From the NCBI RefSeq assembly GCF_013385985.1, contig NZ_JACAOY010000009.1, positions 27,556 to 91,555 on the forward strand: a stretch of DNA of 64,000 bases, read 5' to 3'. Shown piece by piece: positions 1-64,000 of the stretch (position 1 is its first letter; every line of letters starts with the position of its first letter). Below the pieces are notes generated by a model that saw only the letters and a list, made by a program, of their open reading frames with translations, made no database searches and was not told the origin of the DNA. This stretch comes from Pseudomonas sp. B6002 (GTDB taxonomy: Bacteria; Pseudomonadota; Gammaproteobacteria; Pseudomonadales; Pseudomonadaceae). The position numbers and the translations under genes were made by a program.

Positions 1-328
1 CGGCGACGAATTCACGCACGCCCTGGATATCACGAATGTGTGTTTCGGCCACTTGCACCAGGTCGGCCACCGACGCCATCGCCTGGGAATAACCGCCCTT
101 GGGTGACGACGCCTCGACCCGCGTACCCACGCGCTTGCGCCGCGAGACCATGCCCTGCCCCTGCAACTGGTCGATGGCCGCGCGCACCGTGTGCCGGCTC
201 ACCGCGTACAGCGAACACAGTTCGAACTCCGTCGGCAACAACGACCCCACCGGGTAATGGCCGCTGCCAATCCTGTCGATCAAGTCCTTGGCCACCGCCG
301 CATAACGCCTCTGGCTCACGCTTTCCAT
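1..328 (-). CDS. GntR-family transcriptional regulator, N-terminal part (cut by window edge)
   Basis: About 109 residues from the ATG at 328 run off the left edge. Residues 5-70 form a GntR winged helix-turn-helix (a DLIDRIGSGHYPVG-like helix 1, then ELCSLYAVSRHTVRAAIDQL as the recognition region). The following segment, with a GTRVEA-like beta turn, resembles the start of HutC/UTRA-type members, but the effector domain is outside the window. It is transcribed away from the lyase/carrier/fumarase genes, and a perfect palindrome lies between them. It is therefore probably their local repressor, responding to the substrate of that pathway. The DNA-binding family is clear; the subfamily and ligand are inference. 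Confidence 0.85.
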   Translation of the reverse strand, partial: MESVSQRRYAAVAKDLIDRIGSGHYPVGSLLPTEFELCSLYAVSRHTVRAAIDQLQGQGMVSRRKRVGTRVEASSPKGGYSQAMASVADLVQVAETHIRDIQGVREFVA

Positions 329-386
329 TTTTACCCTCGTTGTCGTGTTGACAGTGTATCAGCACAGGCGTAATCATAATGTACGG

Positions 387-401
387 ACATATTAAATATG
401 T
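387..401. promoter_or_regulatory. Candidate GntR operator (15-bp palindrome)
   Basis: ACATATT-A-AATATGT is a perfect inverted repeat with 7-bp arms and a 1-bp centre. It lies in the 104-bp gap between the divergent GntR gene (start 328) and the lyase gene (start 433). AT-rich palindromes of this size in this position are typical GntR operators. No footprint data; inferred from position and symmetry only. Confidence 0.5.
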
Positions 402-432
402 ATGGTTTCAAAATAACAAATAGGACTTCGCC

Positions 433-1788
433 ATGTCGAGTACCGTTTTTGATTCCGCCCTGTTCCGCGACATGTTCGGCACCGCCGAAATGCGCGGTGT
501 GTTCTCCGACAAAGCGCTGATCGAGCGCTACATCGAAGTGGAAGTGGCCCTGGCCCGCGCCGAAGCCCGTTGTGGCGTGATCCCGAGCGAGGCCGCCGAG
601 CAGATCGCCGCGCTGTCACGCTACGAAGCCCTGGACCTGGCGCTGATGCAGCACGAGACCGAGATCGTCGGTTACCCGATCCTGCCGCTGGTAGAGCAAC
701 TGTCGAAGATCTGCGGCGAAGCCGGCCGCTATGTGCATTGGGGCGCCACCACCCAGGACATCATGGACACCGCCGTGGTCCTGCAGGTACGTGCGGCCCT
801 GGCGATTGTCGAGCGTGATATCCAGGCGGTACGCGGCCTGCTCGCTGGCCTGGCCGAGCGTTATCGCGACACGCCCATGGCGGGCCGTACCCACTTGCAG
901 CACGCGCTGCCGATCACCTTCGGCTACAAGTGCGCGGTGTGGCTGAGCATGTTCGACCGCCACGCCGAACGCCTGGTGGAACTGCGCCCACGGGTGGAAA
1001 TCGGCCAGTTCGCCGGCGCCGCTGGCACCCTCGCCTCCCTGGGCGACAAGGGCCTGGAAGTACAGGAAGCCTTGATGGCCGAACTCGGCCTGGGCGTCCC
1101 GCAAGCCACCTGGCACGTGGCCCGCGACGGCCTGGCCGAAACCCTGAACTTCCTCGGCCTGGTCACCGGTTCTCTGGGCAAGATCGCCCTGGACATCATG
1201 ATGATGATGACCAGCGAGCTGGGCGAGGTGTACGAGCCCTTCGTCAAGGGCCGTGGCGCCAGCAGCACCATGCCGCAGAAGCGCAACCCGATTTCCTGCG
1301 AGCTGATGTACGCCGCCGCCAAGGGCGTGCGCCAACACGCCGGGCTGATGCTCGACGCGATGATCCAGGACTTCGAACGCTCCACCGGCCCGTGGCAGGC
1401 GGAGTGGATCGCCATCCCCGAAGCCTTCGCCCTCAGCGCCGCGTCCCTGGGCCAGGCGACCTTCATGCTCGCAGGCCTGGAAGTGCGCCCCGAGCGCATG
1501 CGCAAGAACCTCGACATGACCCAGGGCCTGATCGTCGCCGAAGCCGTGATGATGGGCCTCGCCCCGGCCCTCGGCCGTCAGGTGGCCCACGACGTGGTGT
1601 ACGCCGCCTGCCGCATGGCCAACGACCAGGGCACCAGCCTGCTCGACGCCCTGCTCGCCCAGGGCGAAGCCACCGCGCAACTGGACGTGGCCGAACTGCA
1701 ACGCCTGACCGACCCGGCCAACTACCTGGGGCTGGCGCCGCAGATGGTGGATATCGCGTTGGCGCGCGAAGGCGCAGTCCCGCGCTGA
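433..1788 (+). CDS. Lyase of the fumarase/adenylosuccinate lyase superfamily, PcaB-like
   Basis: 451 residues, the usual length for 3-carboxy-cis,cis-muconate cycloisomerase/adenylosuccinate lyase relatives. The three superfamily blocks are visible: HWGATTQDIMDT near residue 102, GRTHLQHALP near 152, and the mobile catalytic loop GASSTMPQKRNP near 275 with its catalytic Ser. Family members add or remove a fumarate moiety or cycloisomerise muconate. No other protocatechuate genes are near. Instead a C4-dicarboxylate carrier and a class II fumarase follow, so an enzyme that splits a succinylated substrate to fumarate fits better than a true PcaB. The ATG at 433 follows an AGGA-like site. Superfamily certain; substrate unknown. 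Confidence 0.8.
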   Translation: MSSTVFDSALFRDMFGTAEMRGVFSDKALIERYIEVEVALARAEARCGVIPSEAAEQIAALSRYEALDLALMQHETEIVGYPILPLVEQLSKICGEAGRYVHWGATTQDIMDTAVVLQVRAALAIVERDIQAVRGLLAGLAERYRDTPMAGRTHLQHALPITFGYKCAVWLSMFDRHAERLVELRPRVEIGQFAGAAGTLASLGDKGLEVQEALMAELGLGVPQATWHVARDGLAETLNFLGLVTGSLGKIALDIMMMMTSELGEVYEPFVKGRGASSTMPQKRNPISCELMYAAAKGVRQHAGLMLDAMIQDFERSTGPWQAEWIAIPEAFALSAASLGQATFMLAGLEVRPERMRKNLDMTQGLIVAEAVMMGLAPALGRQVAHDVVYAACRMANDQGTSLLDALLAQGEATAQLDVAELQRLTDPANYLGLAPQMVDIALAREGAVPR

Positions 1789-1811
1789 TCCAACACTCAA
1801 TGCAAATCCAA

Positions 1812-1903
1812 ATGTGGGAGCGGGCTTGCCCGCGATTGCGGTGTGTCAGTCACCGGATGCATTAGCTGACAGACCGCTATCGCGGGCAAGCCCGCTCCCA
1901 CAT
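1812..1903. repeat. REPIN (inverted REP pair), GTGGGAGC type
   Basis: A left arm ATGTGGGAGCGGGCTTGCCC and its near-perfect reverse complement at 1884-1903 enclose about 50 bp of spacer. It sits between the lyase and the carrier. It can fold into a long hairpin and may attenuate or stabilise the mRNA. This copy has CGGGCTTGCCCGCG instead of the CTGGCTTGCCTGCG seen in other copies here. Confidence 0.9.
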
Positions 1904-1930
1904 TAGATCTACGGCGCTACACCGAACCAT

Positions 1931-1938
1931 AACAACAA
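1931..1938 (+). promoter_or_regulatory. CA-rich Hfq/Crc-type motif before dctA-like start
   Basis: AACAACAA lies 13 nt before the ATG at 1952, where a Shine-Dalgarno would be. In Pseudomonas, Hfq with Crc represses translation of catabolic genes through AANAANAA motifs at this position. Predicted from the motif only. Confidence 0.45.
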
Positions 1939-1951
1939 TGAGATCACAGAC

Positions 1952-3256
1952 ATGTCATCCACCCCCGCCAAAAAACCGCTCTACAAGGACCTGACCTTCC
2001 AGGTCGTCGCCGCCATGTTCCTCGGTATTGCTTTCGGCTTTCTTGCCCCCGAGCTGGCCGCCAGTTTCAAGATCCTCGGCGATATCTTCCTCAAGCTGAT
2101 CAAGACCGCCGTCGCGCCGCTGGTGTTTTTCACCGTGGTCCACGGCATCGCCTCGGCCGGTGATATCAAGCGCGTCGGCAAAGTCGGCCTGCGCGCACTG
2201 ATCTATTTTGAAGTGGTGTCGACCATCGCCCTGGCCATCGGCCTGCTGTGGGGCAACCTGCTGCAGATCGGTTCCGGCATGCACGACGCCCACCCGAGCA
2301 GCGCTGCCGCTGCCGCAGCGAGTGCCGCCGTTGCCAAGGGCCACGCGCCGGCGTCGACCATGGACTTCATCTACGGCATCTTCCCCGACAACTTCGTCGG
2401 CGCGTTTGCCGGTGGCCAACTCCTGCAGGTGCTGGTGATCTCGGTGCTGTTCGGCTTTGCCCTGCTGGCCCTGAAACCCGAGCGCCGTGAAGTCATCGAA
2501 GACGGCTTGAACCGCATCTCCGAATGTTTTTTCGAATTCATCAACCTGATCATGAAGTTCGCGCCCCTGGGCGCCTTCGGCTCGGTGGCTTACGCGGTGG
2601 GCAGCAACGGCACTGCCGTACTGATGTCCCTGGCCAACCTGGTGCTGATGTTCTACGTGGGCATTGCCTTCTTCATCTTTGTGGTGCTGGGTGCGGTGTG
2701 TCGCTTGAGCGGTTTCAGCCTGTGGCGCTTCCTCACCTACATCAAGGATGAAATCTTCATCGTGCTCGGCACCGCCTCGTCGGAAAGCGCCCTGCCCCGC
2801 CTGCTGCAAAAACTCGAGAAGTTCGGCTGTTCCAAGCAGAGCGTCGGCCTGGTGCTGCCCACCGGCTACGCCTTCAACCTCGACGGCACCTCGATCTACA
2901 TGTCGCTGTGCGTGCTGTTCATCGCCAACGCTTATGGCGTACCCCTGAGCTGGGAGCAACAGCTGGGCATCATCGCGATCATGCTGGTGACGTCCAAAGG
3001 CGCAGCGGCGGTGTCAGGCGGCAGTTTTGTGGTGTTTGCCGCCACCGTCACGGCCATCGGCGTGCTGCCGGCCGAAGGCCTGGCCCTGCTGTTTGGCGTG
3101 TACCGCTTCATGTCGATGGCGATTGCCACCTGCAACACCATCGGCAACAGTGTGGCCACCGTAGTGGTGTCCAAGTGGTCCGGCGAGTTCTCCCAGCAGA
3201 CCGCCCAGGATGAATATCAACGCGTGCTCGGCCGAGCGGCCGGCGCGGCACTTTGA
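1952..3256 (+). CDS. Dicarboxylate/amino acid:cation symporter, DctA/GltP family
   Basis: 434 residues with about eight hydrophobic segments plus re-entrant loops, the family's usual size. It shows family hallmarks: an SSESALPRLL-like serine-rich hairpin near residue 275 and a GYAFNLDGTSIYMSL block near 308. Known members import succinate, fumarate, malate, aspartate or glutamate with Na+ or H+ across the inner membrane. It follows the lyase after a REPIN and precedes the fumarase by 12 bp, so it probably brings in the pathway substrate or retrieves released fumarate. A His/Ala-rich insert (about residues 110-130, with a SSAAAAAASAAVAKG-like run) in a periplasmic loop is unusual. Family certain, substrate inferred. 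Confidence 0.88.
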   Translation: MSSTPAKKPLYKDLTFQVVAAMFLGIAFGFLAPELAASFKILGDIFLKLIKTAVAPLVFFTVVHGIASAGDIKRVGKVGLRALIYFEVVSTIALAIGLLWGNLLQIGSGMHDAHPSSAAAAAASAAVAKGHAPASTMDFIYGIFPDNFVGAFAGGQLLQVLVISVLFGFALLALKPERREVIEDGLNRISECFFEFINLIMKFAPLGAFGSVAYAVGSNGTAVLMSLANLVLMFYVGIAFFIFVVLGAVCRLSGFSLWRFLTYIKDEIFIVLGTASSESALPRLLQKLEKFGCSKQSVGLVLPTGYAFNLDGTSIYMSLCVLFIANAYGVPLSWEQQLGIIAIMLVTSKGAAAVSGGSFVVFAATVTAIGVLPAEGLALLFGVYRFMSMAIATCNTIGNSVATVVVSKWSGEFSQQTAQDEYQRVLGRAAGAAL

Positions 3257-3268
3257 CGGAGCAGCACG

Positions 3269-4660
3269 ATGCCCACTCTGCGAATCGAACACGATGCGTT
3301 TGGCCCGGTGTCCATCCCGGCCGAACGCTACTGGGGTGCACAGACCCAGCGCGCACTGGAGGTGTTCGGCGCCAAGCAGCCGTTCCCGGCCAGCCTGATC
3401 CGCGCCTTCGGCCAGCAAAAACGCGCCTGCGCCCGCGCCAATGCACGGCTTGGCGCACTCGCGCCCGCCTTGGCCGAGGCCATTGAGCTGGCCGCCCAGG
3501 ACTTGGCCAACGGACACTTTGACGCGCACTTTCCGCTGTCGATCTGGCAGACCGGCTCCGGCACCCAGACCAACATGAATGCCAACGAGGTGATCGCCAA
3601 CGGCGCCAACCTGCGGCTCGGCGGCGAGTTGGGGAGCAAGTCGCCGGTGCACCCCAACGACCACGTGAACCGTTCGCAGTCGTCCAACGACAGCTTCCCC
3701 ACGGTGATGCACCTGACCACCGTGCTGGAGTTGCGCGGTCGGCTGCTGCCTGCGCTCGGTCACCTGCGCAACGAGCTGAACGCCAAGGCCGACGCCTGGC
3801 AGGACGTGCTGAAAATCGGCCGCACCCACCTGATGGACGCGGTGCCGATGAGCCAGGGCCAGGCGTTCGGCAGTTTTGCCCAGCAGATCCACCACGGCAT
3901 CGCGCGCATCGAGGCCTGCATGCCACGCCTGCGCCTGCTGCCCCAGGGCGGCACGGCGGTGGGCACGGGGCTCAACACCCCCGAAGGCTTTGATGTGGCG
4001 TTTTGCGAGGAAATCAGCCAGCTGACCGGCGAGGCATTCCAGACCAACCCGTGCAAATTCGAAGGCATGGGCACCCACGATGCGTTGGTGGAGGTCTCCG
4101 GCGCGTTGAATGTGCTGGCGGTGTCGCTGACCAAGATCGCCAATGACATCCGCCTGCTGGGCTCAGGCCCGCGTTGCGGCCTGGGCGAGTTGATCGTGCC
4201 GGATGACGGCCTCACCTCCTCGATCATGCCCGGCAAGCGCAACCCGACCATCGCCGAAGTACTGGTGCAGGCAGCCATGCAGGTGATGGGCAATCACACC
4301 ACCATCACCCTGGCGGGGGCGTCCAGCACCTTCGAATTGAACGTGGCCAAGCCAGTGCTGATCCACAACCTGCTGCACTCGATCGAGGTGCTCACCGACT
4401 GCGTCAGCCTGTTCACCCACAAGCTGCTCAACGGCCTGGAGGTCAACCGCCCGCAACTGGCGCGCAACGTGGAGCACTCGCTGTTAATGGCCACCGTGCT
4501 CAACCCGGTGCTGGGTTATGACCGGGTGGCGCAGATCACCCGCAAGGCCGCAGACGAAGGCTTGTCGCCCAAGGAAGCGGCGGTGCAACTGGGCTTCATG
4601 ACCGCCGAGGAATACGCGCAACGCGTGCAGCCGGCGGCCATGATCCGCCCTACCCCATAG
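3269..4660 (+). CDS. Class II fumarate hydratase (FumC-like)
   Basis: 463 residues, as for class II fumarases. It has GSGTQTNMNANEVIANGA near residue 98, HPNDHVNRSQSSND near 130, GRTHLMDAVP near 186 and a catalytic loop TSSIMPGKRNP near 318. These support reversible hydration of fumarate to malate in the cytoplasm. Most FumC loops read GSSIMPGKVNP; the leading Thr and the Arg are departures, so a related substrate cannot be excluded. It starts 12 bp after the carrier, in the same operon as the lyase, and would channel lyase-derived fumarate into the TCA cycle. Its 3' end overlaps the convergent amidase by 11 bp. Confidence 0.85.
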   Translation: MPTLRIEHDAFGPVSIPAERYWGAQTQRALEVFGAKQPFPASLIRAFGQQKRACARANARLGALAPALAEAIELAAQDLANGHFDAHFPLSIWQTGSGTQTNMNANEVIANGANLRLGGELGSKSPVHPNDHVNRSQSSNDSFPTVMHLTTVLELRGRLLPALGHLRNELNAKADAWQDVLKIGRTHLMDAVPMSQGQAFGSFAQQIHHGIARIEACMPRLRLLPQGGTAVGTGLNTPEGFDVAFCEEISQLTGEAFQTNPCKFEGMGTHDALVEVSGALNVLAVSLTKIANDIRLLGSGPRCGLGELIVPDDGLTSSIMPGKRNPTIAEVLVQAAMQVMGNHTTITLAGASSTFELNVAKPVLIHNLLHSIEVLTDCVSLFTHKLLNGLEVNRPQLARNVEHSLLMATVLNPVLGYDRVAQITRKAADEGLSPKEAAVQLGFMTAEEYAQRVQPAAMIRPTP

Positions 4661-6128
4661 CCCCCGGCACCTGGAACCCACCGACCACCTCCGCAAGGTA
4701 TTCGGCAAACTTGATCGTGGTGCGATCGGCAAACGGCGCACCGATGATCTGCACGCCTACCGGCAACCCCTGGCGTGTCAGGCCAATGGGCGCGCTGGTG
4801 GCCGGCAGGCCCATCAGGGTGGCCGGCGCAATCCACTTGTACAGGTCGGCGTAGTGACGCTTCTGGCCGTCAACCTGCAGGGTGCGCAGGCTGATGACCC
4901 TGGAGTGGTCATGGGCAAACGCCGTGGTGAAGGTGGGCGGCGCCAGGATCACGTCGACGTCATCGAAGGTCTTGAGGAAAGCTTCACGCAGGCGCAAGCC
5001 CGCCTCATGGGCCTTCAACCAATCGGCATGGCCCATGGCGCTGCCCTGGTAGAACTTGTCGGCATGCTGCGGCGTGTCCATCACCCGGCCCAGCGCCCGC
5101 AACAGCGGAGCCATCAGCCCCATGAAACACCGCTTGGACGCTGGCAACGACACACCCAGCTCAGCGCCCAGTTGCAACAGGTAGGCGGCAAACAAGCGCT
5201 CCAGCGACGCCCCTTTGGGCGCGCCCTGCACCACCTCCACACCCGCCGCTTCCAGGCTCAGGCGCAATTGGCGATAGGCCTCGGTCATGCCCTGGTCGAG
5301 GGGGCAATCGACATCGTCGGTCCACAGCAACACACGAAAGGTCTTCAGAGACGTAGGGCGCGGCGCTGGCAGCTGTAATTGCCAACCGGGTTGCCCGGCC
5401 GGTGGTGCGGCGGCGATCACGTCCAGCATCAACTGCAGGTCGGCGGCACTGCGCGCCAAGGGCCCGACCACGTTCAACGCCCCCTCTGCCAGGTCACCCG
5501 GTGCTCCGGGGATATGCCCGCGCTGGGACACGATGCCGTGGGTGGGTTTGTGCCCATACACGCCGGTAAAGTGCGACGGGATGCGTATCGAGCCGCCAAT
5601 GTCGCTGCCCAGCTCCAACGCGGTGAAGCCCGCCGCCAACGCAACCGCAGCGCCCCCTGAAGAACCGCCGGGTGTCAGCGCCAGGTTCCAGGGGTTGTGG
5701 GTGGTGCCGAACAGGCTGTTGTAAGTCTGGATATCCCCGGCCATGGTCGGCACGTTGGTCTTGCCGAACACAATGGCACCGGCATCTTCCAGGCGCTTGA
5801 CCGCCACCGCCGACTGCGCCGGCCGATGCTCGCGCAACGCGGCGGCACCTGCGGTGCACGGCATACCGAGCACTTCAAAGGTGTCCTTGATAGTAATCGG
5901 CAAACCGTGCAGAGGCCCCAGCGGCAGGCCATTGCGCACCGCCGTGTCGGCCAGGTCGGCCTTGAGGCGCGCCTGCGCGAGGTCCAGGGTGACCACACTG
6001 TTGAGCGCCGGGTTGAGCATCTCCAGGCGCGCCAGGTAGCTGTCGAGCAAGGCGCGACTGCTTTGGCGGCCGGCCGCGATGTCGGCGAGCAGCTCGGTGG
6101 CGCTGCGGTAAGGGGTGTCGGTGCTCAT
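4650..6128 (-). CDS. Amidase (amidase-signature family)
   Basis: 492 residues from the ATG at 6128; a longer in-frame extension lacks support. The amidase-signature Ser-cisSer-Lys triad is recognisable: Lys in PITIKDTFEV near residue 83, then GGSSGGAAVALAAGF near 155-170. Such enzymes hydrolyse carboxamides in the cytoplasm; substrates range from acetamide-like to aryl or peptide amides. It is not clustered with gatB or gatC, so it is not a tRNA amidotransferase subunit. It lies downstream, in the same direction, of an amino-acid binding protein and a PLP lyase, suggesting a role in using an amide or amino acid. Confidence 0.85.
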   Translation of the reverse strand: MSTDTPYRSATELLADIAAGRQSSRALLDSYLARLEMLNPALNSVVTLDLAQARLKADLADTAVRNGLPLGPLHGLPITIKDTFEVLGMPCTAGAAALREHRPAQSAVAVKRLEDAGAIVFGKTNVPTMAGDIQTYNSLFGTTHNPWNLALTPGGSSGGAAVALAAGFTALELGSDIGGSIRIPSHFTGVYGHKPTHGIVSQRGHIPGAPGDLAEGALNVVGPLARSAADLQLMLDVIAAAPPAGQPGWQLQLPAPRPTSLKTFRVLLWTDDVDCPLDQGMTEAYRQLRLSLEAAGVEVVQGAPKGASLERLFAAYLLQLGAELGVSLPASKRCFMGLMAPLLRALGRVMDTPQHADKFYQGSAMGHADWLKAHEAGLRLREAFLKTFDDVDVILAPPTFTTAFAHDHSRVISLRTLQVDGQKRHYADLYKWIAPATLMGLPATSAPIGLTRQGLPVGVQIIGAPFADRTTIKFAEYLAEVVGGFQVPGAMG

Positions 6129-6245
6129 GGGCGGCGGGCTCGGCGGTTGTTCAGGTCTACCGGTAAACACCTGAGCCCGCCCGGATATTCCATAGACGCC
6201 GATACGGTATGCGCCTGCCCGTTCAGGCAAGCGTTCGCGGCCCTC

Positions 6246-7265
6246 TCACCGCACCGGTGGCGCGTACTGGATACCGCCGTTGTTCCACAGGTTGTTCAAA
6301 CCCCGGTCGATGGCCAGCGGCGTCTCCGGCCCGAACGCGCGGTTGAACACCTCGCCATAGCTGCCCACCTGCTTGACCACCTGCACCACCCAATCCCGGG
6401 GCAGTTTCAGGTCCTTGCCGTACTCGCCATCGGCGCCGAGCAAGCGCGCCACGTCCGGGTTCCGGGTGGTCTTGGCTTGGGCCTCGACATTGGCCGATGT
6501 CACCCCGGCCTCTTCCGCGTTGAGCATCGCAAACAGCGTCCAGCGCACAATACTGAACCACTCATCATCACCGCGACGCACCGACGGCCCCATGGGTTCC
6601 TTGGAAATCGTCTCCGGCAGGATCACAAAGTCGGACGGCGTGGTCATCTGGCTGCGCTGGGCATTGAGCTGCGACTTGTCGGCGGTGATCACATCACAGC
6701 GCCCGGCCTGCAAGGCCTTGGCGGTTTCTTCGGAGGTGTCGAAGGTGATTGGCGTGAACTTGAGCCCACGACTGCGGAAGAAGTCCGAAGTGTTCAGTTC
6801 GGTGGTGGTACCGGCCTGGATGCAGATCGACGCGCCATCCAGTTCAGTGGCACTGCTCACCCCCAGCTTCTTGTTGACCATGAAACCGGCACCGTCGTAG
6901 TAGGTGACTCCGGTGAAAACCAGGCCCATGCCGGCGTCGCGGGAGCTGGTCCAGGTGGTGCTGCGCGACAGGATATCGATCTCGCCGGACTGCAACGCGG
7001 CCAGGCGCTCCTTGCCGTTGGTGGGGGTGAACCGCACTTTTCCCGCATCGCCGAACACCGCAGCGGCCACCGCGTGGCAGACGTCCACGTCGATGCCCTG
7101 TTGCTTGCCATTCTTGTCCGGCACCGAGAACCCCGGGATGCCGTCGGACACCCCGCATTGGATAAAGCCTTTCTTGTGAATCGCATCCAGGGTGGCGCCG
7201 GCGTGTACCAGGCCACTGGCGCCCAGGACGGCGCCCGCGATCATCAAACGCGTGAAGGTTTTCAT
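6246..7265 (-). CDS. General amino-acid ABC transporter substrate-binding protein (AapJ-like)
   Basis: 339 residues with a signal peptide (MKTFTRLMIAGAVLGASGLVHA) and a family-3 solute-binding fold: an IQCGVSDGIPGFSVPD start and a GIDVDVCHAVAAAVFGD block, as in AapJ/BztA. It would bind L-amino acids in the periplasm. Its start overlaps the stop of the PLP lyase (ATGA), so the two are translationally coupled. No permease or ATPase genes are adjacent, so it must share a membrane complex encoded elsewhere or act in sensing. Family call strong; ligand unknown. Confidence 0.88.
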   Translation of the reverse strand: MKTFTRLMIAGAVLGASGLVHAGATLDAIHKKGFIQCGVSDGIPGFSVPDKNGKQQGIDVDVCHAVAAAVFGDAGKVRFTPTNGKERLAALQSGEIDILSRSTTWTSSRDAGMGLVFTGVTYYDGAGFMVNKKLGVSSATELDGASICIQAGTTTELNTSDFFRSRGLKFTPITFDTSEETAKALQAGRCDVITADKSQLNAQRSQMTTPSDFVILPETISKEPMGPSVRRGDDEWFSIVRWTLFAMLNAEEAGVTSANVEAQAKTTRNPDVARLLGADGEYGKDLKLPRDWVVQVVKQVGSYGEVFNRAFGPETPLAIDRGLNNLWNNGGIQYAPPVR

Positions 7266-8440
7266 TGCCCATCTCCGTGGTTATCTGCTTGGGAAAACGC
7301 GTGTTCAAGGTCGGCGATCAGGTCGTCGACGTGCTCCAGGCCGATGTTGAAACGCACCAGCCGATCGCTGTACTGGCGCACATCGCGGTTGAGGTTGAAA
7401 TGCGGCGCCACCAGGCTGGTCACGCCGCCCCAGCTGTAGCCGAGGTGAAACAGGTTGAGGCGGTCGATGAAGTCCAGCAGCGCCTCGCCCGCCAGCGTCG
7501 GGCGGAACACCACCGAAAACACGCTGGTGGAACCGGTGAAGTCGCGCAGCCACAACGCGTGACCCGGGCAATCGGGAAATGCCGGGTGCAATACCCTTTC
7601 CACTTCGGGGCGGGTCTTGAGCCATTGCGCCACTTGCAAGGTGCTGGTCTGCAAATGAGCCAAGCGCACCCAAAGGGTCTGCAGGCCGCGCAAGGCCAGG
7701 CTGCAATCGTCGGGCGAGACCGCCATGCCCAGCAGCGAACGCGCCTGGCCAAGGGCCTGGTAATGCACTTCGCTGCGGGTCGACACCGAGCCCAACAGCA
7801 GGTCGCTGTGGCCACCGATGTACTTGGTGAGGGCTTGGATCGACACGTCCACACCGTGGGCATAGGCGTCGAAAAACACCCCGCTGGCGTAGGTGTTGTC
7901 CAGCGCCAGCACCACGCCCGCCGCCCGCGCCACTTCAGCAATAGCGGGCACGTCCTGGATTTCCATGGTGGCCGAGCCCGGGCTCTCACACCAGATCAGG
8001 GTGGTGTTGGGGCGGATCAACGTAGCGATCTCGGCGCCGATCATCGGGTCGTAGGTCTGCACCGCGATGCCCAGCCTGGCCAGCAGGTCACGGGCCAGGT
8101 CGTTGTTGGGGCCGTAGGCGCTCTGCGGCACCAGCACATGGTCACCCGCACCGCAGAAAGCGAAGTACACCAGGGCAATCGCCGCCTGGCCGCCCGGGGT
8201 GATAAAGCAATGCTCGGCGCCCTCCAGTTGGGCAACGCGCGCGGCCAGCTCCAGGCTGGTGGGCGTACCGTGCAGGCCGTAGGCATAGGGCACGCGCTCG
8301 GGGCACCAGTCGTCGCGCACTTCGCGGGCACTGCCAAACAGGGTGGTGGAGCCGCGATGGGTGGCCGTGGCCAACGATCGAAAACCGCCGGGTGCGCGGG
8401 GCGTGGGGTCGAGCAAGGTGGTTTGGATATGGCGAGGCAT
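7262..8440 (-). CDS. Cys/Met-metabolism PLP-dependent lyase (cystathionine beta/gamma-lyase family)
   Basis: 392 residues, typical for cystathionine beta-lyase, MetB or methionine gamma-lyase enzymes. The motif SIQALTKYIGGHSDLLLGSV (about residues 195-214) carries the PLP-binding Lys. An ITPGGQAAIALVYF-like phosphate-binding region lies near residue 80. The enzyme would cleave C-S bonds of cystathionine, cysteine-conjugate or methionine-type substrates. Coupling to the binding protein 6246-7265 suggests that it processes an imported sulfur amino acid. The exact reaction cannot be read from sequence. Confidence 0.85.
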   Translation of the reverse strand: MPRHIQTTLLDPTPRAPGGFRSLATATHRGSTTLFGSAREVRDDWCPERVPYAYGLHGTPTSLELAARVAQLEGAEHCFITPGGQAAIALVYFAFCGAGDHVLVPQSAYGPNNDLARDLLARLGIAVQTYDPMIGAEIATLIRPNTTLIWCESPGSATMEIQDVPAIAEVARAAGVVLALDNTYASGVFFDAYAHGVDVSIQALTKYIGGHSDLLLGSVSTRSEVHYQALGQARSLLGMAVSPDDCSLALRGLQTLWVRLAHLQTSTLQVAQWLKTRPEVERVLHPAFPDCPGHALWLRDFTGSTSVFSVVFRPTLAGEALLDFIDRLNLFHLGYSWGGVTSLVAPHFNLNRDVRQYSDRLVRFNIGLEHVDDLIADLEHAFSQADNHGDGQ

Positions 8441-8531
8441 GACAGAGGTTCCACTTCCAGATGATGGAAAAAATCATAGGGAGTGGCACCACTGCGGCGA
8501 TTGAACGTTCTTGCGCTTTACGAAAATAAAC

Positions 8532-9344
8532 TCAGCGCCAGCGACCCGGCGTCACGCCAAAGCTTTTCTTGAAATGCCGGGTGAAATGGCTGAGGTCGGC
8601 AAAGCCGCTGGCACTGGCCACATCGGTGGCGGGCACGCCGTCGCGCAATAGGTGCAGGGCCAGGTTCAGGCGGTATTGATTGCGCCAGGCATGGGGTGCC
8701 AGACCGGTTTCGCGGCTGAACAGGCGCGCCGCGTGAAACGTCGATAAGCCCACCTCCCCGGCCAGTTCGCTCAAGGTCAGGGGCTCGGCCAGGTCGCTCA
8801 TCAAGCGCGCCTTGAGGGTCTCGACACGCACCGCATCGCGCAGCAAATGCGCCACCGGCGGGCGCTGCCCGGCATGGCGGATCAACAGGGTGGACACCGC
8901 ATCGAGCAACGCGTGCTCGGCACCAAGGGCGTCGTCCGGCTGCTGCAGGGCGTGGTGGGCCCGCAGCATTTTGCGGGTCAGGTCGGGGTCGCGCAGGATG
9001 TCGTCACGAAACCACGGCAGGTCGCACGGGCGGTCGCACAGGTCATTCATCACCTGTTGCACGAAGTTGATCGGCAGGTAGAACACCCGGTATTGCCAGC
9101 CACCGTCCATGGCCGGCGAACCGGTGTGCACCTCACCCGGATTGAGCACCGGCACGCAGCCCGCATCGGCCACGTGACGGCTGCCACGGTAGTCGTAACG
9201 CTGGGCACCGGCTTCGATCACCGACACGGTGTAGGTGTCGTGCCAGTGCGCCGCGAAACGCTGTCGATGGTAGGTGGCACTCAGCAGGTCGGCGTCCGGC
9301 AGGATCGGCGAACGCCAGTACCTCACGGAATCGGCGGTGGTCAT
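8532..9344 (-). CDS. AraC-family transcriptional regulator
   Basis: 270 residues starting at the ATG at 9344, which has a strong AGGAGGG site 7 nt upstream; an upstream in-frame start at 9386 is unlikely. The N-terminal cupin-like sensor has an HWHDTYTVSVIEAG block. Residues 175-270 hold two helix-turn-helices ending DLSHFTRHFKKSFGVTPGRWR, an AraC hallmark. It lies between the arginase-family gene (46 bp upstream, same strand) and the PLP-lyase genes, so it likely controls one of these. The inducer is unknown. Confidence 0.85.
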   Translation of the reverse strand: MTTADSVRYWRSPILPDADLLSATYHRQRFAAHWHDTYTVSVIEAGAQRYDYRGSRHVADAGCVPVLNPGEVHTGSPAMDGGWQYRVFYLPINFVQQVMNDLCDRPCDLPWFRDDILRDPDLTRKMLRAHHALQQPDDALGAEHALLDAVSTLLIRHAGQRPPVAHLLRDAVRVETLKARLMSDLAEPLTLSELAGEVGLSTFHAARLFSRETGLAPHAWRNQYRLNLALHLLRDGVPATDVASASGFADLSHFTRHFKKSFGVTPGRWR

Positions 9345-9389
9345 CGGGCAGCCCTCCTCTGAGCGAATACCGAGCACCGCCGCCACCGA

Positions 9390-10292
9390 TCAGGCTTTGC
9401 CGAACGGTGCGAGCGCCCTGGCGATGGTGCCGGCCAGGCCGCGACCACTGAGGTGGCCCGGGTCCATGTCGGGGTTGTAGATGGTGAATTGAATGCCAAT
9501 GGCCTGTGGCGACTGCATGGCCGTGCGCAGCGTCGTAGCCAGGTCGTCCCAGGAGAAACCGTCCGGCTGCGGGTGGTCACAGGCCCACATGATGCCCTGG
9601 TCCAGCACGTCGACGTCCACGTGAATCCAGAAACCTTCCGGGCCGTCGACACGGGTCAGGTGGGCCACCGCTTCTTCAGCAGCAGTTTGCGTGCCGAGTA
9701 TGCGCACTTCGTTGCGGTTGAACGCCAGCAGGTCTTCGGGGATCGGCTGGCAACGGTTGCGCGCCTGGATCGCACCGTCGCGGTAGCCGAACAGCACCAC
9801 ATCGTCGTCACGCAACAGCGGACGGCGGCCTTCGATGTCGGCCACCACCGCCGGGCCACGGCCGGTGGCATAGCCCAGGTCGCTGGCCGACGCGGCGCCG
9901 GAGATCGGGTTCTTTTCGGCCTCATAGAAGTCTGCATGGCCGTCCAGGTAAAACAGCCCGAAGCGCCCACGGCGGCGCAGCGACAACAAGGTGCCCAGCA
10001 GGATCGAGCAATCGCCGCCGATCACCACCGGGAACTCGCCCTTGTCCAGCACCTCCCCTACTTTATTCGCCAGGGTGATGGAGTATTCGTTGATGGCGTG
10101 GGGGTTCATGATCTGGGTTTCCGGATCGCGCTCCTCGCGCCACGGCGGCGACTCCACGCGGCCGGCGTGGCGCGCCCCCAGCCGCTCGGCCAGGCCGGCC
10201 TTGAGCAGCACATCCGGCATGCGGGCCACGCCCAAGTGAGTGGGGATATGCCCGAGCACGGACGGGGCTTCAATGATTGCGAAGTTACGCAT
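9390..10292 (-). CDS. Arginase/agmatinase/formimidoylglutamase-family hydrolase
   Basis: 300 residues, the normal ureohydrolase length. The manganese-ligand motifs are present: GGDCS near residue 93, DGHADFYE near 115, and HVDVDVLDQG near 224 where typical members read SxDxDxxDP. These enzymes hydrolyse guanidino or formimino groups and release urea or formamide. The His in place of Ser and the missing Pro set it apart from canonical arginase, so the substrate is open. The AraC gene follows after 46 bp. Confidence 0.8.
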   Translation of the reverse strand: MRNFAIIEAPSVLGHIPTHLGVARMPDVLLKAGLAERLGARHAGRVESPPWREERDPETQIMNPHAINEYSITLANKVGEVLDKGEFPVVIGGDCSILLGTLLSLRRRGRFGLFYLDGHADFYEAEKNPISGAASASDLGYATGRGPAVVADIEGRRPLLRDDDVVLFGYRDGAIQARNRCQPIPEDLLAFNRNEVRILGTQTAAEEAVAHLTRVDGPEGFWIHVDVDVLDQGIMWACDHPQPDGFSWDDLATTLRTAMQSPQAIGIQFTIYNPDMDPGHLSGRGLAGTIARALAPFGKA

Positions 10293-10422
10293 GGAACATC
10301 CTCTCTGGTGTGTTCAACGGCATGGCGGCTGGTTTTTATCGATGTGCCGCTACACCGGGACCTTCGCAGGGAGTGCGCCAGTGTTGGTTTTAAACGTGGA
10401 TATTGATTTTTTAAACCGCCCT

Positions 10423-10454
10423 TTCGGTCATTTATCAACGGTTATATGACCGAA
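10423..10454. promoter_or_regulatory. Inverted TTCGGTCAT boxes, candidate DeoR-type operator
   Basis: TTCGGTCAT (10423-10431) and its reverse complement ATGACCGAA (10446-10454) form a perfect 9-bp inverted repeat with a 14-bp spacer. The same core recurs at 10669-10676 and at 17467-17474, just upstream of the DeoR gene. The distribution fits autoregulation plus control of the operon. Confidence 0.5.
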
Positions 10455-10719
10455 TCACTTTTGCTCTAAAACAACGTTACGGGCGTTAGTGACGCCGCAA
10501 CTTAGTCATAGTGGGTGCACAACTAAGCGGACGCCTCACTTGAGTGCACTTGTAACGTTACTTCGCCCCACTGTGTCGCAAAGTAGCAATGTGAAAACTT
10601 CCCATACCCCACACAGAAAACCAATAAAACCAATGCTCTATAGGTTTAAGGCACGCTTTATCCTTTTATGACCGAATTGAATGCCTTAAAAACAACAACT
10701 CCACAGTCAATACCTCGAC

Positions 10720-10735
10720 TGGCACAGTCACTGCT
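10720..10735 (+). promoter_or_regulatory. Possible sigma-54 promoter
   Basis: TGGCAC-N5-CTGCT matches the -24/-12 consensus TGGCAC-N5-TTGCW with one mismatch, and keeps the GG-N10-GC spacing. It lies about 50 bp before the ATG at 10786. No enhancer-binding regulator is adjacent, so support is limited. Confidence 0.35.
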
Positions 10736-10785
10736 CCGTTACCGGCATTCAAGTCACGTTATCGACACAAGGACTACGCCGCACA

Positions 10786-12192
10786 ATGAGCCCATCATTT
10801 GCCCCCCCCACCGACACGTATGATGTCGCGATCATCGGCGCCGGCGTCGTGGGTTGCGCCATGGCGCGGCGCTTCACCCTTGAAGGGGCACGGGTGCTGT
10901 TGCTGGAAAAAGGTACCGACATCCTCTCGGGTGCGAGCAAGGGCAACAGTGCCATTTTGCACACCGGTTTCGATGCGCCACCGGGTAGCCTCGAGCTGGC
11001 GTGCATGAGAGCGGGTTATCAGGAATACCTGGAGATCCACGGGCACATGAACCTGCCGCTGCTCAAGACCGGCGCCATGGTGGTGGCCTGGAGTGACGAC
11101 GACCTGGCCAAGCTCGACGGCATCCTGCAACAGGCCCATGCCAACGGCGTGACCGATGCGCACCTGATCGGCCCGCAGCAGCTCCAGCACGCCGAACCCC
11201 ACCTGGCCCACGGCGCCCTGGGGGCCGTGGCGGTGCCCGGGGAATATCTGATCGACCCATGGTCGGCGCCCCTGGGTTACCTGCAACACGCCATGGCCCA
11301 CGGCGCCCGCGTGCACACCGGGACCGACGTCGAGGCCGGGCATTTTGACGGCCAGGCGTGGCAGCTGCGTACCTCGCGCGGCAGTTATATCGCCAACACC
11401 GTGATCAACTGCGCCGGGCTGTTCGGCGACCACCTGGAACACCGCCTGCTGGGCGACAGCACCTTTAGCATCCACCCGCGCAAAGGCCAGTTCGTGGTGT
11501 TCGACAAGGCCGCGTCCGCCCTGCTCGGCAACATCATCCTGCCGGTGCCCAATGAGCGCACCAAAGGCATCGTCATCACCCGCACCGTCTTTGGCAACTT
11601 GCTGGTGGGGCCCACCGCCGAAGAACAGGACGACCGCGTTCACGCCGGCCTGACCCCGGCCATCCTCAACCAATTGATCGACGCCGCCGTGGCCCGCATT
11701 CCGGCGCTGGAGGGCATGCCCGTCACCGCCACCTACGCCGCCCTGCGCCCCGCCAGCGAGAAGAAGGAATACCGCATCCACGAAGTGACCGGGCAGCACT
11801 GGATCACCGTCGGTGGTATCCGCTCCACCGGGCTGACAGCCGCGCTGGGCATTGCCCGGCATGTGTTCGAGCTGTACAGGCAGCGCGTCCAGCACGCGCC
11901 CGTCACACACCTGAGCTGGCCGCACTTGCCCAACCTCGCCGAGCACTTGCCACGGGACTATCAACAGCCGGGCTTTGGCGAAATCGTCTGCCACTGCGAG
12001 TGGGTCACCTCGCGGGAAATCCAGGCCACCTTTGCCAGCCCCCTGCCCCCCGGCGACCTCGGTGGCCTCAAGCGTCGCACCCGTGCGTGCATGGGCCGCT
12101 GCCAGGGTTTTTACTGCGGCGCCCGCGTGGCCGAACTGAGCGCCGGGCACCTCGCACTGCCACTGGCCACGGGAGCCGCCCATGAAGACTGA
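10786..12192 (+). CDS. GlpA-like FAD-dependent dehydrogenase with C-terminal [2Fe-2S] BFD-like domain
   Basis: 468 residues. The N-terminal DAO fold carries the FAD motif DVAIIGAGVVGCAMARR (about residues 13-29), and a GGIRSTGLTAALGIA block near 345 is typical of GlpA/GlpD/LhgO relatives. The C-terminus has the BFD-type cysteine cluster CHCE near residue 403 and CMGRCQGFYC near 435-444, as in anaerobic glycerol-3-phosphate dehydrogenase GlpA. It would oxidise a hydroxy or polyol-phosphate substrate and pass electrons to the quinone pool. It overlaps the next gene by 11 bp and is first in an operon with a second flavoprotein, an FGGY kinase and a permease. Substrate unknown. Confidence 0.82.
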   Translation: MSPSFAPPTDTYDVAIIGAGVVGCAMARRFTLEGARVLLLEKGTDILSGASKGNSAILHTGFDAPPGSLELACMRAGYQEYLEIHGHMNLPLLKTGAMVVAWSDDDLAKLDGILQQAHANGVTDAHLIGPQQLQHAEPHLAHGALGAVAVPGEYLIDPWSAPLGYLQHAMAHGARVHTGTDVEAGHFDGQAWQLRTSRGSYIANTVINCAGLFGDHLEHRLLGDSTFSIHPRKGQFVVFDKAASALLGNIILPVPNERTKGIVITRTVFGNLLVGPTAEEQDDRVHAGLTPAILNQLIDAAVARIPALEGMPVTATYAALRPASEKKEYRIHEVTGQHWITVGGIRSTGLTAALGIARHVFELYRQRVQHAPVTHLSWPHLPNLAEHLPRDYQQPGFGEIVCHCEWVTSREIQATFASPLPPGDLGGLKRRTRACMGRCQGFYCGARVAELSAGHLALPLATGAAHED

Positions 12193-13444
12193 GTACGTGG
12201 ACGTGGCAATCATCGGCAGCGGCCCGGCCGGGTTGTCGGCCGCCGTTGAGCTGCGCCGCCAGGGCGTGGACAACGTGGTGGTGATCGAACGCGACAGCGT
12301 GGCCGGTGGCGTGCCGCGCCATTGCGGCCACCCGCCGTTCGGCTTTCGCGAATACGGCCGTCTCTATACCGGGCCCGACTATGCGCGCCGCAACGTCGCC
12401 GAAGCCCTGGCCGCCGGCGTGCAACTGCGCCTGGGCCACACCGTGACCCAACTGGGCCATGGCGGTTGCCTGCAGCTGGTGAGCAACGCCGGCGCCGTCA
12501 CCCTGCAAGCCAAGCGCGTACTGCTGGCCACCGGCGTGCGCGAGAACCCGCGCTCGGCGCGCCTGATCGGCGGTGACCGGCCCCTGGGGGTGATCAACAC
12601 CGGTGCCCTGCAAGCCTACCTGTACCTGCAACACCTCAAGCCGTTCGAACGGCCGCTGATTATCGGCAGCGAACTGGTGAGTTTGTCCTCGGTGTTCAGT
12701 TGCCGCCGTGCCGGGATCAAGCCGGTGGCGATGATCGAGTCGAACTTCCGTGCCACCGCGCGTTGGCCGTTGTCGCTGTTCCCATGGCTGTGCGGCGTAC
12801 CGGTGCATTACGGCGCGCAGCTATTGGAGATCCACGGCACCGGTCGCGTGGAGGCCGCCAGCGTGCGCCTGGCCAACGGGCAGGTGCAGCGCCTGGACTG
12901 CGATGGCGTGCTGCTCACCGGGCAGTTCCTGCCGGAAGCCAGCCTGGTGCGCCAAAGCCACTTGATGCTGGACCCGGGCAGCCGTGGCCCGGTGATCGAC
13001 CAATACGGCCGTTGCTCCGACCCGGCCTACTTCGCCGCCGGCAACCTGCTGCGCCCGGTGGAAACCGCCGGCTGGTCGTGGCGCGAAGGGGCCCGCGTGG
13101 CACACCTGCTGGCCAAGGACTTGCGCGGTGAAATCCCCGCGGCCCAGCGCACCCTGGCCATCCGCTGCCGCCCGCCGTTGAAGCTCTGCGTGCCGCAACG
13201 TTTTGCCCCAACCGGCGTGGCCGGCCTTGAGCACCTGCAATTGCGCGTCAGCACAGCCTGCGAAGGCAAATTGACGGTGTATGCCGACGGCGTGCCGATC
13301 TGGAGCAAGGCCCTGGCCTGCCTGCCGGAGCGACGCATTTTGATCCCCATTGCCGCACTCAAACTCAACGCCCGTATCACGCAACTGGATGTCGACTTTG
13401 TCGGCCATGAACACCCCGCGCCGAACAAAGGAGAGACGCCATGA
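12182..13444 (+). CDS. FAD/NAD(P)-dependent oxidoreductase, partner of GlpA-like subunit
   Basis: 420 residues of the pyridine-nucleotide-disulfide oxidoreductase type. FAD site VDVAIIGSGPAGLSAAVEL is at about residues 6-24, an ATGVRENPR block near 117, and a terminal YFAAGNLLRPVETAGWSW segment near 280 closes the FAD domain. Flavoproteins of this class sit beside GlpA-like BFD proteins in many bacteria and act as the electron-transfer subunit of a membrane-linked dehydrogenase. It overlaps its upstream neighbour by 11 bp and the kinase by 4 bp (ATGA), so the three are tightly coupled. The role as partner subunit is inferred. Confidence 0.75.
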   Translation: MKTEYVDVAIIGSGPAGLSAAVELRRQGVDNVVVIERDSVAGGVPRHCGHPPFGFREYGRLYTGPDYARRNVAEALAAGVQLRLGHTVTQLGHGGCLQLVSNAGAVTLQAKRVLLATGVRENPRSARLIGGDRPLGVINTGALQAYLYLQHLKPFERPLIIGSELVSLSSVFSCRRAGIKPVAMIESNFRATARWPLSLFPWLCGVPVHYGAQLLEIHGTGRVEAASVRLANGQVQRLDCDGVLLTGQFLPEASLVRQSHLMLDPGSRGPVIDQYGRCSDPAYFAAGNLLRPVETAGWSWREGARVAHLLAKDLRGEIPAAQRTLAIRCRPPLKLCVPQRFAPTGVAGLEHLQLRVSTACEGKLTVYADGVPIWSKALACLPERRILIPIAALKLNARITQLDVDFVGHEHPAPNKGETP

Positions 13445-14856
13445 GAATTGCCGCCCTGGACCAAGGCACCACCAGCACCCGCGTGCTGGTGGTCAGCGAT
13501 GACGGCTCGGCCGATATCCAGCTCGCCTTGCGCCACCAGCAACACCACCCGCAGCCGGGCTGGGTCGAGCATGACCCGCTGGAGCTGCTGGCCAACCTGC
13601 AACGCTGCCTCGAATCCACCGGGCGCGTGGATGCCATCGGCCTGGCCAACCAGGGTGAAAGCTGCCTGGCGTGGGACGCGATCACCGGCAAGCCGCTGTC
13701 GCCGGTGATCGTCTGGCAAGACAACCGCACCGGCCCGGCCATCGAGCGGCTGCGCGCCGAAGGCGGCGAAGGCCTGACCCTGGCCCGTGCCGGGCTGCCC
13801 CTGGACCCGTACTTTTCCGCAAGCAAGCTGAGCTGGATCATCAACCACCTGCCCGCCGCCCAGCAGGCGCTCAAGGCCGGGCGCCTGCGCCTGGGCACCA
13901 GTGACGCGTGGTTTCTCGACCGCCTTACCGGGGTGTTCGCCACCGATGTCACCACCGCATCGCGCACCTCGCTGATGAACCTGGCCACCGGGCAATGGGA
14001 CGCCGAACTCTGTGAACTGTTCGGGGTACCCATCGAGACCCTGCCGCCGATTCTCGACACCGTCGGCCATTTCGGTGAGATCGGCGCCACGCCGGTCACC
14101 GCCGCAGTGGTCGACCAGCAAGCCTCGTTGTATGGCCACGGCTGCCGCAAGGCCGGCGATGCCAAGATCACCTTTGGCACCGGCGCGTTTGCCCTGACCC
14201 TGACCGGCGACGAGATCATCCGCGCCCCGGACAAAGGCCTGCTCGCCACCATCGCCTGGCAGATCGACGGCAAGCCGGTGTACGCCATGGACGGCGGTGT
14301 GTACGACGCCAGCGCCGCCGTGGAATGGGCTGGCCGGTTGGGCTTGTTCAGTGATTTTTCCGAACTGGCCGGCTTCGACCAGCCCCCGGCGATTGCCCGC
14401 CAGCTGGCGTTCGTGCCGGCATTGTCGGGCCTGGCCTGCCCACACTGGGATCGCAGCGCGGCCGCCTTGTGGGTGGGCATGCACGGCGGCACCACGCGTC
14501 AGGACATGTGCCAGGCCGTGCTGGAAGGCGTGGCCCTGCGCAGTGTCGAGGTGATCAGCGCCATGGACCAGTTCCTCAGCGTCACCGACCGCCTGTCCAT
14601 CGACGGCGGCCTGGCGCGCAGCCCCTATTTCGCGCAGTTCCTCGCCGACGCCTTGCAACGGTGCATCGTGACCCAGCGTTTCGACGAACTTACCGCCTTT
14701 GGTTGTGCAGCACTGGCCGCCCGTGGACTGGGCAAAACCCTGGTGGCACCGCGCAACACCTGCACCGAGTTCCACCCCAGGGTCAGCGCGGCCACCGCCC
14801 GCGCGTGGAGGGACACCTTCAGCGACGCGGTCAGCCGCTGTCGCACCTGGCGCTAG
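13441..14856 (+). CDS. FGGY-family carbohydrate kinase, glycerol-kinase-like but divergent
   Basis: 471 residues, slightly shorter than GlpK (about 500). ATP-site motifs are present: DQGTTSTRVLVV at residue 7, TFGTGAFALTL near 244 and IDGGLARSPYFAQFLAD near 385. The catalytic Asp lies in VVDQQASLYG near 223. The GlpK sugar-site motif NQRET reads NQGES near 70, so the Arg that contacts glycerol in GlpK is lost, although YFSASKLSW near 122 is kept. It therefore probably phosphorylates a polyol or sugar other than glycerol, giving the substrate of the GlpA-like dehydrogenase. It is fully embedded in the operon by a 4-bp overlap upstream. Confidence 0.82.
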   Translation: MRIAALDQGTTSTRVLVVSDDGSADIQLALRHQQHHPQPGWVEHDPLELLANLQRCLESTGRVDAIGLANQGESCLAWDAITGKPLSPVIVWQDNRTGPAIERLRAEGGEGLTLARAGLPLDPYFSASKLSWIINHLPAAQQALKAGRLRLGTSDAWFLDRLTGVFATDVTTASRTSLMNLATGQWDAELCELFGVPIETLPPILDTVGHFGEIGATPVTAAVVDQQASLYGHGCRKAGDAKITFGTGAFALTLTGDEIIRAPDKGLLATIAWQIDGKPVYAMDGGVYDASAAVEWAGRLGLFSDFSELAGFDQPPAIARQLAFVPALSGLACPHWDRSAAALWVGMHGGTTRQDMCQAVLEGVALRSVEVISAMDQFLSVTDRLSIDGGLARSPYFAQFLADALQRCIVTQRFDELTAFGCAALAARGLGKTLVAPRNTCTEFHPRVSAATARAWRDTFSDAVSRCRTWR

Positions 14857-15064
14857 CCACAGGCAACCGGTGACAACAGGCAGTTGCCACCCGCTTCACC
14901 GCCAGGGAATTGACCGGCTCACAACGCCGAAAAAGGCAAAACCACAACAAAAAACACGCTGGCATATGAAGTGCGTCACCCCGTCGGGCCCCGGGCGTCG
15001 CAGGTTGCCCTGTCAACCCGTGCGCCGAGCCTTGTCCTGTGCATTTTTTGAAGGAGACATCCCC

Positions 15065-16540
15065 ATGTCTGACACTCTTTCGAGTCCGCAAACCGTTTTA
15101 CCCGATAAAGGTGCCGACAGCGGCACCGGCTACAAAGAACAGTTCGAACGCTCTCTGGGCAAGTTCGAATCCTTTGCCGTGGCGTTTTCGTTTATCTCGA
15201 TCACCACCGGGCTGTTTTCCACCTACGGTTCGGTGCTGGTCTCCAGCGGCCCCATCGGCATGTGGACCTGGCCCATCGCAACCCTCGGCACGCTGCTGGT
15301 GGCACTGGTGTTCGGGCTGCTGGCGAGCAAGATCCCGCTGTCCGGTTTCAGCTACCAGTGGGCCAGTCGCCTGGTCAACCCGGTGTTGGGCTGGTGGTTT
15401 GGCTGGATGAGTTTCGCGTTCATCGCGGTGGTGCTGCTGGCGGTGGATTACGGGCTGGCCCAGGTGGCGCTGTTCCCCTTGCTCGGGCTTGAGTACTCCC
15501 CGGCGGCGGGCGCCATCACCACTGTGGTGGTGCTGTTTATCCAGATGCTGCTGATCATCTGGTCGACGCCGATCCTGACCAAGATCAACAACATGGCCGT
15601 GGGGGCGGAAGTGATCGCGATGATCGGCCTGATCGTCGGCATCGGCATCGCCGTGACCTTCTTCGGCAAGGGCCAGGCGTCCAACCTGCTGTCCACCGGC
15701 ATTGCCCCCACCGAGCACTACTACGGCTGGCTCGGCCCGTTCATGCTCTCGGGCCTGCTCGGCGCCTTCACCCTGGTGGGTTGGGAAGCGGCGGCCAACC
15801 TGGCCGAAGAGACCCTCAACCCCAAGCAGGTGGTGCCTCGGGCGATGGTCCACGCGGTGCTGGCCAGTGGCGTGATGGGCACGTTGTTCCTGATGGTGAT
15901 CGGCATGGGCCTGGGCGATCAAGTGGCTGAGTTGAGCAAGAGTTCGGCACCGGTGGCCGACGTGATCCGCATCACCCTGGGCGAAACCCTGAGCAAGCTC
16001 ATCCTGTTGGTGGTGTGCGTGGCGATCTTTGCCTGTGGCCTGGTGATCATGACCAGCAACAGCCGCCTGGTGCACGCCATGGCCCGCGACGGGCGCCTGC
16101 CGTTCGCCGAAGCCTTGAGCTACGTGCCACGCCCCACCGGCGGCCCGCTGTGGGCGACGATCCTGGCGGCGCTGATCCCGATGATCATCGTGCTGAGCTT
16201 CTACAGCGACCCCGACGCCCTCACGCAAATTCTCGGTGCGGCCACCCTGCTGCCGGCCCTGCTCTACAGTGCCACCGTGCTGCTGTACATCGGCACTCGC
16301 CACAAACAGCTGCACCACGCCGACGACTTTACCCTGGGCAAATGGGAATGGCCGGTGGTGGCTGGCGCGTGTCTGTGGCTGTTCGTGGAGCTGTGCGTGT
16401 TCATGATCCCGGCGGACTTTCGCGTGGCGCAGATGTACGTGCTGGGCCTGATCGCGGTCGGCGCCGTGGTGTTTGCCTGCGTGTGGGTCACCCGTCGCAA
16501 GCAACTGGAACAGATGCCGCCGATCCAGCATTACCTGTAA
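15065..16540 (+). CDS. APC-family amino acid/amine permease
   Basis: 491 residues and about twelve membrane segments. The start at 15065 is chosen because a GAAGGAGA site lies just upstream; the reading frame stays open much further 5' without support. Motifs such as GWEAAANLAEETLNPKQVVPR (about residues 238-258) are typical of the APC/AAT-type group related to GABA, choline and ethanolamine permeases. It is a plasma-membrane importer. It is 208 bp downstream of the kinase, probably still in the operon. An amine importer beside a sugar-type kinase and a GlpA-like dehydrogenase is an unusual combination and hints at an amino-polyol or similar substrate. Confidence 0.82.
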   Translation: MSDTLSSPQTVLPDKGADSGTGYKEQFERSLGKFESFAVAFSFISITTGLFSTYGSVLVSSGPIGMWTWPIATLGTLLVALVFGLLASKIPLSGFSYQWASRLVNPVLGWWFGWMSFAFIAVVLLAVDYGLAQVALFPLLGLEYSPAAGAITTVVVLFIQMLLIIWSTPILTKINNMAVGAEVIAMIGLIVGIGIAVTFFGKGQASNLLSTGIAPTEHYYGWLGPFMLSGLLGAFTLVGWEAAANLAEETLNPKQVVPRAMVHAVLASGVMGTLFLMVIGMGLGDQVAELSKSSAPVADVIRITLGETLSKLILLVVCVAIFACGLVIMTSNSRLVHAMARDGRLPFAEALSYVPRPTGGPLWATILAALIPMIIVLSFYSDPDALTQILGAATLLPALLYSATVLLYIGTRHKQLHHADDFTLGKWEWPVVAGACLWLFVELCVFMIPADFRVAQMYVLGLIAVGAVVFACVWVTRRKQLEQMPPIQHYL

Positions 16541-16616
16541 GCCACACCCCCTTCGCCCACCTGATACGGCAGAGGCTGCACCCCAGCCTTGCGGCATCCG
16601 GCTGCGCGCGATTCCT

Positions 16617-16636
16617 CGGCTGCCCCTGGGCAGCCG
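16617..16636. terminator. Hairpin between convergent permease and DeoR genes
   Basis: CGGCTGCCC-CT-GGGCAGCCG is a perfect 9-bp stem with a 2-nt centre, lying between the two stop codons. It is followed by GGGGTTTA rather than a clean T-run, so it may be a weak or bidirectional terminator. Confidence 0.45.
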
Positions 16637-16641
16637 GGGGT

Positions 16642-17421
16642 TTACCAATCGGTTTTCGGAGTGACCTGCGCCTCATGCACGTCCACATTGGCCCGCGCCA
16701 ACGCACTGCCCAGCTCGCCCACCGGCTTGCGATCGATGATCAAGCGGTCGATGCGCTCCAGGGGAAACACCTGGAACAACGCACTGCGGCCGAGCTTGGA
16801 CGAGTCGGCGATCACCGTGAGGTAGCGCGCCCGGGCAATCATCGCACGGGCGATCTCGGCCTCTTCGATGGAGAAGTCGAACGCACCGTCCACGCTCAGG
16901 GCGCCGATGGTGACCACGGCGTGCTCGGCGTTGAAACGGGCGATCTGCTCCAGCGCCAGCGGCCCGCTGTTCTGGTTGGATTCGGGGCGGTACTCGCCAC
17001 CGATCATGAACACCCGGTTGCCACTGGCGCCGATGCTGTCGGCGATCTGCAGGGAGTTGGTGATCACCGTGATGCGGTTGAGCCGCGCCAGTTCGCGGGC
17101 GAAAAACAAGGTGGTGGTGCCGGTATCGATCAGCAGGCTGTCGCCCGGCGAATACAAGCCGGCGGCATAGCGCGCCACTGCGCGTTTTTCCTGGGAGAAC
17201 TCGTTCATGCGGGTCTGGAACGCGTTCTCGTGTTCACCACGGGGTGGCAACGAGGCCCCGCCATGGAACTTGGTGACCTGGCCGCTATCGGCGAGGTCCG
17301 CCAGGTCGCGGCGAATGGTTTCCTGGGAGGCGCTGAGGGTACGGGCCAGTTCGTCGACGGAGATGCGCTCGCGCTGGCGAAGCAGTTCGAGGATGTGCTG
17401 GCGGCGCTCGTTGGGACGCAT
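16642..17421 (-). CDS. DeoR/GlpR-family transcriptional repressor
   Basis: 259 residues, standard for the family. The N-terminal helix-turn-helix starts MRPNERRQHILELLRQRERI and continues with ELARTLSASQETIRRDLADL (about residues 24-43), the DeoR signature. The C-terminal sensor has a DTGTTTLFFARELA phosphosugar-site block near residue 99. Members respond to phosphorylated sugars or polyols. It is convergent with the kinase/dehydrogenase operon and has a TTCGGTCA box 46 bp upstream, matching boxes in front of that operon. It is probably the operon's repressor, with the phosphorylated intermediate as inducer. Confidence 0.87.
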   Translation of the reverse strand: MRPNERRQHILELLRQRERISVDELARTLSASQETIRRDLADLADSGQVTKFHGGASLPPRGEHENAFQTRMNEFSQEKRAVARYAAGLYSPGDSLLIDTGTTTLFFARELARLNRITVITNSLQIADSIGASGNRVFMIGGEYRPESNQNSGPLALEQIARFNAEHAVVTIGALSVDGAFDFSIEEAEIARAMIARARYLTVIADSSKLGRSALFQVFPLERIDRLIIDRKPVGELGSALARANVDVHEAQVTPKTDW

Positions 17422-17466
17422 GGCGGTCTCCGTGTCGGTGTTGAGGTGAAGGCAAAACTAAGTGGA

Positions 17467-17474
17467 TTCGGTCA
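17467..17474. promoter_or_regulatory. TTCGGTCA box upstream of deoR-type gene
   Basis: A single copy of the 8-bp core also found in the control region at 10423-10676. It lies 46 bp upstream of the DeoR start and 59 bp upstream of the divergent gene at 17533, so one repressor could act on both. Confidence 0.4.
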
Positions 17475-17532
17475 CCAATTCAACAGATAAGCCACAGAAT
17501 TTTATTCATTCATCAAAAAAACAGAGGTATTT

Positions 17533-17889
17533 ATGCGCAAGATTTTTCTCGCCTGCCCTTACAGCCATGCCGATGCGGCCGTGGTCGAGGAACGGTTTAT
17601 CGCTTGCAACAAGGTTGCTGCCGGGATTATCGAGGCGGGTCATGCCGTGTTCAGCCAAGTGTCGATGTCTCACCCGATCAACCAGACGTTCGTGGGCAAG
17701 GACAACGCAGCCATCGGCAAGCTATGGGCGCCGGTGGATGAGGTGTTCATGGCGTTGCTCGACGAGCTGATCGTGCTGGACCTGCCGGGGTGGGAATTGA
17801 GTGGGGGGATCAAGCGCGAGATCGCGTTTTTTGAAGCCAGGGGACGCCGGGTAAGCCTGTGGTCGAACGTTGCAGCACAATTCACCTGA
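17533..17889 (+). CDS. DUF1937-like protein, nucleoside 2-deoxyribosyltransferase superfamily
   Basis: 118 residues, a compact Rossmann-like protein. It begins RKIFLACPYSHADAAVVEER and has VGKDNAAIGKLWAPV near residue 55 and a D-E-L-I-V-L-D-L-P strand near 80. This is the pattern of DUF1937/DUF4406 proteins related to nucleoside deoxyribosyltransferases. The biochemical function is not known for most of these. It is divergent from the DeoR gene, with an AGAGGT site just before the ATG, and a REPIN follows. Its link to the neighbouring operon is only positional. Confidence 0.65.
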   Translation: MRKIFLACPYSHADAAVVEERFIACNKVAAGIIEAGHAVFSQVSMSHPINQTFVGKDNAAIGKLWAPVDEVFMALLDELIVLDLPGWELSGGIKREIAFFEARGRRVSLWSNVAAQFT

Positions 17890-17914
17890 CCCTGACGGCT
17901 AATTCCTATCCCCC

Positions 17915-18005
17915 CTGTAGGAGCTGGCTTGCCAGCGATGGCGGCAGGTCAGGCAACTTCGCGTCCACTGACAGATCGCCATCGCCGGCAAGCCGGCTCC
18001 TACAG
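17915..18005. repeat. REPIN, TGTAGGAGC type
   Basis: Left arm CTGTAGGAGCTGGCTTGCCA and right arm ending CCGGCAAGCCGGCTCCTACAG form an imperfect inverted pair between two convergent genes. The two arms differ (GCTGGC against GCCGGC), showing arm divergence. Confidence 0.88.
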
Positions 18006-18023
18006 GTCCAACACACCGGCAGG

Positions 18024-18713
18024 TCAGACGGACAGGTAGCGGCTGATCGTGGCCTCGTCCACGCGGTCACGGGTCTCTTCGATCACGAAGCGGCCCTTCT
18101 CGATGACGAGGAAGCGGTCGGCGATTTCCAGGGTGAAGGACAGCACCTGCTCGGACACGACGATGGTCAGGTCCCGCAGGTTGCGGATCTCCTTCAAGGT
18201 GCGGGCGATGTCCTTGATGATCGACGGCTGGATCCCCTCCGTCGGTTCATCGAGCAACAACACCTTGGGGTTGGTCGCCAGCGCGCGGGCAATTGCCAGC
18301 TGCTGTTGCTGCCCACCGGACAGGTTGCCGCCCTTGCGCGATTGCATGTCGTGCAGCACCGGAAACAACGCGTACAGATCCTCCGGCACCTTGCCCCGCG
18401 CCGAGGCCGGCAGGCCGGTCTGGATGTTTTCCAGCACGGTCATGCTCGGGAAAATCATGCGGCCCTGGGGCACATAGGCGATGCCCCGCTCTACCCGCTC
18501 GTGGGTTTCCAGTGCCGACACATCGTGCCCGTCCACACTCACCTGGCCTTTCCATTGCGGCAGGATGCCCATCAGGCTCTTGAACAAGGTGGTCTTGCCC
18601 ATGCCGTTGCGGCCCATCACCGCGACAATCTCGCGCTTGGCCACGTTCAGGTCCAGGTCGTGGAGGATCTGGCTCTGCCCGTAGCCGCAGGACAATTGGT
18701 CGATCTTGAACAT
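18024..18713 (-). CDS. urtE: Urea-type ABC transporter ATP-binding protein UrtE
   Basis: 229 residues, a LivF-type ATPase. Walker A GRNGMGKTTLFKSLMG is near residue 34, the signature NLSGGQQQQLAIARAL near 132, and Walker B VLLLDEPTEGIQPSIIKD near 153. The phrase LDEPTEGIQPSII is the usual UrtE wording. It is the last gene of a leftward urtABCDE operon and powers import across the inner membrane with UrtD. No urease genes follow in this window, so urea as substrate is assumed from family only. Confidence 0.9.
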   Translation of the reverse strand: MFKIDQLSCGYGQSQILHDLDLNVAKREIVAVMGRNGMGKTTLFKSLMGILPQWKGQVSVDGHDVSALETHERVERGIAYVPQGRMIFPSMTVLENIQTGLPASARGKVPEDLYALFPVLHDMQSRKGGNLSGGQQQQLAIARALATNPKVLLLDEPTEGIQPSIIKDIARTLKEIRNLRDLTIVVSEQVLSFTLEIADRFLVIEKGRFVIEETRDRVDEATISRYLSV

Positions 18714-18723
18714 GCCTGCTTCC

Positions 18724-19482
18724 TCAGTGGCCCAAATACACTTCGATGACTTTAGGGTTGCTCTGCACCGACTCCATGCTGCCCTCGGCCAGCACCTTGC
18801 CCTGGTGCAGCACCGTGACCTTGTGGGCGATGCTTTTGACGAACTCCATGTCGTGCTCGATCACCAGCACCGAACGGCCCTGGCTGATGCGGTTGAGCAG
18901 CTCGGCGGTCTGTGCGCGTTCGTTGACGCTCATGCCCGCCACGGGCTCGTCGAGCATCAGCAGCTCGGGGTCTTGCATCAGCAGCATGCCAATTTCCAGC
19001 CACTGCTTTTGCCCGTGGGACAAGAGGTCGGCCTGCTGTTGCAGCAAATCGCCGAGGAAGATCTCCCGCGCCACCTCCTCCACCCGTGCGATCACCTGGG
19101 CGTTGCGCTTGAAGAACAGCGCGCCCCACACCTTGCGCCCGGCCGGGTAGGACATCTCCAGGTTCTCGAACACCGTGAGGTTTTCGTAGATCGATGGGTT
19201 CTGGAACTTGCGCCCCACACCTGCGCGCACGATGTTGTATTCGCGCATTTTTGTCAGTTCCTGCCCGTCGAACTGGATGCTGCCGCTGGTGGCGCGGGTC
19301 TTGCCGCAGATCAGGTCGAGCACGGTGGTCTTGCCGGCGCCGTTGGGGCCGATCACCACGCGCACTTCATTGCGGTCGATATACAGGTTGAGGTTGTCGA
19401 CCGCCTTGAAGCCATCAAACGACACGGTGAGGCCTTCGATGGCCAGCACCGGTTTCTTCATCTCAAAGCCGACGGCGCTCAT
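18724..19482 (-). CDS. urtD: Urea-type ABC transporter ATP-binding protein UrtD
   Basis: 252 residues, LivG-type. Walker A IGPNGAGKTTVLDLICG is near residue 42, signature LSHGQKQWLEIGMLLMQ near 151 and Walker B LLMLDEPVAGMSVNERAQT near 172. Its start overlaps the urtC stop (ATGA) and urtE begins 11 bp after its stop. LSHGQKQWLEIGM in place of LSGGQ is characteristic of UrtD. The first residues (before MKKPVLAIEG) could be extra, as a second Met occurs at codon 8. Confidence 0.9.
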   Translation of the reverse strand: MSAVGFEMKKPVLAIEGLTVSFDGFKAVDNLNLYIDRNEVRVVIGPNGAGKTTVLDLICGKTRATSGSIQFDGQELTKMREYNIVRAGVGRKFQNPSIYENLTVFENLEMSYPAGRKVWGALFFKRNAQVIARVEEVAREIFLGDLLQQQADLLSHGQKQWLEIGMLLMQDPELLMLDEPVAGMSVNERAQTAELLNRISQGRSVLVIEHDMEFVKSIAHKVTVLHQGKVLAEGSMESVQSNPKVIEVYLGH

Positions 19483-20630
19483 GGCTGGGTCTCCAGGATT
19501 TTGGTTTTAGCCTTGGCTTTGACCGGGGCTTTCACCACCGGTGTGCGCCGCAGCAGTTTGGCCAACGCCTGGCGGCCATGGCTCTCCCACAATCCGGCCA
19601 GGCCGTTGGGGAAGTACATCACCACGGCAATGAACAACCCGCCCATCAGGTACAGCCACAGTTCGGGAAACGACTCGGAAAAGTAGGTCTTGCCGTAGTT
19701 CACCAGCAACGCGCCATACACCGCGCCCAGCAGCGACATGCGCCCGCCCACGGCGGCAAAGATCACCATCTCGATCGACGGCACGACGCCCACGAACGAC
19801 GGCGACATGAAGCCCACCTGCAAGGCAAACATCGCCCCGCCCATCGCCGAGAACGCAGCGGCCACACAGAACACGAAGATCTTGAAGCTGGCCACGTCAT
19901 AGCCGGAAAAACGCACGCGCTCTTCCTTGTCGCGCATCGCCATCAGCAACCGACCGAGCTTGGACGCGAGGATGAAGCGGCCAATGAAGATGCAGCCAAA
20001 CAGCAAGCCCGCGTTGATGAAGTACAGGATCAGCTTGGCGCTGTCGGTGCGCAGGTCCCAGCCGAGCAGGGTCTTGAGGTCGGTGATGCCATTGACGCCA
20101 CCGGTCAGGCCTTGCTGGCCGACGATCAGCACGGTGAGGATCAGTGCAATCGCCTGGGTGACGATGGAGAAATACACATCCCCCACACGGCGTTTGAACA
20201 ACGCCATGCCGATGATAAATGCCAGGAGTACCGGCACCGCGATCACCGCAAAAACGGTAAAGCTGAAACTGTGGAACGGCTGCCACAACAGCGGCAGTTC
20301 GGTGATCTGGTTCCAGTCCATGAAGTCCGGGATGCCAGGGGTGGATTGGATTTTGGTGCTCTCCGGGTCCGATGCCTCCAGCTTGAGGAACATCGCCATG
20401 CAATAGCCGCCAACGCCGAAGAACACGCCCTGCCCCAGGCTGAGAATGCCGCCATAGCCCCAGCACAGCACCAGGCCCACCGCGACGAACGCGTAGGTCA
20501 GGTACTTGCCGACCATGTTCAGGCGGAACGCGTCCAGGGTCAGGGGGAATACCACCAGGATCAACAGCCCCAGCAGCACGATGCCGATCAGGTTTTGCTG
20601 GCCGCCCAGCAGCTTGTCTAAAGCCTTCAT
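19479..20630 (-). CDS. urtC: Urea-type ABC transporter permease UrtC
   Basis: 383 residues, a LivM-type permease with about nine to ten membrane segments and the characteristic WGYGGILSLGQGVFFGVGGY block near residue 56. The basic C-terminal tail (alternating Lys/Ala, VKAPVKAKAKTK) is cytoplasmic. It partners with UrtB to form the channel. The stop overlaps the urtD start by 4 bp, and the gap to urtB is 10 bp, so the whole set is one operon. Confidence 0.9.
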   Translation of the reverse strand: MKALDKLLGGQQNLIGIVLLGLLILVVFPLTLDAFRLNMVGKYLTYAFVAVGLVLCWGYGGILSLGQGVFFGVGGYCMAMFLKLEASDPESTKIQSTPGIPDFMDWNQITELPLLWQPFHSFSFTVFAVIAVPVLLAFIIGMALFKRRVGDVYFSIVTQAIALILTVLIVGQQGLTGGVNGITDLKTLLGWDLRTDSAKLILYFINAGLLFGCIFIGRFILASKLGRLLMAMRDKEERVRFSGYDVASFKIFVFCVAAAFSAMGGAMFALQVGFMSPSFVGVVPSIEMVIFAAVGGRMSLLGAVYGALLVNYGKTYFSESFPELWLYLMGGLFIAVVMYFPNGLAGLWESHGRQALAKLLRRTPVVKAPVKAKAKTKILETQP

Positions 20631-20640
20631 CTGCTCGCCT

Positions 20641-21558
20641 CTACTTGCGCACTTTGATGGAGAACAACCCTTGCGGGCGCAGCATCAGGATCAGGATCAC
20701 CGAGGACAAGGTGAGTACCTTGGCCATCGAGCCACTGAGGAAAAACTCCGACAGCGATTGGGTCTGGGCAATCACGAACGCCGAGGCGATGGTGCCGAAC
20801 AGGCTCTGCGCACCGCCAAACACCACCACCAGGAAGGTATCGACGATGTACTGCGAACCCGCCGTGGGCCCGGTGGAGCCAATGGTGGTGAACGCCGCAC
20901 CCGCCACCCCGGCCACGCCGCAACCCAGGGCGAAGGTCATGCGGTCGACCTTGCGCGTATTGATGCCTACCGCCCGGCTCATCAGGCGGTTCTGCACCGT
21001 GGCGCGCACCTGCAAGCCCCAGCGCGAGCGGTAGAGCATGATGAAGATCGCACCGGTCAGCAGCAGGGTCAGGCCCATCATGAACAGGCCGTTGCGCGGG
21101 ATCTCGATGGCGTCGGTGAAGTTTACCGAGCCCATTAGCCAGGCCGGCGGTTCGGCGCTGACCTCACGGGCGCCGAACACCGAGCGGAAGGTTTGCTGCA
21201 TCACCAGGGACAAGCCCCAGGTCGCCAGCAAGGTGTCCAGCGGGCGCTTGTACAAACGGCTGATCATCGCCCACTCCACCAGCCAGCCGATGGCGCCGGC
21301 AACGAGGAACGACAGGGCGATGGCAAAGAAGAAGTAATAGGGTTGGAAGCTCGGCGCAAAGTGCGCGGTCAGGCTGGAACACACGTAGGTGGTGTAGGCG
21401 CCGATGGTCAGGAACTCGCCGTGGGCCATGTTGATCACGCCCATCTGACCAAAGATGATCGCCAGCCCCAATGCCATCAGCAACAGCACGCAGAACACGG
21501 ACAAGCCGTTGAACCCCTGCATTGCCGCGATGGCTCCAAATTCCGATAGCCATTCCAT
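20641..21558 (-). CDS. urtB: Urea-type ABC transporter permease UrtB
   Basis: 305 residues from the ATG at 21558 (MEWLSEFGAIAAMQGFNGLS); the frame is open further upstream but into a REPIN. It is a LivH-type permease with the block GLAIIFGQMGVINMAHGEF near residue 35 and about eight membrane segments. It forms the heteromeric pore with UrtC. It is 146 bp downstream of urtA, separated by a REPIN that may lower expression of the membrane genes relative to the binding protein. Confidence 0.9.
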   Translation of the reverse strand: MEWLSEFGAIAAMQGFNGLSVFCVLLLMALGLAIIFGQMGVINMAHGEFLTIGAYTTYVCSSLTAHFAPSFQPYYFFFAIALSFLVAGAIGWLVEWAMISRLYKRPLDTLLATWGLSLVMQQTFRSVFGAREVSAEPPAWLMGSVNFTDAIEIPRNGLFMMGLTLLLTGAIFIMLYRSRWGLQVRATVQNRLMSRAVGINTRKVDRMTFALGCGVAGVAGAAFTTIGSTGPTAGSQYIVDTFLVVVFGGAQSLFGTIASAFVIAQTQSLSEFFLSGSMAKVLTLSSVILILMLRPQGLFSIKVRK

Positions 21559-21594
21559 GATGATGGTCTCCTGAGAACCAGGTTGAGAACAGAC

Positions 21595-21683
21595 CTGTAG
21601 GAGCCGGCTTGCCGGCGATCCAGGCACCCCGGTGTTTCAGTTGCACCGAGGGGATGCCATCGCCGGCAAGCCGGCTCCTACAG
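21595..21683. repeat. REPIN, TGTAGGAGC type, inside the urt operon
   Basis: CTGTAGGAGCCGGCTTGCCG and its reverse complement at 21664-21683 are perfectly paired around a spacer. It lies between urtA and urtB, a common place for stability or attenuation hairpins after a highly expressed binding-protein gene. Confidence 0.9.
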
Positions 21684-21704
21684 GGGTTGTGCCAGCCTTA
21701 GGGG

Positions 21705-22913
21705 TTATTGGTAGCCTTTGGGGAACGGGTTCGGCTCGATCAGATCCGACTCGTAGATCACCTTGAACTGGCCGTTGGGCTGCACTTCACCGATGCGCGA
21801 CTTGCTCCACAGGTGATGGTTCTCGTGGATCTTCACGTAGCCTTCCGGCGCGGTTTTCAGCTCGATGCCTGGCGATGCGGCCACCACTTTATCCACGTCG
21901 AAACTGCCGGCCTTCTCCACCGCGGCTTTCCACAGCCATGGGCCGAGGTAGGCGGCCTGGGTCACGTCGCCGATCACCGCGTCCTTGCCGTACTTGGCCT
22001 TGAAGGCTTCGACGAAGGCTTTGTTGTTCGGGTTGTCCAGGCTCTGGAAGTACTTCATCGAGGCATAGAAACCGGCCATGTTTTCACCGCCGATGCCGAG
22101 CAGTTCGTCTTCGGTGACCGACAGCGTCAGCAAGGTCTGCTTGGACGCGTTCACGCCGGCCGCGTTGAGCTGTTTGTAGAAGGCCACGTTGGAGCCGCCG
22201 ACCACCGCTGCAAACACCACATCCGGCTTCTTCAGCTTGACCTTGTTGATCAGCGAACCGAACTGGGTGTTGCCCAGCGGGTAGTAATCTTCGCCGACCA
22301 CGGTGCCGTGCAGCACGTTTTCAATGTGCTTGCGTGCGATCTTCATCGAGGTGCGCGGCCAGATGTAGTCCGAGCCCACCAGGTAGAAGGTCTTGGCGCC
22401 TTTGGTCTTGGCGATCCAGTCGAGGCTGGCGAGGATCTGCTGGGTGGCTTCCTGCCCGGTGTAGATCACGTTTTTCGACTGCTCCAGGCCTTCGTAGAAG
22501 GTCGGGTAGTAGAGCAAACCGTTTTCTTTTTCGAAGATCGGCAACACCGCTTTGCGCGACGCCGAGGTCCAGCAGCCGAACACGGCGGCGACCTTGTCGT
22601 TGACCAGCAGCTTCTTGGCTTTCTCGGCGAAGGTCGGCCAGTCGGATGCGCCGTCTTCCTGGATCACCTTGATCTGCCGACCGAGAATACCGCCCGACGC
22701 GTTGATCTGCTCGATGGCCAGGCGCTCGGCCTGGATCGAGCCGGTCTCGGAAATAGCCATGGTGCCGGTGGCCGAGTGCAACTGGCCGACGGTGACTTCG
22801 GTGGGGGTCACGGCCAAGCCTTCGTTGTCGGCCAGCACGCCCTGGCTGAACAGAGCGGCCGCCAGTAATGACAAGGCCAACAGCGGTGTGGAGCGGATCA
22901 ATCTGGGTGCCAT
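21705..22913 (-). CDS. urtA: Urea-type ABC transporter substrate-binding protein UrtA
   Basis: 402 residues from the ATG at 22913, which has a GAGGAG site 7 nt upstream and is followed by a signal peptide (MAPRLIRSTPLLALSLLAAA...). The mature part starts near EVTVGQLHSATGTMAISETG and contains DGASDWPTFAEKAKKLL and VFGCWTSASRKAVLPIFE, typical of UrtA/AmiC-type family-5 binding proteins. It captures urea or a short amide/ureide in the periplasm. It is divergent from the NCS1-kinase gene, and the operator-like TACGTCA sites sit upstream. No urease follows, so another ureido or amide ligand is plausible. Confidence 0.87.
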   Translation of the reverse strand: MAPRLIRSTPLLALSLLAAALFSQGVLADNEGLAVTPTEVTVGQLHSATGTMAISETGSIQAERLAIEQINASGGILGRQIKVIQEDGASDWPTFAEKAKKLLVNDKVAAVFGCWTSASRKAVLPIFEKENGLLYYPTFYEGLEQSKNVIYTGQEATQQILASLDWIAKTKGAKTFYLVGSDYIWPRTSMKIARKHIENVLHGTVVGEDYYPLGNTQFGSLINKVKLKKPDVVFAAVVGGSNVAFYKQLNAAGVNASKQTLLTLSVTEDELLGIGGENMAGFYASMKYFQSLDNPNNKAFVEAFKAKYGKDAVIGDVTQAAYLGPWLWKAAVEKAGSFDVDKVVAASPGIELKTAPEGYVKIHENHHLWSKSRIGEVQPNGQFKVIYESDLIEPNPFPKGYQ

Positions 22914-22979
22914 GGGGCGACTCCTCTGCAATGAGGAGTCCAGCATGGCGGCAGGGGGCCAGCGCGGGTATACGCAGCC

Positions 22980-23008
22980 TGACGTAAGCGGGTACGTCAT
23001 TTGACGTA
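22980..23008. promoter_or_regulatory. Three TGACGTA/TACGTCA half-sites, candidate response-regulator operator
   Basis: TGACGTA (22980-22986), TACGTCA (22993-22999) and TGACGTA (23002-23008) lie in the intergenic region. The last two form a perfect palindrome with a 2-bp centre. They are 67-95 bp upstream of urtA and would suit a LuxR/NarL-type regulator such as the one at 26573. Position-based inference. Confidence 0.5.
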
Positions 23009-23063
23009 TGCCGCTGCGCACCATTTTCGCGCAGGATCGCGCCCGCCCACCGCCCCAAAACCC

Positions 23064-23154
23064 TGTGGGAGCTGGCTTGCCTGCGATAGCGGTGTGTCAG
23101 CCGACCTCTCCAGTGCCCGATCCACCGCTATCGCAGGCAAGCCAGCTCCCACAT
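23064..23154. repeat. REPIN, GTGGGAGC type
   Basis: TGTGGGAGCTGGCTTGCCTG and the matching right arm CAGGCAAGCCAGCTCCCACA form an almost perfect inverted pair. The element occupies the 5' side of the sensor-kinase gene, within the 301-bp divergent region that also carries the TACGTCA sites. Confidence 0.9.
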
Positions 23155-23214
23155 TTTGAATCGGGGCATGGAACTTGCTCATCCGATTTAGCCTTCTTTG
23201 CGGAGTCTCCCACC

Positions 23215-26200
23215 GTGCATCCCCCTCCCGGCACCCAGCGCATCGTCAAGATCCGCCGCGACTACAACACCTGGGTCGCCGACGAGACCATGGAAGACTA
23301 CGCCCTGCGCTACACCCCCAAGTCCTTTCGCAAATGGTCGGAGCTGCGCATCGCCAACACGGCCCTGGGCGCGGTGTCGTTCCTGGCGCTGGAGGCCATC
23401 GGCGGCGTCTTGGCCTTGAGCTACGGGTTCACCAACACCTTCTGGGCGATCCTGGCGATCAGCCTGGTGATTTTCCTCACCGGCCTGCCCATCAGTTATT
23501 ACGCCGCGCGCTACGGCGTGGACATGGACCTGCTCACCCGTGGCGCCGGTTTCGGCTATATCGGTTCCACCATCACCTCGCTGATCTACGCCAGCTTCAC
23601 CTTCCTGTTCTTCGCCCTCGAAGCGGCAATCATGGCCCTGGCTTTGGAGCTGTATTTCCACATTCCGCTGGCGATTGCCTATGTGATCTGTTCATTGCTG
23701 GTGATCCCCTTGGTGGCCTACGGCGTGACCCTGATCAGCCGCCTGCAGCTGTGGACGCAGCCGATCTGGCTGCTGTTGCTGGTGCTGCCCTACGGCTTTG
23801 TGGCGTGGAAAAACCCCGACGCCTTCAGCGACTGGACCAGCTTTGTCGGGCGCAGCGGCGAAGGGGGCGGGTTCAACCTGCTGGCGTTCTGCGCCGCATG
23901 CACCGTGGCGCTGTCCCTGGTGACGCAGATCGGCGAACAGGTCGACTACCTGCGCTTCCTGCCGGAAAAAACCGCCGCCAACCGTAAGCGCTGGTGGGCC
24001 GCCCTGCTCTGCGCCGGCCCCGGCTGGATCATCCCCGGCGCGTTGAAGATGTTTGCCGGGGCGTTCCTGGCGTTTCTCGCCCTGCAACACGAAATTCCCA
24101 TGGAGCGCGCCGCCGAGCCGACCCAGATGTACCTGGTCGCCTTCCGCTATGTGTTCAGCTCGCCGGAATGGGCCCTCGGCGCCATGGTGCTGTTCGTGTT
24201 CATCTCGCAGATGAAGATCAACCTGACCAACGCCTACGCCGGCTCCCTGGCCTGGTCCAACTTCTTTGCCCGCATCACCCACAGCCACCCCGGCCGCGTG
24301 GTGTGGCTGGTGTTCAACGTGGCCATCGCGCTGATGCTGATGGAGCTGGGCGTGTTCGATGTGATCGACCAGGTGCTGGGGCTCTACGCCAATGTGGCGA
24401 TTGCCTGGATCGGCACGCTGGTGGCGGACCTGGTGATCAACAAGCCGTTGGGCCTGTCGCCCAAGCACATCGAGTTCAAGCGCGCGCACCTCTACGACAT
24501 CAACCCGGTGGGGGTCGGTTCGATGCTGATCGCGTCGTTGCTGTCGATCCTCGCCCACTTCGGCCTGTTCGGTGCCCTGGCCCAGGCTGCGCCCCCCTTT
24601 GTCGCGCTGGGCACAGCGCTGGTGATGGCGCCGTTGTTGGCCTGGCTGACCGGGGGCAAGTACTACATCGCCCGCACCAGCGATGTGCAGTTGATTCACC
24701 CGGTGGCGCCGGCCACCCACGCGGTGTGCGGGCTGTGCAGCAACCCGTTCGAAACCGCCGACATGGCGTTCTGCCCGGCCTACAGCACGCCAATCTGCTC
24801 GTTGTGCTGCTCGCTGGATGCGCGTTGTGGCGACCGCTGCAAACCCCACGCGCGCCTGGTCACCCAGTTCGAAGGCGTGTTGCGCTGGCTGCTGCCGAAT
24901 ACGATGATGCCGCGCCTGCACACGCGCCTGGCGCATTACCTGGGGTTGCTGCTGGCGCTGGTGTTGATGCTCGCTGGCGCCCTGGCGTTGATCTACGTGC
25001 AGGCTGCCCAGGGGCTGCCTCATTCGGAAACCTTGTACCAGGCGTTCTTCAAAGCCTTCCTGACCCTGTCGGTGTTGGCCGCCGTGCTCGCCTGGTGGGT
25101 GGTACTCACCCGTGAAAGCCGTGGCGTGGCCCAGCAGGAATCCGACCGCCAGACCCTGCTGCTGATGCAGGAAATCGACGCCCACAGCCTCACCGACCAG
25201 GCCCTGCAACAGGCCAAGGAAGCCTCGGAAGCGGCGAATGCCGCCAAGAGCCGCTACGTCACCGGGCTGTCCCACGAGCTGCGCACACCGCTGAACAGCA
25301 TCCTCGGTTTCACCCAGATCCTGCAGCGCGACAGCGCCATGCCCGAGCAGCATCAGGACGCCCTGGCGACCATCCTGCGCAGCGGCTCGCACCTGGTGTC
25401 GCTGATCGACGGGCTGCTGGATGTGGCCAAGATCGAGGCGGGCAAGTTGCGCCTGGAACTCACCGAAATTCCCTTCCCGGAACTGCTTCACGACCTGGAG
25501 CAGATGTTCACGCCCCAGGCCCAGGACAAGGGCCTGCGCTTTCGCCTGGACTGCGCGGGCAATATCCCGGCGGTGGTGCGCGGTGATGAGAAGCGCGTGC
25601 GGCAGATCCTGATCAACCTGCTAGGCAATGCGGTGAACTTCACCGACAGCGGCGAGGTGTGCCTGCGAGTGAGCTACAGGCGCGAGACGGCCAATTTTGA
25701 AATCATCGACACCGGCATCGGCATAGACCCTGGGCAACTGGAGCGGATTTTCCAGCCGTTCGAGCGTGGCGACCTGATGCGCCAGGACAAGGGCGTGGGC
25801 CTGGGGCTGACCATTACGCGCATGCTCACCGCGCTGATGGGCGGCGAATTGCGCGTCACCAGCGAACTGGACAAGGGCACGTGCTTCCAGGTGCGGCTGT
25901 TCCTGTCCCAGGTACGTGCGCCGCAGGCGGTGGTGCATGTGGAGCACGACATCATCGGCTATCTCGGTTCACGCCGGCGCATTCTGGTGGTGGATGACCA
26001 CGTGGACCATCGCAAGGTACTCAGCGGCATGCTCACGCCCCTGGGGTTTGAAGTGATCCAGGCCAGCAACGGCCAGGACGCGATCCGCCAGGTGGCGCTG
26101 CTGGCCCCTGACCTGATCCTGATGGACCTGTCGATGCCGACGCTGGACGGCTATGAAACCAGCCGCCTGATCCGGCGCAACGCGCTGTCGACCGCACCGA

Positions 26201-26598
26201 TCATCGTGATCTCGGCCAATGCCTTTACCGACGACCGCGAACGCGGTATCGCGGCTGCCTGCAACGACTACCTGGCCAAGCCGGTGCGCACGCCGGAACT
26301 GCTCGGGCGCCTGCAAACACATCTGGGCCTGGAGTGGCTGCGGCGCACTCAAAGCCGTGTGCCGCCTGCGCCACCCAGCGTGCTGCCCAGCCCCGAAGAC
26401 CTCGCCGCCCTCGCCGAACTCAGCGCCATCGGCTATGTGCGCGGCCTGCACGAACGACTCGACACGATCCTTGTACAAACTCCCGACGCCGCGCCTTTCA
26501 TCAGCAAAGTGCGCGGTTTGCTCAAGGGCTTTCGCCTGGATGAACTCAACCGAACCCTCAAGGAGGCCGTAGATGAATGCACTCACCCGCAGCACTGA
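23215..26598 (+). CDS. NCS1 permease-hybrid histidine kinase fusion (transporter-like sensor)
   Basis: 1127 residues from a GTG at 23215 with GGAG 9 nt upstream. Residues 15-490 are an NCS1 purine/pyrimidine/hydantoin-type permease: RRDYNTWVADETMEDYALRY, then about twelve hydrophobic segments. Residues 505-545 are a Cys-rich module with eight Cys and a final His. Two more hydrophobic segments (about 565-640) follow. The kinase has its H-box SHELRTPLNSILGF at His687, an N-box around 795-805 (ILINLLGNAVNF), and DTGIGI and GVGLGLT loops. A receiver domain (about 922-1040) has phospho-acceptor Asp971 in LILMDLSMP. The last 70 residues are helical, of unclear role. It is comparable in layout to CbrA, which uses an SSSF carrier domain. 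It likely senses a nucleobase, hydantoin or ureide and controls the divergent urt operon through the next gene. Confidence 0.9.
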   Translation: MHPPPGTQRIVKIRRDYNTWVADETMEDYALRYTPKSFRKWSELRIANTALGAVSFLALEAIGGVLALSYGFTNTFWAILAISLVIFLTGLPISYYAARYGVDMDLLTRGAGFGYIGSTITSLIYASFTFLFFALEAAIMALALELYFHIPLAIAYVICSLLVIPLVAYGVTLISRLQLWTQPIWLLLLVLPYGFVAWKNPDAFSDWTSFVGRSGEGGGFNLLAFCAACTVALSLVTQIGEQVDYLRFLPEKTAANRKRWWAALLCAGPGWIIPGALKMFAGAFLAFLALQHEIPMERAAEPTQMYLVAFRYVFSSPEWALGAMVLFVFISQMKINLTNAYAGSLAWSNFFARITHSHPGRVVWLVFNVAIALMLMELGVFDVIDQVLGLYANVAIAWIGTLVADLVINKPLGLSPKHIEFKRAHLYDINPVGVGSMLIASLLSILAHFGLFGALAQAAPPFVALGTALVMAPLLAWLTGGKYYIARTSDVQLIHPVAPATHAVCGLCSNPFETADMAFCPAYSTPICSLCCSLDARCGDRCKPHARLVTQFEGVLRWLLPNTMMPRLHTRLAHYLGLLLALVLMLAGALALIYVQAAQGLPHSETLYQAFFKAFLTLSVLAAVLAWWVVLTRESRGVAQQESDRQTLLLMQEIDAHSLTDQALQQAKEASEAANAAKSRYVTGLSHELRTPLNSILGFTQILQRDSAMPEQHQDALATILRSGSHLVSLIDGLLDVAKIEAGKLRLELTEIPFPELLHDLEQMFTPQAQDKGLRFRLDCAGNIPAVVRGDEKRVRQILINLLGNAVNFTDSGEVCLRVSYRRETANFEIIDTGIGIDPGQLERIFQPFERGDLMRQDKGVGLGLTITRMLTALMGGELRVTSELDKGTCFQVRLFLSQVRAPQAVVHVEHDIIGYLGSRRRILVVDDHVDHRKVLSGMLTPLGFEVIQASNGQDAIRQVALLAPDLILMDLSMPTLDGYETSRLIRRNALSTAPIIVISANAFTDDRERGIAAACNDYLAKPVRTPELLGRLQTHLGLEWLRRTQSRVPPAPPSVLPSPEDLAALAELSAIGYVRGLHERLDTILVQTPDAAPFISKVRGLLKGFRLDELNRTLKEAVDECTHPQH

Positions 26599-27238
26599 AC
26601 CTGGCGTGGTGCTGATCGTCGATGACACGCCGGACAACCTGGCGATGTTGTCCGATGCCCTCGACGACGCCGGCTACATGGTGCTGGTGGCCCTCGATGG
26701 CCTCAGCGCATTGAACCGCGTACAGCGCCGCCGCCCGGACCTGATCCTGCTCGACGCGATGATGCCGGGCCTGGACGGTTTCGAGACCTGTCGCCGGCTC
26801 AAGGCCCAACCGGCCAGCGCGGACATCCCGGTGGTGTTCATGACCGGGCTGACTGACAGCAAGCATGTGGTGCAGGGGTTTGAAGTGGGTGGCAGCGACT
26901 ACGTGACCAAGCCGATCCAGACCGACGAGGTGCTGGCACGGGTGGCAGCGCATTTGCGCACCTCGCGCATTTTGCTGTCGGCGCGGGAGGCCAGGCAGCC
27001 GAGTGTGCTGACGCTGGAGGATGAGCCGGCGCACCGCTTGTTATCGGCGCGGTTTGCGTTGACGGAACGGGAGGTGGAGGTGCTGCGCTGGGTGGCGTGC
27101 GGCAAGACCAATCGGGACATCGGCGATATTTTGGGGTTGAGCCCGAGGACGGTAAACAAGCACCTGGAGCATGTGTATGTGAAGCTCGGCGTGGAGACCC
27201 GCACCGCTGCCACCTCCGTAGCGTTGGCTGCGATCTGA
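26573..27238 (+). CDS. LuxR/NarL-type response regulator paired with the NCS1 sensor kinase
   Basis: 221 residues. The receiver domain (about 8-125) has the acidic pair in VLIVDDTPDN, phospho-acceptor Asp61 in LILLDAMMPGLDGFE, and the conserved Lys in YVTKPIQ near 108. A LuxR helix-turn-helix occupies about residues 158-215 (LTEREVEVLRWVACGKTNRDI). Its start lies 26 bp inside the kinase gene, so the two are co-translated partners. It probably binds the TACGTCA sites upstream of urtA. A REP pair follows the stop. The family and pairing are secure; the target is inferred. Confidence 0.9.
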   Translation: MNALTRSTEPGVVLIVDDTPDNLAMLSDALDDAGYMVLVALDGLSALNRVQRRRPDLILLDAMMPGLDGFETCRRLKAQPASADIPVVFMTGLTDSKHVVQGFEVGGSDYVTKPIQTDEVLARVAAHLRTSRILLSAREARQPSVLTLEDEPAHRLLSARFALTEREVEVLRWVACGKTNRDIGDILGLSPRTVNKHLEHVYVKLGVETRTAATSVALAAI

Positions 27239-27241
27239 CCC

Positions 27242-27295
27242 CTGTAGGAGCCGGCTTGCCGGCGGTGGCGATCTCACGGGCGCCATCGCCGGCAA
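27242..27295. repeat. Truncated REPIN, TGTAGGAGC type
   Basis: A full left arm (CTGTAGGAGCCGGCTTGCCGGCGGTGGC) is followed after a very short spacer by only part of the right arm (GCCATCGCCGGCAA), which breaks off. It looks like a decayed element just after the response-regulator stop. Confidence 0.75.
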
Positions 27296-27319
27296 TGTTG
27301 CGTCGGCTGCGATTTAGAA

Positions 27320-27411
27320 ATGTGGGAGCTGGCTTGCCTGCGATAGCGGTTGTTCAGCTTGCATCTTTGTTGGCTGATACTCCGCCATCGCAGGCAAGCC
27401 AGCTCCCACAT
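27320..27411. repeat. REPIN, GTGGGAGC type
   Basis: ATGTGGGAGCTGGCTTGCCT and its reverse complement at 27392-27411 flank about 50 bp. It lies between the convergent response-regulator and IclR genes, next to the truncated element of the other type. Confidence 0.9.
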
Positions 27412-27437
27412 TGGATGTTTATTGTTTGGGGGATTGA

Positions 27438-28268
27438 TTATCCGCCAAAGGTTTGTGAGGGGCGGCGCAGTGTGGGATCGAAGGGGTTGATCCGCGGCCC
27501 GATCGCCGCCGCTTCGCGCTTGAGCAACTCCACCACCATTGGCAACCGGCTCGGCCCCAGCCGGTCGCTGATGGTCGCCACACTCAAGGCCGCCACCGCG
27601 TGACCATCGCGGTTGAGGATCGGCACTGCCAACCCCGCCATGCCTTCCAGCACACCGGTATTGCGCGCCGCGTAACCCAGGGTGCGTACGTTCTCTACCT
27701 CCGAACGCAACAACACTTCGTCATACAGGTGGAAATCCTTGAGCCGTGGCAGGTTGTAGCGAATCACCGTTTCACGCTCTTCCTCCGGCAAAAACGCCAG
27801 GATCGCCAGGCTGCCCTGCCCCACGCCCAATGCCACGCGCCCGCCAATATCGCCGGTGAAGGTGCGGATCGGGTACGGGCCTTCGCTGCGGTCCAGGCAG
27901 ATCGCGTCAAACCCCGAGCGCGCCAGCAGGAACAGCGAGTCCCCCAGCGATGCACTGAGGCGCAACATGCTCGGCCGCACCAGGTCGCGCAGGTTGCCGG
28001 TCTTGCCCGCATTGGCCGCCAGGGCGAAGAACTCCAGGCTCAGGCGATAGCGCTTGCTGCGTGCGTCCTGCTCGACCATGCCTTCGTCCATCAGGCTGCG
28101 CAGCAAGCGGTGAGTGGTCGGTTGCGACAAACCGACCTGCTGCGCCAATTGGGTCACACGCTCGCCGCCCTCCGGCACCTCACCCAGGGTGCGCAGCAGT
28201 GCAAACAGCCGGGACACCCCACCGACACCGACTTCCCTGGCGTTTTCGTTTCGTTCATTGGAATCCAT
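27438..28268 (-). CDS. IclR-family transcriptional regulator
   Basis: 276 residues. The N-terminal winged helix-turn-helix holds VSRLFALLRTLGEV and RVTQLAQQVGLSQPTTHRLL (about residues 38-57). The C-terminal IclR effector domain has ICLDRSEGPYPIRTFTGDIG near 125 and ends with a conserved SVATISDRLG helix. IclR proteins sense small aromatic or carboxylic metabolites. It is divergent from the ABC importer/dehydrogenase operon at 28513 across a 244-bp promoter region, so it is the probable regulator of that operon. Confidence 0.88.
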   Translation of the reverse strand: MDSNERNENAREVGVGGVSRLFALLRTLGEVPEGGERVTQLAQQVGLSQPTTHRLLRSLMDEGMVEQDARSKRYRLSLEFFALAANAGKTGNLRDLVRPSMLRLSASLGDSLFLLARSGFDAICLDRSEGPYPIRTFTGDIGGRVALGVGQGSLAILAFLPEEERETVIRYNLPRLKDFHLYDEVLLRSEVENVRTLGYAARNTGVLEGMAGLAVPILNRDGHAVAALSVATISDRLGPSRLPMVVELLKREAAAIGPRINPFDPTLRRPSQTFGG

Positions 28269-28462
28269 AACAACAGATCTCCTGGTAAATTCCGGTGAGT
28301 GAATAAAACTGAAAATAGTAGTCCGTTCAGTGAAATTCTATCTTTCGCCCATCCTAGTCTTCGTCCTAATCTGCGTCCACCAGGGGCGAAATGAACAACA
28401 ACCGGCAGCCGACTAAAAGATCGAGCGCCACCGCACCCGCAACACTCTTTTCGCATCTGCCC

Positions 28463-28473
28463 AAAACAACAAA
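28463..28473 (+). promoter_or_regulatory. CA-rich Hfq/Crc-type motif before ABC importer operon
   Basis: AAAACAACAAA lies 40 nt upstream of the ATG at 28513. It matches the AANAANAA pattern used by Hfq/Crc, which would subject the catabolic operon to carbon catabolite control. Further from the start than usual. Confidence 0.35.
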
Positions 28474-28512
28474 GCGCGTGTCGACGCGACTTAAAAAAGG
28501 TGGAACGCAACC

Positions 28513-29541
28513 ATGGCATTTCTCCAACTCAACGCCTTGAGCAAACGCTACGGCGCCGTCGATGCGGTGGTCGCCACCGACCTTGCGGTGGAAAAAGGCG
28601 AGTTCGTGTCCCTGCTCGGCCCGTCGGGCTGCGGCAAGACCACCACCCTGCAAATGATTGCCGGCTTCGTTGACGTGAGCGGCGGGCAGATCCTGCTCGA
28701 CGGCCGTGACATCACCCACGCCAAGCCCGCCAGCCGTGGCCTGGGGGTGGTGTTCCAGAGCTACGCGCTGTTCCCCCACATGAGCGTGCGTGACAACGTC
28801 GCCTTCGGCCTGAAGATGCGCAAAGTGCCCGCCGCCGAGATCGCCGCCAAGGTCAAGACCGTGCTGGAACTGGTGCGCCTGGCGCCCCACGCCGAACGCT
28901 ACCCGCGCGAGTTGTCCGGTGGTCAGCGCCAGCGCGTGGCCCTCGCCCGTGCCCTGGTAATCGAGCCGCCGGTGCTGCTGCTCGATGAACCGCTGTCCAA
29001 CCTCGACGCCAACCTGCGCGAAGAGATGCAGTTTGAAATCCGTCGCATCCAGTGCGCGGTGGGCATCACCACCCTGATGGTCACCCATGACCAGGCCGAA
29101 GCGCTGTCCATCAGCGACCGCGTGGTGGTCATGCAGGCCGGCCGCGTGACCCAGGTGGATGCGCCCTACAAGCTGTATGAACACCCACGCACGCGGTTCA
29201 TCTCGGACTTCGTCGGCAAGGCCAACCTGCTGTCCGGCGACTACGACCAGCTGGGCGTGCCGCAAGTGCGTCACGAAAGCGGCCACGGCGAGCTGACCCT
29301 CAGCCTGCGCCCGGAAAAAATCCAGCTGGTGGATACAGGTCACGGTCGCCTGCAAGGCAAGGTCCTCGACCGCTACTTCTTCGGCAGCCAGTGGCTGTAC
29401 CGCATTCACACCCTGCTGGGCGAAATCACCGTGGTGCGCAGCAACGACGGCAGCGCGCCGCTGGGCTGCGGCGCCCTCGTGGGCCTGGACTGGCAGGCTG
29501 ACCTGCTGCGCGTGCTGGCCACCGATGAGGTGCGCGCATGA
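28513..29541 (+). CDS. ABC importer ATP-binding protein, PotA-like
   Basis: 342 residues. Walker A LLGPSGCGKTTTLQMIAGF near residue 35, signature ELSGGQRQRVALARAL near 135, Walker B PVLLLDEPLSNLDANLRE near 155, and a C-terminal TOBE domain (about 250-342). This is the spermidine/putrescine/thiamine-type importer ATPase. It overlaps the first permease by 4 bp. Together with the two permeases and the binding protein at 33921 it makes a complete importer, with the dehydrogenase genes placed in the middle of the operon. Confidence 0.9.
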   Translation: MAFLQLNALSKRYGAVDAVVATDLAVEKGEFVSLLGPSGCGKTTTLQMIAGFVDVSGGQILLDGRDITHAKPASRGLGVVFQSYALFPHMSVRDNVAFGLKMRKVPAAEIAAKVKTVLELVRLAPHAERYPRELSGGQRQRVALARALVIEPPVLLLDEPLSNLDANLREEMQFEIRRIQCAVGITTLMVTHDQAEALSISDRVVVMQAGRVTQVDAPYKLYEHPRTRFISDFVGKANLLSGDYDQLGVPQVRHESGHGELTLSLRPEKIQLVDTGHGRLQGKVLDRYFFGSQWLYRIHTLLGEITVVRSNDGSAPLGCGALVGLDWQADLLRVLATDEVRA

Positions 29542-30383
29542 GCCGGGGCTACCTGTTGTCGCTGCCGGCCCTGGCGCTGTTCACCGGGCTGCTGGTATTG
29601 CCGCTGCTCATGACCCTGGTGCTGTCGTTCAACGTGTTCGACTACCAGGTGGGGGTGAAGGCGGATGAATGGACCCTGGCCCACTACCTGTCGCTGTTCA
29701 GCGATGCGTACTTCTACGAAATCTTCTGGCGCACGTTCTGGATCAGCGCGCTGGTGACCCTGCTGTGCGTGGTGATCGGCGTGCCCGAGGCCTACATCCT
29801 CAGCCGCATGGGCACCCCGTGGCGCTCGATTTTCCTGATCCTGATCCTCACGCCGCTACTGATCTCAGTGGTGGTGCGCGCCTTCGGCTGGAGCCTGTTG
29901 CTCGGCGCCGACGGGTTGGTCAACCAGGTGATCCAGGCCTTGGGCGGGCGCCCGATGAAACTGCTGTACACGCCCTTTGCGGTGGTGATCGCGCTGGTGC
30001 ACGTGATGCTGCCGTTCATGATCATCCCGGTGTGGACGTCCTTGCAGAAGCTCGACCCGTCGGCCGAACAGGCGGCGTTGTCCCTCGGCGCGAGCCAGGC
30101 CACGGTGATGCGCAAGATCGTGCTGCCGCAGGTGATGCCCGGTGTGCTGTCCGGCACCTTGATCGTGTTCGGCCTGGCCGCCAGTTCGTTCGCGATCCCC
30201 GGCCTGCTCGGCGGGCGTCGCCTGAAGATGGTCGCCACGGTGGTGTACGACCAGTACCTCTCGGAACTCAACTGGCCCATGGGCGCGACCATCGCGGTGG
30301 TGCTGCTGTTGGTCAACCTGCTGATCATGCTGAGCTGGAACCGCATGGTCGAACGCCGCTACAAAAAGTCCCTGGGGGTTTAA
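29538..30383 (+). CDS. ABC importer permease, PotB-like
   Basis: 281 residues with six predicted membrane segments. The EAA-type cytoplasmic loop is at about residues 175-200 (EQAALSLGASQATVMRKIVLPQ). It is typical of the first permease of polyamine/opine-type importers. The start overlaps the ATPase stop (ATGA), and the second permease begins 4 bp after its stop. Confidence 0.9.
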   Translation: MSRGYLLSLPALALFTGLLVLPLLMTLVLSFNVFDYQVGVKADEWTLAHYLSLFSDAYFYEIFWRTFWISALVTLLCVVIGVPEAYILSRMGTPWRSIFLILILTPLLISVVVRAFGWSLLLGADGLVNQVIQALGGRPMKLLYTPFAVVIALVHVMLPFMIIPVWTSLQKLDPSAEQAALSLGASQATVMRKIVLPQVMPGVLSGTLIVFGLAASSFAIPGLLGGRRLKMVATVVYDQYLSELNWPMGATIAVVLLLVNLLIMLSWNRMVERRYKKSLGV

Positions 30384-30387
30384 GCGC

Positions 30388-31182
30388 ATGTCCAGAAACG
30401 GTCCTTTGGCCCTCGGCTTCCACGGCCTGGTGGTGCTGTTCATGATGGCGCCACTGGTGGTGGTGTGCCTGGTGGCCTTCACCCCGGAAAACACCTTGAG
30501 CATTCCAACGTCGGGCTTCTCCCTGCGCTGGTTCCGTGCGGTGTTCGAGCGCGCTGACTTTATCCAGGCGTTCTATAACAGTCTGATCCTGGCCTTTACC
30601 GCCGCCAGCCTGGCGACGTTGATTGCCGTGCCGGCGGCCCTGGCGATCAGCCGCTACCAGTTCCCGGGGCGCAACTTTTTCAGCGCCCTGTTCCTGTCGC
30701 CGATCATCATCCCGCACCTGGTGCTGGGCGTGGCGATGCTGCGCCTGTTCGCCCTGATGGGCGTCAATGGCAGCTTCACCTGGTTGATGCTGGCTCACGT
30801 GGTGATCATCACCCCCTACGTGCTGCGCCTGGTATTGGCGGCCGCCATCGGCATTGATCGCAGTGCCGAGCAGGCCGCCGAATCCCTCGGTGCCAGCCGC
30901 TTTACGCTGTTTCGCCAGATCACCTTGCCGATGATCCTGCCCGGTGTGGCAGGCGGCTGGTTGCTGGCGTTCATCAACAGTTTCGATGAGGTGACGCTGT
31001 CGATCTTTGTCAGCTCGCCGGCCACGCAAACTCTGCCGGTGCGCATGTACGTGTACGCCACCGAGTCCATCGACCCGATGATGGCCGCCGTTTCCGCGCT
31101 GGTGATTGCGCTGACCGCCGCGACCATGATCCTGCTGGACCGGGTCTACGGCCTGGACCGTGTGTTGGTGGGGAAACACTGA
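30388..31182 (+). CDS. ABC importer permease, PotC-like
   Basis: 264 residues, six membrane segments, with an EAA loop at about 155-180 (EQAAESLGASRFTLFRQITL). It would form the channel with the preceding permease. Its TGA overlaps the ATG of the ferredoxin-like gene (TGATG), so transporter and dehydrogenase subunits are translated as one unit. Confidence 0.9.
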   Translation: MSRNGPLALGFHGLVVLFMMAPLVVVCLVAFTPENTLSIPTSGFSLRWFRAVFERADFIQAFYNSLILAFTAASLATLIAVPAALAISRYQFPGRNFFSALFLSPIIIPHLVLGVAMLRLFALMGVNGSFTWLMLAHVVIITPYVLRLVLAAAIGIDRSAEQAAESLGASRFTLFRQITLPMILPGVAGGWLLAFINSFDEVTLSIFVSSPATQTLPVRMYVYATESIDPMMAAVSALVIALTAATMILLDRVYGLDRVLVGKH

Positions 31183-31472
31183 TGGCTTTGTTCAAACGCT
31201 TGGCCGAGACCGGGCGCCCTGCCCTGGCCTTCACCCTCGATGGGCAACCGGCGACCGGCTTGCTCGGCGACACCGTACTCACCGCCGTACTGACCTGCGC
31301 CGAGCACCTGCGGGGCAGCGATTTCAGTGCCGAACGGCGCGCCGGTTTCTGCCTGATGGGCGCCTGCCAGGATTGCTGGGTACGGCTTGCCGATGGCCGG
31401 CGCGTGCGTGCGTGCTCGACCCTGCTGGAAGCCGGCCAGGCGATCAGCCGCGCCCCGGGGCGTCAGCCATGA
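31182..31472 (+). CDS. (2Fe-2S)-binding protein, HcnA/opine-oxidase small-subunit-like
   Basis: 96 residues. The cysteine pattern GFCLMGACQDCWVRL (about residues 54-68), then RACST near 76, is the plant-type [2Fe-2S] arrangement found in HcnA, SoxA-like and proline/hydroxyproline dehydrogenase gamma subunits. It would shuttle electrons between the two flavoprotein subunits that follow. Start and stop overlap both neighbours. As part of an amino-acid dehydrogenase rather than HCN synthase it is best read from the ABC importer context. Confidence 0.85.
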   Translation: MALFKRLAETGRPALAFTLDGQPATGLLGDTVLTAVLTCAEHLRGSDFSAERRAGFCLMGACQDCWVRLADGRRVRACSTLLEAGQAISRAPGRQP

Positions 31473-32812
31473 AGCCGGTGGTGATTGTGGGCGCAGGCCC
31501 GGCCGGCATCAGCGCGGCGCGCACCTTGCTCGACCATGGCATCACACCGTGCCTGGTGGATGAAAGCGCGCGCGGCGGCGGTCAGATCTATCGTCGTCAA
31601 CCGCCGAATTTCCAGCGCTCGGCCAAGCAACTCTACGGTTTTGAAGCGGGCAAGGCCGAGGCCGTGCACCGCACCATGGACGAATTGGCGCCCTTGATCG
31701 ACTACCGCGCGGAAACCCTGGTGTGGAATGCCGAGGATGGCCGTCTCGACCTGCTCAAAAACGGCCGCGCCGAAAGCATCGAGTATTCGCAGCTCGTCGT
31801 CGCCACCGGCGCCACCGACCGTATCCTGCCGGTGCCGGGCTGGACCCTGCCCGGCGTGTACAGCCTGGGCGCGGCGCAGATCGCCCTGAAGTATCAAGGT
31901 TGCGCCATCGGCGAGCGCGTGGCGTTTTGTGGCAGCGGGCCGTTGCTGTATCTGGTGGCTTACCAATACGCCAAGGCCGGCGCCCAGGTGGTGGCGGTAC
32001 TCGACAGCGCGCCGTTCAGCGCGCAGTGCCGTGCATTGCCTGCGTTGCTCGGTCAACCGGCAACCTTGGCCAAAGGTTTGTATTACCGCGCATGGCTTAC
32101 TGCCCACGGCATTCCGGTGCACCAGGGCGCCACGCTTGCGCAGATTGACGGTGAGCAACGGGTCACCGGGATTCGCTGGGGTTCGCGCACCCTGGAATGC
32201 GATGCGGTGGCCTTCGCCCATGCCCTGCGCAGCGAGACGCAACTGGCGGACTTGCTCGGCTGTGAGTTCGCCTGGAACGCGTTAAATCGCGCTTGGCTGC
32301 CACAACGGGACAGCGCCGGACGCAGCAGCGTGAACGGCGTGTACCTGGCGGGCGATGGGGCCGGGATCATGGGCGCCGACGCCGCACAGATGGCCGGCGA
32401 GCGGGCAGCATTGGCGGTGCTGGAAGATTCGGGCATCGCAATTGACCAGCGCCGCACCGCCGTGCTCGAACAACAACTGGCCGGTATCCAGCGCTTTCGC
32501 CATGGCCTGGAAACCGCGTTCCCCTTCCCCGAACAGTGGGCCGCGCAGGCACCGGATAATTTGATCTTGTGCCGCTGCGAAGAGGTCAGCGTGGGCGATG
32601 TGCGCGCCGTGGTGGATGAAGGCCACTGGGAAATCAACCGGGTCAAGGCTCACTGCCGCGTCGGCATGGGCCGCTGCCAGGGGCGCATGTGCGGCATGGC
32701 GGCTGCCGAGATTGTGGCCGAGCGCAGTGGCCGGGGCATTGACGAGGTCGGCCGGTTGCGTGGCCAGGCCCCCATCAAGCCCCTGCCGTTTGGCGTGGAG
32801 GTGCAGCCATGA
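31469..32812 (+). CDS. FAD/[2Fe-2S] oxidoreductase, HcnB/opine-oxidase A-like subunit
   Basis: 447 residues from the ATG at 31469, which overlaps the previous stop (ATGA). FAD motif VVIVGAGPAGISAARTL is at about residues 3-19, a VVATGATDRILPVPGW block near 110, and an NAD-site-like GERVAFCGSGPLL near 147. The C-terminal BFD-like domain has ILCRCEEVSVGDV near 365 and CRVGMGRCQGRMC near 395. The same architecture occurs in HcnB, OoxA/NoxA opine oxidases and hydroxyproline dehydrogenases. It is the electron-accepting subunit of a membrane-associated amino-acid dehydrogenase. Confidence 0.86.
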   Translation: MKPVVIVGAGPAGISAARTLLDHGITPCLVDESARGGGQIYRRQPPNFQRSAKQLYGFEAGKAEAVHRTMDELAPLIDYRAETLVWNAEDGRLDLLKNGRAESIEYSQLVVATGATDRILPVPGWTLPGVYSLGAAQIALKYQGCAIGERVAFCGSGPLLYLVAYQYAKAGAQVVAVLDSAPFSAQCRALPALLGQPATLAKGLYYRAWLTAHGIPVHQGATLAQIDGEQRVTGIRWGSRTLECDAVAFAHALRSETQLADLLGCEFAWNALNRAWLPQRDSAGRSSVNGVYLAGDGAGIMGADAAQMAGERAALAVLEDSGIAIDQRRTAVLEQQLAGIQRFRHGLETAFPFPEQWAAQAPDNLILCRCEEVSVGDVRAVVDEGHWEINRVKAHCRVGMGRCQGRMCGMAAAEIVAERSGRGIDEVGRLRGQAPIKPLPFGVEVQP

Positions 32813-33906
32813 TCGACGTGATCGTACTGGGCGGCGGGATCGTCGGCGCCTCGGCGGCCTTGAGCCTGGCGCAGAAAGGTAAGCGTGTCGCACTGGTGGA
32901 GCGAGACTTCTGCGGCTCCCATTCCAGCGGCGTCAACTATGGCGGCGTGCGACGCCAGGGGCGGCCGTTACATCAGTTGCCGTTGTCGCAACGCGCCCAT
33001 GAACTGTGGGCAGACTTGCCGGGGCTGATCGGCATCGACGGCGAATACGTGCGCTCCGGGCATCTGAAACTGGCGCGCAGCCATGCCGATTTCGCCGCCT
33101 TGCAAGCCTATGCCGAACAGACCCGTGGCTTTGGCCTGGGCTTGCAGCTGCTCGATTACACCGAGCTGCGCGCACGTTTCCCGTGGGTGGGCGATATCGC
33201 CGTGGGCGCGTCGTTGTGCCCGGAAGACGGCCACGCCAACCCGCGCCTGGTGTCGCCGGCCTTCGCCCGTGAGGCGCAACGCTGCGGCGCCACGGTGTAC
33301 GAGCAGGCCGAAGTGGTCCGCATCGAACACGACGGCCGCCAATTCCAGGTGAGGTGCGCCAATGGCCTGCAGTTGCAAGCGCCGTGGCTGTTGAATTGCG
33401 CCGGCGCCTGGGCCGGGACCGTCGCCGCGCAGTTTGGCGAGCCGGTGCCGATCACCTCGGCGCACCCGGCCATGCTGGTGACCGAGCCGTTGCCGGTGGT
33501 GATGGACGTGAGCACCGGCGTGGAAGGCGGCGGCATTTATGCGCGGCAGGTCGCCCGGGGCAATTGCATCCTCGGCGGCGGTCGTGGCTTTGCCCTCGGC
33601 CCGCAGCAGGCCCGCCCTGGGCAAGCGGCGGTGCTGGAGATTTTGCGCAATGCCGGCGAGCTGTACCCGTTTCTCAAGGGGGCCCAGGCGATCCGCACCT
33701 GGAGCGGCACCGAAGGTTACCTCCCCGATCATGAACCGGTGATCGGCCCCAGCAGCACCCAACCCGGCCTGCTCCACGGTTTCGGCTTTGCCGGCGCCGG
33801 GTTCCAGCTCGGCCCCGCCGTCGGTGAAGCCCTGGCAGAGATCGTCTGCAGCGGGGCCAGCCGGCAACCCATCGAAGCGTTTTCCATCCGTCGTTTCCAA
33901 GCCTGA
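32809..33906 (+). CDS. FAD-dependent oxidoreductase (DAO fold), HcnC/opine-oxidase B-like catalytic subunit
   Basis: 365 residues. FAD motif DVIVLGGGIVGASAALSL is at residues 3-20, then RDFCGSHSSGVNYGGVRRQ near 33-51. The final GFGFAGAGFQLGPAVGEALAE near 325 is typical of glycine-oxidase/HcnC-type proteins. It would oxidise the amine carbon of an amino acid or N-substituted amino acid (opine). It overlaps the previous subunit by 4 bp. The trio 31182-33906 forms one heteromeric dehydrogenase whose substrate is presumably imported by the surrounding ABC system. Confidence 0.87.
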   Translation: MIDVIVLGGGIVGASAALSLAQKGKRVALVERDFCGSHSSGVNYGGVRRQGRPLHQLPLSQRAHELWADLPGLIGIDGEYVRSGHLKLARSHADFAALQAYAEQTRGFGLGLQLLDYTELRARFPWVGDIAVGASLCPEDGHANPRLVSPAFAREAQRCGATVYEQAEVVRIEHDGRQFQVRCANGLQLQAPWLLNCAGAWAGTVAAQFGEPVPITSAHPAMLVTEPLPVVMDVSTGVEGGGIYARQVARGNCILGGGRGFALGPQQARPGQAAVLEILRNAGELYPFLKGAQAIRTWSGTEGYLPDHEPVIGPSSTQPGLLHGFGFAGAGFQLGPAVGEALAEIVCSGASRQPIEAFSIRRFQA

Positions 33907-33920
33907 GAGGAAAAACATCC

Positions 33921-34952
33921 ATGAACCCACGTATTGCGCTGTCCTGCTTGTCCCTCGCCCTGCTCGCCTCTACCGCCCATGCCGCGCCCACGCTGTACCT
34001 GGGCATGAACGGCGGCACCATGGAACGGGTGTACGCCGACAAGGTGTTGCCCGCGTTCGAAAAGGCCAACAACGTCAAGGTGGTGATCGTGCCCGGCACC
34101 TCGTCGGACATCCTCGCCAAGGTCCAGGCCAACAAAGACAACCCGCAGATGCACGTGATGTTCCTTGACGACGGCATCATGTACCGCGCCATCTCCATGG
34201 GCCTGTGCGACAAGCTCACGCCGAACCCGACCCTCGACCAGATCCCCGCCAAAGCGAAGATCAAGGAAGAGGCCGTGGCCGTGACCCTCGGCGTGACGGG
34301 CCTTGGCTACAACGCCAAGATGTTCAAGGAAAAAGGCTGGGCAGCGCCGACCTCGTGGATGGACCTGGCCGACCCGCGCTTCAAGGACAAAGTGGTGTTC
34401 CAGTCCCTGGCATCGTCGACGTTCGGCCTGCACGGTTTCCTGATGTTCAACCGTATCCAGGGCGGCGACGAGACGAACGTGGAGCCGGGCTTCAAGGCCT
34501 GGCCAAAAACCATCGGGCCGAATGTGCTGGAGTACATCGCCAGCTCGGCGAAGATCTCCGAGATGGTGCAAACCGACGAAGCGGCGATCTTCCCGCTGAC
34601 GCCGACCCAGGTCACCACTCAGAAGCTGCTGGGTGTGCCGATGGAATATGCGCAACCCAAGGAAGGCGCGGTGGTGCTGAACGTTGCCGAATGCGTGATT
34701 GCGCGCAATGACCAGCCGGAACTGGCGCAGAAACTCGCGGCCTTCCTGCTGACCGCCGAAGCCCAGGCGCCGGCGCTGGAGGAAGGTGACCAGATCCCGT
34801 CGAACCCGACCACACCGACCACCGACAAGACCCGCGCGCGGGTGGAAGCGATGCAGGGTTACTTGCAGACGGCGATCTCGATTGATTGGGACAAAGTGAA
34901 CCTGGCGCGGCCGGAGTGGAATGCGCGGTGGAGTCGCTCGATCGAGCGCTAA
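33921..34952 (+). CDS. ABC importer substrate-binding protein, PotD-like
   Basis: 343 residues with a signal peptide (MNPRIALSCLSLALLASTAHA). The mature protein begins APTLYLGMNGGTMERVYADK and carries VVIVPGTSSDILAKV and a GVTGLGYNAK block, as in family-1/PotD-type proteins for polyamines and opines. It is last in the operon, 14 bp after the dehydrogenase. A hybrid REPIN follows, probably ending the transcript. Confidence 0.88.
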   Translation: MNPRIALSCLSLALLASTAHAAPTLYLGMNGGTMERVYADKVLPAFEKANNVKVVIVPGTSSDILAKVQANKDNPQMHVMFLDDGIMYRAISMGLCDKLTPNPTLDQIPAKAKIKEEAVAVTLGVTGLGYNAKMFKEKGWAAPTSWMDLADPRFKDKVVFQSLASSTFGLHGFLMFNRIQGGDETNVEPGFKAWPKTIGPNVLEYIASSAKISEMVQTDEAAIFPLTPTQVTTQKLLGVPMEYAQPKEGAVVLNVAECVIARNDQPELAQKLAAFLLTAEAQAPALEEGDQIPSNPTTPTTDKTRARVEAMQGYLQTAISIDWDKVNLARPEWNARWSRSIER

Positions 34953-34963
34953 TCAGCATCTCC

Positions 34964-35064
34964 TGTGGGAGCTGGCTTGCCTGCGATGCTCGTTAACGAT
35001 AACGCGGGCATTCTGGAGAAACGCGGTGCCGTTGCGATCATCGCCGGCAAGCCGGCGCCTACAG
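34964..35064. repeat. Hybrid REPIN with unlike arms; right arm enters nadE
   Basis: The left arm is the GTGGGAGCTGGCTTGCCTGCGAT type and the right arm (ATCGCCGGCAAGCCGGCGCC then TACAG) is the TGTAGGAGC type, so the two halves come from different REP families. The CTA of the right arm at 35059-35061 is the stop codon (TAG) of nadE on the minus strand. The element thus defines the NadE C-terminus. Confidence 0.8.
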
Positions 35065-35868
35065 GGGGGTGATGGGTAACGCGCGTTTGTGGGCGGTCTT
35101 CAGGTAGGCTTGCTCCACGATGTGGCGTACCCGCTCGCTCACCGGTTCGCCCATCAGGTAGGCATCGATCTCGGCATACGAGCAGCCATAAGCGTGCTCA
35201 TCCAGCTTGCCGGGTGCCAGTTCTTCCAGGTCAGCGGTGGGGTGTTTGTGCACCAGGTTGTCCGGCGCACCCAGGGCCGTGGCCAGCAGGCGTACCTGGG
35301 TCTTGGTCAGCCCCGACAGTGGCGCCAGGTCACAAGCACCGTCGCCGAACTTGGTGAAGAACCCCATCAAGGCTTCGGCACCGTGGTCGGTGCCGACCAC
35401 CAGGCCGTTGTGCAGGTTGGCCACGGCGTACTGAGCAATCATCCGTGCACGGGCCTTGACGTTGCCTTTGATGAAGTCGACATGGGCCGCGCTGGCTTCG
35501 CTGGCGGTGAGGCTGGCCATCAGGCCGTCGACACTGGCGGCGATGTTCAGGGTATCGATCTGGTCCGGGGTGATGAAACCCAGGGAAGCCTGGGCGTCAC
35601 GCTCGTCGGCCTGGGTCTTGTAGGGCAGGCGCATGGCGATGAAGTGCGCGGCATACCCTTCGCTGCGCAATTGCTCGGCGGCCAGCTGGCACAGACGGCC
35701 AGCGGTGAGGGAATCGACGCCGCCGCTGATGCCCAGTACCAGGGCCTTGCCGCCAGAACTGCGCAAGGTGGCCTTGATGAAGTCGATGCGCCGCTGGATT
35801 TCCTTGGCCTCACCGCCCTTGACCAGTTGCCGATTGATGTTCAGTTCCTGTGCGATACGGTCTTGCAT
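35059..35868 (-). CDS. nadE: Ammonia-dependent NAD+ synthetase
   Basis: 269 residues from the ATG at 35868. The PP-loop SGGVDSLTAGRLC near residue 49 and an NLHNGLVVGTDHGAEALMGFFTKFGDGACD block near 160 identify NadE, which amidates deamido-NAD to NAD with ATP and ammonia in the cytoplasm. It starts just after the pncB stop (gap of one base), the last step of the salvage operon pncA-pncB-nadE. The final residues ITPL and the stop come from REP sequence. Regulation by the divergent NrtR is expected. Confidence 0.93.
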   Translation of the reverse strand: MQDRIAQELNINRQLVKGGEAKEIQRRIDFIKATLRSSGGKALVLGISGGVDSLTAGRLCQLAAEQLRSEGYAAHFIAMRLPYKTQADERDAQASLGFITPDQIDTLNIAASVDGLMASLTASEASAAHVDFIKGNVKARARMIAQYAVANLHNGLVVGTDHGAEALMGFFTKFGDGACDLAPLSGLTKTQVRLLATALGAPDNLVHKHPTADLEELAPGKLDEHAYGCSYAEIDAYLMGEPVSERVRHIVEQAYLKTAHKRALPITPL

Positions 35869-35869
35869 G

Positions 35870-37087
35870 TCACACCTCCACATTGCCCACATTGAACACC
35901 TGTGCTGCGTACTGCAAAAACGAGGCGTCTTCGCAGACGTTCTTGATCGGGTCATCCGAGAACTTCACCACCGGCTCGCCGTGCACCCGCACCAGTTTCA
36001 TCACGATGCTCAACGGCTCCACACCTTCCACATCGCAGGCCAGGCTGGTGCCCATGCCGAAACCGAACCTGGCCTTGCCGCGCACGTGACGCAGGATCGG
36101 CAGGCATTTTTCGAAGTTCAGGCCGTCGGAAAACATCAGGTCCTTGGTCATCGGGTCGATGCCCAATTGCTTGTAGCGGGCCAGTACCTTGTCGGCCCAG
36201 GCGATGGGGTCGCCGGAGTCCTGGCGCAGGCCGTCATACAGCTTGGCAAAGTACAGGTCGAAGTCCTTGAGGAAAAAGTCGGTGCTGATGCAGTCGGTCA
36301 GGGCAATGCCCAGGCGGCCACGGTATTCACGCACCCAGTTTTCCAGCGCGGCGTTCTGGCTTTCGCGCAAGCGCCCCAGTTGCTGGTGCACCATCAGCCA
36401 TTGGTGGGCCATGGTGCCGATCAGCGGCAGGTCAAATTCGTAGGCCAGGTGCGCGTTGCTGGTGCCGACGAATTGGCCGGGAAAATCACGGCGCATGATG
36501 TCGACCACTTCGCGCTGGGCCTTGAACGACAAGCGCCGACGTGTGGAGAAATCGGAAACGCGCAGGTCGGCCAACTCGTCGCGGCTGAGGTTTTTCTCCA
36601 GCCAGTCGAACTTCTGGTAGAGCTTGCGGGTGACGTCTTCCAGGGTCACGTCGGGGTACTTGTCGCGGTTGCGCAGCTCGCTCACCAGGGCCAGCAACGG
36701 CTGCTCGAACATGATGCAGTGCAGCATCGGGCCAACCACACGGATGTTGAGTTGGCCGTCGAATTCACTGACGTGGATGTAACGCAGGTTGAAGCGGAAC
36801 AGGCCGAGGAAACGCTCGTAGTCCGGGGTGAGGTATTCGCGAAAACGTGGGTTGAACAGAAAACGCAGCTCACCTTCGCGCATGTGCAGGCCGGCCATCT
36901 TCTCCAGCTCGGCGCGCAGTTCGGGGATCAGGTGGCCGAGTTTTTCCCTGGACCGAACGATGAAGTTGTACTCGACATCGACGTTCGGGTGCTGGTGCAA
37001 CACAGCCTGCATCATGGTGAAGGTGTAGTAGTCGGTGTCGAGCAAGCCCTGGATCACTGGGGCTTCGTAGTCGTAGGCACTTTCCAT
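35870..37087 (-). CDS. pncB: Nicotinate phosphoribosyltransferase
   Basis: 405 residues. The N-terminal GLLDTDYYTFTMMQAV block (residues 14-29), a RRRLSFKAQREVV region near 208 with SNAHLAYEF near 230, and an RQDSGDPIAWADKVL phosphate-binding region near 287 are typical of PncB. It converts nicotinate, PRPP and ATP to nicotinate mononucleotide. It lies between pncA and nadE in the same orientation, with 11 bp and 1 bp gaps. Confidence 0.93.
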   Translation of the reverse strand: MESAYDYEAPVIQGLLDTDYYTFTMMQAVLHQHPNVDVEYNFIVRSREKLGHLIPELRAELEKMAGLHMREGELRFLFNPRFREYLTPDYERFLGLFRFNLRYIHVSEFDGQLNIRVVGPMLHCIMFEQPLLALVSELRNRDKYPDVTLEDVTRKLYQKFDWLEKNLSRDELADLRVSDFSTRRRLSFKAQREVVDIMRRDFPGQFVGTSNAHLAYEFDLPLIGTMAHQWLMVHQQLGRLRESQNAALENWVREYRGRLGIALTDCISTDFFLKDFDLYFAKLYDGLRQDSGDPIAWADKVLARYKQLGIDPMTKDLMFSDGLNFEKCLPILRHVRGKARFGFGMGTSLACDVEGVEPLSIVMKLVRVHGEPVVKFSDDPIKNVCEDASFLQYAAQVFNVGNVEV

Positions 37088-37098
37088 GGTGTGTCTCC

Positions 37099-37746
37099 TT
37101 AACGCGCGGCCATCGCGGCCAGTTCTTCGCGGGTGCTGCTGATGACGGCACCGGCCTTGAGCAACGCATTGACGGCTTGCACGCCGCCCTCCTCGCTGAT
37201 ACCTCGGCAGGCCGGCAGGTGCAGGATCACCTCGAAGCCCGCCTTGAGCAGTTGCATCGCGGTGGTCTTGACGCAGTAGTCCAGGGCCAGGCCGCCGACG
37301 ATTACCCGGCTCACGCCCCTGGCGTTGAGGTACTCGATGACGCCAGTGGAAAGTTTGTCGTGCAGGTCGTGGAAGCAGGCGCCATAGGGGTGCAGGTCGG
37401 GTTCGACGCCTTTCCAGATGAAGTAGTCGTACTCATAGGGCGTGGGCAACTCGTCGAGCAAGGTGAAACCCTCGGTGCCCGGCACACAGTGACTCACCCA
37501 GGTCACGTCGGCGTGGGCCAGGCCAGTGGGTTGCAGCATGTCGCTGTGCTGCGTCACCACCCAGGGGGCATGCGGGGTGTGGGCGTCCTTGCTGCCAACG
37601 CGATGGCCGGCAAGGCTGGCCATGTAGTTGAGCTCGGCGCCGATCCTGTCGCCACCGGCCACCGGCAACTCGTTGGGGCACAGGGGCGTGAAGCTCTTCT
37701 GGGCGTCGACGTCGAATGAGGCAATGGCAGTTTTCGCAAGGGTCAT
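37099..37746 (-). CDS. pncA: Nicotinamidase
   Basis: 215 residues from the ATG at 37746. Catalytic residues of the isochorismatase-like family are present: Asp14 in SFDVDAQKSF, Lys in YFIWKGVEP near 125 and the nucleophile Cys in GLALDYCVKTTA near 170. The metal-site residues are in DAHTPHAPW near 54. It deamidates nicotinamide to nicotinate. First gene of the NAD salvage operon, 147 bp from divergent nrtR, with a palindrome directly upstream. Confidence 0.93.
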   Translation of the reverse strand: MTLAKTAIASFDVDAQKSFTPLCPNELPVAGGDRIGAELNYMASLAGHRVGSKDAHTPHAPWVVTQHSDMLQPTGLAHADVTWVSHCVPGTEGFTLLDELPTPYEYDYFIWKGVEPDLHPYGACFHDLHDKLSTGVIEYLNARGVSRVIVGGLALDYCVKTTAMQLLKAGFEVILHLPACRGISEEGGVQAVNALLKAGAVISSTREELAAMAAR

Positions 37747-37772
37747 GGTGGTTCTCCTGTGGCCTGGAAACA

Positions 37773-37793
37773 AAAGTACACGTCATGTACTTT
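37773..37793. promoter_or_regulatory. Candidate NrtR operator upstream of pncA
   Basis: AAAGTACA-CGTCA-TGTACTTT is a perfect inverted repeat with 8-bp arms, 27 bp upstream of pncA. A related GTACATGACATAT half-site follows at 37831-37843, nearer nrtR. NrtR repressors act on pncA-pncB-nadE promoters in pseudomonads; the exact site here is predicted. Confidence 0.6.
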
Positions 37794-37893
37794 CATTGCA
37801 AGAAACATTTAGTTATCTATGCTGGAGCGAGTACATGACATATCTGCTCGATCCGTTAGACTGTGCCCCGCCACTGTTTACAAGGAATGCCCG

Positions 37894-38586
37894 ATGCCCC
37901 TTCACGCCTACCTCCATACCGTCGACCTGTGCGTGCTGTTCTACTGCCGCGCCACCGGCGAGCTGAAACTGCTGCTCAACAAGCGCGACGCCGAACCCTT
38001 CGCCGGGCATTGGGCGCTGCCAGGCGTTGTGGTCAATGGCGACGTGCAAGATCTGAGCCTCAAGGATGCGGTGGAACGGTTGCGCGCCAGTGACAAGGTC
38101 GGCCTGGCACTGGCCTGGAGCGAGCAAGTGGGCACGGTGGGGGATGCGTTTCGCGACCCACGCTGCTGGTCATCGTCGACCTATTACCTGGCAATCGTCG
38201 CCGACGAGGTGGCGCTGGGCGAGCATCAGGCCTGGTTTTCACTGGATGACGTGGCGGATGGCAGCCTCAAGCTGCCGTTCGATCACAACCTGATCGTGGC
38301 GGCCGTGCAGGAGCGGCTGCTGTCCAAATCGCTGTACAGCAGCTTGCCGCTGATGTTTTTGGGTGAGGAGTTCAGTGCACCGGAAGCGACCGCGATTTTT
38401 TCCCTGGTGCTGGCGCGGCCGGTGTTGAAGACCAGTATTCGCCAGCGGTTGTTGAAGCTGACTGAGGCGGGGTATTTGCGGGAGACGGGGCGTAAAAAGC
38501 ACGGCGAAGGTGGCCGGCCGCAGGCGACGGTGGCGACGCTGAGACCGGGTGAAATCTACTTCTTCGACCGCAGCTTTGCGGAATGA
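37894..38586 (+). CDS. nrtR: Nudix-related transcriptional regulator NrtR
   Basis: 230 residues from the ATG at 37894, with AAGGAA upstream. Residues 5-140 are Nudix-like (VDLCVLFYCRATGELKLLLNKR and PFAGHWALPGVVV), but the catalytic Nudix box REx2EE is missing; the equivalent segment reads LKDAVERLRASDKVG. A winged helix at about 150-230 ends with GRPQATVATLRPGEIYFFDRSF. This is the NrtR layout, in which ADP-ribose binding releases DNA. It is divergent from pncA-pncB-nadE and is expected to repress that operon. Confidence 0.9.
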   Translation: MPLHAYLHTVDLCVLFYCRATGELKLLLNKRDAEPFAGHWALPGVVVNGDVQDLSLKDAVERLRASDKVGLALAWSEQVGTVGDAFRDPRCWSSSTYYLAIVADEVALGEHQAWFSLDDVADGSLKLPFDHNLIVAAVQERLLSKSLYSSLPLMFLGEEFSAPEATAIFSLVLARPVLKTSIRQRLLKLTEAGYLRETGRKKHGEGGRPQATVATLRPGEIYFFDRSFAE

Positions 38587-38593
38587 AACACCC

Positions 38594-38682
38594 CTTGTAG
38601 GAGCCCGGCTTGCTGGCGATGGGGCCCCTGAGATTTCTGCAACATCAAAGGTCGCCATCGCCGGCAAGCCGGCTCCTACAAG
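38594..38682. repeat. REPIN, TGTAGGAGC type
   Basis: A slightly altered left arm (CTTGTAGGAGCCCGGCTTGC) pairs with the right arm CCGGCAAGCCGGCTCCTACAAG. It lies between the convergent nrtR and dehydrogenase genes. Confidence 0.88.
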
Positions 38683-38730
38683 GTGTGTGGGGTCAGTTCA
38701 TTCAGTTATAGGTGTGTGGGGTCAGTTCAT
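38681..38730. repeat. 21-bp direct duplication at the 3' end of the dehydrogenase gene
   Basis: The same 21 bases (AGGTGTGTGGGGTCAG...CAT) occur at 38681-38701 and 38710-38730, 29 bp apart. The second copy contains the stop codon and last two codons of the minus-strand dehydrogenase. The first copy starts at the REPIN edge. Probably a small tandem slippage duplication. Confidence 0.8.
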
Positions 38731-39495
38731 CCAATTGCCGCCATCGACGTTGTAGGTCTGGGCGACCACGTAGTCGGCGTCCTTCGAGGCGAGGAAGATC
38801 GCCATGCCGGTCAGGTCTTCTGCCGTGCCCATGCGCCCGAACGGCACTTCGGCCCCTACCCGCTGCTTCTTCTCGCCAGGCGCCAGGCCTTCATGCTTGG
38901 CGAACAGTGCATCCACCCCGTCCCAATGTTCGCCATCCACCACGCCCGGGGCGATTGCGTTGACGTTTATGCCTTGCTTGATCAGGTTAAGCCCCGCCGA
39001 CTGCGTGAGGCTGATTACCGCCGCCTTGGTCGCGCAGTAGATCGCCACCAACGGCTCGCCCCGGCGCCCGGCCTGGCTGGCCATGTTGATGATCTTGCCG
39101 CCGTGGCCCTGGCTGATCATCTGCTTGGCCGCGGCCTGCAGGGTGAACAGCGTGCCGGCAACGTTGATCGAGAACAGCCGCTCATAGCTGTCGCGGGTGA
39201 TGTCGACGATGGGCGCCAGGTCGAACAGCGCAGCATTGTTGATCAGGATATCCAGCTTGCCGGCGTGGGCCACCACGGCGGTAATTGCGCCGTCGATGGA
39301 GGCCTGGTCGGTCACATCCATCGCGACGGCATACGCCTTGGAGCCGAGTTCAGTGGCGGTGGCCTGGGCCCGTTGCAGGTTGATATCGGCGATGGCAACG
39401 GTAGCGCCTTCAGCGATATAGGCCTGGGCAAAGGCGCGGCCGATGCCGCGCGCCGACCCGGTGATCAACGCGCTTTTACCTTCCAGTCGTTTCAT
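38722..39495 (-). CDS. Short-chain sorbitol (L-iditol 2-) dehydrogenase, SmoS-like
   Basis: 257 residues from the ATG at 39495, with AAGGA upstream; an in-frame ATG at 39516 overlaps the previous stop. Cofactor motif GSARGIGRAFAQ is near residue 12, NNAA near 87, catalytic Ser in NMASQAGRRGE near 140 and YCATK near 153, giving the classical SDR triad. The sequence closely resembles SmoS of smo/mtl polyol operons, which oxidises D-sorbitol to fructose with NAD. It directly follows the polyol-binding protein, with no permease genes in between. Family secure; sorbitol specificity probable. Confidence 0.85.
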   Translation of the reverse strand: MKRLEGKSALITGSARGIGRAFAQAYIAEGATVAIADINLQRAQATATELGSKAYAVAMDVTDQASIDGAITAVVAHAGKLDILINNAALFDLAPIVDITRDSYERLFSINVAGTLFTLQAAAKQMISQGHGGKIINMASQAGRRGEPLVAIYCATKAAVISLTQSAGLNLIKQGINVNAIAPGVVDGEHWDGVDALFAKHEGLAPGEKKQRVGAEVPFGRMGTAEDLTGMAIFLASKDADYVVAQTYNVDGGNWMN

Positions 39496-39515
39496 GACGT
39501 TCGTGTCCTTGGGCA

Positions 39516-40841
39516 TTATTTGGGGTAGCCGGCGCGTTTCATCTCGCGCTCGGTGGTGGACTGGGCTTCGAGCAACGCCTGGTCAACCGACATGCCACCG
39601 GTGAGCGCGGCGGAGAACAGCTTGCCCACCGACGTGCCGATCGCCTGGAACTCAGGGATGGTCACGTATTGAATGCCCACGTACGGCACCGGCTTGGCCG
39701 ACGGGTGTGCAGGGTCGGCGTGCTTCATCATTTCCAGGGTCACCTGGGCAAACGGAGCGGCCTTCAAGTACGCCTCGCTGTAGGTGGACTGGCGGGTGCC
39801 TGGCGGTACGTTGGTGATGCCTTCTTTGTCTGCGACCAGTTGGATGTAGTCCTTGGACGTGGCCCAGGTAATGAACGCCTTAGCCGCGTCCTTGTGCTTG
39901 GAGGTGGCCGGGATGGCCAGGGACCAGGCGTACAGCCAGGAGGAGCCCTTGTCGGTGACCTCGGTGGGCGCGGCGGCGAAACCGACGCTGTCGGCGACCT
40001 TGCTCTGGCTCTTGTCGGTGGTGAAGGAGCCGGCGACGCTGGCATCGACCCAGATCGCGCATTTGCCGCTGTTGAACAGCGCCAGGGTTTCGTTGAAGCC
40101 GTTGCTGGAGACGCCAGGCGGGCCGTAATTTTTCAGGGTGTTGACGTAATAGTTGGCGGCGGCCGTCCACTCGGGGCTGGTCAGTTCGGGCTTCCACTGC
40201 TCGTCGAACCAGCGCGCACCAAAGGCATTGGCCATGGTGCTGAGCAAGGCGATGTTCTCACCCCAGCCGGCCTTGCCCCGCAGGCACATGCCGTATTGGT
40301 CTTTGTCTTTTGCCGTGAGCTTGGAGGCGAATTCGCCGAGCTGGGTCCAGGTCGGGTCCGCGGGCATGCTCAGGCCGGCCTGCTTGAACAGGTCGGTGCG
40401 GTAATAGGTAACGGTGCTTTCGCCGTAGAACGGCAAGGCGTACAGGGTGTTATTGACCGACAGGCCCTGGCGTACCGAGGGGAAAATATCGTCAGCGTCG
40501 TACGCGGCTGGCAGCTGCGTCAGCGGTTCCAGCCAGTGCTTGGCACCCCACAATGGGGTTTCGTAGGTGCCGATGGTCAGCACGTCGAACTGCCCGCCCT
40601 GGGTGGCGATGTCGGTGGTGAGGCGTTGGCGCAGCACGTTTTCTTCCAGCACCACCCAATTGAGCTTGATGTCCGGGTGCTGTTCTTCAAACACCTTGGA
40701 CAGGCGCTGCATGCGGATCATGTCGCTGTTGTTGACCGTGGCGATGGTCACGGTGTCGGCGGCGTGGCTGGGCATGGCCAGCGCCAGGCCGGAAAGCAGG
40801 AACAACGCTTGCGGGAGCTTGCCTTTGCAGATCTGGAACAT
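39516..40841 (-). CDS. mtlE: Polyol (mannitol/sorbitol) ABC transporter substrate-binding protein, MtlE/SmoE-like
   Basis: 441 residues from the ATG at 40841 with AGGTGG upstream; signal peptide ending PSHAADT. Family-1 sugar-binding features include DVLTIGTYETPLWGAKHWLEP near residue 90 and GSSWLYAWSLAIPATSKHKDAAKAF near 315. It closely resembles MtlE of fluorescent pseudomonads. It is divergent from an AraC regulator (mtlR-like), as expected, but mtlF, mtlG and mtlK are absent: the stop TAA overlaps a downstream ATG leading into the SDR gene. It either borrows a membrane complex encoded elsewhere or is a leftover. Confidence 0.85.
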   Translation of the reverse strand: MFQICKGKLPQALFLLSGLALAMPSHAADTVTIATVNNSDMIRMQRLSKVFEEQHPDIKLNWVVLEENVLRQRLTTDIATQGGQFDVLTIGTYETPLWGAKHWLEPLTQLPAAYDADDIFPSVRQGLSVNNTLYALPFYGESTVTYYRTDLFKQAGLSMPADPTWTQLGEFASKLTAKDKDQYGMCLRGKAGWGENIALLSTMANAFGARWFDEQWKPELTSPEWTAAANYYVNTLKNYGPPGVSSNGFNETLALFNSGKCAIWVDASVAGSFTTDKSQSKVADSVGFAAAPTEVTDKGSSWLYAWSLAIPATSKHKDAAKAFITWATSKDYIQLVADKEGITNVPPGTRQSTYSEAYLKAAPFAQVTLEMMKHADPAHPSAKPVPYVGIQYVTIPEFQAIGTSVGKLFSAALTGGMSVDQALLEAQSTTEREMKRAGYPK

Positions 40842-40854
40842 GGCGGTTTCCACC

Positions 40855-40870
40855 TGTTGTTTTTGTTGTT
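40855..40870 (-). promoter_or_regulatory. CA-rich Hfq/Crc-type motif before mtlE
   Basis: On the transcribed strand the sequence reads AACAACAAAAACAACA, ending 13 nt before the ATG at 40841 and next to the AGGTGG site. This is a strong match to Hfq/Crc target sites and predicts catabolite repression of polyol uptake. Confidence 0.5.
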
Positions 40871-40926
40871 GAAGCCTGATTACAGCAGCTTGCCCACCCC
40901 CTCACAAACGAATGGCGAATGCCCGA

Positions 40927-40970
40927 CTGATACTTTTTTAACTTAGCCACCCGGATCAAAAAAGTATCAG
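40927..40970. promoter_or_regulatory. 13-bp perfect inverted repeat in mtlE/araC divergent promoter region
   Basis: CTGATACTTTTTT (40927-40939) and AAAAAAGTATCAG (40958-40970) are exact reverse complements with an 18-bp spacer. The element is 83 bp upstream of the AraC gene and 86 bp upstream of mtlE. It could be the regulator's operator, or a hairpin ending in a T/A run. Confidence 0.5.
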
Positions 40971-41052
40971 TGCCGGGCGAAACCGGGGGTAGCGCTCACC
41001 CGTGCGGGGCGCGTATTTTGAAGCGAGTCCACGCCCACCCTGAGGCCGCATC

Positions 41053-41991
41053 ATGCCTGTCAGCCGCGCCCAGCTGTTCGAGCACCGCCCTGCCGAACTC
41101 GAAGTGATCCTGCCCGAGCCGGACCACTGTTTCCGCTGGTTCGAACACGATTACCCCTTTGATCTGGCGCGCTGGAACCACCACCCCGAATTCGAAATCC
41201 ACCTGATCCGCCAGGGCAGCGGCAAGCTGGTGGCCGGCGACTACATCGGCGCGTTCAGTGCCGGGCATGTGGCGTTGATCGGCCCGGACCTACCCCATGA
41301 CTGGATCGGTGACCTGGCCCCCGGTGAGTACCTGACCGGCCGCGACGTGGTGCTGCAATTCGACGGCGCTGCCCTCCTCGCCCTGCGAAAAACTCTGCCG
41401 GAACTCGGCGACTTGCAGCAGTTGTTCGAAACCGCCCGGCGCGGCCTGGAATTCAGCGGCGACACCGCCGTGCAGGCGGCGCAGTTGATGGAGGCCATCG
41501 GCAAGGCCCACGGCCTGCAACGGCTGATCCTGTTCCTGCAATTGCTGAACACCCTGAAGAACGCCCCCGTGCAGCACGTCCAGGCACTCGCCAGCCCCTG
41601 CTACGCACCGACCCTGGACGCGCGCAGCGCCGAGCGAATCAACAAGGCCTTCGACTACCTGATGCGTGAACTGACTGGTGACTTGCGCCTATCGGTCATC
41701 GCCCAACAGTTGGAGATGAGCGAACCAGGGTTTTCACGTTTCTTCAAGCGCAACACCGGCCACGGTTTTATCGACCTGATGCGCAAGTTCCGCGTGCAAC
41801 GCGCCTGCCGGCTGTTGCTGCAAAGCGATATGTCGGTGGCGGATATCTGCTTTGAAGTGGGCTATGCCAACCTGTCCAATTTCAATCGGCACTTTCGCAT
41901 CGAGATGAACCAGACGCCGAGCGAATACCGTCGCGAAACCGCGATGCACCTGTTCAATCGCATCGAAAAAATGACACCCAGTCATTTCTGA
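41053..41991 (+). CDS. mtlR: AraC-family regulator, MtlR-like
   Basis: 312 residues. The N-terminal cupin-type sensor has FRWFEHDYPFDLARWNHHPEF near residue 30 and GHVALIGPDLPHDWIGDL near 75, wording typical of MtlR of fluorescent pseudomonads. The C-terminal double helix-turn-helix (about 205-305) ends NLSNFNRHFRIEMNQTPSEYRR. MtlR activates polyol transporter and dehydrogenase genes in response to mannitol, sorbitol or arabitol. Here it is divergent from the reduced mtlE-sorbitol dehydrogenase pair. Confidence 0.82.
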   Translation: MPVSRAQLFEHRPAELEVILPEPDHCFRWFEHDYPFDLARWNHHPEFEIHLIRQGSGKLVAGDYIGAFSAGHVALIGPDLPHDWIGDLAPGEYLTGRDVVLQFDGAALLALRKTLPELGDLQQLFETARRGLEFSGDTAVQAAQLMEAIGKAHGLQRLILFLQLLNTLKNAPVQHVQALASPCYAPTLDARSAERINKAFDYLMRELTGDLRLSVIAQQLEMSEPGFSRFFKRNTGHGFIDLMRKFRVQRACRLLLQSDMSVADICFEVGYANLSNFNRHFRIEMNQTPSEYRRETAMHLFNRIEKMTPSHF

Positions 41992-42060
41992 TCAAAAGGT
42001 CGACTAATCCCCATTTTTTTCAAGCTGATCAACCGATTGAGAGAAGTTGGTACAGCCTGT

Positions 42061-42072
42061 GCAAACGTTTGC
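42061..42072. promoter_or_regulatory. LacI/PurR-type palindrome upstream of tsx
   Basis: GCAAACGTTTGC is a perfect 12-bp palindrome, close to the PurR/CytR/RbsR consensus core. It lies 74 bp upstream of the nucleoside channel gene. A LacI-family repressor responding to purines or ribose would fit the genes, but none is encoded nearby. Confidence 0.5.
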
Positions 42073-42146
42073 GGAACGAACTTGGCAACCAGGTTCACCT
42101 TTACCCGAAGAATCGGGTTCAAACCGCGTACGAATAGGGATTTTCA

Positions 42147-43109
42147 ATGCACCCCACCTCAAGGCGTCCTGCTTCCCTTGGTGTTTCTTTGCTACTGGCC
42201 GCCGTTACGGGAGTACTCAGCGCCCCCCTTTTGGCGCAGGAAACACCCATCGATGACTCAGCACAGGGCGAAACACTGAGCCCCGACACGAAAAATCCTG
42301 AAGCCAGCCCGGCGAAAAAAGGCGTCTATCTGTCGGAATGGTTCAACCAGGACCTCACACTGATCGGCAGTAAAGACATCAGCTTCGGCCCCAAGCCACA
42401 GGATGATGTCTACCTGGAATACGAGTACTTCGGCCGCAAGGGCCCGTTCGAGTTGTACGGCTACGTAGATGTGCCGAAGATCCTCGGCATCGGTAACAGT
42501 AATGACAAAGGCGTGTGGGACCATGGCTCGCCGGTGTTCATGGAGCACGAGCCGCGTATCTCCATCGACTACCTGGCGGGCCGCAGCCTGGCGATCGGGC
42601 CGTTCAAGGAATGGTACGTGGCGTTCGACTGGATCTACGACCACGGCAGCAACAAGGCCAACCGCGCCAACACCTTGTACAGCGGCTTGGGCACCGACAT
42701 CGACACCCACTCGCGGGTCAACCTGTCGGCGAACTTCTATGGCCGTTACCAGTGGGAAAACTATGGCGCCAGCAACGAGTATTCGTGGGATGGCTACCGC
42801 GCGCAGATGAAGTACATCGTGCCCATCAGCAGCTTCGACAACGGCGCCTCGCTGACCTACATCGGCTTCACTAACTACGATTTTGGCTCGGACCTGCACA
42901 AGGACAATCCGGCGCGTACCGCCAACTCGGTCGTGGCCACCAACGTGCTGCTGTATTCGTTCACCCACCTGCGTTTTACCCTGGTCGGCCGTTACTTCCA
43001 TAACGGCGGCAACTGGGAAGATGGCAGCGAGTTGAATTTCGGCGAGGGCAACTTCCGCGCCCGTTCCGACGGCTGGGGTTACTACGCCGGCGTGGGTTAT
43101 CAATTCTGA
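42147..43109 (+). CDS. tsx: Nucleoside-specific outer membrane channel, Tsx-like
   Basis: 320 residues. A signal peptide ends near APLLAQ. The mature part has a GVYLSEWFNQDLTLIGSKDISFGPK start, alternating amphipathic strands and a terminal ...GWGYYAGVGYQF with the C-terminal Phe of outer membrane barrels. This matches the Tsx family of nucleoside-specific channels. It is followed after 14 bp by a purine nucleoside permease, so the two likely work together in nucleoside uptake. Confidence 0.88.
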   Translation: MHPTSRRPASLGVSLLLAAVTGVLSAPLLAQETPIDDSAQGETLSPDTKNPEASPAKKGVYLSEWFNQDLTLIGSKDISFGPKPQDDVYLEYEYFGRKGPFELYGYVDVPKILGIGNSNDKGVWDHGSPVFMEHEPRISIDYLAGRSLAIGPFKEWYVAFDWIYDHGSNKANRANTLYSGLGTDIDTHSRVNLSANFYGRYQWENYGASNEYSWDGYRAQMKYIVPISSFDNGASLTYIGFTNYDFGSDLHKDNPARTANSVVATNVLLYSFTHLRFTLVGRYFHNGGNWEDGSELNFGEGNFRARSDGWGYYAGVGYQF

Positions 43110-43123
43110 CTAAGGAGCTTTAC

Positions 43124-44152
43124 ATGAACGTGTTTACCCGTCTCTCGATTGCCGTGGGCCTGGCCCTGCTGGCCCCTGCGGTATTGGCCGATACGCCGGC
43201 GCCGATCAAGCCCAAGGTGATGCTGATCACCATGTTCGCCCCCGAGGCGCAAACCTGGATCGATCGCCTGGAACTCAAGCGGGAAGTCCGCGTGCCGGGC
43301 TTGTCCGCCGAATACCCGGTGATTCGCTGCAACACCCAGGACGTGTGCCTGCTGGTCACCGGCATGGGCCAGACCAATGCTGCCGCGTCCACGTTGGCGC
43401 TGGCCTTGTCGCCCAAGTTCGACCTGCGCCAGAGTTATTTCCTGATCGCCGGGATCGCGGGTATCAGCCCTAAACACGGCACCATCGGCACGGCGGCCTG
43501 GGCCCATTACCTGGTGGAATTCGGTACCCAGTGGGAACTGGATTCGCGGGACGCGCCAAAGGACTGGCCGACCGGTTACATCGGCATCAACACCAAGGGG
43601 CCCAACGAAAAACCACCGTTGGACTACAAGACCGAAGTGTTTGAGCTCAACCCCAAGTTGCAGGCCAAGGCATTTGCCCTGTCGCAGAAAGTCGAACTGA
43701 CCGAAAGCAAGGAGTCCAGCGCCTGGCGCAAGCACTACCCGGCGGCACCGGCCAACCAACCGCCGCAAGTCACCCGCTGCGACACGCTGGCGGGCAATAC
43801 CTGGTTCTCCGGCACACGCCTGAGCGAGCGCGCCGAGGTCTGGACCAAGCTGCTGACGGACAACAAGGGCGAGTACTGCACCACCCAGCAGGAAGACAAC
43901 TCCACCTATGAAGCCCTGCTGCGTGCCAGCCGTGAAGGTTTGGTGGATATCCAGCGCCTGGCGGTGGTGCGCGCCGGCTCCGACTTCGACCGGCCGTACC
44001 CTGGCTACAGCGAAGTGGACAACCTGCTGAAATACGCAGACCAGGGCGGCTTTGTACCGGCGCTGGAGAACCTGTACCGCACGGGCAACCCGCTGGTGCA
44101 GGCGATTCTGAAGAATTGGTCGGCGTGGGAAAAAGGCGTTCCCGAGGCCTGA
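43124..44152 (+). CDS. Purine nucleoside permease (NUP family), exported
   Basis: 342 residues with a signal peptide (MNVFTRLSIAVGLALLAPAVLA). The mature part starts PKVMLITMFAPEAQTWIDRL and holds VTGMGQTNAAASTLAL near 83, as in the NUP family, which resembles nucleoside phosphorylases. Family members were described as nucleoside transport proteins, but the fold suggests periplasmic binding or cleavage of nucleosides. AAGGAG precedes the ATG. It forms an operon with tsx; a REPIN follows. Confidence 0.83.
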   Translation: MNVFTRLSIAVGLALLAPAVLADTPAPIKPKVMLITMFAPEAQTWIDRLELKREVRVPGLSAEYPVIRCNTQDVCLLVTGMGQTNAAASTLALALSPKFDLRQSYFLIAGIAGISPKHGTIGTAAWAHYLVEFGTQWELDSRDAPKDWPTGYIGINTKGPNEKPPLDYKTEVFELNPKLQAKAFALSQKVELTESKESSAWRKHYPAAPANQPPQVTRCDTLAGNTWFSGTRLSERAEVWTKLLTDNKGEYCTTQQEDNSTYEALLRASREGLVDIQRLAVVRAGSDFDRPYPGYSEVDNLLKYADQGGFVPALENLYRTGNPLVQAILKNWSAWEKGVPEA

Positions 44153-44158
44153 TGATCC

Positions 44159-44244
44159 CCTGTAGGAGCCGGCTTGCCGGCGATGGCGTCCTCGAAATCG
44201 CCATCGCCGCGGTGCGACGACTCGACAAGCCGGCTCCTACAAGG
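44159..44244. repeat. REPIN with altered right arm, TGTAGGAGC type
   Basis: The left arm is canonical (CTGTAGGAGCCGGCTTGCCGG). In the right arm the expected CCGGCAAGCC is interrupted by GCGGTGCGACGACTCGA before CAAGCCGGCTCCTACA. It lies between the convergent nucleoside-permease and oxidoreductase genes. Confidence 0.8.
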
Positions 44245-44249
44245 ATGTG

Positions 44250-45209
44250 TCAGGGCAGGAAGATAATCTTGTCCGCACTGCCGCTGTTCACTTCCTCATA
44301 GCACTGCAAGCCATCAGCCAGCGCCACTTCGCGCAGGCCGCTTGGCAGGGGCAGCAAGCCCTCGTCAAAGAAGCCGCCGAACTGCTCCAGCATCACTGCG
44401 CACTGCTGGCAGTTGTATAGCAATGAGTTGATCCCCACCACCGAACCGCCCTTGCGGTACAACGCCAGCGCCGGCAATTGCACGTGGCCGTCAACCGGTG
44501 CGGCGATGATCGCGATACGCCCGAACGGCGCCAAGCCAGCAACCGCCGCCGGCAGCCAGAAACCCGTGGTGTCGAAGATCACCTCGGCGCCGCCCTTGAA
44601 CACCGCATTCACCTGCGCGCCCAACGCCTCCGGCTCTCCCAGGGTGATTGCTTCAAAGCCTTGCGCTTTCAGCACCTCGACCTGATCCGCCTTGCGCACC
44701 GCGCCCAACACTTCGGCACCGAGGATCTTGGCCAGCACCAACGCTGCGCTGCCCACCGCCCCGTTCGCGCCGATCACCAACAAGCGCGTGCCCTGAGTAA
44801 CGCCGCTGCGCGCCAGTGCATCCCAGGCGGTGGTGTATGGCACGCCAAGGCTGGCGGCCTGGGCAAAGCTCAGGTGGGTCGGTTTATGCGCCACGCCTTC
44901 GGCGGCCACCGTGAGGTACTGGGCGTGGGAGCCGTCGGCAAAAAAGCCGAGGTCACGACCAGTGCCCCACACTTCCTGGCCGATCAGCGCTTGCGGGCCG
45001 TCCACCACAACGCCGGCGAAGTCACGCCCGGGAATGCGCGGCAATGTGGTGTACGGGAAGCGGCCGAGCACGTTTTTCACGTCGCTGGGGTTCAGGCCGG
45101 CCGCCTTGACCTGCACCAGCACCTCACCGGCAGCGGGCACCGGGGTGGCGACGTCGACAAAGCGCAGGGACGAAAGATCGCCGGTGGCGGAAAATTGCAG
45201 TGCTTTCAT
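44250..45209 (-). CDS. Zinc-type alcohol dehydrogenase/quinone oxidoreductase (MDR family)
   Basis: 319 residues from the ATG at 45209. The N-terminal GroES-like part has AGLNPSDVKNVLGRFPYTTLPRIPGRDFAGVV. The NAD(P) fold has LLVIGANGAVGSAALVLAKILGAEV near residue 145. The zinc-ligand cysteines of true alcohol dehydrogenases are missing, as in zeta-crystallin-type NADPH:quinone reductases. The substrate is unknown; enals or quinones are usual. It is downstream of xapX and an AraC gene in the same direction, suggesting a small regulated stress or detoxification unit. Confidence 0.83.
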   Translation of the reverse strand: MKALQFSATGDLSSLRFVDVATPVPAAGEVLVQVKAAGLNPSDVKNVLGRFPYTTLPRIPGRDFAGVVVDGPQALIGQEVWGTGRDLGFFADGSHAQYLTVAAEGVAHKPTHLSFAQAASLGVPYTTAWDALARSGVTQGTRLLVIGANGAVGSAALVLAKILGAEVLGAVRKADQVEVLKAQGFEAITLGEPEALGAQVNAVFKGGAEVIFDTTGFWLPAAVAGLAPFGRIAIIAAPVDGHVQLPALALYRKGGSVVGINSLLYNCQQCAVMLEQFGGFFDEGLLPLPSGLREVALADGLQCYEEVNSGSADKIIFLP

Positions 45210-45240
45210 GGCCAATATCCATCGAAGGGAGGGAAGGAAT

Positions 45241-45414
45241 TCAGGACAACCAACCGCTGACCAGCTGCCGCCCCACGGGCCAGAGCTTTTCGCCCAGCAG
45301 CATGCCCATCAGGCCCACCAGGGCGATGGCGGGTGGCGCGGGCGAACGGAAATCCAGGGCACCGTAGATCACGCCGACCAATAGGCCGATGGCGAGGGAA
45401 ATCAGGTAGTTCAT
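45241..45414 (-). CDS. XapX-domain small membrane protein
   Basis: 57 residues: LISLAIGLLVGVIYGALDFRSPAPPAIALVG, then MGMLLGE. This is the XapX signature, two hydrophobic segments joined by a conserved SPAPP turn. The function of XapX proteins is unknown; they often accompany quinone- or redox-related genes. The start was put at the MNYLISL Met; an ATG three codons earlier is possible, and neither has a strong ribosome site. The gene lies between the AraC regulator and the quinone oxidoreductase. Confidence 0.75.
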   Translation of the reverse strand: MNYLISLAIGLLVGVIYGALDFRSPAPPAIALVGLMGMLLGEKLWPVGRQLVSGWLS

Positions 45415-45503
45415 GGGGGTCATGCCAGTTGGGTGGATGGGCTCAGTGTAGAGAGCCCATTGCTGAAGCATCGGCCAAGTGCTTCAGGATTTCGGCCAAA
45501 CCC

Positions 45504-46268
45504 TCAACCGACGTACTGCGAAGGCGCCACGCCGAGCGCGCGACGGAACATGTCGCTGAAACTGCTGGGCGAGTACCCCAGGGAGCGGGCGATGCCGCTG
45601 ACGGACTGGCCCTGGATCAGCTCCGCCACCGCCGTGGCCAGTTGCACCTGGCGGCGCCATTCGGCAAAGCCCATGCCCAGGTGGGTCTGGAACAGGCGCG
45701 ACAAGGTGCGCACGCTGGCACCGGCGGCTTCGGCGTGCTGTTCGAACGGGATTTCCAGGGACGGCGCCGCCATCACCGCCTGGCAGGCATTCACCAGTCG
45801 CCGGTCGGCCTCCACTGGCATGGCGATGCGGATCTGCGAACGGCGTGCCCGTTGCAGTTCCAACAGGGCCAGGCTGACCACCGCATCGTAATACGCCGGC
45901 TCGCCGTTATCGCCCTGATCGACCAGGGTGATGATCAGCTCGCGCAACAACCCACCCACCTCGATCACCTGCACCTGGCGGTCCAGCGTCGCCGCCAGCG
46001 CCGGGCGCAGGTAGATATTGCGCATCTGCAGGTCCGAGACCACGCGGATCCCATGCTCCACCCCCGGCGGTAGCCACACCGCACGCTGCGGCGGCACCAC
46101 CAGGGCTTCGCGGGGCGTTTCGACCCACATCACCCCGCTCATGGCGTACAGCAACTGGCCCCAATCGTGGCTGTGGGGTTCCACATACAACCCACGCGGG
46201 TAGGTGCGCGCCAGCGGTTGCACGGGGACGGCGTGATCAGAGAGGTCAGGGGGTGCGGCCAGGGCCAT
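45504..46268 (-). CDS. AraC-family transcriptional regulator with cupin sensor
   Basis: 254 residues from the ATG at 46268. The cupin part holds YVEPHSHDWGQLLYAMSGVM near residue 25 and VVPPQRAVWLPPGVEHGIR near 58. The C-terminal helix-turn-helix region (about 150-250) ends GYSPSSFSDMFRRALGVAPSQYV. This group (Cupin_6/AraC with VVPPQRAVW) often regulates adjacent transporters or oxidoreductases, here probably xapX and the quinone oxidoreductase downstream. A longer N-terminus (ATG at 46409) overlaps the metallothionein gene and is unlikely. Confidence 0.82.
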   Translation of the reverse strand: MALAAPPDLSDHAVPVQPLARTYPRGLYVEPHSHDWGQLLYAMSGVMWVETPREALVVPPQRAVWLPPGVEHGIRVVSDLQMRNIYLRPALAATLDRQVQVIEVGGLLRELIITLVDQGDNGEPAYYDAVVSLALLELQRARRSQIRIAMPVEADRRLVNACQAVMAAPSLEIPFEQHAEAAGASVRTLSRLFQTHLGMGFAEWRRQVQLATAVAELIQGQSVSGIARSLGYSPSSFSDMFRRALGVAPSQYVG

Positions 46269-46344
46269 GAAGAACGCATCGATCAAGGGTGAGCGGCCAT
46301 GGTAATGACCGCCACCGGATAATCCGAGCGGATTTTTACAGGTT

Positions 46345-46515
46345 TCAGCCGTGGGCCGACTTAGCGCATTCGCAACCCGACGCCGAGGCGCAGGGCTCGC
46401 CATGGGCATGGTGCTCGGCGCAGCCTTTGCAGCAATAGCCTTTACCGTCCTTCATCACCGCATCTTTACCCAGAACGCACTTGCAATGGGGGCAGGCACA
46501 GGTTTTATCAGCCAT
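46345..46515 (-). CDS. Bacterial metallothionein (SmtA/BmtA-like)
   Basis: 56 residues, with AAGGAG 7 nt before the ATG at 46515. Ten cysteines lie at positions 6, 8, 11, 13, 28, 29, 32, 42, 48 and 50, with local motifs CACPHCKC, YCCKGCAEHH and GEPC. This is the Pseudomonas metallothionein pattern that binds Zn(II) or Cd(II) through four-metal clusters; His10 and the AEHH histidines may also bind. YCCKGC has an extra Cys compared with the common YCSxxC. It is cytoplasmic and free-standing, 76 bp from the AraC gene. Too short for most ORF filters. Confidence 0.9.
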   Translation of the reverse strand: MADKTCACPHCKCVLGKDAVMKDGKGYCCKGCAEHHAHGEPCASASGCECAKSAHG

Positions 46516-46604
46516 GGTCAGACTCCTTTTTCATGGTCGTCCAGGTGCAGCGGGCGCCACACCTTAAGCAGTGACTATAGGCAAGCCATCCGGGTTCAGC
46601 GTCG

Positions 46605-47060
46605 TTAATCGGCCAGACGGCTATTGCTGCGGTACATGAACACCAGCGCCAGCGCCAACAGCAGCATCGCCAGGAGTCGGCTGCCCGACAGTTCGATGGC
46701 CGGGTTGCCCAGCCAACCGAAATTATCGATCAGCATGCCCATGCCCAACTGCCCGACGATCACCGCCACCGTCGCCACGGCCGTGCCCACCACCGGCACC
46801 GCGCCGACCATCACCATCATGTACACCACGCCAAACAGGGCACCGGTGAGTTGCCATTTCGGCACGTCCAGCAGGCTGACGGCATGGGCCGGTTCAAAGA
46901 AGAAAATCAGCAGTGCCGTGCTGATTGCACCCACCGCAAAGGTCAGCAAACTGCTGCGCAATACGCCCACCGCCTGGCCCAAACGCCCGTTGATCGCGGC
47001 TTGCACGCTCAAGACAGCACCCGCTGCAATCACCAGCACCAACAACAGAATCAGATTCAT
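46605..47060 (-). CDS. DMT-family transporter, YdcZ/DUF606 type (second of a pair)
   Basis: 151 residues from the ATG at 47060, with five hydrophobic segments. The motifs VLSVQAAINGRLGQAVG near residue 18 and VIVGQLGMGMLIDNFGWLG near 105 are DUF606 hallmarks. Such small proteins occur as adjacent paralogous pairs and probably work as an antiparallel heterodimer; substrates are unknown. Its start lies 2 codons after the stop of its upstream partner. Confidence 0.82.
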   Translation of the reverse strand: MNLILLLVLVIAAGAVLSVQAAINGRLGQAVGVLRSSLLTFAVGAISTALLIFFFEPAHAVSLLDVPKWQLTGALFGVVYMMVMVGAVPVVGTAVATVAVIVGQLGMGMLIDNFGWLGNPAIELSGSRLLAMLLLALALVFMYRSNSRLAD

Positions 47061-47064
47061 CGCC

Positions 47065-47553
47065 TTACCCTCGTGCAATCAGAACAAGTGCCGCCACAAT
47101 CAACGCCAGGGCAATCCAGCGCTCGCCATTGACCCGCTTGCGCTGGGTGCCGAACCAGCCGAAGTGGTCGATCAACACACTCTTGCCCACCTGCCCCGAC
47201 AGGATCGCGATCATGGTCATCGCGATACCGATGTGCGGCGTGGCGAGGGTCAACACCACCACATACATCGGCCCCAGGAACCCGCCGATCAACTGCCAGC
47301 GTGGCAAGTCGGTCAACGCCGGGCCTTTTTGCGGGCCACTGAACAGCAGCAACAGAAACAAAATCGCCGAACCGACGCCGAAAATGCTCAGGGTTGCCCA
47401 TAAGTGCCCTACCTGCACACCCAACGGCCCGAGCAACCCGGCCTCTACCGACAGGCCCATGCCCGCCAAGATCACCAGCGGCAACAACAGCAGCCGCAAC
47501 AGGTTTTTTTTCGGCGTGGCCGAAGCCGCACCCGCCATGGAACTCGCTTGCAT
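47065..47553 (-). CDS. DMT-family transporter, YdcZ/DUF606 type (first of a pair)
   Basis: 162 residues, a paralogue of the gene that follows. It has LSGQVGKSVLIDHFGWFGT near residue 125, the counterpart of GQLGMGMLIDNFGWLG in its partner. Five hydrophobic segments; the N-terminus carries a short basic stretch (TPKKNLLR). Divergent from a LysR gene 119 bp away, which is probably its activator. Confidence 0.82.
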   Translation of the reverse strand: MQASSMAGAASATPKKNLLRLLLLPLVILAGMGLSVEAGLLGPLGVQVGHLWATLSIFGVGSAILFLLLLFSGPQKGPALTDLPRWQLIGGFLGPMYVVVLTLATPHIGIAMTMIAILSGQVGKSVLIDHFGWFGTQRKRVNGERWIALALIVAALVLIARG

Positions 47554-47672
47554 ACATCACCTGCGCATCAAAGAAAGGAAACATGGCGCGCATTATCCAG
47601 TGGCCGTGCTGTGCGATAAATGGGAGCATGCCGACAACACCTTTGCGCAAAACGCACAGCCTGGAGACCACG

Positions 47673-48605
47673 ATGCAGGGCTTGAATGAATTGAGTTTCA
47701 AGGCGCTTCGACTGTTTGTCGCGGTACTCGACCACGGCAGCTTCTCTGAAGTGGCGCGCCGCGAGAGCCTGGCGCCCTCCTCCATCTCCCGGCAGATCCA
47801 GTTGATGGAACAGGCGCTCGGCCAACAGTTGTTGTACCGGCACACTCGCGCGGTGAGCCCCACCGAAGCCGGCCGCGTGCTCGGGCGCCATGCGCGCTTG
47901 ATGCTCGAACAACTGGAAAGCGCCAGCCAGGCCCTGCAGGAGCAGGAGCGCGAGCCCAGCGGCCTGGTGCGCATCAACGCGCCGATGGTGTTCGGCCAGC
48001 GCCACCTGTCGCCGTGGCTCGGCGAACTGTGCCGGCGTTACCCGAAGTTGCAGCTGGATATCCAGCAGACCGACACCTACGTCGACCCGCTGCAAGACGG
48101 CACCGACCTGCTCTTTCGCATTGGCGTACTCAACGACTCCAGCATGCAGGCGCGCATCTTCGCCCCCCAACGCTTTCGCATCGCCGCAAGCCCGGCCTAC
48201 CTGGCCCGGCATGGCACCCCCCGGCACCCCGACGAACTGGCCCACCACCAATGCCTGGCCTACAAAGGCATCACCGGCCAGCAACGCTGGTTCTTCCGCC
48301 GCGACCAGGGCGACTGGACGCCGTACAGCGTCAAGGGGCCCATCACCGGCAACCACGCCGACACCCTCACCCACGCCGCCGAACAAGGCCTGGGGCTGGT
48401 GGTGTTTCCGTCCTGGCTGATCGGCGAAGGCCTGCGCGCGGGTACGTTGCAGGCAGTGCTGACCGAATACGAGGTGGCAACCACCCTGGAACCGCAGCAG
48501 ATCGCCGCACTATGGCCAGGCAGCCGCCGGCTGTCGCTGAAGGTGCGCACGGTGATTGATTATTTCGTGGAGTGTTTTGGGACGGTGCCGTATTGGGATC
48601 GGTGA
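47673..48605 (+). CDS. LysR-family transcriptional regulator
   Basis: 310 residues from the ATG at 47673 with CTGGAG 7 nt upstream. The N-terminal helix-turn-helix is FKALRLFVAVLDHGSFSEVA, then ESLAPSSISRQIQLMEQALG (about residues 30-49). The LysR substrate domain fills the rest, with PSGLVRINAPMVFGQRHLSPWL in the usual CrgA-type place. It is divergent from the YdcZ-type transporter pair, whose expression it probably controls. Confidence 0.87.
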   Translation: MQGLNELSFKALRLFVAVLDHGSFSEVARRESLAPSSISRQIQLMEQALGQQLLYRHTRAVSPTEAGRVLGRHARLMLEQLESASQALQEQEREPSGLVRINAPMVFGQRHLSPWLGELCRRYPKLQLDIQQTDTYVDPLQDGTDLLFRIGVLNDSSMQARIFAPQRFRIAASPAYLARHGTPRHPDELAHHQCLAYKGITGQQRWFFRRDQGDWTPYSVKGPITGNHADTLTHAAEQGLGLVVFPSWLIGEGLRAGTLQAVLTEYEVATTLEPQQIAALWPGSRRLSLKVRTVIDYFVECFGTVPYWDR

Positions 48606-48747
48606 GCGATCAGGGTCACATGGCTCACGCTGTTTGAGGAAACGTCCGAGGGCAAAACGTAGGCAAGTTCTGTTTTTGTGGGCCACTATTTTTGGGCGTA
48701 TGACGCTACCGGCACAATTCGATGACTTCCACTCTTGGATAGCCATC

Positions 48748-48996
48748 ATGACTGCAACACGTTCGGCAATTTCCATCACTCTACGTCAAGCAAAAGCCGG
48801 CCTCTCAGAGCTGGTTGCGCAGGCCGCTGCCGGTGAAACAATCATAATCACCAGACAAGGCAGAGCCATTGCTCGCCTTATAGCCGCTGAACAATCAGCA
48901 ACGCAACGGATCGGGGCGATGAAAGGAAAGCTGGTTCTTCCTGACAAATTCGACGAACGCTTACCAAGCGAGCTACTGGATGAATTCTACGGGTGA
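48748..48996 (+). CDS. Phd/YefM-type antitoxin without partner toxin
   Basis: 82 residues from the ATG at 48748. SITLRQAKAGLSELVAQAAAGETIIITRQGRAIARL is the complete Phd/YefM DNA-binding domain. The C-terminal tail (LPDKFDERLPSELLDEFYG) is the usual toxin-binding extension of VapB/Phd proteins. The cognate PIN/VapC toxin should follow with a 1-4 bp overlap, but only the 3' end of mntH on the other strand is found 13 bp later. It is therefore an orphan antitoxin or the remnant of a lost module. An upstream in-frame start (48556) would overlap the LysR gene. Confidence 0.82.
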   Translation: MTATRSAISITLRQAKAGLSELVAQAAAGETIIITRQGRAIARLIAAEQSATQRIGAMKGKLVLPDKFDERLPSELLDEFYG

Positions 48997-49009
48997 ACCA
49001 GTCAAACGA

Positions 49010-50329
49010 TCAAAACACCCACTGCCCAATCAACCAGGCATTCGCCCCACTGATCACCGCGAACAAAAACCACGCCAACAGCTTCGTGGGCCAGCGATTC
49101 ACGAACGGCCCCATCAATTGTTCGTCGCCGGTCATGCGGATCAACGGGTACAACGCAAACGGCAGCTGCAGGCTAAGCACGACCTGGCTGAGGATCAGCA
49201 GTTTGCCAATGGCATCGTCGCCCATCAGCCACACGCCGAGGAACGCGGGGATCAGTGCGAGCCCGCGGGTAATGAGGCGGCGTTGCCAGCAGGGAATCCG
49301 CAGGTTGAGGTAGCCCTCCATGATCACCTGGCCGGCAATGGTGCCGGTGAAGGTGGAGCTTTGCCCGGAGGCCAGCAAGGCGACGCCGAACAGGATGCTG
49401 GCGAACGCGCCCCCCACCAGGGGATCGAGCAAGTGGTAGGCGTCCTGGATCTCGACCACATCGGCATGGCCGGTGTTATGGAAGGCGGCTGCGGCGAGCA
49501 CCAGGATCGCGGCGTTGACCAGCAAGGCCAGGGCCAGAGAGCCGATGGTGTCGATTCGCGCCAGCTTGACCGCGTCCCTCTTGCTGGCGAGGTCCTTGCC
49601 GATCAGGCGGGTTTGCACGATCGACGTGTGCAGGTAGAGGTTATGCGGCATCACCGTGGCGCCGAGAATACCGATGGCCAGGTACAGCGGCGCGGCATCG
49701 CTGATGGCCGACAAGGACGGCGCGAAGCCGCTAAGCACGTCCGGCCAGTACGGCTTGATCAGCACCAGTTCAATGAAGAAGCACACGCCGATGGTCGCTA
49801 CCAGCGCCAGCATGATCGCTTCCAGGCGACGGAACCCACGGTTCTGCAGGGCCAGGATCAGCAACGTGTCGAAGGCGGTAATGACAATGCCGGTGGTCAG
49901 CGAGACGCCCAACAACAGGTGAAACGCCAGGGCACAACCCAGTACCTCGGCCAGGTCGGTGGCGATGATCGAAATTTCCGCCAACACCCATTGGGTGCGG
50001 GCCGAGCGCTGGCTGTAGCGTTCGCGCGACAGCTGCGCCAGGTCCTTGCCGGTGGCGATGCCCAGCCGTGAACACAGGCACTGCACCGCCATGCCCGCCA
50101 GGCTGGCCAGCAACACCACGAACAACAGGCTGTAGCCGTAGCGTGAGCCCGCCTCGATGGCGGTGGCCCAGTTGCCGGGGTCCATGTAGCCGATGGAGAT
50201 CAACAGGCCGGGGCCGGCGAACATCAGCATCCGCTTGAAAAACGAAGCCTTGGGGTCGACGGCGACGGAGCCGGCCACTTCCGGCGGGCAGAACGGGGCG
50301 GTAGCGATTTTCGGCAGGCTGAATTTCAC
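49010..50329 (-). CDS. mntH: Nramp divalent metal (Mn2+/Fe2+):H+ symporter
   Basis: 439 residues from a GTG at 50329 (VKFSLPKIATAPFC). Eleven membrane segments with the metal-site motifs DPGNWATAIEAGS near residue 48 (TM1) and GATVMPHNLYLH near 215 (TM6) identify an Nramp/MntH carrier. It imports Mn2+ and related metals with protons through the inner membrane. No MntR or Fur-type box was recognised upstream. It sits alone between the orphan antitoxin and a hydrolase gene of the same orientation. Confidence 0.92.
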   Translation of the reverse strand: MKFSLPKIATAPFCPPEVAGSVAVDPKASFFKRMLMFAGPGLLISIGYMDPGNWATAIEAGSRYGYSLLFVVLLASLAGMAVQCLCSRLGIATGKDLAQLSRERYSQRSARTQWVLAEISIIATDLAEVLGCALAFHLLLGVSLTTGIVITAFDTLLILALQNRGFRRLEAIMLALVATIGVCFFIELVLIKPYWPDVLSGFAPSLSAISDAAPLYLAIGILGATVMPHNLYLHTSIVQTRLIGKDLASKRDAVKLARIDTIGSLALALLVNAAILVLAAAAFHNTGHADVVEIQDAYHLLDPLVGGAFASILFGVALLASGQSSTFTGTIAGQVIMEGYLNLRIPCWQRRLITRGLALIPAFLGVWLMGDDAIGKLLILSQVVLSLQLPFALYPLIRMTGDEQLMGPFVNRWPTKLLAWFLFAVISGANAWLIGQWVF

Positions 50330-50370
50330 GCGGTATCCCAGGCAAACACACAAGACAGGGAAACAGCTTA

Positions 50371-51924
50371 TCAGTCAGACGCGACCGTGCGCATCACCGT
50401 GTCCCGGGGCAGGTCGAACGCCTCCACCACTTGCACCACCAGGTCCATCTCCTGGTTCAACGCCTCGCGTTCCATGCGTTGGCGAATCACGCCCACCACC
50501 AGCACCGCCAGGGTGGTGATCGAGTAAGCCGGGCCGGAAAACGCCCGCACACCGCTCACCAGCAACATCGCCGCCGCCAGGGCCTGGCCCACCACCGGAA
50601 TGGCCGTGGCCGCCCCGCGCCGCAGCATGAACCCGGTGAGTCCCGCCAGGGCCGTGCCGCTCAAGGCGGTCGTCGCCGAACGGCCCACGTCGAAACGACT
50701 GAACAGGCCCTGCTCTTTCTGCGCCGCCGCCTTCAGTTCCGCGTCGAAGGCCTGGCGGTCGGCGCGGCTGAGTTTGTCTTTGTATTGCTCGATGAGTGTT
50801 TCCGCGACCCGTGCCTCGATGTCTGCCAGCGCCACACTGTCGAGCGGTTCATCGAACGTGATGCCCAGGCGCTGCGCTACATCTTCGGCGATCTGCCGAT
50901 AACTCACGCCATGGCCACGGGCCAGGTTCATGAACGTGTCGCCGCCCATGCGCTGCAGTTCAATCGCCAGCTTCAACGGTTCGCGCACGCTGGCATCAAT
51001 CGACGCACTGCGCTTTTGCGCCATCAGCTCGGCGAGAAACTTCAGTTCTTCGGGGCGGGCCTGCACCAGCGCCGGGAACAACTCGACGTCCTCCTCGGCA
51101 AACCGCACCTCAGCACTGCGCTGATCAGAGCGAATCAGGCCGCGACGCTCCTGCAGCAGGTCGGTGTATTGCACCACCGTCTTCAACTGCGGCCAGTACG
51201 CGGCATGGTCGAAGGTGGCCAGGTGCACATTGGTCACCTTGGCCTTGAGCGCCGGGGTCAGCGGGATCGCATAACGGCCGATGCAGCGCTCGGTGTCCGG
51301 CTTCATCGCCAGCGCCCAGTCCTTGCTGGAATGGCAGTTGATCACCCGCCCCTTGAGCGGCGCCGACACCTCGTCCCAAGGGCTCGACGTACAAATCGCA
51401 CCGCCCATCAACAGCAGGTTGTTCAGCGGCAGCTCACGGGCGACATCCGGGCGAGCCAGCACACTCTTGACCAGGATGCGCGCCCCCAGGGAGTGCCCGA
51501 TCAGGTTGATGCGCCGCACCGGCAACGCTTCGGCGTGCAGGTAACCGGCCAGCTCCGGCAACAGGGTCTTGGCCACTTCATCCACACGGGCCTCGACACT
51601 TTTGTAGTGGTCGAGAAAATACGCGATGGCCTTGCCCACGCCCACAGTGGCCGCGCCCAGGCCACCACCGCCGAGCATCGAACCTATCACCTCCTTGAAC
51701 GGGGCAAACAGGTTCTCCAGAAAATGCCCCGCCGGCCAGAACAGCATCAGGTTGGTCGAGCCTTCGATGCTGGCCAATTGGTCTTTGAAGCTGCCCAATT
51801 GCTGGCGGTTAAAGAACGCCGAGTAACCGTGAACGTAGAGATTGAGCACATCCCCCTGGGGCTCGCCACACAATACAAAGGTGGGCTTGCGGGTGCGGTG
51901 CATTTCATCCCACTGGTGCTGCAT
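50371..51924 (-). CDS. Alpha/beta hydrolase (DUF726-like) fused to a YaaW-like domain
   Basis: 517 residues from the ATG at 51924 with AGGAG 10 nt upstream. Residues 25-260 are an alpha/beta hydrolase: NLYVHGYSAFF near 28, nucleophile elbow GHSLG with Ser145, and likely Asp202 (CHSSKDW) and His240 (TFDHAAYW). Residues about 280-505 resemble E. coli YaaW: IELQRMGGDTFMNLARGHG at 321-339, a helical middle and an Ala/Gly-rich hydrophobic segment near 400-470 that may insert in the membrane. YaaW proteins have no firm function. The fusion suggests membrane-linked lipase or amidase activity. Confidence 0.7.
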   Translation of the reverse strand: MQHQWDEMHRTRKPTFVLCGEPQGDVLNLYVHGYSAFFNRQQLGSFKDQLASIEGSTNLMLFWPAGHFLENLFAPFKEVIGSMLGGGGLGAATVGVGKAIAYFLDHYKSVEARVDEVAKTLLPELAGYLHAEALPVRRINLIGHSLGARILVKSVLARPDVARELPLNNLLLMGGAICTSSPWDEVSAPLKGRVINCHSSKDWALAMKPDTERCIGRYAIPLTPALKAKVTNVHLATFDHAAYWPQLKTVVQYTDLLQERRGLIRSDQRSAEVRFAEEDVELFPALVQARPEELKFLAELMAQKRSASIDASVREPLKLAIELQRMGGDTFMNLARGHGVSYRQIAEDVAQRLGITFDEPLDSVALADIEARVAETLIEQYKDKLSRADRQAFDAELKAAAQKEQGLFSRFDVGRSATTALSGTALAGLTGFMLRRGAATAIPVVGQALAAAMLLVSGVRAFSGPAYSITTLAVLVVGVIRQRMEREALNQEMDLVVQVVEAFDLPRDTVMRTVASD

Positions 51925-52011
51925 GGGCCGGTGACTCCTGGTGACGATGGAGGGCGATACTACCAAAGCGCGGCCGCAAAAGAGGTGAATCCTGACCGAC
52001 GTGTTGAAGAT

Positions 52012-52794
52012 TCAGAACAACGCGGCCGCCTTCGACTTGGCCAGGTAGCGCGCCGGCGACTCGCCCAGGTTGCGCCGGAACACCGAGGTAAAGGCGCTGG
52101 AACTGCTGAACCCCAACTCCAACGCCACCGCCGTAATGGAAACGCCATGACTCAGGCGCGCCGTGGCTTCCAGCAGGCAGACTTGCTGGCGCCAGGCGAC
52201 GAACGTCATGCCGGTGCTTTCGAGAAAATGGCGGGTGAAGGTGCGCCGGCTCATGTTCGACCAGGCGGCCATTTCATCCAGGGAAATGGTTTGCGTGGGC
52301 GCCGCCAGAAAGCGCTGGCAGGCCTGGGCCAGGCGTGGTTCGCCGGGCAGCGGCGCACTCAGGGGTAGCTCGGGCATGGCGCCCATTTCATCGATCAACA
52401 GCGTCAGCACACAGCGCTGTCGCTCACTGGCAGGCGCCGACGGCTCGAATGCCAGCGCCGCTTCCAGTAGATGACGCAGCAGTGGCGATACCTCGAAGAC
52501 CTGGCAACGCGCCTGCAAACCGGCGCGCTCGGCGGCCTGGTCGTCCAGGTAAGTGTTGAGCATCACCACCTCGCCGCGCATGTGCATCTCATGGGGCACG
52601 CCGGCGGGCACCCAGATCGCCCGCTGCGGTGGGACCACCCAGTTGCCGAGGTCGGTGAACATCTTCAGTGCGCCGGTGGAGGCATACGCAAACTGGCCAC
52701 GCGGGTGGGTGTGCCGTGGGAAGACGGTACCGCACGGGTATTCACGCACGGTGACCAGCGCTTCGGGGACATGGGCATCAAAGGTCGGAATCAT
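52012..52794 (-). CDS. AraC-family transcriptional regulator with cupin sensor
   Basis: 260 residues. The sensor half has FPRHTHPRGQFAYASTGALKM near residue 25 and VVPPQRAIWVPAGVPHEMHMRGEV near 52. The DNA-binding half (about 150-255) has MSRRTFTRHFLESTGMTFVAWRQQ and ends SSAFTSVFRRNLGESPARYL. It is divergent from an EamA-type exporter 103 bp away, as is common for AraC/EamA pairs in pseudomonads, so it probably regulates it. Confidence 0.86.
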   Translation of the reverse strand: MIPTFDAHVPEALVTVREYPCGTVFPRHTHPRGQFAYASTGALKMFTDLGNWVVPPQRAIWVPAGVPHEMHMRGEVVMLNTYLDDQAAERAGLQARCQVFEVSPLLRHLLEAALAFEPSAPASERQRCVLTLLIDEMGAMPELPLSAPLPGEPRLAQACQRFLAAPTQTISLDEMAAWSNMSRRTFTRHFLESTGMTFVAWRQQVCLLEATARLSHGVSITAVALELGFSSSSAFTSVFRRNLGESPARYLAKSKAAALF

Positions 52795-52897
52795 GGCCCG
52801 ATAATGTCAAAGCATGGCCCGACATAGCAAGCGGGCCATTCGGCGGCGCCCTAACCTGATCGCCATTGAACAGCCCTGCCTGCCCCAAGGATTTCCC

Positions 52898-53785
52898 ATG
52901 CACAAGAAACACCTCGCCCTGGCCGTACTCGTCACCCTGATCTGGGGCTTGAACTTTCCCATCACAAAACTGGGCCTGCGCTCGATCGACCCCTTTGTGC
53001 TCACGGGCATCCGCTTTGCCCTCGCCGCCTTGCCCCTGGTGTTCTTCATCAAGCGCCCCCGCGTCAACTTCGGCTATGTCGCCGCCTACGGCGTGATCTT
53101 CGGCCTGGGCATGTGGGGCGTGATCAATTACGGCATCCAGGTCGGCGTCAGCCCGGGCATTGCTTCGCTGATCATTCAGCTCAGCGTGTTTTTCACCCTG
53201 GGTTGGGGCTGCGTGTTGTTCAACGAAAAGATACGCGGCAGCCAGTGGGTGGGCGCCCTGCTCGCGCTGATCGGCCTGGGTGGCATCATCGCCACGCAAC
53301 AGGGTGAGCATGCGGTGCTGGGGGTGATGATGATCGTGTTTAGTGCTCTGGCCTGGAGCGTCGGCAACGTGATCATCAAGCAATCGGGGGTCAAGGAGAT
53401 CTTCTCGTTCATGGTATGGGCCAGCCTGTTTCCGCCCATCCCACTGGGGCTCATGGCCTGGTGGCTGCACGGCAGCGCGTCGTTCGCCCAGGTGCAGGTC
53501 AGCCTTGACCTGACCGCCGTGCTGTCGATCCTGTTCCAGGTGTACCTGGCCACGCACGTGGCCTACTGGGGCTGGAATTCGCTGCTCAAGACCTACCCGG
53601 TGTCCACCGTGGCGCCGCTGTCGTTGCTGATTCCCGTGTTCGGCATCGCCAGTTCCGTATTGATCCTCGGCGAGCAGGTCAGCACCACCGAGCTGATCGC
53701 CATCGCAATCATCATCACCGGCCTGGCCGTGGGCCTTTACCGCAAGCCAGCTCCGCGCGTGCCGCCCGATTGTGCACACCGATAG
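52898..53785 (+). CDS. EamA/DMT-family transporter
   Basis: 295 residues from the ATG at 52898 (AAGGA upstream), with ten hydrophobic segments in two EamA repeats. LIWGLNFPITKLGLRSIDPFVLTGIRF is near residue 13 and the second repeat has VFSALAWSVGNVIIKQSG near 150. It resembles the EamA/YdeD exporters for O-acetylserine, cysteine and related metabolites. The real substrate is unknown. Divergent AraC gene upstream. Confidence 0.85.
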   Translation: MHKKHLALAVLVTLIWGLNFPITKLGLRSIDPFVLTGIRFALAALPLVFFIKRPRVNFGYVAAYGVIFGLGMWGVINYGIQVGVSPGIASLIIQLSVFFTLGWGCVLFNEKIRGSQWVGALLALIGLGGIIATQQGEHAVLGVMMIVFSALAWSVGNVIIKQSGVKEIFSFMVWASLFPPIPLGLMAWWLHGSASFAQVQVSLDLTAVLSILFQVYLATHVAYWGWNSLLKTYPVSTVAPLSLLIPVFGIASSVLILGEQVSTTELIAIAIIITGLAVGLYRKPAPRVPPDCAHR

Positions 53786-53871
53786 ACAGTCATGGCAGAA
53801 AACCGGGATTTTTCCGCTGCAGCGTGTTCACTAGGATTCACAGGGTCTTCCATTGACCCGAGGTCACCCCC

Positions 53872-54273
53872 ATGAGCACACCTGAATTCTTTGTCACCCC
53901 AGGTTATGGCGATTACATGCGCGAGCACCTGCACTATTCCCAGGCGGTGAAAGTCGGCAATCGCATTGAAACCTCAGGCCAGGGCGGCTGGGACGATGAG
54001 TTCCAGATCCCTACCGACCTGGCCGAAGAAATCGCCCAGGCCTTTCACAACCTGGAGCGTACCCTCGCCAGCGCAGGCGCCGGCTGGGAGCATGTGATTC
54101 ACGTCAACTCCTACCACGTCGGCGGCTTCCCGCCCGACGTCAACGAGGCAATGGTCAAGCAGTACCGCCGCTACATGCCCAACCATGCGCCCATCTGGAC
54201 CCAGGTCGGCGTCGAAGCCTTGGGGTTGCCCACCATGCGCGTGGAGATCCGGGTGACGGCCATCATTCCTTGA
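53872..54273 (+). CDS. RidA/YjgF-family protein
   Basis: 133 residues. The family has LHYSQAVKVGNRIETSGQGG near residue 22 and MRVEIRVTAI at the C-terminus with the conserved Arg of RidA-type imine/enamine deaminases. It would hydrolyse reactive imine intermediates in the cytoplasm. It is longer in the N-terminus than RidA itself and belongs to a paralogous subfamily. Its end overlaps the convergent LysR gene by 11 bp. Confidence 0.88.
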   Translation: MSTPEFFVTPGYGDYMREHLHYSQAVKVGNRIETSGQGGWDDEFQIPTDLAEEIAQAFHNLERTLASAGAGWEHVIHVNSYHVGGFPPDVNEAMVKQYRRYMPNHAPIWTQVGVEALGLPTMRVEIRVTAIIP

Positions 54274-55159
54274 CGCCGAAGGTGCGGATCACCCACTCGG
54301 TAAACACCTTGAGCCGCGCACTCTGGTGGCGATTGGGCGGGTAAAGGATGTGCAGCGGCGTGGGCGGGCGTGACCAGTCCGGCAACACGCGAATCAACTG
54401 GCCCGCATCGATGTAGTACTGCACGATTGATGTGAAGTGCTGCCCGACGCCCAGCCCGGCGAGCAGCATTTCCTTGAGCCCGTTGCCTTCGTTGGTCGAG
54501 AACGCGCAATCGCCCACTTCAATGCGCTGCTCACCGTTCTCGAAGATCAGGGGTTCAGGCTTGCCGGAGCCTGCAAAAAAATAGCCCGCCCGCAGGTGGT
54601 TCTGCTCCAGGTCCTGCGGCGAAACCGGCAGGCCACGGCGCTGCAGATAGCTGGGCGCGGCGCAGGTCAGGTACTCCAGGTCGGCCACCTTGCGCCCGAT
54701 CATCCCCATGTCCTCGAGCTTGCCGGCCCGGATCACACAGTCGGCCCCCTCCCCAACGATGTTTACCGCACGGTCGCTGATCCCCAGGGCAACCGTGATA
54801 TCCGGGTACTCGCGATGAAAATCCACCAGCGCGGGGATCAACAGGCAATTGGCAAACGACGCCGGCGCATCCACCCGCAAATGCCCACGCGGCTTGAGGA
54901 TCTGCCCACGGGCCAGGCTGTCCACTTCATCCAGCTCCGTCACCAGGCGCCGTGCATGCCCGTAATACTCCAGCCCTTCAGCGGTGGGTGCCAGGGTGCG
55001 GGTGGTGCGGTGCATCAACTTGATGCCCAGGTGTTGTTCCAGGTCGGTGATCAGCTTGCTGACCGTGGAACGTGGCAGCGCCAACTGGTCGGACGCCCGG
55101 CTGAAGGAGCCGGTGTCGACGACACGGACGAAGGCACGCATGGCGAGGAGTTGGTTCAC
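54263..55159 (-). CDS. LysR-family transcriptional regulator
   Basis: 298 residues from a GTG at 55159 (VNQLLAMRAFVRVVDTGSFS). The N-terminal helix-turn-helix has SDQLALPRSTVSKLITDLEQHLG (about residues 21-43). The effector domain begins near PRGHLRVDAPASFANCLLIPAL (residue 88). It is of the CrgA/DsdC-like group that often self-regulates. Convergent with ridA; a terminator for the toxin-antitoxin pair lies just upstream of it. Confidence 0.87.
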   Translation of the reverse strand: MNQLLAMRAFVRVVDTGSFSRASDQLALPRSTVSKLITDLEQHLGIKLMHRTTRTLAPTAEGLEYYGHARRLVTELDEVDSLARGQILKPRGHLRVDAPASFANCLLIPALVDFHREYPDITVALGISDRAVNIVGEGADCVIRAGKLEDMGMIGRKVADLEYLTCAAPSYLQRRGLPVSPQDLEQNHLRAGYFFAGSGKPEPLIFENGEQRIEVGDCAFSTNEGNGLKEMLLAGLGVGQHFTSIVQYYIDAGQLIRVLPDWSRPPTPLHILYPPNRHQSARLKVFTEWVIRTFGVKE

Positions 55160-55233
55160 AGGGGTTATTCCGCGGGTGGGAGTGACGGCTATTGTCCACC
55201 AAGTTGCACAATACCGACACAACGCCGGGCAAC

Positions 55234-55259
55234 AAAAAGCCCGGCACTCGGGCCGGGCT
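55234..55259 (-). terminator. Rho-independent terminator of the toxin-antitoxin operon
   Basis: On the minus strand the stem AGCCCGGC / GCCGGGCT (8 bp, 6-nt loop) is followed by TTTTT. It lies 23 bp after the antitoxin stop and before the LysR gene. Confidence 0.8.
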
Positions 55260-55281
55260 CCTGCCCATCACGGTTGCGCCT

Positions 55282-55587
55282 CTAGCAGGCGAAGTTGTCG
55301 ATCCTGACCTGGCCATCCGGGAACGTTGCGATAATTTCCAGCTCCCCTCCCATCGCGCGGATGTAATCACGCAAGGTGCTGATGTACATGTCAGTGCGAC
55401 GCTCCATCTTGGAGACTGCCGCCTGGTTGATGTTCAGCGCTTTGGCCAGGCTCTCCTGGCTCAACTGCTGCGCCTTGCGCAGTTCATGCAACGGCATTTC
55501 CTTCAGGTGCTGACGCAGTATTAGCTCGGCATCGGCGCGCGCCTCAGGCGTCATGCACGCTTGAAGGTCAGCGAATTTTTTAGCCAT
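55282..55587 (-). CDS. XRE-family antitoxin of a HigBA-type pair
   Basis: 101 residues from the ATG at 55587 (MAKKFADL); longer in-frame starts lie inside the toxin gene. The helix-turn-helix covers about residues 39-60 (LSQESLAKALNINQAAVSKM). The N-terminal helices (TPEARADAELILRQHL) are typical of HigA-like antitoxins encoded after the toxin. It overlaps the toxin gene by 8 bp. It neutralises the toxin and should bind its own promoter. Confidence 0.88.
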   Translation of the reverse strand: MAKKFADLQACMTPEARADAELILRQHLKEMPLHELRKAQQLSQESLAKALNINQAAVSKMERRTDMYISTLRDYIRAMGGELEIIATFPDGQVRIDNFAC

Positions 55588-55945
55588 GGTTACGGCCCTC
55601 TTTACGCAATGTTTCCAAATGCACGTCATACAGCTTTTCTGCCATGGGAACGTGCACGTCGTACCAACGGTGCTGTGCAGTTTTATCGCCGCCAATCAAC
55701 AGAACGGCACACCGCCTGGGATCGAATGCATACAACACCCGAAAAGGCCGACCTGCGTGCTGTACGCGCAACTCGCGCAAGTTGCCATGTCGAGTGCCCT
55801 TGATATCGCTGCTATGGGGAAAACGCAGGCCCGGCCCAAAAAGCCCAAGCAGGTCAACGCTGGCAGATACCGACGATTGCTCCCGTGCATCAAGACCGCC
55901 CCACCAGTCTCCGAATTCATCCGTGTATTCAATGTCCCAGACCAT
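55580..55945 (-). CDS. RelE/HigB-family toxin (phage-derived Gp49-like)
   Basis: 121 residues. WDIEYTDEFGDWWGGL at the start, then LRELRVQHAGRPFRVLYAFDPRR near residue 58 and VLLIGGDKTAQHRWYDVHVPMAEKLY near 82, which match the RelE-like Gp49/HigB group with its Arg/Lys catalytic residues. It is likely a ribosome-dependent mRNA endonuclease. It is placed before its antitoxin, the reversed order of HigBA modules. Confidence 0.87.
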   Translation of the reverse strand: MVWDIEYTDEFGDWWGGLDAREQSSVSASVDLLGLFGPGLRFPHSSDIKGTRHGNLRELRVQHAGRPFRVLYAFDPRRCAVLLIGGDKTAQHRWYDVHVPMAEKLYDVHLETLRKEGRNHG

Positions 55946-56114
55946 GCAAATATGCCACCCAAGGAATATAAACTCAAGGGCATAACTTTAGGATCACAGC
56001 GGCCTCTGTCGCCACCCGGGTTCCTAGGCAAATTGTTTGTACATTCTTCAGCACGCACGTGCTTCCACACTCTCGGCGCTTGCAGGGTTCTTTGAACAGG
56101 ATTCAAAAAATTCC

Positions 56115-56140
56115 AAAAAAAACCGCCCTTCCGGGCGGCT
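56115..56140 (-). terminator. Rho-independent terminator (minus strand)
   Basis: AGCCGCCC-GGAA-GGGCGGTT on the minus strand is followed by a run of eight T. It lies immediately after the remnant reading frame ending at 56149, so it was probably that gene's terminator. Confidence 0.8.
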
Positions 56141-56148
56141 TAAGGAAC

Positions 56149-56300
56149 TCGGCTTTGATCAGAAACCGAGGTAGAAATTGACAGTGACAACAACAGATCC
56201 TGTGTGCCAAAACGGTAGTCGACCCACGAAAACGTCATTGAATTAAATGGTATTAATACTTTCGTAAACGCCCAGCAAGAACGGGATCCCACCTCACCCC
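56149..56300 (-). pseudogene. Possible 3' remnant of an outer membrane barrel protein, frameshifted
   Basis: On the minus strand, one frame reads IPFNSMTFSWVDYRFGTQDL and the -1 frame then gives VVTVNFYLGF with a stop. The pattern resembles the last two strands of an outer membrane beta-barrel with C-terminal Phe. The switch falls in a TGTTGTTGT run. A terminator follows directly. No start or upstream body was found. Weak but coherent evidence for a decayed gene end. Confidence 0.4.
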
Positions 56301-56395
56301 CATCCCCGCTCGCGGCAAAAATACAATTTTTCAAACTGTAAAAAGCGCTCTAATAGCCCCTGTTTTGATCCGCTTCAACGATCCTGGAGTTCGCA

Positions 56396-58204
56396 ATGCC
56401 CCATGAAGGCAACCTGTTACAAGCAGCCGTGGTGTTCCTGCTCGCCGCCGTGCTGACCGTGCCCATGGCCAAACGCCTGCAACTGGGCGCGGTGCTGGGC
56501 TATCTGTTCGCCGGTGTGATCATCGGCCCTTCGGTGCTGGGCCTGGTGGGCAACCCGCAAAGCGTCGCGCAGTTCTCTGAACTGGGCGTGGTGTTGCTGC
56601 TGTTTATCATCGGCCTGGAGCTGTCGCCCAAGCGGTTATGGGTGATGCGCAAGGCGGTGTTTGGCGTCGGCCTGGCCCAGGTGCTGCTCACCGGCCTGGT
56701 CATGGGCGTGGTGGCGCTGTGGCTGTTTGGCCAATCGTGGAACAGCGCCATCGTGCTTGGCTTGGGCCTCGCGCTGTCATCCACCGCGTTTGGCCTGCAA
56801 AGCCTGGCCGAGCGCAAGGAACTCAACCAGCCCCACGGCCGCCTGGCCTTTGCGATTTTGCTGTTTCAGGACATCGCCGCCATCCCCTTGATCGCCATGG
56901 TGCCGCTGCTGGCGGGCAGCGATCACCCGACCACTGAGGCCCAAGGCCTGCAGCATGTGCTGCAAATTCTCGGCAGCATCGCGGTGGTGATCATCGGCGG
57001 GCGCTACCTGCTGCGGCCGGTGTTTCGCATCGTGGCCAAGACCGGCCTGCGCGAAGTGTCCACCGCCACCGCGCTGCTGGTGGTGATTGGCACCGCCTGG
57101 CTGATGGAGCTGGTGGGCGTGTCCATGGCCCTGGGCGCGTTTCTCGCCGGCCTGCTGCTGGCAGACTCCGAGTACCGCCACGAACTGGAATCCCAGATCG
57201 AACCGTTCAAGGGCCTGCTGCTGGGGCTGTTCTTCATCAGCGTGGGCATGGGCGCCAACCTCAGCCTGCTGCTCAGCACGCCGCTGGTGGTGATCGGCTT
57301 GACCCTGTTGCTGATCGGCCTGAAGCTGCCCCTGCTGTACGCCGTGGGCCGCCTGGTGGGCGACCTCAACCGCGAAAGCGCGCTGCGCCTGGGCGTGGTG
57401 CTGGCGGCGGGCGGTGAGTTTGCCTTTGTGGTGTTCAAGATCGGCCGCGACCAGGGCCTGTTCGACCCCCACCTGTACGACGTGCTGGTACTCACCATCA
57501 CCCTGTCCATGGCGGTGACGCCACTGCTGTTACTGGTGTGCCCCAAGCTGTTCAAGCCCAAGGCCAAGCCGGTGGAAGTGCCCGAGGAATACCGCACCAT
57601 CGAAAGCGATTCGCCCCGCGTGGTGATCGCCGGCATGGGCCGGATGGGCCAGATCGTCGCGCGAATTCTGCGTGCGCAGAACATCTCGTTCATCGCCCTG
57701 GACACCTCGGTGGAAACCATCGAGCTGACCCGCAGTTTCGGCGGCATGCCGGTGTTCTACGGCGACCCGCAACGCCCCGAGATCCTGCACGCGGCCAAGG
57801 TCGATCAGGCGGAGTTCTTTGTGATCGCCATGGACGACCCGGAGATCAACATCAAGACGGCGGAGCTGGTGCGCAACCTCTACCCGCACATGAAGATCAT
57901 CGCCCGCGCCCGCAACCGCCAGCACGTTCACCGCCTGGTAGACCTGGACGCGTCACCGGTGCGCGAAACCTTCTACTCCAGCCTGGAAATGAGCCGCCGA
58001 ACCCTGGTCGGCCTCGGCTTGACCCAGGCCCAGGCCGATGCGCGCATCACCCGTTTCAAGAACCACGACCTGCAAGTGCTGGCTGCCCAGCACGCGGTGT
58101 ACGACGATGCGGCCAAGGTGATGCAAACCGCCCAGGAAGCCCGGACAGAACTGGCAAGGCTGTTTGAGATGGACCGGCTTGAGGAGGAGTCCGACAAGGT
58201 GTGA
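56396..58204 (+). CDS. Kef-type monovalent cation:H+ antiporter with RCK domain
   Basis: 602 residues. Residues 5-385 are a CPA2 Na+/H+-exchanger domain with about twelve membrane segments (VLGYLFAGVIIGPSVLGLV near 35, LLLFIIGLELSPKRLW near 67). Residues 400-520 are a TrkA-N/RCK nucleotide-binding domain with VVIAGMGRMGQIVARILRAQ near 405. The last 80 residues are helical. It is comparable to KefB/KefC, which release K+ in exchange for H+ under electrophile stress; a KefF/KefG ancillary protein is not adjacent. Inner membrane. Confidence 0.9.
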   Translation: MPHEGNLLQAAVVFLLAAVLTVPMAKRLQLGAVLGYLFAGVIIGPSVLGLVGNPQSVAQFSELGVVLLLFIIGLELSPKRLWVMRKAVFGVGLAQVLLTGLVMGVVALWLFGQSWNSAIVLGLGLALSSTAFGLQSLAERKELNQPHGRLAFAILLFQDIAAIPLIAMVPLLAGSDHPTTEAQGLQHVLQILGSIAVVIIGGRYLLRPVFRIVAKTGLREVSTATALLVVIGTAWLMELVGVSMALGAFLAGLLLADSEYRHELESQIEPFKGLLLGLFFISVGMGANLSLLLSTPLVVIGLTLLLIGLKLPLLYAVGRLVGDLNRESALRLGVVLAAGGEFAFVVFKIGRDQGLFDPHLYDVLVLTITLSMAVTPLLLLVCPKLFKPKAKPVEVPEEYRTIESDSPRVVIAGMGRMGQIVARILRAQNISFIALDTSVETIELTRSFGGMPVFYGDPQRPEILHAAKVDQAEFFVIAMDDPEINIKTAELVRNLYPHMKIIARARNRQHVHRLVDLDASPVRETFYSSLEMSRRTLVGLGLTQAQADARITRFKNHDLQVLAAQHAVYDDAAKVMQTAQEARTELARLFEMDRLEEESDKV

Positions 58205-58210
58205 GGCAGC

Positions 58211-58264
58211 AGATGAACGAAATTGCGAATTTTCTGACAGAATACGCCGCAATTTCGTTCATCT
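58211..58264. promoter_or_regulatory. 17-bp perfect inverted repeat between antiporter and periplasmic-protein gene
   Basis: AGATGAACGAAATTGCG (58211-58227) and its exact reverse complement (58248-58264) flank a 20-bp spacer. It starts 7 bp after the antiporter stop and ends 13 bp before the next ATG, next to its CTGGAG site. It lacks a T-run. It could be a terminator/attenuator or an operator; folding would hide the downstream ribosome site region. Confidence 0.6.
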
Positions 58265-58276
58265 CTGGAGCGCTAC

Positions 58277-58846
58277 ATGGCCACCCTCACCAAGACCGCC
58301 GCCCTGCTGGCCCTCGCGCTCTGTGCAAGCGTTGCCTTCGCGGCCAGCAAACCCACGCCACAGAAGGCCGACACCCAAACCATCTCGACACTGGGCGGCA
58401 AGTTCACCTTCAAGCTGCCCAAGGCGTATGTGGCCGACACGCTGCCCACTGGCAAGGCCGAAGACGGCACCGCCGACACCCAGGGCACGCTGTACGCCAA
58501 CCAGACCACCAAAAGCGTGGTGATCGTCGCCGAAACCGCGCGTAAAGACGGGGTCACCATCCAGGACAACGACACCCAATTCCTCGATGGCGCCGTGGCC
58601 GGTTTTATCAAGGACCAAAGCGCTGCCCTGCCAGACTTCAAGAAGCAAGGCGAAAAGAAGCTGACCTTCAAAGGCCTGGGCCTGCGCCAAGTCGACAGCA
58701 CCGCCACCCAGGGCGGCGGCAAGACGCTGAATTCCACGTTCCTAGGCGGTTCGGGTAATCACCTGCTGGTGATCCAGGCCATTTCCCGTGGGGATGATGT
58801 GAAGGGACATGCTGAATTGGTGAAGCAGATCACCGGCGGTAAGTAA
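58277..58846 (+). CDS. Small exported protein, DcrB-like, function unknown
   Basis: 189 residues. A signal peptide (LTKTAALLALALCASVAFA) is followed by a low-complexity linker rich in Lys/Pro/Thr and then a compact domain with GGKFTFKLPKAYVADTLP near 42 and a terminal GHAELVKQITGGK. The layout resembles DcrB-type periplasmic proteins, where FSFxLPxGY-like strands open the domain. I am not sure of the family. It follows the Kef-type antiporter across a perfect inverted repeat. Confidence 0.6.
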   Translation: MATLTKTAALLALALCASVAFAASKPTPQKADTQTISTLGGKFTFKLPKAYVADTLPTGKAEDGTADTQGTLYANQTTKSVVIVAETARKDGVTIQDNDTQFLDGAVAGFIKDQSAALPDFKKQGEKKLTFKGLGLRQVDSTATQGGGKTLNSTFLGGSGNHLLVIQAISRGDDVKGHAELVKQITGGK

Positions 58847-58874
58847 CCTGATCTCTCTTGCAACTTAGCACCCC

Positions 58875-58965
58875 TGTGGGAGCTGGCTTGCCTGCGATAG
58901 CGGTGTATCAGTCAACGGCGATATCGACTGATCAATCGCTATCGCAGGCAAGCCAGCTCCCACAT
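58875..58965. repeat. REPIN, GTGGGAGC type
   Basis: TGTGGGAGCTGGCTTGCCTG and its exact complement, ending in CCCACA and a T-run, lie between convergent genes. The run of seven T after the right arm could let it act as a terminator for the upstream gene. Confidence 0.9.
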
Positions 58966-58981
58966 TTTTTTGAGGTGCGGG

Positions 58982-59701
58982 TTATTTCAGGCTTTTTTCC
59001 AGCCAGGCCTTCAGGTCCTGCACTTCGGCCTCGCTCACGGTATGCGGCATGCCCGGGTAGCCGTGAAATTCCGGTTTCAACCCCAACCCCGTCAGCACTT
59101 CGTTCGCCCGCGTCGCCGACGCATAAGGCAGCGCCTGGTCCAGCGTGCCGTGGCCGATGAAGATCGCCAGCGCTCCCAACGCGTCATTCGGTTTCAGCTC
59201 GGCCTTGAGCACTGGCAGCACACTGCCACTGAGCGCCGCGATCCCACGCACCAGCTCCGGCTGACGCAACCCAACCTCGTAGGACATGATCGCGCCCTGG
59301 CTGAAGCCCACCAGAAATACCCGGTCGGGCCGGGTGTGGTACTTGGCGGTAGCTTTGGCCACAAAGTCTTCGATGAGCTTGGCGCTGCGCTGCAGGTCGG
59401 CCGTTTCGCCGTTGTACTCAGCGTCACCCTGGGTCTTGGCAAACCAGCGATAGCCGTGAGGGTCCACCGGCATGGGCGCCCGCGCCGACAGGTAGGTCCA
59501 GGTGGACGGCAGCGAATCCTTTATGCCAAACAGGTCTTCCTCATTGCTGCCAAAACCGTGCAGGAAAATCACCAACGGCTGGTTGCGCGCATCGGTCTGG
59601 GTCTGTTCCAGGTACGCCAATGGCAGGTCGGTGTGCAGCGAATCGTCGGCATGAACAGCGCCAGCCACCAGGGTCAGCGCCAGGGCAAACAATTTGAGCA
59701 T
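58982..59701 (-). CDS. Exported serine hydrolase (carboxylesterase/phospholipase-type)
   Basis: 239 residues. A signal peptide (MLKLFALALTLVAGAVHA) and an alpha/beta hydrolase with LVIFLHGFGSNEEDLFG near residue 44, nucleophile GFSQGAIMSYEVG near 135, and a late IGHGTLDQALPY block (Asp) near 183, with the terminal His in YPGMPHTVSEAE near 217. It fits the carboxylesterase 2/phospholipase group, here directed to the periplasm. Substrate unknown. It ends the leftward cobF group, 11 bp after the cobF stop. Confidence 0.8.
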   Translation of the reverse strand: MLKLFALALTLVAGAVHADDSLHTDLPLAYLEQTQTDARNQPLVIFLHGFGSNEEDLFGIKDSLPSTWTYLSARAPMPVDPHGYRWFAKTQGDAEYNGETADLQRSAKLIEDFVAKATAKYHTRPDRVFLVGFSQGAIMSYEVGLRQPELVRGIAALSGSVLPVLKAELKPNDALGALAIFIGHGTLDQALPYASATRANEVLTGLGLKPEFHGYPGMPHTVSEAEVQDLKAWLEKSLK

Positions 59702-59712
59702 GGGACGTTACC

Positions 59713-60468
59713 TCAGGGTTTGCGCAACAAATAGGTGTCCATGATCCAGCCATTGGCCAGGCGCGCGGCCTTGCGCACCCGTTGAATGTCGTCCGCAACG
59801 TCGGCCACTTTACCGCTGATCAGGATCTCGTCCGGTGTGCCCAGGTAGGCACCCCAGTAAATATCCAGGTCCTGATCGGCCACGGTACGGTAGGAGTCTT
59901 CGGCGTCGAGCATCACCACCAGGGTGTCGGCATCGCTGGCCTGCCCTGCTGCCAACCGGCGCCCGGTGGTGATCTCGACAGACTTGCCAATACGGTTCAG
60001 CGGCACTTTGTGCTGCGCTGCCAGGGCCTGCACGCTGGTGATGCCGGGGATCACTTCGAATTCAAAGGTGCAACGGCCACTGGCCAGGATCGCCTGCAGG
60101 ATCCGAATGGTGCTGTCGTACAGCGCCGGGTCACCCCAGGCCAGGAATGCACCCACTTCGCCGTCAGACATTTCCTCGTTGATCATGCGCTCGAAGGTCT
60201 GCTGTTTGTCGCGGTTCAGGTCCTGCACGGCGGTGGTGTAGTCGATATCACCACGCACACGCTCGGGGCAGTCGGCCTCGACAAAGCGGTAGCCGGGCTC
60301 GGTGATGTAGGTCTCGCAGATCTCGCGACGCAGGTCGATCAACTTGTCCTTGCTCTGGCCCTTGTCCATCAGGAAGAACACGTCGGTGCGGTTGAGCGCC
60401 TTCACGGCCTGCATCGTGATGTAGTCAGGGTTGCCGGCGCCAATGCCGATGATCAGGATGCGTTTCAT
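59713..60468 (-). CDS. cobF: Precorrin-6A synthase (deacetylating)
   Basis: 251 residues. RILIIGIGAGNPDYITMQAVKAL at the N-terminus and an AFLAWGDPALYDSTIRILQ block near residue 105 match the tetrapyrrole methylase fold. A long N-terminal helix region (DKLIDLRREICETYI) and ITTGRRLAAGQAS near 167 are CobF-specific. It methylates C-1 of precorrin-5 with S-adenosylmethionine and releases acetate in the aerobic B12 pathway. It belongs with cbtAB and the B12 riboswitch to the right. Confidence 0.9.
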   Translation of the reverse strand: MKRILIIGIGAGNPDYITMQAVKALNRTDVFFLMDKGQSKDKLIDLRREICETYITEPGYRFVEADCPERVRGDIDYTTAVQDLNRDKQQTFERMINEEMSDGEVGAFLAWGDPALYDSTIRILQAILASGRCTFEFEVIPGITSVQALAAQHKVPLNRIGKSVEITTGRRLAAGQASDADTLVVMLDAEDSYRTVADQDLDIYWGAYLGTPDEILISGKVADVADDIQRVRKAARLANGWIMDTYLLRKP

Positions 60469-60513
60469 GGGTTGCTCTCATTGCGGGGCGTGGATTTTGC
60501 CATGTTCGCGGGG

Positions 60514-61068
60514 TCAGGCGTGAGTTTCCAGGCGCAGGCGCCACACACGGTTGAAACGCAGCTCGGTGCAGGACAGCGGCTCGACGTCGACCCGGTAGAA
60601 CATCGACAGCGGCAACTGCAGCACGTGCAACAGCGCGGCACGGATCACAAAGGGATGGGTAACGGCCACGACATGCCCCGGTTGGCTTTCCAGGGCTTTC
60701 ATCCACTGCCCGACCCGCAGGCAGATCTGGTCCACCGACTCGCCACCGTGGGGCGCGCTGGCGCTGTCAGTGAGCCAGGCATTCAAGGCCTCGCCTTCCA
60801 ATTGGTCGATGGCCTGGCCTTTCCAGTGGCCAAAATCACCATCGCGCACGGCGACTTCCACCTGTGCGTTGTCACCAAACAAACCAGCGGTCTGCCGGGC
60901 CCTGGCTTCCGGCCCGCAGATCAGGCGGTGTTTTTTCGGGTAGCGACCGGCCAGGGATAACGCCTCACGCTGCCAGTCCAGCACAACGGGTTCGTCATCG
61001 GGAAAACGCCCCTGCTTTTGCGCCAGCGTGGCGGCATGGCAGATCAGGCTTAAACGGGTGGTCTGCAT
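60514..61068 (-). CDS. Histidine phosphatase-superfamily protein with altered RHG motif
   Basis: 184 residues from the ATG at 61068. The phosphatase fold is visible: LSLICHAAT near residue 7 replaces the usual RHG, GPEARARQTA near 53 keeps the second Arg, and VTHPFVIRA near 133 replaces the usual GHG. The catalytic His is kept but the first Arg is Cys and the Gly is Ala. It lies between cobF and the B12 riboswitch, so it may be a CobC-like (alpha-ribazole phosphate) phosphatase homologue. Activity is uncertain because of the missing Arg. Confidence 0.72.
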   Translation of the reverse strand: MQTTRLSLICHAATLAQKQGRFPDDEPVVLDWQREALSLAGRYPKKHRLICGPEARARQTAGLFGDNAQVEVAVRDGDFGHWKGQAIDQLEGEALNAWLTDSASAPHGGESVDQICLRVGQWMKALESQPGHVVAVTHPFVIRAALLHVLQLPLSMFYRVDVEPLSCTELRFNRVWRLRLETHA

Positions 61069-61124
61069 CACAAATTCACTCTGCTTCGGCGCGCAGTCAG
61101 CGTAGACTGGCGAAGTTGTTTCAA

Positions 61125-61258
61125 CATGTTACAACGAACATGAAACAGGAAGCCGGTTCAATGCCGGCGCGGTCGCGCCACTGTATTCGGCCCCACAGCC
61201 GTAAGCCAGACCCTGTTTCAGCTCCCTAGGCTTTCCATTTCGGGACGCGTCATCCCTG
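61125..61258 (+). promoter_or_regulatory. Cobalamin riboswitch upstream of cbtB
   Basis: The element holds the conserved series GAAACAGGAAGCCGGTT (start near 61140), a GCGCGGTCGCGCCACTGTA core and AGCCGTAAGCCAGACC (B12 box). Outer stem halves TGAAACAG / CTGTTTCA close around it. It lies before the cbtB ATG and would shut off cbtBA when adenosylcobalamin is plentiful. Matches the B12-element consensus by eye. Confidence 0.9.
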
Positions 61259-61267
61259 GAGGTTTTC

Positions 61268-61480
61268 ATGGCTAACACCGCTGCAACCCACCCTGATGTC
61301 TATGTGCCAACGATTCCCCTGGGCGAAATCCTCCCCTGGGCGATCTTCGGCGGCCTGCTGTTGATGCTGGCGATCTACTTCGTCGGTGCCGAGCAAGGTG
61401 CCACGGCGGTTTTCAAAGGCATGTACGTGCACGAATTCGTCCACGACGGTCGCCACCTGCTGGGCTTTCCCTGCCATTAA
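61268..61480 (+). CDS. cbtB: Cobalt transporter subunit CbtB
   Basis: 70 residues, one membrane segment (LPWAIFGGLLLMLAIYFVGAEQ, about 22-43) and a C-terminal His-rich tail HEFVHDGRHLLGFPCH that may bind cobalt. GGAGG precedes the ATG. It is controlled by the riboswitch just upstream and is followed by cbtA after 19 bp. CbtA/CbtB are predicted cobalt importers found under B12 control. Confidence 0.92.
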   Translation: MANTAATHPDVYVPTIPLGEILPWAIFGGLLLMLAIYFVGAEQGATAVFKGMYVHEFVHDGRHLLGFPCH

Positions 61481-61499
61481 TCAATAAGAGAGACATGAC

Positions 61500-62228
61500 A
61501 TGACAGGGCAATTACTCGTTCGCGGGATGCTGGTGGGCCTGCTCGCCGGCGTATTGGCATTCGGCTTCGCCAAGGCTTTTGGCGAACCGCAAATCGACAA
61601 GGCCATCGCCTTCGAAGACCAGATGGCACAGATGCACGGCGATGTGCCGGAAGAAGAACTGGTGAGCCGCGACGTGCAAAGCACCTTCGGCCTGTTCACC
61701 GGCGTGGTGGTGTACAGCGTTTCCCTGGGCGGGATTTTCTCCCTGGTGTTCGCCTACGCCCTGGGCCGCATCGGCAAGGTTGGTCCCCGTGGCCTGGCGG
61801 CGCTGCTGGCATTGGCGGCATTTGTAACGCTGATCCTGGTGCCCGGCCTGAAATACCCGGCCAACCCGCCATCGGTGGGCGACCCGGAGACCATCGCCCA
61901 ACGTACCCAGCTGTTCTTCCTGATGCTATTGGTGTCGGTGGCGGCCGCCGTGATCGCGATCAACGCCGCACGCAAGCTGATCGCCCGCCGTGGCGTGTGG
62001 GCCGGGGCGATCCTGGGCGTGGCGCTGTACATCGTGATCGTCTCGGTGGCCAGCAGCCTGTTCCCGGTGATCAATGAAGTGCCGGAGCAATTCTCGGCCG
62101 TGCTGCTGTGGAAATTCCGCGTCGCCTCGCTGGGCATCCAGCTGGTGCTGTGGACCACCCTGGGCCTGGTGTTCGGTGCGGTGGCCGAGCGCCTCTTGAG
62201 CCAGCCACGCGCACGCTTGAACTCCTGA
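61500..62228 (+). CDS. cbtA: Cobalt transporter subunit CbtA
   Basis: 242 residues with about five to six membrane segments. LLVRGMLVGLLAGVLAFGFAKAFGEPQIDKA at the start and VPGLKYPANPPSVGDPETIAQRT near 120 match CbtA. It forms the membrane partner of CbtB. Encoded in the cobalamin-riboswitch operon cbtBA; the stop is 1 bp from the convergent DUF4865 gene. Confidence 0.92.
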   Translation: MTGQLLVRGMLVGLLAGVLAFGFAKAFGEPQIDKAIAFEDQMAQMHGDVPEEELVSRDVQSTFGLFTGVVVYSVSLGGIFSLVFAYALGRIGKVGPRGLAALLALAAFVTLILVPGLKYPANPPSVGDPETIAQRTQLFFLMLLVSVAAAVIAINAARKLIARRGVWAGAILGVALYIVIVSVASSLFPVINEVPEQFSAVLLWKFRVASLGIQLVLWTTLGLVFGAVAERLLSQPRARLNS

Positions 62229-62229
62229 A

Positions 62230-62769
62230 CTAGATTCCGGGATGGGCCAGGTAGAACACCTGATAGCCCGTCCCGGGATGCGCCCCATCCAGTGCCTTGG
62301 CCGACAAGGTGATCCGCACCAAACGCCAGGCTTGCACATCCAGCGCCAGGAACACCGCAAAGGTGTCACGGCTGTCCGCCACCTGCAGGTTGCGCGCCTT
62401 CTCCTCAGCCAGTATCGCGGCCCGGTCCGCCCCCGGCGCCAGTGGCCACTCTTCCCGATACAAACTCAACGCCGCCTGCGCCGGCCCACGTTGCACATCC
62501 AGCGGCAGCCAGCTTTCGATATGCGGGCGGCCGAAACTGTCGAGCACTTTCTGGAAGCGTGACCCCAGCAGAAAGTCGGCGGCCTGCAATGGGTCTGACC
62601 ACAGGTACACCGACGCATACACGTTGCCGCCCTGCTCCTGGGCGATAAAGGCCTTGAACAGCAGCCCCTCGGCGTTATCCCACAATGGCCCCAATTGCGC
62701 GGCACGCCGGCGAATCACGCCCATGTCGTAGTCGGCAGGCAAGCGGTGCGAATACTGTTTGGCGAACAT
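62230..62769 (-). CDS. DUF4865-family protein
   Basis: 179 residues from the ATG at 62769 (GGGAG 7 nt upstream; a longer start lacks a site). It contains YSHRLPADYDMGVIRRRAAQ near residue 6 and GNVYASVYLWSDP near 48, and looks like a ferredoxin-like beta-alpha-beta fold of the antibiotic-monooxygenase type. Function unknown. It is divergent from a LysR gene, an arrangement common in pseudomonads, and is likely regulated by it. Confidence 0.8.
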   Translation of the reverse strand: MFAKQYSHRLPADYDMGVIRRRAAQLGPLWDNAEGLLFKAFIAQEQGGNVYASVYLWSDPLQAADFLLGSRFQKVLDSFGRPHIESWLPLDVQRGPAQAALSLYREEWPLAPGADRAAILAEEKARNLQVADSRDTFAVFLALDVQAWRLVRITLSAKALDGAHPGTGYQVFYLAHPGI

Positions 62770-62862
62770 ATAAAAACTCCCGTGCAAGATGAGGTTCCAG
62801 CTTGCGCAGCAGCGTTGATTTCAACAAGATATGACCCGATATATGTGCGATAAGGAACCGAT

Positions 62863-63729
62863 ATGGCTGACGCACCCAAACCCCTGGATATCGACACCGT
62901 GCACGCGTTCGTGCTGGTCGCCGATTTCACCAGCTTCACCCGCGCCGCCGAGGCGCTGGACACCTCCCAGGCCGCCATCAGCCTCAAGCTCAAGCGCCTG
63001 GAAGAACGCCTCGGTTATCGTCTGCTGGAACGCACGCCCCGGCATGTGCGGCTGTCGCCCCAGGGCGAGCAATTCATCGTCGCCGCCCGCGCCCTGCTCA
63101 ACGCCCACGAACGCGCCTTGGGCGACATGGCTGCCCAAGTGCAGCGACGCCTGGTGATCGGCATCAGCGACCACGTGGCCGGCCCCGACCTGCCGCTGTG
63201 GCTCAGCCGCCTGGCGGCCTACGACCCGTTGGTGATTCTGGAAGTGCGCATCGCCTCGTCCCGCGACCTGGTGGCCGCGTTCGATCGCAACGAACTCGAC
63301 GCCGTGATCGTGCGCAACGAAGGCGACCGCCAAGACGGCGAAGTCCTGGCCGTGGAACGCTTTGGCTGGTTCGCCGCCCCCACCTGGCAACACCCTCCCG
63401 GCACGCCGCTGCGCATGGCAACCATGGCCGCACCGTGCGGCGTTCGCCACCTGGCCACCCGCGCCCTGGACGAAGCCCACATCGACTGGACCGAAGTCTT
63501 CGTCGGCGGCGGCGTAATGGCCGTGGGCGCCGCCGTGAGCGCCGGCCTCGGCGTCGCCGCCCTCGCCCACCGCGTGGCCCCGCCCGGTGCAGTGGACGTG
63601 AGTGCGCAATTTGGACTGCCCGCATTGCCCGTCAGTGAAGTGGTGCTCTACAGCCGGATCAGCGATGCGCGTTCGCGGGAAACCTTGCGCGCGCTGAGTG
63701 CAACCTTCCGTGGGGTGCTGCAACGCTGA
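62863..63729 (+). CDS. LysR-family transcriptional regulator, divergent from DUF4865 gene
   Basis: 288 residues; AAGGA upstream. The helix-turn-helix has DTVHAFVLVADFTSFTRAAEAL (about residues 9-30), then TSQAAISLKLKRLEERLG. The substrate domain starts RRLVIGISDHVAGPDLPLW. It probably regulates the divergent DUF4865 gene 93 bp away. REP elements follow. Confidence 0.87.
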   Translation: MADAPKPLDIDTVHAFVLVADFTSFTRAAEALDTSQAAISLKLKRLEERLGYRLLERTPRHVRLSPQGEQFIVAARALLNAHERALGDMAAQVQRRLVIGISDHVAGPDLPLWLSRLAAYDPLVILEVRIASSRDLVAAFDRNELDAVIVRNEGDRQDGEVLAVERFGWFAAPTWQHPPGTPLRMATMAAPCGVRHLATRALDEAHIDWTEVFVGGGVMAVGAAVSAGLGVAALAHRVAPPGAVDVSAQFGLPALPVSEVVLYSRISDARSRETLRALSATFRGVLQR

Positions 63730-63751
63730 ACCCGGCGCCCGGTTTGGCACA

Positions 63752-63799
63752 TGCCTGATTCACCGAGGCGCCTGCATCGCCGGCAAGCCGGCTCCTACA
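63752..63799. repeat. Single REP right arm, TGTAGGAGC type
   Basis: GCATCGCCGGCAAGCCGGCTCCTACA stands alone, without a left arm. Together with its preceding bases (CTGATTCACCGAGGCGCC) it resembles the right half of the next REPIN (63886-63930), so it is probably a partial copy. Confidence 0.75.
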
Positions 63800-63841
63800 T
63801 TTGGACCGCGCCGACAGTTGGAAACCGGCCAACCCCAATCC

Positions 63842-63930
63842 CTGTAGGAGCCGGCTTGACGGCGATGGCATCTGCTCGGAGTGCCTGATGTACCGAGGCG
63901 TCTGCATCGCCGGCAAGCCGGCTCCTACAG
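63842..63930. repeat. REPIN, TGTAGGAGC type
   Basis: The left arm CTGTAGGAGCCGGCTTGACG carries one change (GACGG instead of GCCGG), and the right arm is canonical, ending in CTCCTACAG. It is the terminal full element of the window, after the LysR gene. Confidence 0.85.
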
Positions 63931-63959
63931 ATCCACACCACTCAGGTCGGCTACTAGGC

Positions 63960-64000
63960 CGCCGTGCTTTTGCTTTTGACTTTGATCTTAGGCGCCCCGT
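63960..64000. other. Possible start of a further repeat or gene 3' end at the window edge
   Basis: The last bases (GCTTTTGCTTTTGACTTTGATCTTAGGCGCCCC) have a tandem GCTTTT character. On the minus strand an open frame reads KIKVKSKSTAA and stops with TAG. It may be a low-complexity element common near REPs in this group, or a short C-terminus. Cut by the edge. Confidence 0.3.

Follow-up and report, generated by a model that had tools for sequence, protein, structure and literature searches.

Could a nutrient carrier that is joined to a histidine kinase tell a bacterium that amides or urea are within reach? This question is raised by a stretch of 64,000 nucleotides from Pseudomonas sp. B6002, here called the window, in which a fusion of this kind and a response regulator lie beside an operon for an ABC importer (Table 1). 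The carrier-kinase-receiver fusion had been claimed by an initial annotation, and it proved to be real. We think it likely that kinase and regulator constitute a two-component system for short-chain amides, in which the NCS1 domain would act as the receptor and the regulator would activate the urt and fmd genes. In many Proteobacteria, such fusions lie beside genes for the uptake and breakdown of formamide, other small amides or urea, and they probably represent a so far overlooked sensor that turns on these genes.

Table 1. Features of the locus in window positions; in the domain numbering of the fusion, residue 1 begins at base 23263.
Feature	Position	Strand	Basis
urtE, ATPase of amide/urea-type ABC importer	18024..18713	-	TIGR03410 336 bits, cut-off 286
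urtD, ATPase	18724..19482	-	TIGR03411 382 bits, cut-off 304
urtC, permease	19479..20630	-	TIGR03408 444 bits, cut-off 296
urtB, permease; listed ORF, real start probably internal	20641..21627	-	TIGR03409 398 bits, cut-off 250
urtA, binding protein	21705..22913	-	TIGR03407 535 bits, cut-off 493
Putative operator TGACGTA-N6-TACGTCA-N2-TGACGTA	22980..23008	.	sole perfect copy in genome
Perfect 31-bp inverted repeat, REP-like, between operator and kinase gene	23064..23153	.	
Fusion: NCS1 carrier, 8-Cys module, helix hairpin, hybrid histidine kinase; 1127 aa	23215..26598	+	
NCS1 domain (residues 10-473)	23290..24681	+	structure-alignment range and profile alignment
Invariant Lys, residue 318, probable Na2-site position in TM8	24214..24216	+	alignment
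8-Cys module CX2CX11CX7CX2CCX5CX3C, candidate metal-binding connector	24727..24840	+	
Two helices preceding kinase, probably transmembrane hairpin	24922..25107	+	predicted structure; hydrophobicity judged by eye
HisKA and HATPase_c	25243..25905	+	PF00512, PF02518
Receiver domain of fusion	25981..26313	+	PF00072
Response regulator, receiver and LuxR/GerE DNA-binding domain	26573..27238	+	PF00072, PF00196

According to Pfam, HisKA, HATPase_c and receiver domains are all present in the fusion, which is thus a hybrid histidine kinase. Its structure model places the two pre-kinase helices at residues 554-582 and from 588 onward. No match to STAC was given by Pfam, and the linker position is occupied by the 8-Cys module. 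Among 140 loci (138 distinct peptides), no fusion lacking the Cys pattern was reported, and the eight Cys are invariant in the alignments A2 (50 rows) and A3 (44 rows); a PDB search with the A2 profile paired the module with two zinc-binding-type chains at chance level only (E 1.6 and 4.4). A hybrid kinase devoid of NCS1, L196, retains part of the Cys/hairpin region.

The carrier of the fusion has the fold of the NCS1 family and is homologous to it, which supports the initial assignment to NCS1 and not to SSSF. CodB and Mhp1 rank first in both structure-search lists for the domain and share its fold over the whole carrier, the profile comparison with a set of eight NCS1 sequences gave E 1.4e-30, and hhalign gave E 4.9e-32 for the stand-alone relative L195, which passes PF02133 with 36.4 bits. 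The fusion did not match PF02133 in a Pfam search up to E 10, nor was an SLC5 carrier domain found in it; a single-sequence PDB search returned no match, and no NCS1 chain was found with the A2 profile. CodB alone matched A2 only in part (149 columns, probability 35.7%, E 0.00039), and therefore the membership rests on the structure lists, the L195 alignment and the eight-sequence profile.

All of the 138 fusion sequences that were aligned have the Lys at residue 318. In an ungapped reading, the sodium ligands Thr278/Thr279 of CodB correspond to Lys/Ile in the fusion, whereas the automatic alignment placed CodB differently. The sequence suggests that the Na2 hydroxyls have been lost, and that the domain may work independently of sodium, perhaps through protonation as proposed for CbrA. 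Residues 113, 120, 320 and 323, which are aligned with the NCS1 pocket and TM8, are invariant across A2, while a site in TM10 varies with the gene context (formamidase versus urea). In the context comparison, from whose formamidase group L094, L192 and L193 were excluded, 10 columns passed a loose filter that involves no significance test, and residues 384 and 285 were singled out; of the two rows L190/L191, one still has Gly at residue 384. In its fullest form, about which we are slightly more doubtful than confident, the proposal is a new class of transceptor, in which a Lys would take the place of sodium at the Na2 site and a metal-binding 8-Cys clasp would couple the carrier to the hybrid kinase; the class would read formamide/acetamide or urea directly and be retuned by few pocket or gate changes, such as Gly384 in TM10 and Glu285-to-Asp.

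Then, could the NCS1 domain be merely a carrier or anchor, with the kinase responding to another cue, such as nitrogen status, UrtA carrying its ligand, or metal or redox sensed through the 8-Cys module? The invariance of the eight Cys and the retention of part of this region in L196 speak for such a reading, and urease requires nickel, a further point for metal sensing at the module. However, the four invariant residues are as expected of a ligand-reading domain and the TM10 site tracks the gene context. Neither point is decisive, and we regard this alternative as unlikely.

The genes around the fusion point to amides and urea. Kinase, regulator and urt operon had been predicted to form a conserved unit, and they do: a formamidase-type urtA diverges from the fusion within 1.5 kb in 70 of the 73 loci with both, and the regulator gene is immediately 3' of 132 of the 138 fusions. 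The opposite possibility, that the fusion lies mostly away from urt genes, was checked in 56 loci of an even sample, where urtA of either type occurs in 45; two have fmdA but no urtA match, seven have urease but no urtA match in the stretch (three of these show other urt genes), and two have none of urtA, fmdA and urease. Formamidase/amidase/urt or urease/urea-urt genes are thus near the fusion in 54/56 loci. The total of loci is at least 592; among the 80 best of those with names, 74 likewise have such genes nearby and six have none in the stretch examined. By a rough estimate that assumes a cluster size, about 1% of 20-kb segments of the host genome would overlap a cluster of this kind. Across 398 genomes sampled evenly from Pseudomonadota, 39 have both fusion and formamidase, one formamidase only, 13 the fusion only and 345 neither. 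In a second family, all 21 formamidase genomes have the fusion, which is on the same contig and at most 21 kb away in 20. As the genomes are related, neither the counts in this survey nor p-values based on them are independent.

All five urt genes score above the NCBIfam urt cut-offs, the copies in relatives are linked to formamidase, and the urease of the host is accompanied by another, higher-scoring urtA on contig C4. Judged from sequence, the operon beside the fusion is a formamidase-linked paralogue. Consequently, the description of the importer as urea-type stands as far as the urt models go, and is better worded as formamide or short-chain amide, perhaps also urea. The start of urtA, whose ORF opens at 23024, was assigned by eye to an ATG with a Shine-Dalgarno-like stretch before it and a signal-peptide-like sequence after it.

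Another possible signal is a heterocycle or ureide, such as allantoin, hydantoin or a pyrimidine, that is broken down to urea or formamide; in its favour, characterised NCS1 carriers mostly transport heterocycles (PMC13390362). However, the genes that recur next to the fusion encode formamidase, aliphatic amidase, urease and the associated transporters, with the three enzymes as the direct partners; none of the 12 annotated neighbour clusters of 45 listed (c11 being unnamed) is a gene for the catabolism of nucleobases, hydantoin or allantoin, and MetT, an NCS1 protein accepting an acyclic compound, shows that such ligands are possible (PMC13390362). A hydantoin or pyrimidine breakdown product is therefore not supported as the signal, and we hold this reading to be quite improbable.

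Where would the regulator act? With a receiver and a GerE domain, it is a LuxR/NarL-type response regulator, and regulators of the NarL type follow a 7-2-7 inverted heptamer rule. A 7-2-7 palindrome, TACGTCA-N2-TGACGTA, occupies 22993-23008 within the putative operator, its centre lying some 87 bp before the start of urtA. With up to two mismatches, 85 sites were found in the 140 loci, against 0-3 for each of five control palindromes, and 84 of them precede a target gene by no more than 500 bp. The targets are urtA, fmdA and genes for putative porins and amidases, and sites occur in both the formamidase and the urea context. In the host genome, a perfect palindrome precedes only urtA and a copy with two mismatches precedes fmdA; genome-wide, no enrichment is seen at two mismatches (6 sites versus 9 for the reversed control). 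The palindrome is missing at this tolerance from 22 of 74 formamidase-type urtA loci and 41 of 53 urea-context loci, so another site would be needed there. This absence could favour a regulator that is a repressor or serves other genes, linked through co-inheritance, but the fusion in 39 of 40 formamidase genomes and the motif before the target genes in both contexts make that very improbable. No sigma-54 site was found in the window, and one match (L150) among 74 urtA-kinase intergenic regions; a sigma-70 scan of 22900-23230 gave no match. The inverted repeat in this interval resembles a REP element; an alternative kinase gene start, ATG 23008, was dismissed because of the operator and this repeat.

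On the preferred reading, in which the NCS1 domain is the receptor, it would bind formamide/acetamide-like compounds in the host lineage, perhaps transporting them too (a 'transceptor'), and urea in other lineages. Binding of the ligand would set the carrier in motion, and this motion would be passed through the 8-Cys module and the helix hairpin to the kinase. The regulator, once phosphorylated by the kinase, would occupy TACGTCA-N2-TGACGTA and activate urtABCDE, and at fmdA's own copy of the site it would activate fmdA-fmdB-amiE. What was observed is the architecture, the NCS1 fold, the gene linkage, the co-occurrence and the placement of the motif; the ligand, the direction of regulation, the roles of Lys and Cys and the contact of regulator with DNA are inferences.

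Carriers fused to kinases are known. CbrA of Pseudomonas, an SLC5-STAC-PAS histidine kinase, likewise has a LeuT-fold carrier and a Lys (K196) in the Na2 site; however, it has SLC5, STAC and PAS in place of NCS1, 8-Cys module and hairpin, reads histidine and controls carbon metabolism instead of a local amide/urea operon, and lacks a receiver in the same chain (PMC13022988). The SLC5/STAC kinases CrbS (also a hybrid kinase) and RpuS govern the use or uptake of small nutrients as well, but respond to acetate or pyruvate (PMC5715377, PMC9100948). The Amt-fused ammonium sensor kinase of Kuenenia shares a nitrogen-source transporter domain, although of the Amt/Rh type and not the LeuT fold, and with another ligand (PMC5764959). 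CodB and Mhp1, unlike the fusion, are kinase-free; they are Na+-coupled and have heterocyclic substrates (PMC9379551).

The enzymes and importer type of the fusion loci recur in fmdCABDEF of Methylophilus methylotrophus, which is induced by formamide and urea (PMC10781810), and in amiE-fmdA-fmdB-urtABCDE of P. veronii Yu15, which grows on formamide and acetamide; the latter locus lacks amiC/amiR, and a plasmid of the same strain carries an amiECR operon (PMC13209695). The available parts of these two papers name no sensor kinase for either locus (PMC10781810, PMC13209695). Formamide and urea are nitrogen sources with substrate-inducible genes (PMC10781810), and we found no named sensor for such loci. 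Among the matches listed in the open-licence PMC literature, none dealt with an NCS1-kinase fusion or its regulator. If the proposal is true, this would be, within the literature searched, the first two-component system of bacteria dedicated to sensing formamide and urea, NCS1 would join the carrier folds that serve as kinase sensors, with a connector apparently different from STAC, and the fusion would bear on how the widespread formamidase pathway is controlled. The natural switches between formamide and urea contexts provide material for studying how a carrier becomes a receptor. Four genomes (G279, G300, G433 and G212) contain two fusions each, one near formamidase and the other near urease, and in a fifth two-copy genome, G146, both fusions are near formamidase.

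The initial annotation had correctly described the fusion, the overlapping regulator and the divergent urt genes, while the carrier family required proof. The fusion gene encodes 1127 residues, in which Pfam clearly identifies HisKA, HATPase_c and a receiver; the N-terminal 670 residues matched no Pfam family up to an E-value of 10. The five genes UrtA to UrtE, divergent from the fusion, all score above curated cut-offs. The related features are listed in the table.

Features of the fusion locus, its neighbours and related loci (window positions unless a contig or locus is named)
Feature	Position (strand)	Remark
Fusion gene	23215-26598 (+)	
Receiver-GerE regulator gene	26573-27238 (+)	next gene after fusion; 26-bp overlap with fusion gene
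TGACGTA-N6-TACGTCA-N2-TGACGTA	22980-23008	between urtA and kinase gene
Perfect palindrome copy	22993-23008	
Perfect 31-bp inverted repeat, REP-like	23064-23153	between putative operator and kinase gene
Formamidase neighbour		NF045496, 751 bits
Aliphatic amidase neighbour		NF009802, 723 bits
Urease alpha, UreG, UreE, HupE/UreJ protein (further neighbours)		NCBIfam/Pfam
Host formamidase gene	C51:24121-25254	outside window, with fmdB and amiE
Genes between host urtE and fmdA	1-17500	plus 2.3 kb to the left on contig C51
Fusions with plain histidine kinase	L192:8298-10955 (-); L193:8362-11046 (-)	no receiver; formamidase in both loci
Stand-alone NCS1 relative of the sensor	L195:9248-12467 (+)	adjoins double carbon-nitrogen hydrolase and UrtA-like gene
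Hybrid kinase without NCS1 domain	L196:9756-11612 (+)	part of Cys module and helix hairpin
Cobalamin riboswitch	61095-61235 (+)	

In the 80 highest-ranking of the named matches, which number at least 592 (Pseudomonas, Stutzerimonas, Burkholderiales, Bradyrhizobium and others), with neighbours identified by NCBIfam and Pfam, two contexts recur: amiE-fmdB-fmdA-urtEDCBA divergent from the fusion and regulator genes, and the same pair beside urease genes, sometimes with another urt operon. The small zinc-ribbon gene, which we take to be fmdB, carries the library label RPWMISH-domain protein, and a putative porin, at a guess FmdC-like, has a weak ExtI match below the cut-off. The name fmdB is the one used in PMC13209695. 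Formamidase, urease or urtA occurs in 74 of these 80 loci. Since the best matches are biased to near relatives, an even sample of 398 Pseudomonadota genomes was used, 56 of them with a fusion match (four weak or partial), and, not counting the window's own, the loci of all 56 strong matches were fetched. Within about 9 kb on each side, 54 of 56 loci contain formamidase, urease or urtA: 37 have formamidase (35 with formamidase-type urtA, amiE being present in 20 of these 35) and 17 have urease and/or urea-type urtA. The remaining two are on contig pieces of 11.4 and 4.8 kb, one from a genome (G166) with formamidase on a different contig. Note that L195 and L196 were fetched but lack a fusion, and that the count excludes L143, which covers the host fmdA region, and L197, from a near relative. 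The regulator gene lies directly 3' of the fusion in 132/138 cases, and formamidase-type urtA is divergent and less than 1.5 kb away in 70 of the 73 loci having both.

The formamidase model scored above cut-off in 40 of the 398 genomes, 39 of which have the fusion (the exception is G169); 13 further genomes have the fusion without formamidase and 345 have neither (Fisher p 1.4e-41, uncorrected for relatedness). In a second family of 60 genomes around G414, which is common to both samples, 26 have the fusion and 21 have formamidase, and every one of these 21 also has the fusion; the two are on one contig in 20 of the 21, 12.7-20.9 kb apart.

The host has a single formamidase match. Its contig C4 bears urease together with a second urtA, which scores 598 bits against 535 for the window's urtA. 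In the near relative G006, fmdA-fmdB-amiE is adjacent to urtE (fmdA about 0.3 kb away), and in the host about 20 kb of other genes separate them. Taken together, this makes the urt operon of the window the one linked to formamidase. The intervening genes include a DeoR gene (Pfam) and, reading the ORFs by eye, lyase-, DctA-, fumarase-, amidase- and arginase/agmatinase-like genes, FAD oxidoreductases, an FGGY kinase and an APC permease.

At least one TGACGTA is present in 49 of 74 urtA-kinase intergenic regions, against 2.1 expected from base shuffles, with spacings fixed at 6 and 2. The palindrome TACGTCA-N2-TGACGTA, with no more than two mismatches, has 85 sites in 140 loci (2.76 Mb), compared with about 7 expected (every seventh locus shuffled, scaled up) and 0-3 for each of five control palindromes. 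Among them, 84 lie within 500 bp upstream of urtA of either type, fmdA, amiE, the putative porin or the fusion, and the other precedes urtC. The sites are not independent, because many loci are near relatives, and the palindrome is not universal, being present in 52/74 loci with formamidase-type urtA and 12/53 urea-context loci. The host's sole perfect copy is at 22993-23008, and a 2-mismatch copy lies upstream of fmdA, which, though separated from urtE, retains its own motif; four more 2-mismatch sites are background-like (reversed control, 9).

Between carrier and kinase, a script scanning for CX2CX(8-14)CX(5-9)CX2CCX(3-7)CX3C reported no fusion without this pattern in the 140 loci (138 distinct peptides), and all eight Cys are invariant in alignments A2 and A3 (the latter 44 rows). 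Two hydrophobic helices follow, the second continuing as a long helix in the model. We infer that the stretch is a candidate metal-binding connector, which occupies the place of STAC in CbrA.

Residue 318 of the carrier domain (residue 1 at base 23263) is Lys in 138/138 aligned fusions, and Lys or Arg in the stand-alone relatives L195, L012, L013 and L017. It is aligned with Ser of the ATLSTN motif in the host carrier L200, a motif presumably equivalent to Mhp1 Ala309/Ser312/Thr313. The sodium ligands of CodB include Asn275, Thr278 and Thr279, according to an excerpt of PMC9379551; automatic alignment places Thr278 at residue 322 via a 4-residue gap, and an ungapped reading brings Thr278 opposite Lys318. 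In CbrA, the Na2 site, the probable position of Lys318 by alignment, is filled by Lys196, and histidine transport is independent of a sodium gradient (PMC13022988, in part). From the Lys318 alignment and Lys196, the fusion carrier may therefore work without sodium, which would fit the behaviour of MetT: this NCS1 protein carries acyclic metformin, and sodium did not alter its uptake (PMC13390362, in part).

In a FastTree tree of 138 fusions and one outgroup (L194 was dropped as too short; the tool warns of long branches), formamidase versus urea context needs 5 changes among rows with a context. Labels taken as single groups need 7 and 11; after shuffling, the means are 45.6 and 42.6. By eye, the urea context is seen in about four places. 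G279, G300, G433 and G212 have two fusions, one per context, and G146 has two, both by formamidase. At residue 384 (TM10), 97% of the 74 formamidase-context sequences have Gly, and the urea lineages mostly have Met/Thr/Ala, Ser or Cys; at residue 285, 80% of the former have Glu, and the four urea lineages have Asp (or Asn). These differences are only suggestive of context-linked specificity sites.

Most likely, formamide or acetamide would be bound by the carrier domain, and urea in other lineages; the conformational change would be relayed to the kinase by way of the Cys module and helices, and from there to the regulator, which would activate urt and fmd by acting at the palindrome. In Methylophilus methylotrophus, fmdCABDEF is induced by formamide and urea (PMC10781810). 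A strain of P. veronii that carries amiE-fmdA-fmdB-urtABCDE grows with formamide or acetamide as its source of nitrogen, and amiC/amiR were not found there by the authors, as far as the available text of PMC13209695 goes; since a plasmid amiECR operon is present in this strain too, growth is not attributable to this locus alone. The portions available of this text and of that on Methylophilus methylotrophus (PMC10781810) name no sensor kinase. NCS1-kinase fusions are real and widespread and form an apparently undescribed transceptor class, with function predicted from strong comparative evidence. Carrier-kinase fusion as a general kind is already known; what is new is the carrier family, the connector and the probable ligands.

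The fusions of L192 and L193 are a simpler sensor version, the kinase of L196 is perhaps a sensor after carrier loss, and L195 is a possible amide carrier. The window's cobalamin riboswitch scores 35 bits, where the gathering score is 31.5.
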